From contig JANYBJ010000147.1 in the NCBI GenBank assembly GCA_025360845.1, forward strand, positions 1 to 43,383: a DNA stretch of 43,383 nt. The letters are read 5' to 3'. A program made the translations under genes and the position numbers. The stretch is from a bacterium. Its GTDB lineage: Bacteria; Verrucomicrobiota; Kiritimatiellia; RFP12; UBA1067. Positions 1-43,383 of this stretch are shown piece by piece; position 1 is the stretch's first letter, and every line of letters starts with the position of its first letter. The notes below the pieces were generated by a model. That model searched no databases, was not told the origin of the DNA, and worked only from the letters and a program-made list of their open reading frames with translations.

Positions 1-176
1 TTAGGAGTTGAACAGCCTAACAGCCTAAACACCTGACAGCCTTCTCCCTCCCTCCGGCTTTGTGTTTCTTCGTACACTTCGTGTCTTCGTGGTAAAACAA
101 CTTGTTTTTTATTGCTGTTGTTGGTTTGTAAGGCACTAACGCGGGCGGAGCCCGTAACCCGAGAATTCAGAAGTAA
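1..176. repeat. Non-coding 5' edge with short iterated motifs
   Basis: No gene is visible here. The first 45 bases contain a degenerate iteration of AACAGCCTA-like units (AACAGCCTA, ACAGCCTAA, ACACCTGA, ACAGCC). Around 67-95 there is a second iteration built on CTTCGT (TTCTTCGTACACTTCGTG, then TCTTCGTGGT). Short iterations of this kind often turn up in many copies between genes in environmental bacterial genomes, so a dispersed repeat is possible, but one copy cannot prove it. An in-frame stop (TAA, 174-176) separates this stretch from the glycosidase-like reading frame that follows. Confidence 0.35.
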
Positions 177-251
177 AATCTGACCTTTTGTGATCGTTCG
201 AGTGGCGTCCTCAAGAAACAGGGCGACACGGGCGTCGGCTACAACGAAGCG

Positions 252-2012
252 ATGCTGATCGTTTATGGGAGCACGGGGTGCATGAACATGCCGCTGGTCG
301 GCTTATTCGATCGGGATAAAGGCGATGCCCTATTGCTGCAAATCGAAAGTCCGCTCGACGCGAACGTGCGCCTTTCGCGTAAAGCCGGCTTGCTCTGGCC
401 CGAGCCCGTTTGGCAGTGCAGCATGGGAACGTTCGCCTATCCGCGCCGCGCGACCTACCGCTTTATCGAGAAAGGCGGCTATGTGAAAATGGCGGAGCTT
501 TATCGCGCGTATCAGAAGGAACGAGGCATGCTCAAAACACTCAAGGAAAAGGCAAAGGAGCGGCCTACGGTCAACCGCTTGAAAGGTTCGCCGATCCTGT
601 GGGCAGAAACCAGTGATGTCGAGTTCCTGAAAAAATGGCGCAATTTCGGCATCACGCGCGCGATTCTCGCCATTGAATTTTCGAGTGCTGATAACCGGAA
701 GTGGAGTGATCTGGGCTATATCACGCTGGGTTATGACAGTTACGGAGACATCACCGAAGGGCCGCTGGGGTTTCAGTCGGATAACATTCAGGAAAATGGG
801 CTCATGTTGAGCACGGGCGAAATGATGACTGGGTGGACCACGAAAGATCCCGACGGGAGGGTGGTCAAACAATACTATTTGCGTTCATCGTCCAGGTATC
901 TCAACGCAGCCACGGCCTACGGTCAGGGCCGCATTGGCGATGCTAACCGGAACGGCACCTTCATCGACGTGATCATGGCGGGCGGCCTCATGGAGGATTA
1001 CCATCAGAAGCACACCTTCGACCGCAAATCAGACCTGAAATACAAGCGCGAGGTCTTCCAGCATTACCTGCAAAAGGGCCTAGTCATCGGCACCGAGCAC
1101 GGAAACGATTGGGGCGTCGATCTGGTGGATTACACCGAAGGTGGCTTGAGCGGGGCGAATTGGTGGATACCAGGAAAAAACACCAGCGGTTGGAATGCGG
1201 GGCATTTGCGGGCACCGGTTTCGCGGGACGATTTCAGCCCTGAATATTTGAAATATGGCCTGCCGACCCAGCGCATCCCGTTCTGGGAGCTGGTCTATCA
1301 TGACTGTGTGGCGACGACCTGGTATTGGGGAGACAGCGCGGGCTGGTTTTGGAAAGTCGCGCCCGAAATCAAGACGATGAAAGACCGGGTCACGCTGCTC
1401 TATGGCGACATGCCCCTGCTGTGGAGCGAGGTGAATTTTGATTGGAAGAACGACAGCGCGGAGCATCTGGAAACCTATTATCTGACCGTGCCGTCGATGC
1501 GCGATAAATTCGGCGAGCAGATGACGGCGCACGCGTTTTTGACGGATGATCTGCAGGTGCAGAAAACCACGTTTGCCAACGGCTCTGAAACGGTCGTCAA
1601 CTTTGGCGAGAGGCCGTTTGAATACAAAGGCGAACAATTGCCGCACAACGGATTCTATTGCACGGGCCCGAACCTCCAACAGCGTCGCGTGCTGCGGGAC
1701 GGCAAGGTGGTCACGTGGGTTAAGACGGAAGAGTTCTTCTACTGCGACTCACCCGCCCCGATCAAGGAGTTGCCCCTTTCAATTTCCGGCAAGATCGTCT
1801 TGTTCAAGATGGACGACACCCAGTGGAATCTGGTGCTGACGGGTGCCGCAGACGATTCGGTTGAATTGTCGGATGCCGCGCTTGCGAGCTACATCGGCAA
1901 ACCGAAATACAGGGCCGCCGGCTTCGATGAGGCTTGGAACAGGACTGAACCCCGCGTCTGGGGTGAGAAATCCGCCATCTTTGCGAAGAAGGTCTATGCC
2001 TTAACCGACTAA
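252..2012 (+). CDS. 5'-truncated glycoside-hydrolase-like protein (DUF5696/GH101-like)
   Basis: A 586-aa reading frame that resembles the C-terminal half of large secreted glycosidase-like proteins of the DUF5696/GH101-like type. Visible marks are the YRAYQKERG segment (about 94-102), a TEHGNDWGVD segment (about 283) and the motif HDCVATTWYWGDS (about 349), typical of a TIM-barrel carbohydrate enzyme. There is no signal peptide at the first ATG. Protein-like sequence continues in frame upstream of it from position 177 (CDRSSGVLKKQGDTGVGYNE) to a stop at 174-176. The gene has therefore probably lost its 5' portion, including export signal and N-terminal domains, and may be a pseudogene. No Shine-Dalgarno sequence precedes 252. 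The family assignment is from memory of the motif pattern and is moderate. The product is unlikely to be a working enzyme unless the missing part is dispensable. Confidence 0.55.
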   Translation: MLIVYGSTGCMNMPLVGLFDRDKGDALLLQIESPLDANVRLSRKAGLLWPEPVWQCSMGTFAYPRRATYRFIEKGGYVKMAELYRAYQKERGMLKTLKEKAKERPTVNRLKGSPILWAETSDVEFLKKWRNFGITRAILAIEFSSADNRKWSDLGYITLGYDSYGDITEGPLGFQSDNIQENGLMLSTGEMMTGWTTKDPDGRVVKQYYLRSSSRYLNAATAYGQGRIGDANRNGTFIDVIMAGGLMEDYHQKHTFDRKSDLKYKREVFQHYLQKGLVIGTEHGNDWGVDLVDYTEGGLSGANWWIPGKNTSGWNAGHLRAPVSRDDFSPEYLKYGLPTQRIPFWELVYHDCVATTWYWGDSAGWFWKVAPEIKTMKDRVTLLYGDMPLLWSEVNFDWKNDSAEHLETYYLTVPSMRDKFGEQMTAHAFLTDDLQVQKTTFANGSETVVNFGERPFEYKGEQLPHNGFYCTGPNLQQRRVLRDGKVVTWVKTEEFFYCDSPAPIKELPLSISGKIVLFKMDDTQWNLVLTGAADDSVELSDAALASYIGKPKYRAAGFDEAWNRTEPRVWGEKSAIFAKKVYALTD

Positions 2013-2139
2013 CTGAATATGCCGGAGGTGCGCTCCCGTGTCGAGACCGTGGCCAGTCATCTGGCGAATCGCTGACGAGCCCGCCTACGCATCTTTATGC
2101 GTATGGACAAAACCGTGAGCCTTATATAGTATAGAGGCT

Positions 2140-2258
2140 CTTGCAAAACCCCTATCGAGAGCGGGCGGCGGGGACGCCGCCCCTCCCTGGACTGCGGAAA
2201 ACCGCCGTTTATCGCACTGGAGGGACGGCGTCCTCGCCGTCCGCAGGGGTTTTGCAAG
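2140..2258. repeat. MITE/REP-like inverted repeat element
   Basis: The ends are a perfect 14-bp inverted repeat: CTTGCAAAACCCCT at 2140-2153 and AGGGGTTTTGCAAG at 2245-2258. Inside, each arm carries a GC-rich hairpin: GGGCGGCG-GGGA-CGCCGCCC on the left (about 2163-2182) and GGACGGCG-TCCT-CGCCGTCC on the right (2223-2242). Allowing for a short gap, the two arms match each other as inverted copies over about 45 bp. No transposase is encoded. The layout is that of a twin REP (BIME-like) or a MITE. Whether it is mobile depends on copy number elsewhere in the genome, which cannot be seen here. Confidence 0.65.
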
Positions 2259-2293
2259 CACCTCGTATAGCTAGTATATCAAATTGTTGATGA

Positions 2294-2452
2294 AAAATCA
2301 CAAGCGAAAAGGGCGTTGACTGCACCATCCAAAATCCGTGGCCGGACAAATCCGTCCGCATCATCCGCAACGGCAAGCCAAAGGAAATAGTCTCCGGCCC
2401 ACGCTTTACGCTTAAGACCGCTATTAACGAAACCATCGCACTGAAACAATAA
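2294..2452 (+). pseudogene. C-terminal remnant of a glycosidase-like gene
   Basis: An open frame of 52 codons plus stop, directly after two consecutive TGA codons (2288-2293), encodes a peptide with the segments VDCTIQNPWPDKSVRI and FTLKTAINETIAL. This looks like the extreme C-terminal beta-domain of GH95-type (alpha-L-fucosidase-like) proteins, where similar N-P-W-P and F-T-L-K-T segments occur; that match is from memory. There is no start codon in the conserved part. The inverted repeat element ends 36 bp upstream, so insertion or recombination there probably removed the rest of the gene. Confidence 0.45.
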
Positions 2453-2454
2453 CC

Positions 2455-5400
2455 ATGAAAACTAGATCACGACTGCTTGCGCAACAGCGAAGAGGCCTTA
2501 TCCTGATGGCTGCGGCCTTATTGCTGAGCATGGCGGGCAGGGCGGCCGACCTGCCGCCGGATCTCATCCGGGGAGGCAAGCCGGACAATGAGCACCGCTG
2601 GACGCTGGGTGCCACCGGCGCGCGCGGCTGGGTTTGGAGCAGGAATATTGGAGGCGGGATTCAAAGCGACGACGCACGCCAGATCCTGATCACCGATGTC
2701 GCCAAGGGTTCTCCCGCCGACGGTGTGCTGAAGAAAGGCGACGTGGTGACGGGTGTCAGCGGCCAGGCCTTCGGCGGTGACGCCCGCCGCCTCTTTGCTG
2801 AGGCCGTCACGGAGGCCGAGAAGGAGGCGGGCGGCGGCGTGCTCAAGCTGATCCGCTGGCGCGCAGGCAAGAAGGAGAACGTCCAGTTGAAGCTGCAGGT
2901 GCTCGGGACGTATGCGCCGACCGCGCCCTACGGCTGCGCCAAATCCAAGCGCATCTTCGAGCAGGGCTGCGCAGCCATTGCCAAGCGGGGCTTCAAGGAC
3001 CAAGACGGTAACGTGCGGATCAGCATCGAGAACGACATGAATGCCCTGGCGTTGCTGGCGCTGGTCGCGTCAGGTCCAGAGGAATACCGGCCGCTCGTGG
3101 CCGAATACGCGCAGAAGGTGGCCGAGTGCAAGCCGCAGCTTGACGGACTTCCGACCTGGGAATACGCCTACAACACGCTTTTCCTGGCGGAGTATGCGCT
3201 GGCCACCAAGGATGCGACAGTACTGGCTGGGCTGCGGCGCCTGTCGCTGGACATCGCACGCGGTATGAGCGGCGTCGGAACGTGGGGCCACAAATTCGTA
3301 CAGCCCAGCGGCAATCTGGGCGGCTATGGCTGCATGAATCAACCCGGGATCACGCTGACCCTGGCCATGGTGCTCGCGCGCGAGGCCGGAGTGAGGGAAC
3401 CTGACCTGAACAGAGGGATCGCCAAGGCCAGCGGTTTTCTCCGACAATGGGTCAACAGGGGCGCGATTCCCTACGGCGATCACGAGCCGTGGCCCTGGCA
3501 TGACGACAACGGCAAGTGTTCCGGCGCCGCTGTCCTCTTCGATCTGCTCGGCGACCGCGAGGCCGCCGCGTTCTACTCGCGCATGGGCGCCGCCGCCTAC
3601 GCGGAGCGGGAAAGCGGACATACGGGGAACTTCTTCAATATCCTCTGGGCGCTGCCGGGCGTGTCCCGCTGCGGACCGGCCGCCACGTCCGCGTATTTCA
3701 AGGAAACCTCTTGGTACTACGATCTGGCGCGCGGCTGGGACGGCCGCCTCGAGTTCGTGGGCTTCCCCGGAGAGGACTCCTTCAACGGGTGGGACTGCAC
3801 AGGCGCCTACCTGTTGGGCTACGCCCTTCCGCTCAAGAGCCTCTACCTCACAGGCCGCAAGCCGGGCGCGGCCCCGGTGCTCTCTCCTGCGGAGGTGGCC
3901 GAGACGATTGCCGCCGGCAGCGGCTTCACCTTCCAGAACTGGGAGCGCAAGGAGTGGTACGCGGAGCGCAAGGCCGATGCTTTGTTGGCCGGGCTGTCCA
4001 GTTGGTCGCCGGCGGTTCGCCTTCGCTCGGCGCAGGCGCTGAGCCACCGCGAAGGGGACTTCCTGCCCCAGCTTCTCAAGCTGCTCGACAGCAAAGATTC
4101 GAATAGCCGTTATGGCGCGTGCGAGGCGCTGGCCAAGCTCGGCCCCAAGGCCGATCCTGCGGCGCCGCAGGTGCGCGCGCTGCTGAATGACAAGGATCCG
4201 TGGCTGAGGATGCTGGCCGCACGGACGTTGCCGTGCATGGGGCCGGAGGTTCGCGAGGCGGAGGTCTCCAGCCTGCTTCGGGCTGCGGCGCTTAAGGAGC
4301 CCACGGATCCACGCCAACGCCTTGTGGGCGAGGTGGGGAAAGCCTTGTTTGCGCCCATGCCGGGAACCGACGAGCCCACCCCCATCCTGTCGAAATCCCT
4401 CGACAGCGTGGACCGGCCCTTGCTGTATGCGGCACTCAAAGAGGTGCTCGCCAACGAGGACGGACTCATCCGCAGCTTGGCTGCGGGGATCTACCCGATG
4501 CTTTCAAAGGAGGATGTCAAGGCGCTCCTGCCCGAGATCCTGGCCGCGACCCGCAAGAATGCGCCCAGCGGTGAGATGTTCCGCATGGGCATCCGCTGGG
4601 CCGGATTGGAGCTGCTGGCGCGCTTTCGGATCCGCGAGGGGATGGGACTCTGTGTGGACATGATGAACGAGTTTGAATGGGGCCGCGAGCTGGAGCCCTG
4701 CATCAGACCGCTGAAGACGTATGGCGGGGCTGCGAAAGAGATGATACCCCGCCTCCGGGAAACCATGGTCGCAATGCGCAAGGGTTATGAGGCAAACCAG
4801 TGGGACAGTAGTCTGACTCCGGACATCCAGTCCATTATAAGACTGATCAAGGAAATCGAAGCCGACAAGAACCCGGCGCCTGTGCTGAGCGTCGAGGAGT
4901 TTACCGGCAAGCCCGCCGCCCGTGGAGCGGGAGCAGGCGAGAGGGAAACGTTCAACGCTCAAGTTTCCGACACGTCCAAGGGGACGGTGAAAGTTTTCAT
5001 TCTGGCCGGACAGTCGAACATGGAAGGGCATGGCGGTGTGCAAACGCTCGACCGGCTGGGAGAGCACCCGACTCATGGGTATCTGTTGAAGAAGATCAAG
5101 AACGACGACGGCTCCTTCGTCGTGCGCGATGATGTGTTTGTCTATTACCAGAAAAAGGACGAAGAAATCATGCGCCCGCTGTCGGTGGGAATGGGCGCCT
5201 GGGGGGCGGACTGGTTCGGGCCGGAGCTGATGTTCGGCATCGGGATGGGCGATTACTTCAACGAGCCGGTTCTGCTGATCAAGACCTGCTGGGGCGGGCA
5301 CAGCCTGTACGGAAATTTCCGGCCGCCCAGCGCCGGCAAACCGGCCTATGAATCAGGCTACAAGCCAGAGGAGATGGGCGCGTCTTATCACAAAATGGTG

Positions 5401-6066
5401 AAAGAGGTGAGGGAGTGCCTGGCCAACCTCGACACCGACTTCCCGCAGCTCAAGGGGCTCAAGCCCGAACTCTGCGGCTTCGTCTGGTTCCAAGGCTGGA
5501 ACGACATGTGTGCTGGCGATGAAATCAAGCAGCAGGTGTATGACGAGTATTGCCCGAATTTCGTTCACCTGGTGCAGGACCTGCGAACCGAGTTCAAGGT
5601 TCCGAACCTGCCGGTGGTCATGGGAGAACTCGGCGTCGGCGGCGAGAAAGGCGACAAGAACATGATGGATTTCAGAGCCGCACAGGCGAAGATCGCGACC
5701 AGCCCTGAGTTGAAAGGCTCGTTGGGTTACGTGCGGACCGCGCCCTTCTGGTATCCTGAGCTGGATGAATTGCCCGCGAAAATGTGGGCGGAGGAAAACC
5801 GGGTGAGAAAGGCGGTTGAGATTCAGATTAAGGAGCGAATGAAAGACAAGCCGGAGAGCTCGAATTCCAAGAAGATGGAACAACCCATCAATGAAGCAGG
5901 CGACAAGGCTCTGGAAACTGATGCGGCTTACCAGAAAGCCAAAAAGGAGTCTGACAGGCACGTTTGCAACTGGTACTGCCATTATCAGGGAAGCGCCAGG
6001 GTGTACTGCATGGTGGGTTACAGCCTGGCTGAGGCGATGAAGCCGTTGTTGAAAACCAAACCGTGA
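2455..6066 (+). CDS. Secreted PDZ / DUF6288-like toroid / SGNH (sialate O-acetylesterase-like) fusion
   Basis: 1203 aa. An N-terminal signal peptide (hydrophobic ILMAAALLLSMAG, residues about 16-28, followed by AxA-like RAAD) sends it out of the cytoplasm. Residues about 50-140 form a PDZ domain (ITDVAKGSPADGVLKKGDVV). Residues about 160-490 look like an alpha/alpha toroid of the squalene-cyclase type seen in DUF6288 proteins. Residues about 510-640 resemble HEAT repeats (ALAKLGPKADPAAPQVRALL). From residue about 843 a complete SGNH/DUF303 esterase domain starts: GQSNM with nucleophile Ser854 and, near the C terminus, a CHYQGSA segment (His1176) that likely supplies the catalytic His. CE6/sialate-O-acetylesterase relatives remove acetyl groups from sugars. 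The ATG at 2455 gives the signal peptide but has no clear Shine-Dalgarno sequence. It is followed after 50 bp by the GH106 gene, so deacetylation coupled to rhamnoside removal is likely. The joining of two normally separate proteins is unusual. Confidence 0.75.
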   Translation: MKTRSRLLAQQRRGLILMAAALLLSMAGRAADLPPDLIRGGKPDNEHRWTLGATGARGWVWSRNIGGGIQSDDARQILITDVAKGSPADGVLKKGDVVTGVSGQAFGGDARRLFAEAVTEAEKEAGGGVLKLIRWRAGKKENVQLKLQVLGTYAPTAPYGCAKSKRIFEQGCAAIAKRGFKDQDGNVRISIENDMNALALLALVASGPEEYRPLVAEYAQKVAECKPQLDGLPTWEYAYNTLFLAEYALATKDATVLAGLRRLSLDIARGMSGVGTWGHKFVQPSGNLGGYGCMNQPGITLTLAMVLAREAGVREPDLNRGIAKASGFLRQWVNRGAIPYGDHEPWPWHDDNGKCSGAAVLFDLLGDREAAAFYSRMGAAAYAERESGHTGNFFNILWALPGVSRCGPAATSAYFKETSWYYDLARGWDGRLEFVGFPGEDSFNGWDCTGAYLLGYALPLKSLYLTGRKPGAAPVLSPAEVAETIAAGSGFTFQNWERKEWYAERKADALLAGLSSWSPAVRLRSAQALSHREGDFLPQLLKLLDSKDSNSRYGACEALAKLGPKADPAAPQVRALLNDKDPWLRMLAARTLPCMGPEVREAEVSSLLRAAALKEPTDPRQRLVGEVGKALFAPMPGTDEPTPILSKSLDSVDRPLLYAALKEVLANEDGLIRSLAAGIYPMLSKEDVKALLPEILAATRKNAPSGEMFRMGIRWAGLELLARFRIREGMGLCVDMMNEFEWGRELEPCIRPLKTYGGAAKEMIPRLRETMVAMRKGYEANQWDSSLTPDIQSIIRLIKEIEADKNPAPVLSVEEFTGKPAARGAGAGERETFNAQVSDTSKGTVKVFILAGQSNMEGHGGVQTLDRLGEHPTHGYLLKKIKNDDGSFVVRDDVFVYYQKKDEEIMRPLSVGMGAWGADWFGPELMFGIGMGDYFNEPVLLIKTCWGGHSLYGNFRPPSAGKPAYESGYKPEEMGASYHKMVKEVRECLANLDTDFPQLKGLKPELCGFVWFQGWNDMCAGDEIKQQVYDEYCPNFVHLVQDLRTEFKVPNLPVVMGELGVGGEKGDKNMMDFRAAQAKIATSPELKGSLGYVRTAPFWYPELDELPAKMWAEENRVRKAVEIQIKERMKDKPESSNSKKMEQPINEAGDKALETDAAYQKAKKESDRHVCNWYCHYQGSARVYCMVGYSLAEAMKPLLKTKP

Positions 6067-6116
6067 CGATTCAGCACGCTGACACTGAAGGAAACAAGAG
6101 CCCTAAAAAGGAAGAA

Positions 6117-9100
6117 ATGAATAAAAAGACACTTCTGCACCTCCTGTTCGCCAGCTTGCTGGCCTGTGCCGCTCACGCCGGCTCGCTTGAATCCGCTTTC
6201 ACTCAACCACCGGAAACCACCCGGCCCCGCTGTTATTGGTATTGGATGGACGGCCAGATTACGAAAGAAGGCATCACCCGCGATCTGGAAGCAATGAAGC
6301 GCGTTGGCATTGGCGAGGGCTACATCGGCGTCATCACCGGCCAGAGCGGCACGCCTACGACCAGCACGACAAAGGCTCTCACGGATGAGTGGTGGAGCTT
6401 CATCGAGCATGCCATCCGCGAAGGCACGCGGCTCGGCGTGGACATCGGGTTTTTCAACTCCCCTGGCTGGAGCCAGTCGGGCGGACCGTGGGTGAAACCG
6501 TCGCAGGCCATGCGTTACGTCACACTGCCGGAAATGAGATTGAAAGGTCCGCAGCATTTCGCAGGCAAACTGCCGGTGCCGCCGGGCGAATTTCAGGATC
6601 TGGCGGTGTTGGCATTTCCAGCACCGGCCGGGGAGGATGAGATTGCGAAGATCACGGCGCGCACGCCAACCTCGGTCACTTTCGAGATGCCGTCCGCATT
6701 CACGGCCCGAAGTGTGACGGTTGTGCCGATTAAACCTGTGAATGTCGCTGCTGAGTTGCAGTCGTCTTATGATGGTCAGAACTATCAGAGGGTGAAAAAA
6801 TTCTCGATCGACCGGCATAATCTTATTGCGGGAGTAGGTCCTGTGCCGCTCGCGCCGATAGTGGCGACATTTCCGGCTATCACGGCACGGTTCTTCCGCT
6901 TGACCTTTTCAGCGGAATGCGAGCTGGGTGAGATCAGGCTTACGCCGGCGGGGCGCGTTGAAAATTTTGCGGAGAAAGCCTTGCAGAAGGTGTGTCAGGA
7001 TCCGCATGCGCTCTATGATTTTTATACCTGGCCCGCCGGTGCCGAACCGGATTCAGCCGGTCTGATTGTGAAAGCAAATGATGTCTTGGACATCAGTAGA
7101 TTTGCCACCCTCAGTGTCACTAATCAGGGGAGGATTGTGGTCCAAAAGGCCGTGTATGGAGTTCCGGGTGATGGGACACGGACGCGCGAGGTGCGGGCCG
7201 AGGTGCAGAAGATTGCGGACGGAGGCGGATCAGTGTTTCAAGTTGGGCGCATCGCCGAAAGCGGTGATCCCGCTTTCGGTGTCGTAAAGACATTGACGGT
7301 CGATTATACCCTGGACGGAAAGCCGCTACAGTTCAAAGGCACGGATGGTGAAATCGCCAATCTCTCCGGAGCTGGCACGCTAATCTGGGATGTGCCGCCT
7401 GGGGATTGGGTCGTGTTGCGTACGGCGCTGACGCCGACGGGTACGGTGAACGGCCCCGCGCCATCAGAAGCGACCGGTTATGAAGTGGACAAGATGAACC
7501 GCGTCCCGTTGCGATCGCATTTCGAAGCGTATGTCGGTAATCTGCTCAAACGGATGCCGGCCGCAGACCGCAAATCATGGAAGCACGTCGTCGCGGACAG
7601 CTATGAGGTGGGGTCGCAAAATTGGACGGACGGTCTCGCGGCGGATTTTCAGAATCGGTACGGTTATGATCCGCTTCGCTTCCTGCCTGTCATGACGGGG
7701 CGCATCGTGGGCAGCGCGGAGCAATCGGATCGCTTCCTCTGGGATCTGCGGCGTTTGGTCGCGGACCGGATAGCGCGGGATTACGTCGGCGGGCTAAGCG
7801 CTTTGTGCCGTGAGCATGGGTTGAAAATGTGGCTGGAGAATTACGGGCACTGGGGTTTCCCGGCGGAGTTTTTGCAGTATGGCAGTTTGTGCGACGAGAT
7901 TGCCGGCGAGTTTTGGGCCGACGGCGATTTCCTGAACTCGAAGGACACGTATTATCTTGGCCGGTATGAATTGCGCGACGCTTCCTCCGCCGCAAACATT
8001 TATGACAAGCCGATCACGTGGGCGGAGGCGTTCACCGGCGGACCGGCGTTCATCAACTCGCCACGCTGCTTGAAGGCGCGCGGGGACTGGGCTTTCTGCC
8101 AAGGCATCAACCAGTTCGTACTCCACGTCTATATTCATCAGCCGACGGACAAAAAGCTTCCCGGCATCAATGCCGGCTTCGGCACGGAGTTCAACCGCAA
8201 CAACACCTGGTTCGAGCAGTCGAAGGCGTGGATTGATTATCTGCGGCGGTCCAGCGTGCTGTTGCAGGCCGGCAAACATGTGGCGGATGTGGCCTACTTC
8301 ATCAGCGAGGACGCGCCCAAATTTTGCGGTACGCAGCAACCCGCTTTGCCATCAGGATTTGACTATGACTTCATCAATGGCGATGTAATCGAGCACCGGC
8401 TGTCGGTGAAAGATGGCCGGCTGGTGCTGCCGGACGGCATGAGCTTCCGGCTGCTCGCGTTACCGCCGTCGGCGACGATGCGGCCCGAATTGCTGAAAAA
8501 AATCGGCGAACTGGTGAAGGCCGGGGCGACGGTCGTGGGAACGCCGCCGGCGCGTTCGCCGAGTCTGGAGAATTTTCCGACGTGCGACGCCGAAGTGAAA
8601 AAACTCGCCCGCGAAATCTGGGGCGATGCTGATCTGAAGCAGCCGGGGGAACGCCCATTTGGCAAGGGCCGCGTCTTCTGGGGCAAGAGTCTCGAGGCCG
8701 TTTTTGCGGAGCTGAGCTTGAAACCGGATTTTGAAAATTCGGCGAGCCTCGGTTTCACCCACCGGCACAGCGCCGACGCGGATATTTATTTTGTCGCTAA
8801 TCCCAAAGAGAAATCGTTGACCACGACCGCCGCCTTCCGCGTTGGCAACAAAGCCCCGGAATTGTGGTTGCCGGATTCGGGGCGCATTGAACATCCCGCA
8901 GTTTACGATACGGCGGATGGCGTGGTGCGATTGCCGTTGTCGTTCGGGCCGGCCGGTTCGGTGTTTGTTGTCTTTCGCAACAAGGCTGCGTCCAAGGCGG
9001 AGCGCATCGTTTCGGTCACGCGCAATGGCAAGGAGGTTCTTGGCACGACGGTGACGCCGCAGGTCACGGAGGTGGCCGGAGACAACCCGGGCAATCTCTC

Positions 9101-10199
9101 ATATGCGGTCTGGGTGAAGCCAGGGGATGACACCACGCTCATCGGTGAGGCGAACAGCGGTATTGTGGGGTTTTCTGAGAAGCGCAACGACGTGTTCTTC
9201 CCAACGCATGGTGGCAGTTTTGGACCCGATCCTGCCAACGCAGGCGGCGGACTGGCTGTCGGGCGTAACGGCGTGAGCTTGTTCGAGCATGGCGGGGACT
9301 ATTTTGCGCCCACGCTCGTTCATGCCGCAGCACTCACGAACTGGACGCATGTGACCGTGGTGTATCGTGACGGCCAACCCAGTCTGTATCTCAACGGCGT
9401 GCTGGCGCGGACGGGCTTAAAGAGTACGCACAAGGTTCATTTCGGCGCGGGAAGCGCCGGCGATGCGAAATATCGCGGCGAGTTGAGCGCCATCAAGGCA
9501 TTTGCCCGTCCGTTGGGTGAGGCGGAGATCGTTGGGCTGATGACTGCGATGGAGAAACCGGAAAAGGAGAGTCGCGCGGTGCCCGTTCAATTGAGGCGTA
9601 ATAAGGCTGGCCAGATCGTAGCTCAGGGAGGAGAGCCGGGGGAATACGAGGTTAAGTTTGCTGATGGCCGGGTTCGTACGCTGAAGGTTTCACCCGTTGC
9701 TGTCCCGGTGGAAATCGCCGGGCCGTGGGAAGTCAGCTTCACGCCGGGTTGGGGTGCGCCTGAGAAGATTACTTTCGACACACTCACGGATTGGACCAAG
9801 CGTCCTGAAGAGGGCATCAAGCACTTCTCCGGCAAGGCCACCTATCGCCGGACGTTTGAAGTTTCGGGACAGCGCCAGCCCGGCTCCGCCATGATTCTCG
9901 ACCTCGGCCAAGTCAATGATATCGCCGTCGTGCGCGTAAACGGCCAAGAAATCGCCACGCTCTGGCATCCGCCGTATCAGTTGGACATCGCATCGGCCGT
10001 GAAGCCCGGCACGAACAGGCTCGAGGTGGATGTCGTCAACACCTGGAACAACCGCCTCGCCGGAGACGCGGCCCTGCCCGTCGAGCAGCGACTCACCTCG
10101 ACCACCGCGGCCACCGTATCCAAGGACACCCCGCTGACACCCGCAGGGCTGCTCGGGTCTGTCTATCTCCGGGATGACAACACGACGGAGATCAAATGA
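6117..10199 (+). CDS. Secreted GH106 alpha-L-rhamnosidase-like protein with LamG-like domain
   Basis: 1360 aa from the ATG at 6117. This start is preceded by AAAGGAAG and opens a clear signal peptide (LLHLLFASLLACAAHAG). An in-frame GTG at 6063 overlaps the upstream stop but would put 18 polar residues ahead of the signal peptide. The mature N terminus has the GH106 opening (RPRCYWYWMDGQITKEGITR, then DLEAMKRVGIG), and the catalytic region runs to about residue 960. Residues about 990-1140 form a concanavalin/LamG-like jelly roll (SYAVWVKPGDD ... WTHVTVVYRDGQPSLYLNG). Residues about 1195-1360 form a galactose-binding-like beta-sandwich (GPWEVSF ... YRRTFEV ... NRLEVDVVNTWNNRLAGD). GH106 enzymes remove alpha-L-rhamnose from plant polysaccharides such as rhamnogalacturonan. 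The LamG-like insertion may bind glycan. Its stop overlaps the next (broken) rhamnosidase gene as ATGA, so the two were once translationally coupled. Confidence 0.85.
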   Translation: MNKKTLLHLLFASLLACAAHAGSLESAFTQPPETTRPRCYWYWMDGQITKEGITRDLEAMKRVGIGEGYIGVITGQSGTPTTSTTKALTDEWWSFIEHAIREGTRLGVDIGFFNSPGWSQSGGPWVKPSQAMRYVTLPEMRLKGPQHFAGKLPVPPGEFQDLAVLAFPAPAGEDEIAKITARTPTSVTFEMPSAFTARSVTVVPIKPVNVAAELQSSYDGQNYQRVKKFSIDRHNLIAGVGPVPLAPIVATFPAITARFFRLTFSAECELGEIRLTPAGRVENFAEKALQKVCQDPHALYDFYTWPAGAEPDSAGLIVKANDVLDISRFATLSVTNQGRIVVQKAVYGVPGDGTRTREVRAEVQKIADGGGSVFQVGRIAESGDPAFGVVKTLTVDYTLDGKPLQFKGTDGEIANLSGAGTLIWDVPPGDWVVLRTALTPTGTVNGPAPSEATGYEVDKMNRVPLRSHFEAYVGNLLKRMPAADRKSWKHVVADSYEVGSQNWTDGLAADFQNRYGYDPLRFLPVMTGRIVGSAEQSDRFLWDLRRLVADRIARDYVGGLSALCREHGLKMWLENYGHWGFPAEFLQYGSLCDEIAGEFWADGDFLNSKDTYYLGRYELRDASSAANIYDKPITWAEAFTGGPAFINSPRCLKARGDWAFCQGINQFVLHVYIHQPTDKKLPGINAGFGTEFNRNNTWFEQSKAWIDYLRRSSVLLQAGKHVADVAYFISEDAPKFCGTQQPALPSGFDYDFINGDVIEHRLSVKDGRLVLPDGMSFRLLALPPSATMRPELLKKIGELVKAGATVVGTPPARSPSLENFPTCDAEVKKLAREIWGDADLKQPGERPFGKGRVFWGKSLEAVFAELSLKPDFENSASLGFTHRHSADADIYFVANPKEKSLTTTAAFRVGNKAPELWLPDSGRIEHPAVYDTADGVVRLPLSFGPAGSVFVVFRNKAASKAERIVSVTRNGKEVLGTTVTPQVTEVAGDNPGNLSYAVWVKPGDDTTLIGEANSGIVGFSEKRNDVFFPTHGGSFGPDPANAGGGLAVGRNGVSLFEHGGDYFAPTLVHAAALTNWTHVTVVYRDGQPSLYLNGVLARTGLKSTHKVHFGAGSAGDAKYRGELSAIKAFARPLGEAEIVGLMTAMEKPEKESRAVPVQLRRNKAGQIVAQGGEPGEYEVKFADGRVRTLKVSPVAVPVEIAGPWEVSFTPGWGAPEKITFDTLTDWTKRPEEGIKHFSGKATYRRTFEVSGQRQPGSAMILDLGQVNDIAVVRVNGQEIATLWHPPYQLDIASAVKPGTNRLEVDVVNTWNNRLAGDAALPVEQRLTSTTAATVSKDTPLTPAGLLGSVYLRDDNTTEIK

Positions 10200-12283
10200 A
10201 CCCCTTTATCACACACACCATGAAACAGACCTTCTCACCGATCAAACCGATGTGGTTTTCAATGCCATGGCTGATGCTGGCTATCGCGGCGCATGCGGGA
10301 GAGGCACCTGTGCCGTTGTCCGCCTCGGAGGCAACGGATGCCCGGCGCAAGGCGGTGTCACAGGTTGCATGGCGTCCCCGGGCCGTGTCGCTGGCCCCGG
10401 CAAAATGGATCTGGCTGCCGGCGGAACGGACCTTGCCTAACAGCTTCGTGCTGTTCCGCAAGGAGGTCGAACTGGCGGACGCCCCGACGCGCGCCGACGG
10501 CTGGCTCAGCGCCGACAGCCGCTACAAACTCACGGTCAATGGTCGCGCGTCCAGTGACCTGCGCCGTGCGACCCGCGCAACCTCGATGCCGATCCGGTGG
10601 ATCTGAAACCGTACCTGAAACCGGGCAGGAATGTAATCGGCATTGAAGTGTTGTTCTACGGGCACGGCGACGGCACCTGGCCGGGTGGGCGTCCGGGAAT
10701 GATTTTCAACCTTGCCATTGAAACGCAGGCGAAAAAGATTTCTTTGGTGAGCGACAGCACCTGGCAAGCCCTGCTCGACCGCGCACACCGTCCGGGTCAA
10801 TACAAACGTTGGTTTCTCCGCGCCCTGCAGGAGGAGTTTGATGCCCGGCTTGGGACACGGCGGACTTCAGCCCCGATTCGCGTTGGGTGCCTTCGAGAGA
10901 AGTGAATTGTCCGCCCGACAAGCCGATCTCATGCCGCGCGGACGGCCACTGGTCAAACGACAGCGTGGACAGCACCGCGCCGGAGGTTTCTTCCATACGC
11001 GTGCGTCAGATTCCGGCCACGCGGGAGACCGTCATTCCGGCGAAGGGGCTGGCACATTCCGGCCGCGTGCAGTGGCTGCGTGATCCTGCCGATTGGTTCG
11101 ACGTGCGGATGGAGAAGTCGTTTCGCGTGGACGAGACTCCGGCAGGCGTGGCGAAAGGGGATAGCGTCTGGGAGTTTCCGGAAACGCCGAAGGCTGATCA
11201 GGGCGTCGAAGCCACGTTCGAGATGTCGGAACAAATCGCCGGGTTCCCGCGATTCACCATCGATGCGTCTGCCGGAACCATCGTGGAGCTGATGGCGCAG
11301 GAAAGCCACGACCCGAAGAAAACCCGCTGGCTGGACAGCTGCTTTTTCTGCTGGTCGCGCTTCATCTGCCGCGAGGGTGTGAATGTGTTTGTTGGCCGCA
11401 CGAGCCGTTGATCCGGACTTCCGAGGCACCCTTGCAGCGGTTGTTTGACGCCGGCATCAATACGCTGCGCAACTCGGCACTTGATTCAGTGGTCGATGGC
11501 GGAGGACGGGAACGGCAGCAATACAGCGGCGATGGCGGACACCAGTTGCATGCGATCCGTTATGCGTTTGGAGAAACGCGGATCACGGCGCGTTTCCTGC
11601 GCACTTTCAGCGAAGGCCTGACAAAAAGCGGGTTCTTCCTGGACTGCTATCCGGGCTACGACCGGTTGGCGCGCCTGCCGCAGCGTGAACTGGAGTCGGC
11701 TTACTGGGGTCCTCTGCTGGATCATGGAGTCGGCTTCGTTTTCGACAACTGGAACAATTATCTCGAGACCGGTGACCGGGAGGCGCTTCGCGAACCCTAT
11801 CCGAGACTGCTGAAGTTTGCGGATTATCTGTGGAATCTCCGCGGTGCAGACGGGCTGCTCCCCGTTGAAAATCTCGGCCTTCCTAACGTCTGGATCGATC
11901 ATACGGCATACAAGAGCCAACGCGCCCGGCAGTGCCCCTTCAATCTCTACGCGGCGGCGATGTACACCCAGGCGCTGGCACCGCTTGCCGAGGCCCTGGG
12001 CGACACCGCGACCGCGCAACAGGCGCGCGAACGCGGAAACACATTATTGAAGGCCGCAACCGGAAAATTCTGGAGTGCCGGGCAGCGCCTGTTCATCGAC
12101 AACCTGCCGTGGCTTTCACCGGACCGCGAACCGCAGATGAGCGACCGCACGCTTGCGATGTCCATCCTCTTCGACCCGTGCCTCGGGAACGACAAAGCCG
12201 CAGCGCTGACTGCGCTGGCCAACCCGACGAAAAGATGGGTGTCAGCCGGTATCTGCTGCCTCCCGGGGGAGGCCGCTTCGCCG
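10196..12283 (+). pseudogene. GH78-type alpha-L-rhamnosidase, multiply frameshifted
   Basis: A once full-length secreted GH78-like rhamnosidase now split over several frames. The ATG at 10196 overlaps the GH106 stop; a second ATG at 10220 gives a signal peptide ending AIAAHAGEA. The N-terminal beta-domain reads well (ADGWLSADSRYKLTVNGR) to about 10541. There the frame shifts and an in-frame TGA replaces an expected Trp codon (about 10553). The next frame (DADPVDLKPYLKPGRNVIG) breaks again near 10850, and the third (DTADFSPDSRWVPSREVN) runs to about 11391. At that point a deletion removes an estimated 30-40 residues. The catalytic (alpha/alpha)6 barrel continues in the first frame (WPHEPLIRTSEAPL, then ERQQYSGDGGHQ with the acidic GDGG region) until another shift near 12228 (DEKMGVSRY). 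No single product can be made. The clean neighbouring genes and the internal deletion argue for true decay over sequencing error. Confidence 0.85.
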
Positions 12284-12284
12284 T

Positions 12285-12512
12285 GCTTTAGCCGGCGTGG
12301 ACTCGGTTCATGTGGCGATGTTTGATGAGGTCGATGAGGGCACGGCTATTTTCAAGGTCACCGACACGCCGCCGACACAGGGGCATTTTGTCGGGCACGA
12401 AGGGATGCCGAGTGATTGGTACTTACGGCTCGTGGGCGAAGGCGCCAAACTGCTGAAGCAGAAATTGCCGGTGCCCACGGAAATCCCGATCACACCAGAA
12501 AGGCGACCATGA
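12285..12512 (+). pseudogene. C-terminal tail of a GH71/GH99-like protein
   Basis: In the frame starting near 12285 the sequence reads AGVDSVHVAMFDEVDEGTAI, followed by THEG-like GHEGMPSDWYLRLVGEGA, and stops at 12510-12512. This is the C-terminal end of GH71/GH99-like (xylosidase/arabinosidase-annotated) proteins as I recall them and has nothing to do with the GH78 barrel before it. An in-frame GTG exists at 12297 but the catalytic part is absent. It is best read as the end of a neighbouring gene joined to the GH78 pseudogene by a deletion at about 12283. Confidence 0.6.
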
Positions 12513-12527
12513 CACCCCGACACTCCT

Positions 12528-13448
12528 TCACACCGCCATCATGCGCTTTAATTCTGCGACGCGTTTCCCGATCTGGGCAAGCGTCAGACGTTCCAGGCAC
12601 TCGAGGCTGAAGCCCTCAACGCTGAAGGAGGCCACCGCGCTCGCATGCAGCAGAGCCTCCCGCAACACGCCGTCGGTCACACGACCCGCACGGGCCAGAT
12701 ACCCCATAAAGGCACCGGCATACGAATCGCCGGCTCCGGTCGGATCAACCAGCTTGCGCACCGGATATGCCGGCACGATGAAAACGCCGCGCTTGGAGAA
12801 TAGCAGCGCGCCGTGCTCGCCCTTTTTGATGATCACATAGGCAGGTCCCATTTTATGGATCGCCGCGGCGCAGTCGCATAAATTCCATTTTCCGGTCAGC
12901 AGCCGGGCTTCGCCGTCGTTGACCGTCAGCAGGTCGACCCGGCGGATCACGCGCCGCAAGGCGGGTTTGGCGATGTCGATCCAAAGGTTCATGGTATCGA
13001 GCGCCACAAACTTAGCCCCTGCCGACTGCTTGAGCACATGCAACTGAAGCTCCGGCTGAATGTTTCCCAGCAAAACGAACGGCGCTCGCCTGTAGGACTC
13101 CGGCAATTCCGGCATGAAATCCGCAAAGACGCCGAGTTCCGTCTTCAGCGTCTCACGCTCAATCATGTTGTTATCGTATACACACGCCCAGCGGAAGGTC
13201 GCGCCCTCTTTACGCTGCACACCCGCAAGGTCCGTCCCGAACGCCTTCCAACGCCGATCAAACGCCGCCGGAAAGTCGCCGCCCACCACCCCCACCGCGC
13301 CGGTCGTGGTGAAGAAAGAAGCCGCCGCCGTACTGAAAGGCAAAGAGCCCCCCATCAGATTCTTACGGTCCGAAGTCCGCGTCTTAATATCGTCGATGCC
13401 GATTGAACCGACTATCCAAAGATTGACCGCCGTATTGCTTTTTTTCAC
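12528..13448 (-). CDS. PfkB/ribokinase-family sugar kinase
   Basis: 306 aa. The likely start is GTG (13446-13448), which overlaps the aroQ stop as GTGA; a longer frame to 13547 would overlap aroQ by 100 bp and adds 33 unrelated residues. PfkB family marks are the substrate-binding GG pair (NLMGGSLPF, G33-G34) and the C-terminal signature DPTGAGDSYAGAF with catalytic base Asp241. It phosphorylates a sugar or nucleoside with ATP; the substrate cannot be told from sequence. Proteins of this type without further assignment are common in the PVC group. It is the last gene of the minus-strand housekeeping operon, and its expression probably depends on translational coupling to aroQ. Confidence 0.85.
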   Translation of the reverse strand: MKKSNTAVNLWIVGSIGIDDIKTRTSDRKNLMGGSLPFSTAAASFFTTTGAVGVVGGDFPAAFDRRWKAFGTDLAGVQRKEGATFRWACVYDNNMIERETLKTELGVFADFMPELPESYRRAPFVLLGNIQPELQLHVLKQSAGAKFVALDTMNLWIDIAKPALRRVIRRVDLLTVNDGEARLLTGKWNLCDCAAAIHKMGPAYVIIKKGEHGALLFSKRGVFIVPAYPVRKLVDPTGAGDSYAGAFMGYLARAGRVTDGVLREALLHASAVASFSVEGFSLECLERLTLAQIGKRVAELKRMMAV

Positions 13449-13900
13449 TTCTGAACTTCCTTGTTTTGTGTGGCGAGATAGTGCAACAGCCCATCGAGCG
13501 CCAACGTGTAACCGGCTCCGCCAAAGCCCAACACTTGCCCGACGCACACAGGCACGGTCAAGCTCGCATGACGAAACGCTTCGCGCTTGTGCGTATTCGA
13601 AAGATGGACCTCAACGGCAGGCACTCCGCATGCGGACAGCGCATCGCGAAGAGCCACGCTCGTATGCGTATAAGCGGCGGGGTTGATCACAATCCCGTCA
13701 TAGGCGCCGCGTGCCGAGCCGATCGCCGTAACCAAGTCCCCCTCATGATCGCTTTGCACCGCATCAACGCGCACGCCCTTCGCCGCCGCATGCTCCGTCA
13801 GGCGCTTCAAGATGCTGTCAAGTGTCTCGCTCCCGTAAATGGAGGGTTCGCGCATGCCCAGCAACTTAAGATTCGGCCCATTCACTACCAGTATCTTCAT
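13445..13900 (-). CDS. aroQ: Type II 3-dehydroquinate dehydratase
   Basis: 151 aa, the normal length for the dodecameric type II enzyme, which converts 3-dehydroquinate to 3-dehydroshikimate in the shikimate pathway in the cytoplasm. Family motifs are complete: NGPNLKLLGMREPSIYG with catalytic Tyr22 and its Arg17 neighbour, QSDHEGDLV, INPAAYTHTS, and EVHLSNTHKREAFR carrying the catalytic His. The start at 13900 lies inside the 3' end of ricT, giving a 35-bp out-of-frame overlap. The next gene overlaps its stop by 4 bp, so all three are translated from one message. Confidence 0.95.
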   Translation of the reverse strand: MKILVVNGPNLKLLGMREPSIYGSETLDSILKRLTEHAAAKGVRVDAVQSDHEGDLVTAIGSARGAYDGIVINPAAYTHTSVALRDALSACGVPAVEVHLSNTHKREAFRHASLTVPVCVGQVLGFGGAGYTLALDGLLHYLATQNKEVQK

Positions 13901-14750
13901 GACTTCCCTCCTTGCCTGTATCCTCTACACATGCCGCACGCACGACCGTAATCGCGTCGGACGCGACAGTCAGGAAACGACCGTCTCGCGTCCGGACCGT
14001 CAACCGGCCCCGCATCACGTCGCGACCGACAACCAAAGCTTCAACCTCTTCAAATTCAGCACACAGCACCACACTGCCGTTTTCCGGCAGATGCGAACCC
14101 GCCACGCGGTACTGGTCGTATTCAAAACGCAGGCAACATTTCAACCGGCCGCAACTTCCGTTGATCGCCGCCGGATTAAGCGACATCTCCTGAACCCTCG
14201 CCATCCGCACGTTCACGGGCTGAAACTGGTGCTGCCACGTGCAGCAGCAAACCGCACGTCCGCAGGGCCCCAGACAGCCCACCAGCGCGGCCTCATCGCG
14301 CACACCGACCTGCCACAGATCCACATGGGTCTTAAAATCACGTTGCAGTTGCCCCACGAAACGTCGCAAGTCGACCGGAAGCTGGGCGCCGTACCGGATG
14401 AAGAAGCGGTCCCTGCCGTACGAGAAGCGGTTGTGCAACAATTTGACATGCCCTTTCTCGCGGCTGACCGAGAGCATGAACGCCTGTTTCGCTTTTTCCG
14501 CAAGCGCGGCGTTCTCCCCTATCCGCTTGTCGTCCTCCGGCAACTGCTTGCGGATGACGCGAAACGTGGGCGCTTTTTCATCACCCTCCGCGTTCTCGTT
14601 GATTCCGTACAACTCCAGCACCACGCCCGTATCCATTCCATAGTCCAGCTCGACCATGCAAGGATCACCTGGCATCAGCGACAGCGAGGGGGCAACCCGA
14701 CAAAGAAAGATGCCGTTTTCCGGCATGCGTATGCGTGCGACTGTCTGCAT
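13866..14750 (-). CDS. ricT: RicT/YaaT-like PSP1-domain protein
   Basis: 294 aa. It contains the PSP1 C-terminal domain with the conserved cysteine pattern (C159, C163, C168-C170, then C200, C205, C206 in GSCGRLKCCLRFEY). In Bacillus subtilis RicT this region helps carry [4Fe-4S] clusters and the Ric complex acts in RNase Y maturation of mRNA. Whether this organism has RicA/RicF partners cannot be seen. The order tmk-holB-ricT is also found in Firmicutes (tmk-holB-yaaT), which supports the name. The C-terminal about 50 residues (HEDTGSEWAES at the very end) are acidic and poorly conserved and overlap aroQ by 35 bp. Confidence 0.88.
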   Translation of the reverse strand: MQTVARIRMPENGIFLCRVAPSLSLMPGDPCMVELDYGMDTGVVLELYGINENAEGDEKAPTFRVIRKQLPEDDKRIGENAALAEKAKQAFMLSVSREKGHVKLLHNRFSYGRDRFFIRYGAQLPVDLRRFVGQLQRDFKTHVDLWQVGVRDEAALVGCLGPCGRAVCCCTWQHQFQPVNVRMARVQEMSLNPAAINGSCGRLKCCLRFEYDQYRVAGSHLPENGSVVLCAEFEEVEALVVGRDVMRGRLTVRTRDGRFLTVASDAITVVRAACVEDTGKEGSHEDTGSEWAES

Positions 14751-14759
14751 TCTGAATTC

Positions 14760-15728
14760 CTAGGTCACCCCATGATGGATGCGGTCAATGGCGTATGCCA
14801 GAACGGTTTCTTCCGAAAGGCTTTTTTCCATCTGACGCGCCAATTCCTCAACCGCATGAAGGTTGTAAAGCACTTGCGCCAAAGTCAGACGCGCAGCACG
14901 CTCCTTCAACACGTCGAGCTTGGCACGATTGAAGACAAGGGTCGAGTCGCCTCCGGCCTTCAGCACAAAAAGATCGCGGAACCAGCGCAACAGCGTGAGC
15001 AGGAAGTCGGTGCGCAGTTCGCGGTAACGCGCGCTCACTTTAGCGTCAAACACCTCATCGTCATCGTCGACTTTGGAATCGTTCAGCGCCTCGTCTTTAA
15101 CCAGTTGTTCGGCTTTGCGCTTGATGTCATCCAAGACGGAGAAAAGCACATTCGACATGGCCAGCCCTTCCAACGGTTTGCCAAGCAACGGGCTCGCTAA
15201 GGTTTCAATCACGCGACTCTTCCAGGGTTCGCCCAACTCCCGCACCTCATCGAGGTCGATCCGCTGGCACCGCGACACGATGGTCGGCAACAACTGCTGC
15301 GGCGCGTCGGAAAGCAACAGGAAAAGGGTCTTTTCCGGCGGCTCTTCCAACGTTTTTAAAAAAGCATTTGCCGAGGACTCGTTCAGCCGATCGGCGCCGA
15401 CCAGCACCCCCGCTTTCCAACCGCCAGAGAAGGACGTCTTCGTCACCTCGTTAATGAGTTTCTCCCGGATCTGTTCGGCACTGATGACGCGCGATTTCTT
15501 CTCAGGAAAAACCCAGTGGATGTCGGCTTCAATCCGCTCAACCACGTGACGGCAGGAGTCGCACGAACCGCACGGCGCATGGTCGCTCTTGCAGAACAAC
15601 ACCTGCAAAATGCGGACGGCCAATTCCATCGCCACACCCCGCACCGGTCCGATGATGAGATACCCGTGAGCGGGCCGCCCCCTATCGATCGCCCGCTTCA
15701 CCATCTGGAAGGTATCGTCAACACGCAT
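14760..15728 (-). CDS. holB: DNA polymerase III delta' subunit
   Basis: 322 aa. It is an AAA+-fold clamp-loader subunit. The zinc-binding cysteines are C46, C53, C56 and C59 (CKSDHAPCGSCDSC). The P-loop position is degenerate (GPVRGVAME), as expected for the non-hydrolysing delta' subunit. The SRC arginine-finger motif is present (TIVSRCQRIDL), as is the ESSANAFLKTLEEPP segment. It loads the beta clamp at the replication fork. An acidic stretch (KVDDDDEVFDAK, about 215-230) interrupts the C-terminal part. Its start overlaps the tmk 3' end by 11 bp and ricT follows 9 bp after its stop. Confidence 0.92.
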   Translation of the reverse strand: MRVDDTFQMVKRAIDRGRPAHGYLIIGPVRGVAMELAVRILQVLFCKSDHAPCGSCDSCRHVVERIEADIHWVFPEKKSRVISAEQIREKLINEVTKTSFSGGWKAGVLVGADRLNESSANAFLKTLEEPPEKTLFLLLSDAPQQLLPTIVSRCQRIDLDEVRELGEPWKSRVIETLASPLLGKPLEGLAMSNVLFSVLDDIKRKAEQLVKDEALNDSKVDDDDEVFDAKVSARYRELRTDFLLTLLRWFRDLFVLKAGGDSTLVFNRAKLDVLKERAARLTLAQVLYNLHAVEELARQMEKSLSEETVLAYAIDRIHHGVT

Positions 15729-16377
15729 CGGCAGGCTCCGTCAAGCGTTGGATAACGGCCGAGCGGATTTCAGCGGCGACCTCGTCTTGTTCGCGTTCGG
15801 TCGCCAGCACCACGAAACGGTCGGGTTCCCGACGCGCCAGATTCAAAAAACCGTTTCGCAACCTGATATGGAAATCCTCAGCCTCGCACTCGATGCGGTC
15901 TGGCGCGCTGGCGGTCAGCGAGTGACGTGTCGCCAGACGCGCCCGGCTTGTTTCAGGCGTGACATCCAGCAGTACCGTCAGATCCGGCTTGAGGCCGCCC
16001 ACTGCGAAATGGTTCACCGCAAGCAGTTCATTCAGGTCGAACCCTCGCCCGTATCCCTGATAGGCTAAGGTCGAATCGTCAAACCGGTCACACAGCACCC
16101 AGTTTCCAGCTTCCAGCGCGGGCCTGATGAGTCGCTCGACATGCTGTGCGCGGCTCGCGAGAAACAGGAGCACCTCTGCCCGCCCGACCGGCGCCTCGCC
16201 CGATCCGTTATGCTGCAAGAGCCCGCGGATCGCCTCTCCCAACGGTGTCCCTCCAGGTTCCCGCGTGAGCGTCACACGGATTCCCTGTTCGCGCAAAAAC
16301 GTTGCCAACAGACGGATGTGAGTGGACTTCCCGCTTCCTTCAGGCCCTTCGAACGTGATGAACTTTCCATACGGCAT
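15718..16377 (-). CDS. tmk: Thymidylate kinase
   Basis: 219 aa. It phosphorylates dTMP to dTDP with ATP. The Walker A loop is FEGPEGSGKST (residues about 8-18). The substrate loop is TREPGGTPLGE, and the DR motif with lid region is CDRFDDSTLAYQGYGRG. The length and motif order are normal. It sits 3 bp after the cysS stop and overlaps holB by 11 bp, so it belongs to the ispF operon. Confidence 0.95.
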   Translation of the reverse strand: MPYGKFITFEGPEGSGKSTHIRLLATFLREQGIRVTLTREPGGTPLGEAIRGLLQHNGSGEAPVGRAEVLLFLASRAQHVERLIRPALEAGNWVLCDRFDDSTLAYQGYGRGFDLNELLAVNHFAVGGLKPDLTVLLDVTPETSRARLATRHSLTASAPDRIECEAEDFHIRLRNGFLNLARREPDRFVVLATEREQDEVAAEIRSAVIQRLTEPADAC

Positions 16378-16380
16378 AGG

Positions 16381-17781
16381 CTACAGTCTCTTGACCTTTT
16401 GACCCTCTTTGGAATCGCGCACTTCCCAGCCCTTCGCGGCAAGCTCATCGCGGAGTCGGTCCGATCCAGCGAAATCTTTGTTGGCTCTGGCGGCGGCCCG
16501 GGCCTGCACAAGCGCCTCGATCTCCGGAGGCATCCCGGCGCCTAACGCACGTCCGAAACGGATCAGGCCGAACACCCCGTCGAGCGCGTCAAAGACGGCG
16601 AGCACCGCGGCGGCATGCTCCGGCGTGAGCGCGCTCTGATGCATGGCGCTGTTGCTCTCGCGCACCAACGCGAAGAGCGCGGCAAACGCCTCCGGCACAT
16701 TCAGGTCGTCGTTGATCGCAGCCTCGAATGCCTGACGGCCCAGCACCGCCCACGCCGGCAACGCGCCGGACGCCGTCTGCCCCGCAAGGACGGTCAGCGC
16801 ATCGACACACTCGTCGATACGCGCCAGCGACGAGCGTGCGGCATCGAGCGCGTCAAACGTGAAGTTGAGGGGCTGCCGGTAGTGCCCGTTGATCAGCACA
16901 TACCGGATCTCGCGTCCCGACCAACCCGTTCCGAGCAGGTCGCGCAGCGTGAAGAAATTGCCGAGCGATTTCGACATCTTTTCGCCGTTCACACGCAGAT
17001 GAGCGCAATGCATCCAAAGGTTTACAAACGGCTTGCCCGTGGCGCCTTCCGCTTGGGCGATTTCATTTTCGTGGTGCGGGAAAAGATTGTCGATACCGCC
17101 CGTGTGGAGGTCGAACGTCTCGCCGAGATACTTCATCGCCATGGCCGAGCACTCGAGGTGCCAGCCCGGACGGCCCCTGCCCCACGGCGAATCCCAGAAC
17201 ACGTCTCCGTCATGGGCGTCCCAGCTTTTCCACACGGCGAAGTCGCCATAGCTCTCTTTCTCGTACTCGTCTTGGGCCACGCGCGTGCCGGCCCGCAACT
17301 GATCGCGATCCAAATGCGAAAGCTTGCCGTAGCCGGGGAGTTTGGCGACACTGAAGTAGACCGAGCCATCGTCCGATTTGTAGGCCAAGCCGCGCGCGAA
17401 AAGCTTTTCCACCAGCGCCAACATCTCCGGGACATGGTCGGTGGCCGCAGGATAGACCTCGGCAGGCTGAATGTTCAGCGTTTTGAGGTCCGCAAAAAAA
17501 GCCTGCACGTAAGGTGCGGTGAAGGTTTTGAGAGGCACGCCTGCGGCCGTTGCGCCGCGGATAGTCTTGTCGTCCACATCAGTGAGGTTCATCACCTGCG
17601 TGACGCGGCAGCCGTTGTAGAGCAACGTGCGCCGGAGCACATCTTCGAAGGTGTACGCGCGGAAGTTTCCGATGTGGGCGAAATTGTAAACTGTCGGGCC
17701 GCAGGTGTACAGTTTGACGTGCCCCGCTTCAATCGGCACCAGCGACTCCTTACTGCGCGTCATGCTGTTGTAAAAATGCAT
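16381..17781 (-). CDS. cysS: Cysteinyl-tRNA synthetase
   Basis: 466 aa, normal for the monomeric class I enzyme that charges tRNA-Cys. The ATP-binding HIGH motif reads HIGN (36-39). The zinc ligands are C27 (YTCGPT), then the Cys in WHLECSAMAM and the His/Glu in FPHHENEIAQAE. The second signature KMSKS is at about 266-270 (GEKMSKSLGNF). A C-terminal anticodon-binding helical part follows. The gene lies 18 bp after ispF and 3 bp before tmk. With cysK just across the divergent promoter, two genes of cysteine use and synthesis are neighbours. Confidence 0.96.
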   Translation of the reverse strand: MHFYNSMTRSKESLVPIEAGHVKLYTCGPTVYNFAHIGNFRAYTFEDVLRRTLLYNGCRVTQVMNLTDVDDKTIRGATAAGVPLKTFTAPYVQAFFADLKTLNIQPAEVYPAATDHVPEMLALVEKLFARGLAYKSDDGSVYFSVAKLPGYGKLSHLDRDQLRAGTRVAQDEYEKESYGDFAVWKSWDAHDGDVFWDSPWGRGRPGWHLECSAMAMKYLGETFDLHTGGIDNLFPHHENEIAQAEGATGKPFVNLWMHCAHLRVNGEKMSKSLGNFFTLRDLLGTGWSGREIRYVLINGHYRQPLNFTFDALDAARSSLARIDECVDALTVLAGQTASGALPAWAVLGRQAFEAAINDDLNVPEAFAALFALVRESNSAMHQSALTPEHAAAVLAVFDALDGVFGLIRFGRALGAGMPPEIEALVQARAAARANKDFAGSDRLRDELAAKGWEVRDSKEGQKVKRL

Positions 17782-17799
17782 CCTATCACTCCCTCAAAC

Positions 17800-18297
17800 T
17801 CAAACGCCTTGCCCATACCCGGCCTGCTGCGCCACGGTTGCCACCGCCATGACACTGATGCCCTCACGGCGACCCACGGCGTCCATGCCTTCGTTGGTTT
17901 TGGCCTTCACCGAAACCCGCGCCAAATCGATGCCCATCACCTCTGCGAGGCGCGTCCGCATGGCCAAGATGTGAGGCAGCAGTTTGGGGGCCTCTGCCAC
18001 CACCGTGGCGTCCGTGTTCACCACGCGCCAACCCGCCCTCGCCAACCGCTCGATCACCCGCGCCAGCAGCATCGTGCTGTCCGCGTCTTTCCACTGGGCA
18101 TCCCTGTCGGAGAAATGCTGCCCGATATCGCCGTCGGCGACGGCGCCCAGCAGCGCGTCGCAAAGCGCATGCGTCAGCACATCGGCATCGGAATGCCCGA
18201 TCAAGCCATGTTCATGCGGGATCTCGATGCCCCCCAACACCAGCCGACGCCCTTCGACGAGCCGGTGCGAATCAAAACCGATGCCTGTACGTACCAT
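17800..18297 (-). CDS. ispF: 2-C-methyl-D-erythritol 2,4-cyclodiphosphate synthase
   Basis: 165 aa from the ATG at 18297. The frame stays open to 18393, but the extra 32 residues are not conserved and would cross the promoter. It catalyses ring closure to MEcPP in the MEP isoprenoid pathway. Metal ligands are visible in GIGFDSHRL (Asp, His) and GHSDADVLTHALCDALLGA (His). The lower-half signature KAKTNEGMDAVGR is also present. There is no Shine-Dalgarno sequence; only 7 bases separate a good -10 box from the ATG, so the message is probably leaderless. It is the first gene of the seven-gene minus-strand operon. Confidence 0.95.
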   Translation of the reverse strand: MVRTGIGFDSHRLVEGRRLVLGGIEIPHEHGLIGHSDADVLTHALCDALLGAVADGDIGQHFSDRDAQWKDADSTMLLARVIERLARAGWRVVNTDATVVAEAPKLLPHILAMRTRLAEVMGIDLARVSVKAKTNEGMDAVGRREGISVMAVATVAQQAGYGQGV

Positions 18298-18333
18298 GGG
18301 CGAAACTATATCCGATTTTACGCCTCGGGACAA
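18298..18333 (-). promoter_or_regulatory. ispF operon promoter, probably leaderless
   Basis: On the minus strand TTGTCC (18328-18333) and TATAGT (18305-18310) are separated by exactly 17 bp. They match the sigma-70 consensus at 4/6 and 5/6 positions. The ATG of ispF begins 7 bases after the -10 box, which is where transcription should start. No ribosome binding site could fit in between. Confidence 0.6.
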
Positions 18334-18413
18334 TCCAACATGCCACGAATCGAGTATTTCGTCGAAAGTGCTTTTTGGGCAGTCAGAAATCAAGTACTAT
18401 CAAACGCATTTTT

Positions 18414-18418
18414 GGAGG
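18414..18418 (+). promoter_or_regulatory. Shine-Dalgarno of cysK
   Basis: GGAGG followed by 7 bases and ATG (18426). It fixes the cysK start against the longer in-frame start at 18375. A TACTAT box at 18395-18400 could be its -10 element, but the -35 region (TTTTTG, 18372-18377) is weak. Confidence 0.75.
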
Positions 18419-18425
18419 ATTACTT

Positions 18426-19367
18426 ATGACCGTTTTCATCGACAATTCTCTCTCGATCGGTAACACCCCGTTGGTCTTTCTCAACCGGCTGACGCATGAC
18501 TTGCACGCCAAGATCGCCGTTAAGATCGAGGGGCGCAACCCCTCCTACTCTGTCAAGTGCCGGACCGCCGCGTCGATGGTCTGGGAAGCCGAGCGCAGCG
18601 GCGCGCTCACGCCCGGCATGACGATTGTCGAGCCGACGAGCGGCAACACCGGCATCGCGCTGGCCATGGTTGGCGCCGCGCGCGGCTATGCGGTCACGCT
18701 GACCATGCCGGAGAGCATGAGCCTTGAGCGCCGCCGCGTGTTGGCTGCCATGGGTGCGCAACTCGTTCTCACACCGGCAGAAACCGGCATGGCGGGTGCC
18801 GTGCAAAAAGCGCAGGCGCTTCTTAGCGAAGCCCCGGAGCGTTTTTACATGCCGAATCAGTTTGCGAATCCCGCCAACCCGCTTATCCACGAGCGCACCA
18901 CCGGCCCCGAAATCTGGTCCCAAACCGACGGGCAGGCCGCCGCCGTCGTGGCGGGCGTCGGCACGGGGGGCACGGTCGTCGGCATCGGCCGCTATTTCAG
19001 AAGTATTCAAGCGGGCGTGAAGATGATCGCCGTCGAGCCTGTCGAAAGCCCTCTGCTTTCACAGCATAAAGCCGGCGTGCCGCTCACCCCCTCCGCACAT
19101 GGAATTCAAGGAATCGGCGCAAACTTCATACCCCAAGTGGTCGATTTCTCGGTCATCGACGGAATCCTGTCTGTTCAGACTGAGGAGGCGCTTGACATCG
19201 CCCGCCGTTTGGCGCGCGAGGAAGGGATTCTTTCGGGGATATCGAGCGGCGCAGCGGTCGCAGCAGCGATGCGCTTGGCAAAACAGGCGGACTATGCCGG
19301 GAAGCTCATTGTCGCCCTTCTGCCCGACACGGGCGAGCGCTACCTCTCCACCTCGTTATTCGGCTAG
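18426..19367 (+). CDS. cysK: Cysteine synthase (O-acetylserine sulfhydrylase)
   Basis: 313 aa. This PLP enzyme makes L-cysteine from O-acetyl-L-serine and sulfide. The PLP lysine is Lys44 in NPSYSVKCR. The substrate loop is PTSGNTGIALA. The phosphate-binding glycine loop is GVGTGGTVVGIG, and the C-terminal serine signature is GISSGAAVAAAM. VKCR after the lysine matches CysK A-type enzymes. The start is set by the GGAGG at 18414. It is divergent from ispF/cysS across a 128-bp spacer and is followed by mtaB after 14 bp. Confidence 0.95.
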   Translation: MTVFIDNSLSIGNTPLVFLNRLTHDLHAKIAVKIEGRNPSYSVKCRTAASMVWEAERSGALTPGMTIVEPTSGNTGIALAMVGAARGYAVTLTMPESMSLERRRVLAAMGAQLVLTPAETGMAGAVQKAQALLSEAPERFYMPNQFANPANPLIHERTTGPEIWSQTDGQAAAVVAGVGTGGTVVGIGRYFRSIQAGVKMIAVEPVESPLLSQHKAGVPLTPSAHGIQGIGANFIPQVVDFSVIDGILSVQTEEALDIARRLAREEGILSGISSGAAVAAAMRLAKQADYAGKLIVALLPDTGERYLSTSLFG

Positions 19368-19381
19368 CGCCGTGGTCCCCC

Positions 19382-20635
19382 ATGACGGTCGCATTCAAGA
19401 CTTTCGGATGCCGGTTGAACCGGGCTGAAACCGCACAGTTTGAGGCCGGTTTTTCAGCCGCCGGTTTCACTCGCGTGCCGATTGAAACGGGTGCCCGCGT
19501 GGTTGTGCTCCACTCGTGCGCGATCACGCAATCCGCAGAAAACGAGTGCCTTAAACTGATCCGCTCCGTGAGGAAGAAGTCGCCTGATGCCTGCCTCGTG
19601 CTGGTGGGTTGCGCGGTTGAGGCGGTCGCTTCCGAAACGCTTCAAGGTTTGGGCCTTGATCTCATTGTGCCGCGTACACAGAAGGAGGCCTTGGTGCCTC
19701 TGGTGCTACGGCACCTCGGCATCAGCGGAACCTTCTCCCCTATCGCACCCGCGTTGTCCACGCAACGGGCTTCGCTGAAAATTCAAGACGGCTGCGACTT
19801 TTTCTGCTCTTATTGCATCGTGCCACACACGCGCGGACAGCCTTACAGCCGACCGTTCGACGCGTGTCTAAACGAGGCGAAGGCGTTTGTGGACGCGGGG
19901 TTCCAGGAGATCGTCGTGACCGGGTGCAACATCGCGTGCTATGCAGACGGCTCCCGCAGCCTTGTCGATCTGCTTGCCGCCCTGGCCTCCCTGCCCGGCT
20001 TGGGACGGCTTCGTCTCGGGTCCGTCGAGCCCGGGACCGTCGAACGCGACGTGATCGCACGCATGGCCGAGACCCCTAAACTGTGCAAATTCCTGCATCT
20101 GCCGATTCAAAGCGGCGACAATGCGATCCTCTCCCGCATGCGGCGGCGCTATACCGTGGAAGGTATAGAACGCACGCTGCATGAGGCCCTCGAACGGGTG
20201 CCGCACATCGGTCTCGGCGCCGACGTTATCACGGGGTTTCCAGGAGAATCGTTAGAGGCGTTTGAGCATACGCGTGCGCTTGTCGAAGCTTTCCCGTTCA
20301 GCAATCTGCATGTCTTTCCCTACAGCGAACGTCCCGGCACGCCGGCCGCCACGTTCGACGCGTCCGTCCCTGAACCCGAGCGCAAGCGCCGGGCGGCTGA
20401 ACTGATTCGGCTGGGCCGCTTGAAGCGCAAAACGTTTGCACAGGGTCTTGTCGGCCATCCGGTTGAAGTGCTGGTTGAGCATTTCGACAGAGAAGGGCTG
20501 GCTCACGGCTGGACCGGCGAGTATCTCGCCTGCGGAATCAGCGGGGTTCCGTCCTCACACAAACGCCAATTGGTCACGTGCGAACCCCATGCGGCAGAGC
20601 AAGACGGCGTGCTGCTCGCCCATATGATTGCTTAG
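19382..20635 (+). CDS. mtaB: MtaB-type tRNA methylthiotransferase (radical SAM)
   Basis: 417 aa. It is a MiaB/MtaB-family enzyme that adds the 2-methylthio group to N6-threonylcarbamoyl-adenosine 37 of tRNA. The N-terminal UPF0004 domain has cysteines in FGCRLNRAE, HSCAITQSAENEC and VGCAVEA for the auxiliary [4Fe-4S] cluster. The radical-SAM cluster motif is C138-x3-C142-x2-C145 (CDFFCSYCIVPHTRG). A C-terminal TRAM-like region covers about 350-417. The TFGCRLN opening and the length favour MtaB over MiaB or RimO. The gene ends in a 4-bp tail-to-tail overlap with the next minus-strand gene. Confidence 0.88.
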   Translation: MTVAFKTFGCRLNRAETAQFEAGFSAAGFTRVPIETGARVVVLHSCAITQSAENECLKLIRSVRKKSPDACLVLVGCAVEAVASETLQGLGLDLIVPRTQKEALVPLVLRHLGISGTFSPIAPALSTQRASLKIQDGCDFFCSYCIVPHTRGQPYSRPFDACLNEAKAFVDAGFQEIVVTGCNIACYADGSRSLVDLLAALASLPGLGRLRLGSVEPGTVERDVIARMAETPKLCKFLHLPIQSGDNAILSRMRRRYTVEGIERTLHEALERVPHIGLGADVITGFPGESLEAFEHTRALVEAFPFSNLHVFPYSERPGTPAATFDASVPEPERKRRAAELIRLGRLKRKTFAQGLVGHPVEVLVEHFDREGLAHGWTGEYLACGISGVPSSHKRQLVTCEPHAAEQDGVLLAHMIA

Positions 20636-23031
20636 GGCGCAGGAGGCTGCTTTGTTTTGATGCCTTCCTTGAGACGCCGCTTGAGCCCCATTCCCTCAAG
20701 CACGCGCCCGGCGTCCATATAGAGGTCAGCCAAACCGTATGCATATTCGGAGTTGTCCCACGCTGTCAGCACACAGGCGCGCTCGGCCAGTTTTAGCACC
20801 TGTGCCATATTCTTGTCCGGGCGCTCCTTCCACGCCAATCCCTTCGCATACCGGAACAGCACCTCGGGATTGGCGGGCTCGCGCTTGAGCACCTCTTGAA
20901 ACTGCCGGTCGGCTTCGGCAAACTCGCTGATCGACAGGGCCACCTGCGCCAATTCCATCCGATAGCCGGTCTGTTCCGGCGCTGCCGCCACGGCGCGGGC
21001 AAAATGCAAATAGGCGGCCTCATTTTCGCCGTTCGCCCGCAGGCAATAGGCCAAGCCGTAATGGGATCGGGCGGTTTCCGACGAAAAAGACAGCAGGCTT
21101 TCGTAACACTTTGCCCCGCCTTTGAAATCGCCGATCTTGATTCGACGCCGCGCTTCAAGCTCCAGCATCTCCGAAAGCTGAACCAGCAAGGCGTCGTGCG
21201 GGTTGATCTTAGCCGCCGCCCTCGCCGCATCCAACGCGGCCTCGCTCCGCCCCTTTGCGGTCTCTGCCAGCGCCGTCACGCTCGCGACACGCGCCCCCAG
21301 ACTCTTGCCCACTTTATCGAGCAGGGCAACATAGACATCCATATCCAGTTCGCCCGGCAGAACCCACTGCGCTTTCCACTGGCGGCACCCCTCCAGCGCG
21401 ACCGGTTGCAAAGCCGTCATTTCTTTCGCAAAAACCGCTTGCGGCGCACGCCATTCCGCACGCCATGCGGACTCCGGTTCCATACGCGCTAACCAGGGGG
21501 ACAGGCCTTTACCGTCACACACCATGCACGATAATATCTCCGGCAACGCCTGCTGTCCGCCACGCGCGAGATCGCGAAACACGAGCGGTTTTTCCAGCAT
21601 GCTCAACATGCCATCCACGGGGGTCTTAATCTCTTTCGCGCTGCCCAACAGCAACCAGTCGTACGCGCCTGTACACCAAACCTGCATGCCGGGAAACTCC
21701 GCGGCAAACGCCTTCGCAATCGACGCGAACCGCTCTGGCGAAAGCGCGCGACCGTCCACATGCACGGCCACGATGCCGTCAGCCGACAACGCTTTGCGGC
21801 ACCGGCCAAAACAGGAACGTCCGTATGCCGCACTCGAACCCCGCATCCAAACAGGGTCAGGAGTCACAAACAGGATGTCGTATGCGCTCTGCGAGGACAG
21901 GCTGACCCCCGCATGTAAGACCGCCTTTTCAGCGGTCTCGTCACCCGTCAAATATCCGTCTGCCGCCAACGCCAAGTTCACGACATCGGTATCGGTGCCC
22001 GCATAGGATACGTTTTGAACGCCCGCCCGTATAATAAACGGCAGAAACAACCCTGCGTCAGCGCCCACCACACACGCCTTTTTGCAGGATGGCCGCACCA
22101 AGAGAGGAATATAGCCGCTCAATGTCCGCGCCGTATGGAAGCGATTGCCAAACAACACGGGGCGTCCGTCCAGCGCGAAGACAAACTGATAGTCGGCATC
22201 TTCGTATACAGCTACCGTTTGGCGTTTCGAATGGTGCTCGAAAACCGGCGTTCCTTGCGCAAAGCCACTGTCGCGGTGGACCAGCCTGCCGAACATGCCC
22301 TCTGTCAAAACAGACCCGGCCCGCTTCGGACTCAACACCATCACCAGTCCGACAACGACAGCCAAGGGCAAACACGCCGTCAACCGACGCGGAACTGTCC
22401 AACGCGCCGTGCCTGACAACACCGCAAACGAGGCCAACGCGCCGAACCACAAGGCAGCCAAACGCGTAAAGCCCTCCACTCCGAAAACCGGCACCAGGAA
22501 GCCTGCACCCAGGACATACCCCACCCAAGCCGGCAAAGCGCATAATAGAGTTAACTGGACAAAGGGGCGCCCGACAGGTCGCGTCACGTCACGAGGTCCG
22601 CTCTGCACAGCGATCTGTCCTGCAACGCCCGCCAATACAGCCGGAACACCCAAGAAAAAGGCTGCCGTCTTACCTAATGTCAGCATCGCGAGTTCGAAGG
22701 TCCGTGTCGTGTCCATCAAAATGCGCTGCCATCCTACTGTAACCCCTTTAACCGCCGCCAGTTGAAAGACCAACCAACAGGCCAAGAGCAGAAACACCAG
22801 GCTCAACAGGACAGCGGGGGCCTTCATTTTACTGCACGGCCACCACATGACGATAAACCCGGCCAAGACGCCGACCACAACCACAATCGCGAAAGCGGCC
22901 AGGCTGTAAGCGGTTCGCCCCGCCACCGCGTCCAACGTGCGCAGCCACACGGACAGAAAGGCGCCGAACATCAAACTTGCGGCCACACTCAGGCTGCTGT
23001 GCCCCGTCACCTGTTTGAACAACTTCATCAT
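20632..23031 (-). CDS. Membrane / spermidine-synthase-like / TPR protein
   Basis: 799 aa in three parts. Residues 1 to about 245 contain about seven hydrophobic helices (for example AYSLAAFAIVVVVGVLAGFI). Residues about 265-480 have the methyltransferase-like fold of spermidine synthases, but the nucleotide loop reads VVGADAGLFLPF instead of the usual GGGDG. Residues about 590-790 are TPR repeats (KCYESLLSFSSETARSHYGLAYC ... ANPEVLFRYAKGL). Fusions of this type occur in Planctomycetes and Verrucomicrobia as uncharacterised inner-membrane proteins. A real aminopropyltransferase activity is doubtful because of the altered loop. It lies 52 bp downstream of waaA on the same strand. A second ATG directly follows the first. 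Confidence 0.7.
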   Translation of the reverse strand: MMKLFKQVTGHSSLSVAASLMFGAFLSVWLRTLDAVAGRTAYSLAAFAIVVVVGVLAGFIVMWWPCSKMKAPAVLLSLVFLLLACWLVFQLAAVKGVTVGWQRILMDTTRTFELAMLTLGKTAAFFLGVPAVLAGVAGQIAVQSGPRDVTRPVGRPFVQLTLLCALPAWVGYVLGAGFLVPVFGVEGFTRLAALWFGALASFAVLSGTARWTVPRRLTACLPLAVVVGLVMVLSPKRAGSVLTEGMFGRLVHRDSGFAQGTPVFEHHSKRQTVAVYEDADYQFVFALDGRPVLFGNRFHTARTLSGYIPLLVRPSCKKACVVGADAGLFLPFIIRAGVQNVSYAGTDTDVVNLALAADGYLTGDETAEKAVLHAGVSLSSQSAYDILFVTPDPVWMRGSSAAYGRSCFGRCRKALSADGIVAVHVDGRALSPERFASIAKAFAAEFPGMQVWCTGAYDWLLLGSAKEIKTPVDGMLSMLEKPLVFRDLARGGQQALPEILSCMVCDGKGLSPWLARMEPESAWRAEWRAPQAVFAKEMTALQPVALEGCRQWKAQWVLPGELDMDVYVALLDKVGKSLGARVASVTALAETAKGRSEAALDAARAAAKINPHDALLVQLSEMLELEARRRIKIGDFKGGAKCYESLLSFSSETARSHYGLAYCLRANGENEAAYLHFARAVAAAPEQTGYRMELAQVALSISEFAEADRQFQEVLKREPANPEVLFRYAKGLAWKERPDKNMAQVLKLAERACVLTAWDNSEYAYGLADLYMDAGRVLEGMGLKRRLKEGIKTKQPPAP

Positions 23032-23083
23032 GACTTAAACCCGTTTCTTTATCGATGCCGCCGCGGCGTTGCAAACGTTACCG

Positions 23084-24391
23084 CTACGTATTGATCTGAA
23101 CCGCCATGGCCACCGCACACCGTCCGACCGCACCCTTGCGCTTAAGCACCGCGGCCACGCCGCGCGCACCGAGCGCCTGACGCGCCTCCGCATCGGCCAC
23201 TAAACGCTCAACCTCGCGCCCCAGCGACTCCGCATCCGGAACTTGGATCAAGGCCCCGCTCTCCAGAAGGTCCGACATGACCGGCCTGAAGTTTTCCGTA
23301 TTGGGTCCGACCAGCGTCGCCGCGCCGCACAGGCAGGGCTCAATCATGTTCTGCGCCCCATGCTCACACAGGCTCTTCCCCACAAAAACAAGATCCGCGT
23401 TCCCGTAGAAGCCCATCAGTTCCCCGGTCGTGTCCGCCAGAATGACAGAGTGGTCGGTGGTCGGTGGTCGGTGGTCGAGCACCTCGCGACTTTTACGCAC
23501 ACAGACAAACCCGGCCTTCTCGATTGCGGCCTGCACCGCATCGGCTTTCTCGAAATGCCGCGGCACGATCACCAGCCGCAACTCACGGTGCCGCTGAATG
23601 AGCCGCTTATATATTCCGAGCAAGACCGCGTCTTCGCCTGGCCACGTCGAACCGCCCAGCAAAACGATCCGGTCGCGTCCCACATCATGCCGCGTCAAGA
23701 ACGCGGCGACCGACTGTTCCTTTTCCATGTTCCGGTTGGCCACATCGAATTTGAAACTTCCGGTCACCTCGATCCCCGACGGCGAAGCGCCCGCCTCGAC
23801 CAGCCGCCGCTTGTCGGTCTCGGACTGCGCCATGATCGCCGTGAACATCCTCAGCACCGGACCGAACCAGAAGCGCAACCGGCGATACCCCGGTGCGGAG
23901 CGGTCGGAAACCCGTGCGTTCACCAGAAACAGCGGAACCTCGCGCCGGTGGCAGGAGCGGATGATGTTGGGCCAAATCTCCGATTCGGTCAAGATGAAGG
24001 CGCACGGGCGGATCGCATCCAACGCACGCTTCACGCAGGCCGGAAAATCAAGCGGGTTGTAGATGAGCACATCCTCCGGGCCAACCACCTTTTCCGCCTC
24101 TTTCCATCCGGTTGAACTGGTCGTGCTGAAGACGAAACGCAGCTCCGGCCGCCGCTCACGCAAGGCCCGCATCACCTGGTCAGCCACATACACCTCACCC
24201 ACGCTCACCGCATGAATCCAGACCGGACTTTTCATCCGCTGAAGTCGCTCGGACACATGGTCGGGATACCGTCCAAACCGGTCGCCGAACCGGTTTCGGT
24301 ATCCGCCGCGCCGCCTCATCCGCAAAAGAAACTGCGGAAGCATCGCCAGATACGCCAACGCAAACAGCAGGTTATAAAAAGACCACCGCAT
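23084..24391 (-). CDS. waaA: Kdo transferase (3-deoxy-D-manno-octulosonic-acid transferase)
   Basis: 435 aa from ATG 24391; the frame extends upstream to 24538 but that part overlaps the epimerase gene. WaaA adds Kdo from CMP-Kdo to lipid IVA on the inner face of the inner membrane. An N-terminal hydrophobic anchor spans about residues 5-23. The catalytic-base Glu66 sits in IHAVSVGEVY, and ESEIWPN and TGSFKFD follow. The C-terminal GT-B half shows GGSTWPGED and DTTGELMGFYGNADLVFVGKSL. Just before that last motif, about ten residues (LDHRPPTTDH) are encoded by four perfect copies of a 7-bp repeat, an insertion not typical of the family. The gene shows that the organism builds Kdo-containing lipid A. 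It follows the epimerase gene after 13 bp. Confidence 0.9.
   Translation of the reverse strand: MRWSFYNLLFALAYLAMLPQFLLRMRRRGGYRNRFGDRFGRYPDHVSERLQRMKSPVWIHAVSVGEVYVADQVMRALRERRPELRFVFSTTSSTGWKEAEKVVGPEDVLIYNPLDFPACVKRALDAIRPCAFILTESEIWPNIIRSCHRREVPLFLVNARVSDRSAPGYRRLRFWFGPVLRMFTAIMAQSETDKRRLVEAGASPSGIEVTGSFKFDVANRNMEKEQSVAAFLTRHDVGRDRIVLLGGSTWPGEDAVLLGIYKRLIQRHRELRLVIVPRHFEKADAVQAAIEKAGFVCVRKSREVLDHRPPTTDHSVILADTTGELMGFYGNADLVFVGKSLCEHGAQNMIEPCLCGAATLVGPNTENFRPVMSDLLESGALIQVPDAESLGREVERLVADAEARQALGARGVAAVLKRKGAVGRCAVAMAVQINT
23450..23477. repeat. Heptanucleotide tandem repeat (GTGGTCG)4 inside waaA
   Basis: Four perfect head-to-tail copies of GTGGTCG lie within codons about 305-314 of waaA. 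Because 7 is not a multiple of 3, gain or loss of one unit would shift the reading frame. This is the usual structure of a slipped-strand contingency locus, although four copies is a short tract. Confidence 0.85.
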
Positions 24392-24404
24392 TCCCGCACA
24401 TTCC

Positions 24405-25388
24405 TCACTCGCGATTTTTCGCAGCGTACTCACGGAACCAAGCGGCGAATTTGGGGACCCCCACCGTGATCGGCGTCGTCGGCTCATAGCCGGTTTGAGC
24501 CCGCAGCTTATCGATGTTCGCCCAGGTTGCCGGGACATCCCCGTCCTGCATGGGCAAAAACTCCAACGCGGGCGTCACTCCCAGTTCCGCGGCCAGCAGC
24601 CCGATCATGTCCATCAGCCGCTCGGAGCGGTTGTTGCCGATATTGAAAATCTCGTACGGCGCGAACGTTTCGGCCCGCACGCAACGCACGATCCCGTCCA
24701 CGATGTCATCGACGTAGGTGAAGTCACGACGCATCTCGCCGTGGTTGAACACCTGTATCGCCCGTCCTTTCGTCATCGCGTCCGCGAACAGATACATGGC
24801 CATGTCGGGCCGGTACCACGGGCCGTACACCGTGAAAAACCGCAACCCGACGGTCTGCAAGCCGTACAGGTGCGTATAGACATGCGCCATCAATTCGTTC
24901 GCCTTTTTGGTGGCCGCGTAGAGGCTGACCGGGTGATCCACCGCCTGCTCTTCGGAAAACGGCAGAACCGTATTGCCGCCATAGACCGACGAGGAGGAGG
25001 CATACACCAAGCGGGGTTTCCGCGCCGCGTGACGGCAACTCTCCAGCACGCTCAGGAACCCCTCAAGATTGCAGGTCTGATACGCGTAAGGATGCGTGAT
25101 CGAGTAGCGCACGCCGGGCTGAGCGGCAAGGTGAACGACGCATTCAGGCTGGACTTCAGCGAACGCGCGCTGCAGGGCCGGCCGGTCGCAAATGTCGGCC
25201 TCATAAAATCGGAACCGTTCCGAAGCGCCAGGCCCATCGGCCAGCAGCGCGTGACGGTCCCGCTTCAGCCGCACGCTGTAATAGTCGTTGAAATTGTCCA
25301 GGCCGGCCACGTCGTGGCCGTCCCTCAACAGCCTTCCGGCAAGATGGAAACCGATAAAGCCCGCCGACCCTGTCACTAAAATCCGCAT
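24405..25388 (-). CDS. NAD-dependent epimerase, UDP-glucuronate 4-epimerase type
   Basis: 327 aa extended SDR. The NAD loop is TGSAGFIGFHLA. Other marks are HLAAQPGVRYS, the catalytic serine region SSSSVYG, and the Tyr-x3-Lys pair in YAATKKANE. FFTVYGPWYRPDMA and RRDFTYVDDIVDGI are typical of UDP-glucuronate 4-epimerases, which make UDP-galacturonate for capsule or LPS. GGAG at 25394-25397 lies 5 bases before the ATG. It is the first gene of the minus-strand group with waaA and is divergent from the CDP-sugar operon, in keeping with a shared role in surface glycan synthesis. Confidence 0.85.
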   Translation of the reverse strand: MRILVTGSAGFIGFHLAGRLLRDGHDVAGLDNFNDYYSVRLKRDRHALLADGPGASERFRFYEADICDRPALQRAFAEVQPECVVHLAAQPGVRYSITHPYAYQTCNLEGFLSVLESCRHAARKPRLVYASSSSVYGGNTVLPFSEEQAVDHPVSLYAATKKANELMAHVYTHLYGLQTVGLRFFTVYGPWYRPDMAMYLFADAMTKGRAIQVFNHGEMRRDFTYVDDIVDGIVRCVRAETFAPYEIFNIGNNRSERLMDMIGLLAAELGVTPALEFLPMQDGDVPATWANIDKLRAQTGYEPTTPITVGVPKFAAWFREYAAKNRE

Positions 25389-25530
25389 ACGTGCTCCGTC
25401 ATTGAATGACAGTCAATTTACCCCATCCGCTTCCCCTATGCGACAGAAAAACGAATAAAGCCTTTCAGCCGCCCACAATTGTTAAAATAGTCTGTTTTTC
25501 TTACGCATCCCTTTTGCTAAAATGATTCGC
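25389..25530. promoter_or_regulatory. Divergent promoter region; leaderless-type promoter of the CDP-sugar operon
   Basis: AT-richer than its surroundings. On the plus strand an extended -10 box, TGC-TAAAAT (TG at 25515-25516, TAAAAT 25518-25523), lies 7 bases before the ATG at 25531, the same spacing as at ispF. The -35 position (TTTTTC, 17 bp upstream) is weak, as is usual with extended -10 promoters. Near the epimerase start an inverted repeat, ATTGA-7 bp-TCAAT, could be an operator. No clear terminator is present. Confidence 0.5.
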
Positions 25531-26376
25531 ATGAGTGAATTCTGTAAGTCGCAGCGGCCCCTTGCGATGCCCCCGTTGATGATCCTGTGTGGTGGCAAGG
25601 GAACTCGTCTGCGCGACGTGACCGAACTGTTGCCAAAACCCATGGTGCCGATCGGCGAACAGCCGATCGTGTGGCACATCATGCGAAGCTATGCGGCCTT
25701 CGGCGTCACGCGCTTTATCCTGTGCCTAGGCTATAAACGCGACTGTTTTGTCGATTATTTCCTGAACTTTCACGCCTATGCGTCAGACATCACGGTGCAG
25801 CTCGGTAAACACGGGGCTATCACCTATCACGACCGAGCGGTCGAGGCTGAGTGGGAGGTGACTCTGGCGAATACGGGGATCGACACCATGACAGGCGGCC
25901 GCGTTGCCCTTGCCTCCAAGCATCTTAAAGAGACCGACACAACTTTTTTTCTGACCTATGGTGACGCCGTCTCGGATATCGACATCGGCGCCTCGCTGCA
26001 AGCTCACCGCCGCAGCGGCAAACTGATCACTGTCGCGGCGGTTCATCCCGAAGGCCGTTTCGGCGAAATGCGGCTGAGCGACGGGTGTGTGCACGGTTTT
26101 GAAGAGAAGCCTGCCCGCGTGGAGGGGTACATCAACGGCGGCTTCATGGTGATTGAAAAAGCATTTGTTCCCCGCTATCTGGCAGCGGACAAAGACCTGT
26201 TTTTCGAGCAGGCCCCCATGCGACAGGCCATGGCCGAAAACCAGATGGCGGCTTTCGTCCACGACGGTTTCTGGCAGTGCATGGATACGCCGCGCGAATA
26301 TCAGTTGCTGAACGACCTGTGGAAAAGCGGGTCCGCACCGTGGTCGGCCCGATGGCAGCCGGAAGGTGAGTCATGA
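25531..26376 (+). CDS. rfbF: Glucose-1-phosphate cytidylyltransferase
   Basis: 281 aa from ATG 25531. An ATG at 25522 lies inside the -10 box and the next one is at 25567. It forms CDP-glucose from glucose-1-phosphate and CTP, the first step of CDP-3,6-dideoxyhexose synthesis. Marks are the nucleotidyltransferase loop LCGGKGTRLRDVTE with KPM, IGEQPIVWHIM, YGDAVSDIDI (metal-binding Asp), and EGYINGGFMVIE. The residues before MPPLMILCGG are not conserved, so the true start could be 25567. The gene overlaps rfbG by 4 bp (ATGA) and begins an operon of eleven genes. Confidence 0.92.
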   Translation: MSEFCKSQRPLAMPPLMILCGGKGTRLRDVTELLPKPMVPIGEQPIVWHIMRSYAAFGVTRFILCLGYKRDCFVDYFLNFHAYASDITVQLGKHGAITYHDRAVEAEWEVTLANTGIDTMTGGRVALASKHLKETDTTFFLTYGDAVSDIDIGASLQAHRRSGKLITVAAVHPEGRFGEMRLSDGCVHGFEEKPARVEGYINGGFMVIEKAFVPRYLAADKDLFFEQAPMRQAMAENQMAAFVHDGFWQCMDTPREYQLLNDLWKSGSAPWSARWQPEGES

Positions 26377-27455
26377 GTTTCTCGGTGTTCCGCGGCAAAC
26401 GCATTTTTCTGACCGGCCACACGGGCTTCAAGGGCTCGTGGCTGGCGTTGTGGCTCCACCGTCTCGGCGCTGACGTATACGGCTTTTCCCTGCCGCCGCC
26501 GACACTCCCCTCAAACTACGCGCTTTCGAACGTGCGCGAACGCTTGGCTGGCGAGACGGTCGGCGACATCCGCGACCGTAAGGTGATGCGCGACGCGTTG
26601 GGGGCGTTCGATCCCGATGTTGTCTTTCACCTGGCGGCCCAGCCGCTGGTGCGCGACAGTTACACCTTGCCTTTCGAGACGTTCGAGGTGAATGTGATGG
26701 GCACGGCCAGCGTTCTGGAAGCCGTGCGCGACAGGCACCGGCCCTGTGCGGTGGTCTGTGTCACAACCGACAAGTGCTACGAGAACCGCGAACAGATCTG
26801 GGGATACCGCGAATGCGATGCCATGGGAGGGCACGATCCCTACAGCGCCAGCAAAGGCGCGGCGGAGATCCTGATCGCCTCTTACCGCCGCTCGTTCTTC
26901 AGCCCGTCCCGGCTGAGTGAGCACGGCGTGCAATTGGCCTCGGCCCGCGCGGGCAATGTGATCGGCGGCGGCGACTGGGCCCGCGACCGCATCGTGACGG
27001 ACATGGTCGCGGCGCTTACGTCAAACCGCGCCGCGCCTGTGCGCAACCCGCACGCGGTCCGCCCGTGGCAACATGTGCTGGAGCCCCTCTCCGGGTATCT
27101 GACGCTCGCCGCGGCGATGCTGGAGCGGCCCGGTGCTAAATGGTGCGAGGGGTGGAACTTCGGGCCTGTTTCGGGCACCGAGCTGCCGGTTGGAAAACTG
27201 GCGGACGCTTTTGTAAAGGCGTGGGGGGCGGGCGCGTGGGTGGACCAGAGCTCTCCCGAACAGCCCCACGAGGCTTCCATCCTCCGCCTGAGCATTGAGA
27301 AGGCCGGATGGGAGCTCGGCTGGCACCCGCGCTGGAGCAGCGAGGAGATGGTGGAAAAGACCGCGCGGTGGTACCGGAGTGTGCTGTGTGAAGGGGGCGA
27401 TGCCCGCACGGCGTGCGAGGCCGATCTTGAAGCGTATGGAGACCGTTTAGCATGA
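26373..27455 (+). CDS. rfbG: CDP-glucose 4,6-dehydratase
   Basis: 360 aa SDR. It converts CDP-glucose to CDP-4-keto-6-deoxyglucose using bound NAD. The NAD loop and family signature is LTGHTGFKGSWLALWL (residues about 13-28). HLAAQPLVRDSY, VVCVTTDKCYENRE and the Tyr-x3-Lys in DPYSASKGAAE follow. ARAGNVIGGGDWA is specific for CDP-glucose dehydratases. It overlaps both neighbours by 4 bp, so rfbFGH are translationally coupled. Confidence 0.95.
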   Translation: MSFSVFRGKRIFLTGHTGFKGSWLALWLHRLGADVYGFSLPPPTLPSNYALSNVRERLAGETVGDIRDRKVMRDALGAFDPDVVFHLAAQPLVRDSYTLPFETFEVNVMGTASVLEAVRDRHRPCAVVCVTTDKCYENREQIWGYRECDAMGGHDPYSASKGAAEILIASYRRSFFSPSRLSEHGVQLASARAGNVIGGGDWARDRIVTDMVAALTSNRAAPVRNPHAVRPWQHVLEPLSGYLTLAAAMLERPGAKWCEGWNFGPVSGTELPVGKLADAFVKAWGAGAWVDQSSPEQPHEASILRLSIEKAGWELGWHPRWSSEEMVEKTARWYRSVLCEGGDARTACEADLEAYGDRLA

Positions 27456-28774
27456 CGTCACAGGAACAGTTGAAAGCGGAGATTCTTGCGAAGGTTGAGG
27501 AGTATTACCGTCAGGTTCACGCACCGGCGCAGCGCGCGCCCTTCGTTCCCGGAAAAAACCGCGTCAATTATGCCGGCCGCGTCTTTGATCAGGAGGAGTT
27601 GGTGAACCTCGTCGATTCTTCGCTTGATTTCTGGCTGACGGCGGGGCGCTATGCCGAAGATTTCAGCGGAAAGCTTGAGGATTATTATAACGTATCGGAT
27701 GTGATCCTGACCAATTCCGGATCTTCTTCCAACCTGCTGGCCGTTTCAGCGCTGACGGCTGAATCGCTGGGCTCCCGCCGGCTTGCTCCGGGTGACGAGG
27801 TCATTACGGTCGCCGCCGGCTTTCCCGCAACGGTCGCGCCGGTTGTCCAGAACCGGTTGATCCCTGTTTTTGTTGATGTGGAAATCGGCACCTACAACAT
27901 CGACGTGTCCAAGCTGGAGGAGGCCCGTTCGCCGAAGACCAAAGCCGTTTTTATCGCCCACACGCTGGGCAATCCCTTCAATCTTGACGCCGTATGCGCG
28001 TTTGCCGAAAAGCACGGCCTGTGGCTGATTGAAGACAACTGCGATGCCCTGGGCAGCCGTTACCGCGGAAAACTGACCGGAACCTTTGGCCATATTGCGA
28101 CCGGCTCCTTTTACCCCGCGCATCACATTACCACCGGAGAGGGCGGCTGCGTGATCACCGACGATCCGGAGCTTGCCCGGATCATCAGAAGCTTCCGCGA
28201 CTGGGGGCGCGACTGCTACTGCGAGGGCGGCGAAAGCAACACCTGCGGCTGCCGGTTTACCAAGCAGTACGGGACGCTCCCGAAGGGTTATGACCATAAA
28301 TATGTCTACTCGCATATCGGCTACAACATGAAGATGACCGATATGCAGGCCGCGATCGGCGCCGCCCAGATGGAGAAGCTGCAAGCGTTTACGGAGCGCC
28401 GCAAAGAGAACTTCCGGCTGATTACGGAGGGCCTGAGGGATCTGGATCAGTTCTTCATCCTTCCGCACGCCACCGAACACAGCGATCCGTCGTGGTTTGC
28501 CTATATTCTGACGCTTCGGGAAAACGCACCCTTCAGCCGGGTTGAACTGGCGCAGCACCTCGACGAAAACCTGATTGAAACGCGCGGTCTGTTCGCAGGC
28601 AACCTGCTTCGCCAGCCCGGTTATATGATGATCGAACACCGCGTCGTCGGCGGTCTTGAGAATACCGACTATATCATGAACCACACCCTGTTCATGGGCG
28701 TCTTCCCCGGTCTGACCCAGGCGAAGATCAACTATGTCACGGAAAAGATCCGCGACTTTGCGAAGAGGTTCTGA
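27452..28774 (+). CDS. rfbH: CDP-4-keto-6-deoxyglucose 3-dehydrase (E1)
   Basis: 440 aa. A PMP-dependent, iron-sulfur member of the DegT/aminotransferase fold that removes the C3 hydroxyl of CDP-4-keto-6-deoxyglucose. The usual PLP lysine is replaced by histidine in SFYPAHHITTGEGG (His224/His225), as in Yersinia E1. The [2Fe-2S] ligands follow the family rule exactly: C197, 57 residues, C255, 1 residue, C257, 7 residues, C265. It needs electrons from a reductase (E3), and the next gene starts 2 bp later. The full set of active-site residues suggests a working enzyme. Confidence 0.95.
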   Translation: MTSQEQLKAEILAKVEEYYRQVHAPAQRAPFVPGKNRVNYAGRVFDQEELVNLVDSSLDFWLTAGRYAEDFSGKLEDYYNVSDVILTNSGSSSNLLAVSALTAESLGSRRLAPGDEVITVAAGFPATVAPVVQNRLIPVFVDVEIGTYNIDVSKLEEARSPKTKAVFIAHTLGNPFNLDAVCAFAEKHGLWLIEDNCDALGSRYRGKLTGTFGHIATGSFYPAHHITTGEGGCVITDDPELARIIRSFRDWGRDCYCEGGESNTCGCRFTKQYGTLPKGYDHKYVYSHIGYNMKMTDMQAAIGAAQMEKLQAFTERRKENFRLITEGLRDLDQFFILPHATEHSDPSWFAYILTLRENAPFSRVELAQHLDENLIETRGLFAGNLLRQPGYMMIEHRVVGGLENTDYIMNHTLFMGVFPGLTQAKINYVTEKIRDFAKRF

Positions 28775-28776
28775 TC

Positions 28777-29484
28777 ATGGCCACTCCCGTGAAGATTAAA
28801 GCGACCGTCGAGGAGGTCGTGAAGCACACCGGTTCGGTGGTGAGTTATCGTTTCGTCCCTCAGGGACGCGTGCCGAAATTCCATGCCGGGCAGTTCTTAC
28901 ACCTTGCGCTGGACGAATACTATCCCGACAGGCAGTGGCCCGAGTCGCGCGTTTTTTCGATTGCCTCTTCTCCCTCCGAAAGGGCGAAGGAACTGGCTGT
29001 AACGATTTCGGTGAAGGGCCGATATACCGGGCGGATTTTCAACACCTTGGAAGAAGGGTCCGAGTGCTGGCTGAAACTCCCCTACGGCGAATTTCTTTTC
29101 CCCTCTGACCGGCGGCTCATCCTGATAGCGGGCGGAGTGGGAATCACACCCTACCTGTCGTTGCTCAAACAGATGCTTGAGGAAAAGTCGGGGCAGACCG
29201 TTACACTCTGCTACGGCGTCCGCTCGGCAGAGCACTACCTGTTCGGGGAGCTGCTCGGCCGCTGCGAGGCCGAACTGCCCAACTTCGGGAAGACGGTCTA
29301 TTGCGAAGACGGCTCGCTGCCCGGCAACAGGGGGACACTGGACATCGCTGCGATACATGCCGCTGCGCCGGAAGGTTCGCTCTTCTATCTTTCGGGTCCA
29401 CCGGCTATGATTGACACCTTCAAGAATCGTTTGCGCGACCTCGGCGTGGAGAGCGAGCGCATTCGTTTGGACGATTGGGAATAA
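28777..29484 (+). CDS. E3-like FAD/NAD(P)H reductase lacking the ferredoxin domain
   Basis: 235 aa ferredoxin-NADP-reductase-fold protein. The FAD motif is R58-V-F-S (SRVFSIASSP), the NAD(P) loop is GGVGITP (119-125), and the C-terminal motif is SGPPAMIDTF. It should reduce RfbH (E1) during 3-deoxygenation. The classical E3 (AscD/DdhD, about 330 aa) has a plant-type [2Fe-2S] ferredoxin domain at the N terminus. Here no such domain or cysteine cluster exists, and no ferredoxin gene lies nearby. Electrons may pass directly from flavin to the E1 iron-sulfur cluster, or through a ferredoxin encoded elsewhere. It starts 2 bp after rfbH, which makes the partnership likely. Confidence 0.85.
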   Translation: MATPVKIKATVEEVVKHTGSVVSYRFVPQGRVPKFHAGQFLHLALDEYYPDRQWPESRVFSIASSPSERAKELAVTISVKGRYTGRIFNTLEEGSECWLKLPYGEFLFPSDRRLILIAGGVGITPYLSLLKQMLEEKSGQTVTLCYGVRSAEHYLFGELLGRCEAELPNFGKTVYCEDGSLPGNRGTLDIAAIHAAAPEGSLFYLSGPPAMIDTFKNRLRDLGVESERIRLDDWE

Positions 29485-29534
29485 GAAAAACGGGAAACGA
29501 TGAACCTCTTCCGGTCGGTGGAGAATAACGGTAC

Positions 29535-30422
29535 ATGACTCCGGTGAAAACAAAAGTCGCCATTATCGGCACCGGCAACATCGGTGCTGACCTGCTTGTC
29601 AAAATTCGCCGGAGTCCGCTTCTGGAGTGCGCATTGTTTATGGGTCGCAACCTCGACTCGCCGGGCATGCGGTTCGCTGCAAGCCTAGGGACTCCCATTT
29701 CTGATCAATCGATCAGCGCACTTGCCGAAGATCCCGACTGTTGCGAGATCGTTTTCGATGCGACCTCCGCCAGCATCCATCTGCAGCATGCGCCGGTTCT
29801 GAAGGCTTTGGGAAAATTCGCAATTGACCTGACGCCGTCGAAAACCGGCTGCATGTGCATTCCCGTCATCAATGCGGAGGCCTGTTTAGAAGAGCCGAAC
29901 GTCAATCTTGTGACCTGTGGAGGCCAGGCGACGGTACCTCTGGCGTATGCGATCAGCCAGGTTCACCCGGACGTGCAGTACATCGAGGTCGTTGCCAGCA
30001 TCGCGTCGCGGTCGGCCGGTCCCGGCACACGCGCAAATATCGACGAGTTCACGCAGACGACCAAAGACGCGATCCTGCATTTCACCGGCGTCCCAAAAGC
30101 GAAAACGATCATCATCCTGAATCCGGCTGAGCCGCCCATCCTCATGCGCAACACGATCTACGCCCTCATTCCCAATCCCGACATGGAGGCGCTCCGACTC
30201 TCGGTCAAGCAGATGGAGAAACGCATCCAAAAATATGTGCCGGGCTATCAGGTGATCATGGAACCCGTTTTTGAAAACGGACGGGTCACCACCATGGTTC
30301 AGGTGACCGGGTTGGGCGATTACCTTCCCCCGTACTCGGGAAATCTGGATATCATCACCTGCGCGGCTGTCCATATCGCCGAGATGTTCGCGCGTAAGAA
30401 ACAGGAGAGCGCACATGAATAA
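29535..30422 (+). CDS. Acetaldehyde dehydrogenase (acylating), DmpF/MhpF type
   Basis: 295 aa. It interconverts acetaldehyde (or another short aldehyde), CoA and NAD with acyl-CoA and NADH. The N-terminal Rossmann loop is IIGTGNIGADLL. The catalytic cysteine is Cys128 in NLVTCGGQATVPL, the position of the thioester-forming Cys of DmpF. GPGTRANIDEFTQTT and NPAEPPILMRNT are family segments. It overlaps the aldolase gene by 8 bp, as these two do in catechol meta-cleavage operons. Here no catabolic gene is present and the pair is buried inside a CDP-sugar operon, so a biosynthetic, reverse role (acetyl-CoA to acetaldehyde) is proposed. A 50-bp gap with GGAG separates it from the reductase gene. 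Confidence 0.9.
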   Translation: MTPVKTKVAIIGTGNIGADLLVKIRRSPLLECALFMGRNLDSPGMRFAASLGTPISDQSISALAEDPDCCEIVFDATSASIHLQHAPVLKALGKFAIDLTPSKTGCMCIPVINAEACLEEPNVNLVTCGGQATVPLAYAISQVHPDVQYIEVVASIASRSAGPGTRANIDEFTQTTKDAILHFTGVPKAKTIIILNPAEPPILMRNTIYALIPNPDMEALRLSVKQMEKRIQKYVPGYQVIMEPVFENGRVTTMVQVTGLGDYLPPYSGNLDIITCAAVHIAEMFARKKQESAHE

Positions 30423-31461
30423 GCTTCGGTTTTTCGATGCCACATTGCGCGACGGCTCTCATGCGAATGCCCATCAGATCACCACCGACTGCATCAGCAG
30501 TTATTGCGCGGCGATCGACGACGCTGGACTTTACACGGTTGTTGTGGGCCACGGGAACGGGCTGGGGGCGAGCTCGCTTCAAGTCGGCCTTTCGCTGCAC
30601 ACGGAAGAGGAGATGCTTGCCGCGGCCAAGCCCTATCTGAAAAAAACCCGCCTGGGCGTTTATCTGATACCGGGATTCGGCACGATTCATGATCATATCG
30701 CGCCGGCCATCGCCCAAGGTGTCCAGCTCGTGAAAGTCGGCTGCCACTGCACCGAAGCCGATGTCACCAAGCAGCACATCGAGTATGCCAGAGCGCATGA
30801 CGTCGAAGCGTACGGTGTTCTGATGATGTCCCACATGGCCGAGCCGGAGCGGCTTTTGCAAGAAGCTAAGAAAATGGAGTCTTACGGCGCACTCGGGGTG
30901 ATTCTCATGGATTCCGCCGGAGCCCTGTTGCCCAAGCAGGTCGCCGAACGCGTGAAGCGGATCGTCTCCGAATGCGGCCTCCTTGTCGGTTTTCACGCGC
31001 ACAACAACATGAGCCTCGCCGTTGCCAACACGCTTGCCGCGCTCGACGCGGGGGCTGCCATTGTTGATGCGACCCTGCGCGGTTTCGGTGCCGGTGCGGG
31101 CAACTGCCAGTTGGAAGTCCTCTGCGGCATCCTTCAGAAAATGAGTGTCGAGACCGGACTGGATTTTTACCGCTTGCTGGATGTGTGTGACACGATCGTC
31201 GCCGCGCGTTTGCAGAAGAAGCCTTCGGAAATCACTTCCCTCAGCCTAGTGGGCGGACTTTCGGGTGTCTTCAGCGCGTTCACCGAACACATCAAGAAGG
31301 CGGCCGTCCGCTTCAACGTTGACCCGCGAGACATCTTTGTCGAACTCGGCAAGCGGAAGGTTGTGGGCGGCCAGGAAGACATGATCGTCGATGTGGCCAT
31401 GAACCTGGCTCAGCGGACACGCAAGGACGATATCTCGTTTCTGATGGAATCACTGCTTTAG
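30415..31461 (+). CDS. 4-hydroxy-2-oxovalerate aldolase, DmpG/MhpE type
   Basis: 348 aa, full length. A divalent-metal class II pyruvate aldolase of the HMGL-like barrel family. Marks are DATLRDGSHANAHQIT (catalytic Arg-Asp and His), the metal-binding pair in GFHAHNNMSLAVANT, and TLRGFGAGAGNCQLE. The C-terminal communication domain used for contact and channeling with the dehydrogenase is present (about 285-345). AGGAG lies 7 bp before the ATG. In degradation it splits 4-hydroxy-2-oxovalerate to pyruvate and acetaldehyde. In this operon the likely direction is the aldol addition that builds this 2-oxoacid for the following ThDP enzyme. Confidence 0.92.
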   Translation: MNKLRFFDATLRDGSHANAHQITTDCISSYCAAIDDAGLYTVVVGHGNGLGASSLQVGLSLHTEEEMLAAAKPYLKKTRLGVYLIPGFGTIHDHIAPAIAQGVQLVKVGCHCTEADVTKQHIEYARAHDVEAYGVLMMSHMAEPERLLQEAKKMESYGALGVILMDSAGALLPKQVAERVKRIVSECGLLVGFHAHNNMSLAVANTLAALDAGAAIVDATLRGFGAGAGNCQLEVLCGILQKMSVETGLDFYRLLDVCDTIVAARLQKKPSEITSLSLVGGLSGVFSAFTEHIKKAAVRFNVDPRDIFVELGKRKVVGGQEDMIVDVAMNLAQRTRKDDISFLMESLL

Positions 31462-31484
31462 TTCTCTAACTCTCGAGGTTTCAT

Positions 31485-33278
31485 ATGATGGTCTCCGACT
31501 ATATCTTCGACTTCCTGCAGCGCAAAGGTGTTGACACGGCCTTTATGGTTTCGGGCGGACAGGCCATGTTTCTGGTGGACTCGCTCGGACGCCATCCCGC
31601 AATCCGGACCATTTGCACGCACCATGAGCAGTCCGCTGGAATGGCGGCCGACGCCTATTCCCGCATCACGGGAAAGCTCGGCGTGGCCCTCGTCACGGCA
31701 GGTCCTGGAAGCGTGAACATCGTCAACGGGCTGGTTGGAGGGTGGACCGATTCGGCTCCCATGATGGTCATCTCCGGACAGTCCGCCCTGTCTTGCGTCA
31801 ATTATCAGGCAACGAGCGGTATCCGGCAATATGGAATACAGGGCATCTATATTCAGCCTTTCGTGGAAAAGGCGACCAAGTTTTTTGTGACGGTCGACGA
31901 CCCCGCGAAAATCCAATTCTACATGGAGAAGGCCTACTATCTTGCCATGAATGGACGCCCCGGTCCGGTTTGGATCGATGTGCCTCTTGATGTGCAACGC
32001 ATGGAAGTTCCGGAAAAGCTCCTATACCCCTACCACCCGGAAAAGAGCGCCCTTACACCCGCTTGCCCACATGACAAGCTTCTGAAAACGTGGGAGTTTC
32101 TCAAGAGTGCCAAGCGCCCGCTTGTCATCGCCGGACAAGGCGTGCGGATTGCCAAGGCCGACCTCGAGTTGCGGAATTTCATTGAAGCCTTGAATATCCC
32201 GGTGATCACCACCCGGCTCGGCATTGACCTCATCGAATCCGAGCATCCCCTCTACGTCGGGCGTCCGGGCAACTATGGCGAACGCGCAGCCAATTTCGCG
32301 GTTCAGAATGCCGATTTCATTCTGGCCGTTGGGAGCCGACTCTCAACCGCCTCCGTGGGTCACGACTCCGCACGTTTCGGAAAGCACGCGGTCAAGGTCG
32401 TGGTCGATGTCGACGCTAAAGAACTCGACAAGCCCGGCGTTCCCATCGACCTTAAGATCAACGGTGATGCGAAAGCCTTTCTTGTGTCTTTGCTTTCTGT
32501 GGCCGACGCCGCCCGGATGCAGCACACCTCTGCCTGGGTTGCCCTTTGTAACAGGTGGAAGAAGGACTATCCCGTTGTCCAGCCGGAATACAAAGATGAA
32601 AAGCCCGTCAACTCCTACTATTTCACCGAGCGGCTGTGCGAGAAGACCGGAAGCGGTGATGTCGTGCTTGTCGACACGGGTTCCTGTTTCCATGTTGCCT
32701 GTCAGGCGTGGAAGGTCAAGAAAGGTCAGCGCTTCCTGACGACGGGCGGACTGTCCTCGATGGGCTACTGGGTCGCGGGAATTGGAGCGTGCGCTGCCAA
32801 CGAATATCGCAGAACGATCGTCATCACCGGGGACGGCAGCCTCCAGATGAACCTTCAGGAGTTGGCGACAATCAAGCTCCACAATCTGCCGATCAAGGTC
32901 ATCATCTTCAACAATAACGGCTATCTGCTGATCCGGCAGACGCAGCGTAATTTCATGGAAGGCCGGCTCTTTGGCGAAGGCCCCGAAAGCGGCGTCTGGT
33001 GTCCCGACTCTCTGCGGATCGCCGAGGCCTACGGAATTAAAGGCGTGCGCATCGACTCGGTCGATGATCTGGATGCGAAGATCGACGAGGTTCTCGCGTA
33101 TGACGGCCCGGTTGTTTGTGATGTGATGACGCCCGAATGGCAACTGCTGATCCCGCGTGTTTCATCGGAAAAACTGCCGGACGGCAAACTCGTCTCCCGG
33201 AAATTCGAGGATATGTTTCCCTACCTTCCCGAAGATGAAATGAAGCTAAATATGATTGCAGATGACAATCAGCAATGA
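31485..33278 (+). CDS. ThDP-dependent enzyme, YerE/acetolactate-synthase-like
   Basis: 597 aa with the three-domain layout of acetolactate-synthase-type enzymes. The Pyr domain has the ThDP-activating Glu48 in HHEQSAGMAADAYSR and the ALS-like segment TAGPGSVNIVNGLVGGWTD. The middle domain covers about 200-345. The PP domain has the ThDP signature GDGSLQMNLQELATIKLHN ... NNNGY. YerE of Yersinia, an ALS relative, transfers a two-carbon unit from pyruvate to C4 of CDP-3,6-dideoxy-4-ketoglucose. The same acceptor is predicted to be made by the genes upstream here. A larger donor is suggested by the aldolase/dehydrogenase genes just before it. The stop overlaps the SDR start by 4 bp. True biosynthetic acetolactate synthase is unlikely since there is no ilvN or ilvC nearby. 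Confidence 0.88.
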   Translation: MMVSDYIFDFLQRKGVDTAFMVSGGQAMFLVDSLGRHPAIRTICTHHEQSAGMAADAYSRITGKLGVALVTAGPGSVNIVNGLVGGWTDSAPMMVISGQSALSCVNYQATSGIRQYGIQGIYIQPFVEKATKFFVTVDDPAKIQFYMEKAYYLAMNGRPGPVWIDVPLDVQRMEVPEKLLYPYHPEKSALTPACPHDKLLKTWEFLKSAKRPLVIAGQGVRIAKADLELRNFIEALNIPVITTRLGIDLIESEHPLYVGRPGNYGERAANFAVQNADFILAVGSRLSTASVGHDSARFGKHAVKVVVDVDAKELDKPGVPIDLKINGDAKAFLVSLLSVADAARMQHTSAWVALCNRWKKDYPVVQPEYKDEKPVNSYYFTERLCEKTGSGDVVLVDTGSCFHVACQAWKVKKGQRFLTTGGLSSMGYWVAGIGACAANEYRRTIVITGDGSLQMNLQELATIKLHNLPIKVIIFNNNGYLLIRQTQRNFMEGRLFGEGPESGVWCPDSLRIAEAYGIKGVRIDSVDDLDAKIDEVLAYDGPVVCDVMTPEWQLLIPRVSSEKLPDGKLVSRKFEDMFPYLPEDEMKLNMIADDNQQ

Positions 33279-34324
33279 ACAATGTCATTCTGACAGCGGA
33301 TGTTGAAGTGCTTGCCAACAGGTTGCCGTCTCTCTGCAAAGTGTTGGATAATAAGCGTTTTTTTCTAACAGGAGGCACAGGCTTTTTCGGCAAGTGGCTG
33401 CTACACAGCTTCCTCGGACTGCGCAATGCTTGCGGTCTCGATGTCGAGTTAACGGTCCTGTCGCGTGACCCTAAACACTTTCTCGACTCCAACCCGGACT
33501 TCTGCGGCCAGAACGGTTTGAAGTTTGTGGCCGGCGATGTCCGGACGTTTGAACTAACCACCCGGCAGCCTTTTGATTTCGTTATTCACGGCGCAACCGC
33601 GGCCAGCGCGCAACTTGAGCAGGAGCAGCCCGAGGAGATGTACTCTGTCATCACCGAGGGGACGCGGCACATCCTCGACTTCACGCGCCAATGCTCAGCC
33701 AAACGGATTCTTTTCATCAGTTCGGGCGCGGTCTATGGTCCCCAGCCCCCCACCCTTGACCAGCTTCCAGAAACGTACGAGGGCACCCCCGCGACGGCCT
33801 ATGGCAGAGGCAAGAAGGTCTCCGAGCAGCTGTGCCTCGAAGCTTCCTCCTCGGAGCTTTTTGACTGCGTCATCGCCAGGCCGTTCGCGTTCGTCGGCCC
33901 CTACCTGCCCTTGGACACGCACTTCGCGATAGGCAACTTCATCCAGGACTGCCTGGAAAGCCGCCCCATCGTCATCCGCGGCGACGGCACGCCGCTGCGC
34001 TCTTACCTTTACGCCGCAGACCTGGCGGAGTGGCTATGGACGATTCTGTTGCGCGGCCAGCGCTCGCAGGCCTATAATGTGGGCTCGAACTGTGCGATTT
34101 CCATTCGCGACCTGGCCCATCTCGTGAGGGAGTGCGCCGACACGTCGAACGAAATTGTCGTCCTAGGAAAAGAGGCCGAGGGCGCTTTGCCCGCCCGCTA
34201 TGTGCCATCGGTGGACCGCGCGCAAAAGGAACTGGCACTCTGTCAACGCATCTCTTTGCCAGAGGCCATTCGTCGGACACTCCTCTGGCATCGGGACATG
34301 CAAGTCAAAGGTTCATGCAGATGA
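33275..34324 (+). CDS. Extended SDR (NAD(P)-dependent sugar reductase/epimerase)
   Basis: 349 aa. The nucleotide loop is GGTGFFGKW (33-41), preceded by an unusual 30-residue N-terminal helix region. ISSGAVYGPQ supplies the Ser and AYGRGKKVSEQ the Tyr-x3-Lys catalytic pair. RSYLYAADLAEWLW and AYNVGS are typical of nucleotide-sugar SDRs. In the yersiniose pathway an SDR (YerF) reduces the ketone of the newly attached side chain, and that is the best guess for this gene. A C4 reductase/CDP-abequose-synthase-like function is the alternative. It overlaps both neighbours by 4 bp. Confidence 0.85.
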   Translation: MNNVILTADVEVLANRLPSLCKVLDNKRFFLTGGTGFFGKWLLHSFLGLRNACGLDVELTVLSRDPKHFLDSNPDFCGQNGLKFVAGDVRTFELTTRQPFDFVIHGATAASAQLEQEQPEEMYSVITEGTRHILDFTRQCSAKRILFISSGAVYGPQPPTLDQLPETYEGTPATAYGRGKKVSEQLCLEASSSELFDCVIARPFAFVGPYLPLDTHFAIGNFIQDCLESRPIVIRGDGTPLRSYLYAADLAEWLWTILLRGQRSQAYNVGSNCAISIRDLAHLVRECADTSNEIVVLGKEAEGALPARYVPSVDRAQKELALCQRISLPEAIRRTLLWHRDMQVKGSCR

Positions 34325-35250
34325 AAAAGATCAGCGTTGCTTCCGGCTGCTACAATGAAGAAGACAATCTCCGGGAATTCTACGACCGGATCGTGGCAAC
34401 CTTCCGCCAGCTGCCCGGCTACACCTATGAGATCATCCTTGCGGACAACTGCTCGACGGACCGCAGCCGGGAGATCCTGCGCGAGATCGCCGCAAGAGAC
34501 CCGCAGTTCAAGGTCATCCTGAACGCGAATAATTTCGGGCATATCCGCTCACCTTTTAACGCCCTGCTGCAGACCTCCGGCGACGCCGTCGTCGTGCTCT
34601 GCTCCGACTTGCAGGAGCCGCCGGAAATGATTCTCGATTTTGTCAAGCAGTGGGAAGCCGGATACCAAGTGGTCTGCGGAGTGAAGCCCAAAAGCCGCGA
34701 AAACCCTTTGATGTTTCAAGTCCGCCGCCTCTACTACTGGCTGCTGGCCAGCTGCTCGGAAACCTCGCAAATCCAGAACTTCACGGGTTTTGGCCTCTAC
34801 GACCGGAAAGTCATTAACGCCATCAGGCAGTTCAACGAGCCCTACCCCTATTTCCGCGGGCTGGTCAGCGAGATCGGGTTCAAGCGGGCCGAAGTCCCCT
34901 TTATCCAAGCCGCCCGGCAGCACGGTAAGACGAAAAACAATTTCTTCACGCTATACGACATGGCCATGATCGGCTTTGTAAACCACACCAAGCTGCCGCT
35001 GCGGCTCGCCGCTTTCGCCGGATTCTTCCTCGCCATCCTGAGCCTCTTTGTGGCGATCGGCTACCTCATCTACAAGCTCCTTTATTGGCAAACCTTCAAC
35101 CTGGGACTTGCGCCCATCGTGATCGGCCTCTTCTTCTTTGCCTCTGTCCAGCTGCTCTTCATCGGCGTCATTGGTGAATATGTCGGTGCCATCTGGACCC
35201 AGGTTAAAAACAAGCCGCTGGTTATCGAGGACGAGCGCATCAATTTCTGA
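34321..35250 (+). CDS. GT2 polyprenyl-phosphate glycosyltransferase, GtrB/DPM1-like
   Basis: 309 aa from ATG 34321 (ATGA overlap with the SDR). The frame is open to 34132, but that part overlaps the SDR gene. It has a GT-A domain with ASGCYNEEDNL, LADNCSTDRS and the metal-binding LCSDLQEPPE. Two C-terminal membrane helices follow (LAAFAGFFLAILSLFVAIGY; APIVIGLFFFASVQLLFIGV). Proteins of this shape transfer a sugar from its nucleotide to undecaprenyl phosphate on the cytoplasmic side. The lipid-linked sugar is then flipped by a GtrA protein and used by a GT-C enzyme, and both of these are encoded just downstream. Confidence 0.9.
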   Translation: MKKISVASGCYNEEDNLREFYDRIVATFRQLPGYTYEIILADNCSTDRSREILREIAARDPQFKVILNANNFGHIRSPFNALLQTSGDAVVVLCSDLQEPPEMILDFVKQWEAGYQVVCGVKPKSRENPLMFQVRRLYYWLLASCSETSQIQNFTGFGLYDRKVINAIRQFNEPYPYFRGLVSEIGFKRAEVPFIQAARQHGKTKNNFFTLYDMAMIGFVNHTKLPLRLAAFAGFFLAILSLFVAIGYLIYKLLYWQTFNLGLAPIVIGLFFFASVQLLFIGVIGEYVGAIWTQVKNKPLVIEDERINF

Positions 35251-35272
35251 GGCAAACAGAGGACTCGACTCT

Positions 35273-37252
35273 ATGCGCACTTCACTTCGGTTTTTTCTGT
35301 CGCACTCAAATACGGCAAGGTTATTCTGGTGCCTTTGCCTGCTCTTGCTCATCGTCTTTACGCGATGGCCCTGGATCGACTGTGACGGCGGCGTTCCCTC
35401 GCTCAACGAGTACGGCTATTTTGTCACCGACGAAGGCTATTACACCGGCGGTGCAAAAGAAAAGCTTGTGTCCGGCCATTTTATCGACGTTTCCCGCGGC
35501 GAGACCTACACCTATGCAATCTGCCCTGCGTTGCATCTGTTGACCTATGGCTCTTATTCGCTGTTTGGCCAATCGTCCTGGGGCCATCGCCTTTTTCCTT
35601 TCACCATCAACACCTTCGCCTGGCTCATGATGTTCTGGGCACTTTCGCGAAGAACCCTTCCGTGGATCGTCTTTGTCTTATGTGCAGGAGTTCTCATGAC
35701 GCCTTTCGTCATAGAGTATGAACGTACCGCCAGCAACGATGTCTTGATGGCATCCGTTCTCATGATCGGCTTCTGCCTGACGCAGCGAAAGGGACTATTG
35801 TTCACCGTCTTGGGCGGGTGCGTCTTCGGTCTCGGCTTCTTCGTCAAGAAATCGATCATCGTATTGTTCAGCCTGGGTGTCAGCATATCACTGATGAAGC
35901 GCACCCGCGAACGGCGTTGGCTGCACGGCTTCATGCTGGCCGTGTCTTTTCTTGCCGTTGCCGGCCTCGTCCAACTGACCGTAAGATGGATAGTCGCGGG
36001 CGATGCCGCAGCGCAACACGTCACCGTCAACCGCCTGTTGGAGATCTCCAACGCACACTACGCGCTGCCCAACCCATTCGATCTGCAAAACACGTTCAAG
36101 GGACTCTCGTCGTTTCCCAGAATGCCGACCGACACTCGCCTCGGAGTCTTGGTTGTTCTCTTCTTCCTGTTTCCCTCCCTGCTGTTTCTCCGCCGCCTGA
36201 GCCAATCGCCTTTCCGATGGAACGGGAAAATGCTGTTCTATCTCAGTTTTCCGCTCTATACCTGCAGTATCCTCATCATGAACGGCTATTATGCGCACTA
36301 CTTTATCCCGCTGATCGTTTTCATCCCTTTTCTTTGGCTGGAGGCCCGAAAAGACCTGCGCAGTTCCCCGGACCGCCACACCTGGCCCAAGCTTTGCCTT
36401 TTGGGTGCGGCGCTCGCAGTCACAGTCTTGCTCTGCAACTCCATCGCCGTTTCAAAGAGCGACCTTCCGAACCTCGCCCCCTTCATCAGCCAGGCCTATA
36501 ATTTGCCGCAAAAAATCCTCTGGCTCCTGAACGGAAAATACATTCTGTTGACCGCGCTCCTTCTCTCCGCCTTCGTTTTGCTTGCCAGATTCAACAAGCC
36601 CCAAGTGATCCCGACCCTTTGCATCCTGGCGGCTGCCTTGCTGACTGCGAATCTCTGCTTCACCCTTTTCCCGCTTGTCCAAGCCGCTCCCTATGCACCG
36701 GCACTGAAGCCCTCGCAACAGGTTGCGGTGCTCCTCCAGGTGACCTCCGTCCTGATTCTGTTTCTTGTCTGGCAAGCCCCCCGCGTTTTGGTGGTAGGAA
36801 AACGCTGGGTCGCCGCTTTTGCCGTGTTTCTTCTCTTTGGGTTCGTGCAAAATCCGAACTGGCGGGCGAGCCTGTCTGAACTTCCCAAGCGAAACACGCT
36901 GCAGAAGCAGGCCGTTCAGGAATTAAAGAAGCTTCTGCCGGCCAATGCCGTTGTCACCGGCGAGCGCGGCCCGCAACTGCTGGCGACCTTGCCCGCGAAG
37001 GCTGTGCCGTCAAGTGGCGACACCATCCCCTTGTTGCAGACCCTTCACCAAGCGGATACCAACACCGCCTTCTACTGCATTGTCGACACACAGCAGGCTT
37101 ATGTCTGGCAATATTACAAGAATAACCCTGACACGATTTCAATGGAGCTCATTCACAAGATGAAGCTGCCGGGTTTCGGAACGGGTGATCCCATCGACGT
37201 TTATCTCGCTAAACTCACCTTAACGCAAAAAGGCCCCCGTGCGACGCCCTGA
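35273..37252 (+). CDS. GT-C membrane glycosyltransferase (GT39/ArnT-like)
   Basis: 659 aa from ATG 35273; an upstream in-frame start at 35138 would overlap the GT2 gene. About eleven to twelve hydrophobic helices are present. The first periplasmic loop has D53-E54 (VTDEGYYTGGAKE), the acidic pair used for catalysis in GT-C enzymes. A soluble C-terminal part begins at about 560 and contains VVTGERGPQLLATLP. It is likely to transfer a polyprenyl-phosphate-linked sugar onto a glycan or lipid in the periplasm. The specificity cannot be read. It lies 22 bp after the GT2 gene and overlaps the following gene by 14 bp. Confidence 0.75.
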   Translation: MRTSLRFFLSHSNTARLFWCLCLLLLIVFTRWPWIDCDGGVPSLNEYGYFVTDEGYYTGGAKEKLVSGHFIDVSRGETYTYAICPALHLLTYGSYSLFGQSSWGHRLFPFTINTFAWLMMFWALSRRTLPWIVFVLCAGVLMTPFVIEYERTASNDVLMASVLMIGFCLTQRKGLLFTVLGGCVFGLGFFVKKSIIVLFSLGVSISLMKRTRERRWLHGFMLAVSFLAVAGLVQLTVRWIVAGDAAAQHVTVNRLLEISNAHYALPNPFDLQNTFKGLSSFPRMPTDTRLGVLVVLFFLFPSLLFLRRLSQSPFRWNGKMLFYLSFPLYTCSILIMNGYYAHYFIPLIVFIPFLWLEARKDLRSSPDRHTWPKLCLLGAALAVTVLLCNSIAVSKSDLPNLAPFISQAYNLPQKILWLLNGKYILLTALLLSAFVLLARFNKPQVIPTLCILAAALLTANLCFTLFPLVQAAPYAPALKPSQQVAVLLQVTSVLILFLVWQAPRVLVVGKRWVAAFAVFLLFGFVQNPNWRASLSELPKRNTLQKQAVQELKKLLPANAVVTGERGPQLLATLPAKAVPSSGDTIPLLQTLHQADTNTAFYCIVDTQQAYVWQYYKNNPDTISMELIHKMKLPGFGTGDPIDVYLAKLTLTQKGPRATP

Positions 37253-39260
37253 TGAACTATTCACCTTTTGCCGGAACCGGTTGACGGCGCAGCAGAGCCA
37301 ATTCTTTCGCTATCTTCTGGTGGGCGGCTGGAATACCGTGTTCGGTATGGCCGTCTACGCCGGGCTCTATCAATGGCTCGGCGGCAGCGTCCACTATCTG
37401 ATTCTGCTGATCCCTTCGAACTTCCTGGCCGTCACAAACGCATACGTCTGTTACAGGCTGTTTGTCTTTAGAACGCGCGGCAACATCCTGAAAGAGTATT
37501 TCCGTTGCTATGTCGTCTATGGCGGCATGATGCTTGCCGGAGCCGTTCTGCTCTATGTACTCGTCGACTGGCTCGGAGTCCCACCTGCCGCCGCCAACTG
37601 CATATGTGTCGCCCTTACGACGATTGCCAGTTACTTCGGACATCGGAATTTTTCGTTCAAACCGGGTCCTCCAAATGACGGCCGAATCAACTTGCTCCAT
37701 TCTTTAGACGCAAAGCCCGTTCTCATATTAGGCATCGCCTCACTCCTGACGCTCCTCTGCCATCTCACGACCATTAAATATTATCCGCTTTCATGGCTGG
37801 ATGAAGTCGACATCAGGGAAATCGGAAGATTTTCAATCTATAATCAGAATCCTGCATGGTCGTTGCACCTGACTCCAACAGTGCCAGCCTCGACACCAAC
37901 CCCTTTCATCCATTATCTCGGCGGGTTCATCCAAGAAACATTGTATCGAATAACCGGAAACTTCATTGTGCCAAGATGTTTCGCGCTTGGAGGACTCCTC
38001 TTTGCTGTTGTCTTGTTCTATATCTGGTTGCGAAAAAAGGGATTCTCGCCGTGGATTACCCTTTTTTCTGCTCTATTATTGTTGTCGGATACTAACGTCA
38101 CCGTAGGTGTACATTGGTACCGACTGGACATGTGGGTCATGGGCCTTACTTTCCTCAACGCCTGGCTTGTCTTGCGCTGTTCAGGGAAAACGGAATCAAC
38201 GCAACTTAAGACCCTATTTGCCGTTGGCGGCATAATGGTTTTCCAAATGATTTTTTGGTTGACCGCCATCATCCAGTGGCCACTTGTTCTTGCCGAAGTT
38301 CTGACACTTGCCGTTGCTGAAAAATGGACCCTCCGCCGTTATCTTGGCGCAATGTTATCTGGCTTTAGCGGCATGTTAAGTGTTGGTTTTATTTTGCTGA
38401 TTCCTCTTTACGGTGAGTTAAGCAACACCTTCGCCTATTTTCTCACTCAAACAGAAATCGGCTGCACCATCAGCCGATTTAATCCTTCAGCATCTGTTAG
38501 TTCGACAAGCGTGCTTCTACAGAGCGCTCTTGAACGGCTGCTACATTTCATCAAACTGATCATGCGAACGCCTTTCATCTGGGTGGGGGCCACAATCGGC
38601 TGTTGTTTCTTCTGGCGGAAGCATCGCTTCCACTTTTACGCTTTGCTGTTCAGTGCCATGCTGGTGATGATGACTCAAGTCTACCATGCGCGAGTGAATT
38701 ATCTGACGCCACTTGTGTTCTTATTCTTCTCAGAAGGCTTATATCAATGGCTAACTCGCAACAGTCGACTCCGCTATCTTGCCGCAGCCTTTCTGACCAT
38801 TGCTTTAGCTTATAGTTTTCTGCTGTCTGTCATCGGTTTGAACTATTTCGCGAGACCTCTTTCTAAAGGGAACACGTATGATGCGCTTCTAGAAAAAATG
38901 TCATCCACTGTCGGATGCGGTCCGATAAAAATATACACGTTCACGTACGACATTTACCATGTGGGTCGAAAGCTAGGATGGCATATGTTCTCCTTTCTTC
39001 CAGGCAAACCTGAATCCATCTTTATCAGTCAAGTCTCAAAGCCTCTCCTCGCCGATTTAGACTATATCGTCGTCGGCGATGATTATGAGCTTAATACGGA
39101 CCAAAATACTTTTCTCAATACCCAAGGGTTCCATCCTTGGAAACGCGTCGAGTTGCCTAAAGATGAGCCCGTTGGCATGACTGCACTCTTCCGCCCCGTC
39201 ATTTATGCACGCGGGTACCCATGCTTCACGATCTGGAAGAAGGCAACTCGTTTCCAATAG
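37239..39260 (+). CDS. GtrA flippase fused to a GT-C glycosyltransferase
   Basis: 673 aa starting with GTG 37239, needed to keep the whole GtrA domain; AAAGG lies just upstream. Residues about 20-145 are a four-helix GtrA domain (QFFRYLLVGGWNTVFGMAVY ... TIASYFGHRNFSFKPG), which flips polyprenyl-phosphate sugars. From about 165 a GT-C part begins, with the acidic loop WLDEVDIREIG and eight to ten more helices (for example MLAGAVLLYVLVDW and RYLAAAFLTIALAYSFLLSV). Flippase and transferase are normally separate genes (gtrA and gtrS). The latter two thirds are visibly AT-richer than the operon upstream, which hints at a different origin. It is the last gene of the operon and ends 10 bp from the convergent giant gene. 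Confidence 0.8.
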   Translation: MRRPDELFTFCRNRLTAQQSQFFRYLLVGGWNTVFGMAVYAGLYQWLGGSVHYLILLIPSNFLAVTNAYVCYRLFVFRTRGNILKEYFRCYVVYGGMMLAGAVLLYVLVDWLGVPPAAANCICVALTTIASYFGHRNFSFKPGPPNDGRINLLHSLDAKPVLILGIASLLTLLCHLTTIKYYPLSWLDEVDIREIGRFSIYNQNPAWSLHLTPTVPASTPTPFIHYLGGFIQETLYRITGNFIVPRCFALGGLLFAVVLFYIWLRKKGFSPWITLFSALLLLSDTNVTVGVHWYRLDMWVMGLTFLNAWLVLRCSGKTESTQLKTLFAVGGIMVFQMIFWLTAIIQWPLVLAEVLTLAVAEKWTLRRYLGAMLSGFSGMLSVGFILLIPLYGELSNTFAYFLTQTEIGCTISRFNPSASVSSTSVLLQSALERLLHFIKLIMRTPFIWVGATIGCCFFWRKHRFHFYALLFSAMLVMMTQVYHARVNYLTPLVFLFFSEGLYQWLTRNSRLRYLAAAFLTIALAYSFLLSVIGLNYFARPLSKGNTYDALLEKMSSTVGCGPIKIYTFTYDIYHVGRKLGWHMFSFLPGKPESIFISQVSKPLLADLDYIVVGDDYELNTDQNTFLNTQGFHPWKRVELPKDEPVGMTALFRPVIYARGYPCFTIWKKATRFQ

Positions 39261-39270
39261 CAAAAATGGG

Positions 39271-42200
39271 TCAGGGATCGATCTCCTGTGAGCGAATCAG
39301 GAAGTCGTACGACTGGTTCCGTGCGTTCACTTTCTGCGAAGCGGGCAGCCCCTCTTTGTCTGACCAGAGGAAAAATCCGCGGCCCTCCACGCCTGCCGCC
39401 GAGGGCATCTTAACCGGCGTCAAGATCCCGTCAAAGCGGATGCTCTTGGAGGTGTGCAGCGAGCCGTAGTCGAACCAGGCTTTAAAGGTTCCGCTGAACA
39501 GGCCGGTGGGGCGGGTCAGCGTGAGCGTCAGCGCCTCCGCATTCGCGTTGACCGTATAGTTCCAGCCGCCGCCGGGCATCGCGACCGGAGCCCCGGCCAC
39601 AGGTGCCGTGATGCCCGTCATCGCGCCGGACGAGTTGAGTTTAACCGACAGCGGCAGCGTGTCCGGATTCCACCAGACAGATGCGTACCGGTTCGTCCCG
39701 ATATTAAGCTTGGGATCGGGCGCGACAGGCTCCGTGCCGACCGCCAGCGTTTTGTTCCGATAGTAATCGTACAGGTTGCCGACCGTGTCATACCAGCCGC
39801 CCGTGAGGCCAAGCCTCCGGTTGAACCCGTTCAAGGACCGGCTCTCCCACGTCATCGTATCCAGCATCGCGAGGCACGTCACCGGCCCGCTCTCTCGGTC
39901 GAACATCGCGAAGCCGTAGAAGCAGCCGCCTTGATAGGCGGTCGGTGAGGTGTACAGAACCGTGAACAGCGTATGGGCGTCAACGATGATCAGCGGGCTG
40001 CTCAGCGAAACCGCCGTGCCGTCCGCCAGCTTGCCGACGCTGGTGACCTTGCCGTTCGCCACCGTGAACGCCAGATAGCCGCTGCCGTAAGTCTCAGACC
40101 CGTCCTCAACCTCTCCCAGCTCATTCTGAACGGTGGCGGTGTAATACCCGTTGAGGCCCGCGACCGTGGTCCGCATGTCCGCGTCACCGCTCACGTCGCG
40201 GTACAGCAGCAGCGACGACGACTGCGTATCGGGATCATCGTCGAAGGCGACGCCCAGCAGCGCCGGCCCCTCGGCAACCACCTCATGTCGGACCCGCACA
40301 GTCAGAGGCAGCTTCCACCTGGAGCTGAGCGACGCCACTTTCGCGACGAAGGTGAAATCGCCGTCCGGACTTCCTGTCAGGTACGAGTCTGCGCTGAATG
40401 AATAGTTAGTTCCCTCTGCGGAAAGCTTGCCGGTGATCCGCCCTGGCGTTGTCACCGTCATCGTCGCAATCCCTTTTCCGAATTTGTGTTCGTCTGCCAA
40501 ATAGCCGTTGAACACGCCGGTCGCCCACTTCGGCAGCGGCGCGACGGTGATCGTGAAGGAGGCTGTCACCGGCGCGCTCCGGTTGCCCGCATTCGTCACC
40601 GAGACCTTCACCTGCGAGGGTTTTTCGAGCGCCGAGGGCGTGGTCGGCACGCCGCCGATGGTTCTGGTTGCCGCATCGTACGTGAGGCCCGCCGGCAGAC
40701 CGGTCACCGTGACCTGCGGCAGCGAGTCGGACGTGATGTCGAGAACCCGCTCGAAGCGCACGCCCGCCATCGCCTGCTGCGCCCCCGGATTCGCCACCGT
40801 AGGCGGGGCGATGTTGGCAGTGAGACCAAAGAAGGCCTGGCAAAGCATGACGCCTCCTGATGCTCCCGCGGCCGCCTCTGCTCCGTTCACCTGGCGCGTC
40901 GGAGCCTGCGACCCGTTCTCCCAGCGCAGCAGCGTCCAGCCCTTGGTAGGCGTGGCGCTGACATTAACCGCCTTGCCTGGCAGACAATACCCGCCGCCCG
41001 TCACGCGCCCGCCCTCCGGCGGCTGAGGCACGCTCGCCACAAAGACGCCTTTGTTCGGCACGGTCCCCGCATCATCGTCAGCGATCACGACCGCGGCGAC
41101 CTGCGGCTCTCCGAGCGCTCCCCCTGTCGCCTGGCTCAGCTCAACGTAGAAGCGTTCCGGCCCCTCGACCAGGCGGTCCTGCTTGATCTGGATCATGACG
41201 GTTTTGGGTCCGATTTCGCCCGCCGCCCACAGCAGCGTGGCCGGCTTGGCCAAGGCCACGTAATCCGCGCTCGCCGTGGCCGAGCCGGGCAGCAAAATCA
41301 GATTCACCGAGCACGCCACGTCCGGCAGGCCGCCGTTGACGGTCACAGCGACCGTCCCGTCCGCCTCGGAACAGGGGAACATCTCGGCGGCAAACGCCAC
41401 GCCGCTGAAGAGCGCCGTGACCGAAAGGGCCGCTTCAACGCCCGCATCCGTCCGGGGATTGTCGGTGCGTCCGTCGCTCCACCTCACAAACCGGTACCCC
41501 GCATTCGGAACAGCGCCGACAGGTGTGCCGGAGTCGCCCTGCGTCACCGTCTGATCCACCGCCCCCGTCACCGCTCCGTAGGTTCCGGCCGCATAGGTCA
41601 ACCTGTACCGGTTGAGGAACACCGACGTCAGAGTCACGTCGTTGCTCGGCATGGTGACCGTTGTTGAAGGCAAGTAGGCGAAGAAATTGGTCCCGAGGTC
41701 CGTCCCTTCAGGCGACACCGTCCAGCCAATAAAAATCTGATTTGTTCCTGGCGTCTCCGCCGTTACGGGTGCGGTCGCGCCTGCGGCAAAGTCGCCACCG
41801 CCGGGTCCGCCGATGACCGCCAAACGATATGTAGATGACACCGGAGGCGGCAAGGAACCGGACGCACGGAAGCCTAAGACGTGGTTGCGGTAAGTCGGGG
41901 GGGCCGCGCCGCGGAAAGCGGACCGGCAATAATCGGCGGTGTCGAGCCAACTGCCGCCGCGATTTAAACGGGCCGACCCTGAGGCCAAACCATTCGGATC
42001 ACTCACCGCATCGGGATACGTCCCGTACCAATCCAGACACCACTCGAACACATTGCCGTGCATGTCATAGAGTCCCCATGCGTTCGGCGGGTATGAACCG
42101 ACCTTGGCCGTGCCCGCAGTCGTGTCGCCTCCTTGCGTGCAACCGCTTGCATTGCTATACAGATATCGTGCCACCTCAGAAAGGGAAGCGTCATTGCTCG

Positions 42201-43383
42201 CGTTCGTGATGTTGCACCCCGAGTTCAGCGCCGTTACCGTGCCAGCCCGCCCGGCATACTCCCATTGAGCCTCAGTGGGCAGGTCGAAGACCGGTAAACC
42301 GGTCTTTGCCCGCAGCTTGCCCATAAAAGAGGTCGCGTCCACGCTGTTGGTTGCGGGCCAGTTCGCGCCGGCGGACGCTCCCCGAATGTCGTTGTAGTTC
42401 ACCTGCTCGGTCGGACGCGAGGCGTAGTAGGCGGTATTATAGAAATAACTGGGACGGTTGCCCATCACCAGTTCCCACTGACGCTGCGTCACCTCGAACA
42501 CGCCGATATAGAAATCCTTCGTCAAAGTCACAGTGTGCTGCGTCTCATTGGCATAGCGCCCCACTTCGTTTGTCGGGCTGCCCATGGTGAACGATCCGGC
42601 AGGGATCTTCCTCATCACCAGCTTGGTCGTCTTGTAGTCATCTGCCCAGCCGCCTGAAGGCATCGAATCCAGGTACGTCACCGGATAACTCGCGGCGTTT
42701 GTTCCTCCGGAAAGGTCGATCACCATGTACTGGGCATCCGCGTCTTGTACCCATCCCGCGTAGAGTGTGTGATTGGCAACCTCGGTCACCGGTGTGGCGG
42801 CGACGATCAAAGAACCCGTGCCGTTGTCGCCGGTCCACCAGCCCGCGAAGGAATACCCCGTGCGCACGGGCAGTGGCAGGGAACCATAAGCCACACCATT
42901 CGTGACACTAACCGACCCTGGGCTCACTGCCCCACCCTCGGGATCAAAGGTTACGGTGATGGTCCATGGTGCGGTCTGATAACCGCCAAACGTCGGGCTC
43001 CAACTGGCGGAATGACTTGGGAGATAGTAGATGATGACGGGGGAACCGAGGAACACACATGAACCCAAAACGGGAGGATTGCCTTTGAAATCAACTTGGG
43101 TCAAGAGGGCGCCCCAGGAGAAGGCATTATCACCGAGGCAGGTGACCCCGCTGCCTATAACCGCTTGAGTCAGAAGAGGACAGGAATTGAATGCCTCGAC
43201 ACTGATCGTGGTGACGCTGTTACCTATGACGACACTCGTCAGATTGGCACATTGTTTAAATGCGTAGGCGCCGATGCTGGTGACCGCCTTGCTATCCAGA
43301 CTGTCTGGAATGACGACCGCTCCGCCCGCTCCCGTATATTTGGTGACGGTAACCGTGGTATTCCCGGCGTTGAGCGCGTAGGT
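39271..43383 (-). CDS. Giant secreted SUMF1 / InlB-repeat / LRR / Calx-beta protein (5' end outside window)
   Basis: At least 1370 aa; the frame is still open at 43383, and the TTG at 43102-43104 is not the true start. Domains from the N-terminal side: BspA-type leucine-rich repeats (43383 to about 43040; VTSIGAYAFKQCANLTSVVIG); an InlB B-repeat (about 42965-42740; VTFDPEGGAV ... GYSFAGWWTG); a SUMF1/formylglycine-generating-like domain (about 42650-41850; GSFTMGS ... FEVTQRQWELVMG ... LPTEAQWEYAGRAG ... MHGNVFEWCLDWYG). Next come bacterial beta-repeats (about 41830-41390), a Calx-beta domain (about 41390-41070), another repeat, a putative Ig domain (about 40810-40535) and a C-terminal beta-rich region ending RGFFLWSDKEG. 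The SUMF1 part has only one cysteine at the active-site segment (DYCRSAFRG), so formylglycine formation is doubtful. It is probably a surface adhesin or glycan-binding protein. Confidence 0.85.
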   Translation of the reverse strand, partial: TYALNAGNTTVTVTKYTGAGGAVVIPDSLDSKAVTSIGAYAFKQCANLTSVVIGNSVTTISVEAFNSCPLLTQAVIGSGVTCLGDNAFSWGALLTQVDFKGNPPVLGSCVFLGSPVIIYYLPSHSASWSPTFGGYQTAPWTITVTFDPEGGAVSPGSVSVTNGVAYGSLPLPVRTGYSFAGWWTGDNGTGSLIVAATPVTEVANHTLYAGWVQDADAQYMVIDLSGGTNAASYPVTYLDSMPSGGWADDYKTTKLVMRKIPAGSFTMGSPTNEVGRYANETQHTVTLTKDFYIGVFEVTQRQWELVMGNRPSYFYNTAYYASRPTEQVNYNDIRGASAGANWPATNSVDATSFMGKLRAKTGLPVFDLPTEAQWEYAGRAGTVTALNSGCNITNASNDASLSEVARYLYSNASGCTQGGDTTAGTAKVGSYPPNAWGLYDMHGNVFEWCLDWYGTYPDAVSDPNGLASGSARLNRGGSWLDTADYCRSAFRGAAPPTYRNHVLGFRASGSLPPPVSSTYRLAVIGGPGGGDFAAGATAPVTAETPGTNQIFIGWTVSPEGTDLGTNFFAYLPSTTVTMPSNDVTLTSVFLNRYRLTYAAGTYGAVTGAVDQTVTQGDSGTPVGAVPNAGYRFVRWSDGRTDNPRTDAGVEAALSVTALFSGVAFAAEMFPCSEADGTVAVTVNGGLPDVACSVNLILLPGSATASADYVALAKPATLLWAAGEIGPKTVMIQIKQDRLVEGPERFYVELSQATGGALGEPQVAAVVIADDDAGTVPNKGVFVASVPQPPEGGRVTGGGYCLPGKAVNVSATPTKGWTLLRWENGSQAPTRQVNGAEAAAGASGGVMLCQAFFGLTANIAPPTVANPGAQQAMAGVRFERVLDITSDSLPQVTVTGLPAGLTYDAATRTIGGVPTTPSALEKPSQVKVSVTNAGNRSAPVTASFTITVAPLPKWATGVFNGYLADEHKFGKGIATMTVTTPGRITGKLSAEGTNYSFSADSYLTGSPDGDFTFVAKVASLSSRWKLPLTVRVRHEVVAEGPALLGVAFDDDPDTQSSSLLLYRDVSGDADMRTTVAGLNGYYTATVQNELGEVEDGSETYGSGYLAFTVANGKVTSVGKLADGTAVSLSSPLIIVDAHTLFTVLYTSPTAYQGGCFYGFAMFDRESGPVTCLAMLDTMTWESRSLNGFNRRLGLTGGWYDTVGNLYDYYRNKTLAVGTEPVAPDPKLNIGTNRYASVWWNPDTLPLSVKLNSSGAMTGITAPVAGAPVAMPGGGWNYTVNANAEALTLTLTRPTGLFSGTFKAWFDYGSLHTSKSIRFDGILTPVKMPSAAGVEGRGFFLWSDKEGLPASQKVNARNQSYDFLIRSQEIDP

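Follow-up and report, generated by a model that had tools for sequence, protein, structure and literature searches.

A candidate erwiniose-type operon couples DmpFG to a putative YerE-like carboligase in a verrucomicrobial CDP-dideoxysugar locus

In the pathway of yersiniose A, the ThDP enzyme YerE uses pyruvate as donor to extend CDP-3,6-dideoxy-4-ketoglucose by two carbons before a reductase acts on the product, and the enzyme pair DmpF and DmpG (DmpFG) is not needed. ErwE is reportedly the subject of Steitz 2022, Krug 2024 is said to be a 200-enzyme survey, and Rombouts 2009 reportedly dealt with caryophyllose in Mycobacterium marinum. The ErwE enzyme of the plant-rot bacterium Pectobacterium atrosepticum is reported to use 4-hydroxy-2-oxoacids, not pyruvate, as donors for erwiniose and also accepts 4-hydroxy-2-oxohexanoate (PMC12247030). 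The YerE-like caryophyllose enzyme MMAR_2332 of M. marinum has a reported preference for hydroxy-ketoacid donors that resembles ErwE, and the caryophyllose branch has, by its name, six carbons. With ErwE and MMAR_2332 already published, an earlier note on this DNA, which knew of no characterized pathway of this kind, was wrong for the key ThDP step. JanthE of Janthinobacterium is reported to accept 4-hydroxy-2-oxovalerate together with benzaldehyde (PMC12188165).

The window analyzed here, i.e., the whole 43,383-nucleotide stretch of contig JANYBJ010000147.1, carries one tight operon at 25522-34324 that runs from RfbF, RfbG and RfbH through a reductase, DmpF, DmpG and a ThDP enzyme to a short-chain dehydrogenase/reductase (SDR). 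ORFs and family profiles bear out the gene content and order that the earlier note had described. We estimate a probability of roughly three in four that the product of this operon is an erwiniose-type sugar, a CDP-linked 3,6-dideoxyhexose whose C4 bears a branch of four carbons.

25522-26376, + strand: RfbF/DdhA, glucose-1-phosphate cytidylyltransferase (TIGR02623, 274 bits, slightly below the cut-off of 300; 90% identity to locus L001)
26373-27455, + strand: RfbG/DdhB, CDP-glucose 4,6-dehydratase (TIGR02622, 467 bits, above the cut-off of 278)
27452-28774, + strand: RfbH/DdhC, CDP-4-keto-6-deoxyglucose 3-dehydrase, E1 (NF011936, 698 bits, above the cut-off of 423; 79% to L027, 60% to L001)
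28777-29484, + strand: E3-like flavin reductase without 2Fe-2S domain (PF00175; no Fer2)
29535-30422, + strand: DmpF, acylating acetaldehyde dehydrogenase that would form acetaldehyde from acetyl-CoA (TIGR03215, 395 bits, above the cut-off of 282; CGGQAT motif aligned with 7z3s)
30415-31461, + strand: DmpG, 4-hydroxy-2-oxovalerate aldolase of a non-catabolic subfamily (TIGR03217, 395 bits, above the cut-off of 286; DmpG_comm domain)
30661-30663, + strand: DmpG Tyr83 codon, position of BphI Leu87 / DmpG Leu88 (from the alignment, codon placed by arithmetic)
31270-31272, + strand: DmpG Phe286 codon, position of BphI Tyr290 / DmpG Tyr291 (from the alignment, codon placed by arithmetic)
31485-33278, + strand: YerE/ErwE/JanthE-like ThDP carboligase with GDG motif (TPP_enzyme N, M and C; best solved relative 8rph, 410 bits; tree)
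33275-34324, + strand: SDR, proposed to reduce the ketone of the new branch (PF01370; 55-58% to the SDR of L027 and L038, loci with another donor module)
34315-35250, + strand: GT2, putative GtrB/DPMS-like polyprenyl-phosphate glycosyltransferase (PF00535; 79% to L001; start chosen)
35273-37252, + strand: large ORF, putative membrane glycosyltransferase (ORF call, start chosen; no match in Pfam or in the compared loci searched)
37239-39260, + strand: GtrA flippase domain joined to a large C-terminal region, putative glycosyltransferase (PF04138; two neighboring pieces of L001 match at 72% and 68%)

The ORF coordinates confirm the 8-bp overlap of DmpF and DmpG, and the other operon junctions measure, in gene order, -4, -4, 2, 50, 23 and -4 bp. 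E3 proper (DdhD/AscD) is defined by N-terminal 2Fe-2S and FAD/NAD domains. The Pfam domain search of the reductase in the window returned the flavin-reductase NAD domain and no Fer2 match, and we therefore name it E3-like only; the earlier designation as an E3-like reductase holds for the former domain and not for the latter. At a threshold of 1e-8, only L027 and L038 among 80 compared loci have a match to this protein (79-80%).

What the sequence shows directly is the set of genes with their homologies, active-site residues, linkage and phylogeny; from these we infer every reaction of the proposed route, its 4R stereochemistry and the path of export. RfbF, RfbG, RfbH and the E3-like reductase would form CDP-3,6-dideoxy-4-ketoglucose, while DmpF would reduce acetyl-CoA to acetaldehyde and hand it to DmpG, which would join it with pyruvate to give 4-hydroxy-2-oxopentanoate, most likely 4R. 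The ThDP enzyme would decarboxylate this acid and add the resulting 3-hydroxybutanoyl unit to the C4 ketone, and the SDR would reduce the new branch ketone. The sugar would then probably be loaded onto polyprenyl phosphate by the GtrB-like GT2 and probably be flipped by the GtrA domain, followed by transfer outside the membrane.

This proposed route would share with that of ErwE the acceptor CDP-3,6-dideoxy-4-ketoglucose, a YerE-like ThDP enzyme and a hydroxy-ketoacid donor (PMC12247030). In the window, the ThDP enzyme adjoins RfbFGH and a putative 4-hydroxy-2-oxoacid source, and DmpF and DmpG are also present in the likely matching locus of a Pectobacterium-like genus. That locus comprises Wzc, a DdhD-like reductase, RfbFGH, an HpaI aldolase, a ThDP enzyme, an SDR, DmpF, DmpG, another SDR, a hexapeptide transferase, ManC and ManB, with RmlD and RmlA on the opposite strand; neither RmlB nor RmlC turned up within the region examined. 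Its reductase (323 aa, locus L116) has Fer2, FAD and NAD domains and fits the E3 definition. With its mannose and rhamnose precursor genes, the locus fits the published polysaccharide of Gal, Man, Rha, erwiniose and O-acetyl groups (PMC8657720). The likely erwiniose-producing genus thus carries DmpFG, whose absence from such producers had been named by the earlier note as evidence against its proposal. Because an HpaI aldolase is also present there, DmpG may not be the aldolase that makes the acid in that locus. By contrast, no HpaI aldolase was found in the window, where the E3-like reductase lacks the 2Fe-2S domain and the neighbors are Gtr-type instead of Wzc-linked. No report of DmpG in O-antigen loci was found within the open-licence literature searched, with no mention of yersiniose among the matches listed.

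The ThDP enzyme has three TPP domains and scores 369 bits against an acetolactate synthase (ALS) cut-off of 538, so that it is not an ordinary ALS. Its closest solved relative is 8rph (410 bits), which we take to be JanthE but which has a CDG motif where the window enzyme has GDG; the best ALS, from a plant, reaches ca. 250 bits and PpYerE (5ahk) only 229. All eight best-scoring relatives among the 80 compared loci (57-88% identity) adjoin DmpG. Of 59 related genomes, counting its own, 53 yield a ThDP match at 1e-60, mostly at the 31-36% identity expected of ordinary ALS; none exceeds 41% apart from the window, and the seven at 39-41% show no DmpFG in the short flanks examined (up to 1.5 kb a side). 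In a quick LG+G4 tree, on which JanthE and L118 are long branches, the window enzyme belongs to a clade of 11 rows separate from that of the Pectobacterium-like enzyme (L116, L117, L029 and L054), to which it is 38-39% identical. Judged by sequence, it may work like ErwE without being its orthologue, and the specificity of ErwE is therefore transferred to it by context. A single alignment column passed our filter for donor specificity, Pro125 (16/17 DmpFG-linked rows, 1/14 with aminotransferase, 2/3 with fused aldolase and 2/45 others), which we treat as a lead only.

DmpG belongs to its family by curated score, metal and base residues and communication domain, the latter being found in 8 of 288 genomes of the phylum (own included). 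It shares with DmpFG, BphIJ and MhpEF the catalytic and metal residues (R17, D18, H21, H200 and H202 in DmpG numbering) and the fold (top match 1nvm, TM 0.83, for an AF2 model of pLDDT 80 that we used for the fold alone, with pLDDT below 50 at 15-19, 47-58, 89-91 and 337-348). It differs from them in its biosynthetic setting and in having Tyr83 for Leu87 and Phe286 for Tyr290 of BphI, and thus lacks the residue pair of catabolic 4S enzymes. Leu87 is replaced by Tyr, Phe or His and Tyr290 by Phe or Val in all 20 ThDP-linked DmpG proteins and in L135, while the original pair is kept in 28 of 31 comparators; this residue fingerprint of ThDP-linked DmpG is new here. Since the change is shared by three DmpG proteins from non-sugar settings (L123, L125 and L134), it is, by these alignments, a mark of a biosynthetic clade (100/100 support) rather than of sugar synthesis alone; the analysis gave no single sugar-only clade but did not reject one either (p-AU 0.123). 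The name of erwiniose, 3,6,8-trideoxy-4-C-(R-1-hydroxyethyl)-D-gulo-octose, would by our stereochemical working require a 4R donor, and the caryophyllose branch, D-altro-1,3,4,5-tetrahydroxyhexyl, by such working agrees with it in configuration at the carbon formed in the aldol step. Because BphI engineered as L87N/Y290F or L87W/Y290F flips from 4S to 4R (PMC3962088), we predict that the DmpG product is (4R)-4-hydroxy-2-oxopentanoate. The natural pairs at these positions differ from the engineered ones.

DmpG might instead act on some other aldehyde, whether a hydroxyaldehyde or propanal derived from propionyl-CoA, so that the branch would be longer and tend towards the caryophyllose type, as the donor preference of MMAR_2332 and the use of 4-hydroxy-2-oxohexanoate by ErwE could suggest. 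We consider this unlikely, given that DmpF scores above the acetaldehyde dehydrogenase cut-off and that no source of another aldehyde is apparent among the eight operon proteins scanned. Moreover, changing BphI Leu89 to Ala admits long aldehydes (PMC3962088), whereas this position is Ile or Val in 17 aligned DmpG proteins, with Ile in the window, and so gives no sign of a widened pocket.

A two-carbon, yersiniose-type branch made from pyruvate, with DmpFG as an unrelated passenger (e.g., for acetaldehyde scavenging), would suit the use of pyruvate by YerE on the same acceptor and the 45 of 79 labelled ThDP tree rows (window among the 79) without any of three donor modules, i.e., DmpFG, an aminotransferase or a fused aldolase. 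We find it improbable because the ThDP enzyme and DmpFG travel together: donor-supply genes track the ThDP tree with 6 label changes against a shuffled mean of 30.9, and none of 200 shuffles was as clustered, a co-variation that is new here. Furthermore, DmpG has the non-catabolic residue type, and an aminotransferase replaces DmpFG in L027 and L038, where it lies with a different ThDP enzyme between an E3-like reductase and SDR like those of the window (L027 also keeps RfbH; L038 begins inside the reductase).

That DmpFG is here fortuitously as a catabolic pair cleaving its substrate to pyruvate and acetyl-CoA is very improbable, although these are classic meta-cleavage enzymes and several comparators have MhpEF or plasmid DmpFG next to hydratases or further genes of catabolism. 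The family search, which covered 13 window proteins (for 1-23 kb the genes were taken only as ORFs), found no hydratase or dioxygenase, and aromatic catabolism is rejected on account of the non-catabolic residues, unlike 28 of 31 comparators, and of the single DmpG_comm copy of this 92% complete genome, which lies in the sugar operon.

The four-carbon C4 branch proposed by the earlier note is well supported by the ThDP and donor co-phylogeny, the likely erwiniose locus, the donor specificity of ErwE and the DmpG-ThDP linkage in 16 other loci, but its chemistry has a precedent in ErwE. These clusters mostly occur with CDP-dideoxysugar genes, contrary to what would have spoken against the proposal: RfbH is found in 11 of the 16 loci and lies elsewhere in the genome for L029, L032 and the L005/L006 pair (short contigs of one genome that begin at DmpG, with DmpF not visible), while L007 has a partial match at its contig end.

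A single origin of the sugar-linked DmpFG-ThDP set was considered and rejected, as its label appears in three places on the ThDP tree, of which the third (L032/L036) falls within the clade of aminotransferase loci, and the starred branches call for no fewer than two changes. We give an even chance to the reading that donor genes and a matched ThDP enzyme form an exchangeable cassette, which as one piece replaces another within a conserved RfbFGH-E3...SDR frame, and that the DmpFG version contains a natural 4R aldolase subfamily of inverted stereospecificity, matching what had been achieved in BphI by engineering. If so, the cassette would reveal how long the branch of an unseen surface sugar is and which configuration it has, and the aminotransferase version would point to amino acids as the source of donors. 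Such a natural 4R DmpG subfamily would have uses in synthesis and would account for the turn of a catabolic enzyme pair to sugar building. Should the branch prove predictable from the donor genes and two residues of the aldolase, many uncharacterized surface sugars would become testable from sequence.

The genes concerned form a single tight operon at 25522-34324, as read from the window's open reading frames and a family search, in the order RfbF, RfbG, RfbH, an E3-like reductase, DmpF, DmpG, a YerE/ErwE-like carboligase (31485-33278; the ThDP enzyme) and an SDR, with successive intergenic gaps of -4, -4, 2, 50, -8, 23 and -4 bp. DmpF and DmpG pass their curated NCBIfam cut-offs and the ThDP enzyme falls far under the one for acetolactate synthase, while the only DmpG_comm match in the 5.17-Mb genome lies in this operon. 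The earlier note had proposed that DmpFG makes 4-hydroxy-2-oxopentanoate, from which the ThDP enzyme would add a C4 unit to CDP-3,6-dideoxy-4-ketoglucose, and this reading is upheld with more support than was then available. Its belief that no pathway of this type had been characterised was mistaken: the core step is already published as ErwE of P. atrosepticum, with in vitro proof via a substrate analogue according to a review (PMC12247030), and the pathway is less novel for that reason.

A domain search found no Fer2 match in the E3-like protein (28777-29484), and this short form lacking the 2Fe-2S domain of DdhD-type E3 also occurs in the ThDP clusters of loci L027 and L038 (79-80% identical). 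Given its recurrence in these clusters, a flavin reductase may pass electrons straight to E1.

Searching with the window's own ThDP protein, which biases the sample towards its kin, we found 357 relatives and kept 80 for analysis. Thirteen of the 80 loci (L001-L008, L011, L029, L032, L036 and L054) have a DmpG (at least 250 bits) close to the ThDP gene, including all eight best-scoring relatives (57-88% identity). Adding L116, L117 and L119 gives 16 loci, with RfbF and RfbG in 12 each and RfbH in 11. Where RfbH is missing from the stretch, it is encoded elsewhere in the genome for L005 and L006 (short contigs of the same organism), L029 and L032 (here in two neighbouring pieces). The contig end of L007 holds a partial match, and an RfbH search of the L007 genome at 1e-60 gave none. 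In L029, DmpFG and the ThDP gene are on opposite strands. In L001, the closest relative, a PD-(D/E)XK protein (2301-2780) adjoins RfbH and a second ALS-like ThDP gene (4215-5939) precedes DmpF.

Among 394 genomes sampled from one order, six have a ThDP match at 1e-90. Genome G190, with a match at 39% identity, also encodes two PF03211 pectate lyases; of the 25 genomes of its genus that were searched, three gave a ThDP match, and the DmpFG arrangement is present in G190 and G469. The genus is presumably Pectobacterium. The G190 locus reads:
First part: Wzc, initiating sugar transferase, DdhD-like reductase, RfbF, RfbG, RfbH
Middle: HpaI aldolase, ThDP enzyme, SDR, DmpF, DmpG, SDR, glycosyltransferases
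End: hexapeptide transferase, ManC, ManB; then RmlD and RmlA (other strand) and GalF
Neither RmlB nor RmlC was seen in the stretch fetched. The published P. atrosepticum polysaccharide contains Gal, Man, Rha, erwiniose and O-acetyl groups, according to PMC8657720. The G190 locus is thus a likely erwiniose locus.

The window's DmpG, aligned to DmpG 1nvm, keeps every catalytic residue checked (R17, D18, H21, H200 and H202). In all 17 ThDP-linked DmpG, the BphI positions Leu87 and Tyr290 are Tyr/Phe/His and Phe/Val, respectively. Four further DmpG of the window's phylum (L135-L138) show the same type of replacement; the start of a ThDP gene adjoins DmpG in L136-L138 and an SDR in L135-L137. Since no ThDP link was seen beside DmpG in L135, the count is 20 ThDP-linked DmpG plus L135. 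Three distant proteins (L139-L141; 31-35% identity) with Phe and His at the two positions are excluded from this count and from those of the comparators. Leu/Tyr is found in 13 of 16 first comparators, comprising three PDB chains, E. coli MhpE and 12 plasmid genes taken from 60 matches listed of 282 found. Of the remaining three, one belongs to a ketosynthase cluster, one to an ATP-grasp/aminotransferase cluster, and one is close to a different TPP gene. Non-sugar settings in which DmpFG has this biosynthetic type of residues include a ketosynthase/ACP cluster (L123:1590-4503) and a symbiotic plasmid, where a different TPP enzyme is encoded nearby (L134:1596-3502). Seventeen of the 394 genomes have DmpG_comm, 15 with Leu/Tyr and DmpF as sole partner, no ThDP or SDR gene being present in the 3.2 kb fetched; the other two, G222 and G190, are sugar loci already counted. 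Overall, 28 of 31 comparators have Leu/Tyr. A DmpG tree, built before the later rows were added, splits 13 Leu/Tyr proteins from 20 others (support 100/100).

BphI is strictly 4S, loses stereocontrol as Y290F and accepts only the 4R acid as L87N/Y290F or L87W/Y290F, as described in PMC3962088. The natural enzymes carry Tyr/Phe/His with Phe/Val, whereas the engineered ones carry Asn/Trp with Phe; because the pairs differ, formation of the 4R acid by ThDP-linked DmpG is a prediction.

Where the window has DmpFG, 14 loci have a class I/II aminotransferase upstream of the ThDP gene (L027:4379-5554 and 13 others), immediately so in 13 of them, whereas roughly 3 kb separates the two genes in L026; the L027 protein was called by family search and the others by similarity to it. 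This enzyme may convert an amino acid into the 2-oxoacid donor. Three loci have a fused HMGL-type aldolase near the ThDP gene. In L010, L012 and L013, a protein of about 573 aa is encoded close to that gene; its N-terminal part is DmpG-like (26-28% identity) and is followed by a long C-terminal extension. When 93 ThDP proteins are placed on a tree, the four donor labels (79 labelled rows, the 14 unlabelled ones not counting) require six changes, compared with a mean of 30.9 after shuffling, and 0/200 shuffles are as low. Near-copies contribute to this clustering, in a sample that leans towards the window's kin. The DmpFG label appears in three places:
Window's clade: 11 rows, support 99
Clade with Pectobacterium-like enzymes: 4 rows, support 100
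Two Campylobacterota rows: within the aminotransferase clade
Residue 125 of the window's ThDP enzyme (codon 31857-31859), possibly a donor-site residue, is Pro in 16/17 DmpFG-linked enzymes versus 3/59 aminotransferase or other rows.

Downstream of the operon lie, in order:
GT2: L001 counterpart, 79% identity
704-aa open reading frame: no Pfam match
GtrA-domain fusion: L001 counterparts, 68-72% identity
These genes suggest sugar transfer via polyprenyl phosphate. Past the fusion, a large open reading frame (39271-43104, minus strand) has a translation resembling a formylglycine-type domain with repeat regions.

RfbF, RfbG, DmpF, DmpG and the ThDP enzyme are 81-90% identical to those of L001 (SDR, 69%), and RfbH and E3 are 79-80% identical to those of L027, which has the aminotransferase version. 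By these identities, the window's operon is a mosaic. Together with the label clustering on the ThDP tree, this points to a single functional unit in which the donor genes move with their ThDP enzyme. Both this donor-cassette pattern and the aldolase fingerprint appear to be new, as far as the literature searched reaches.
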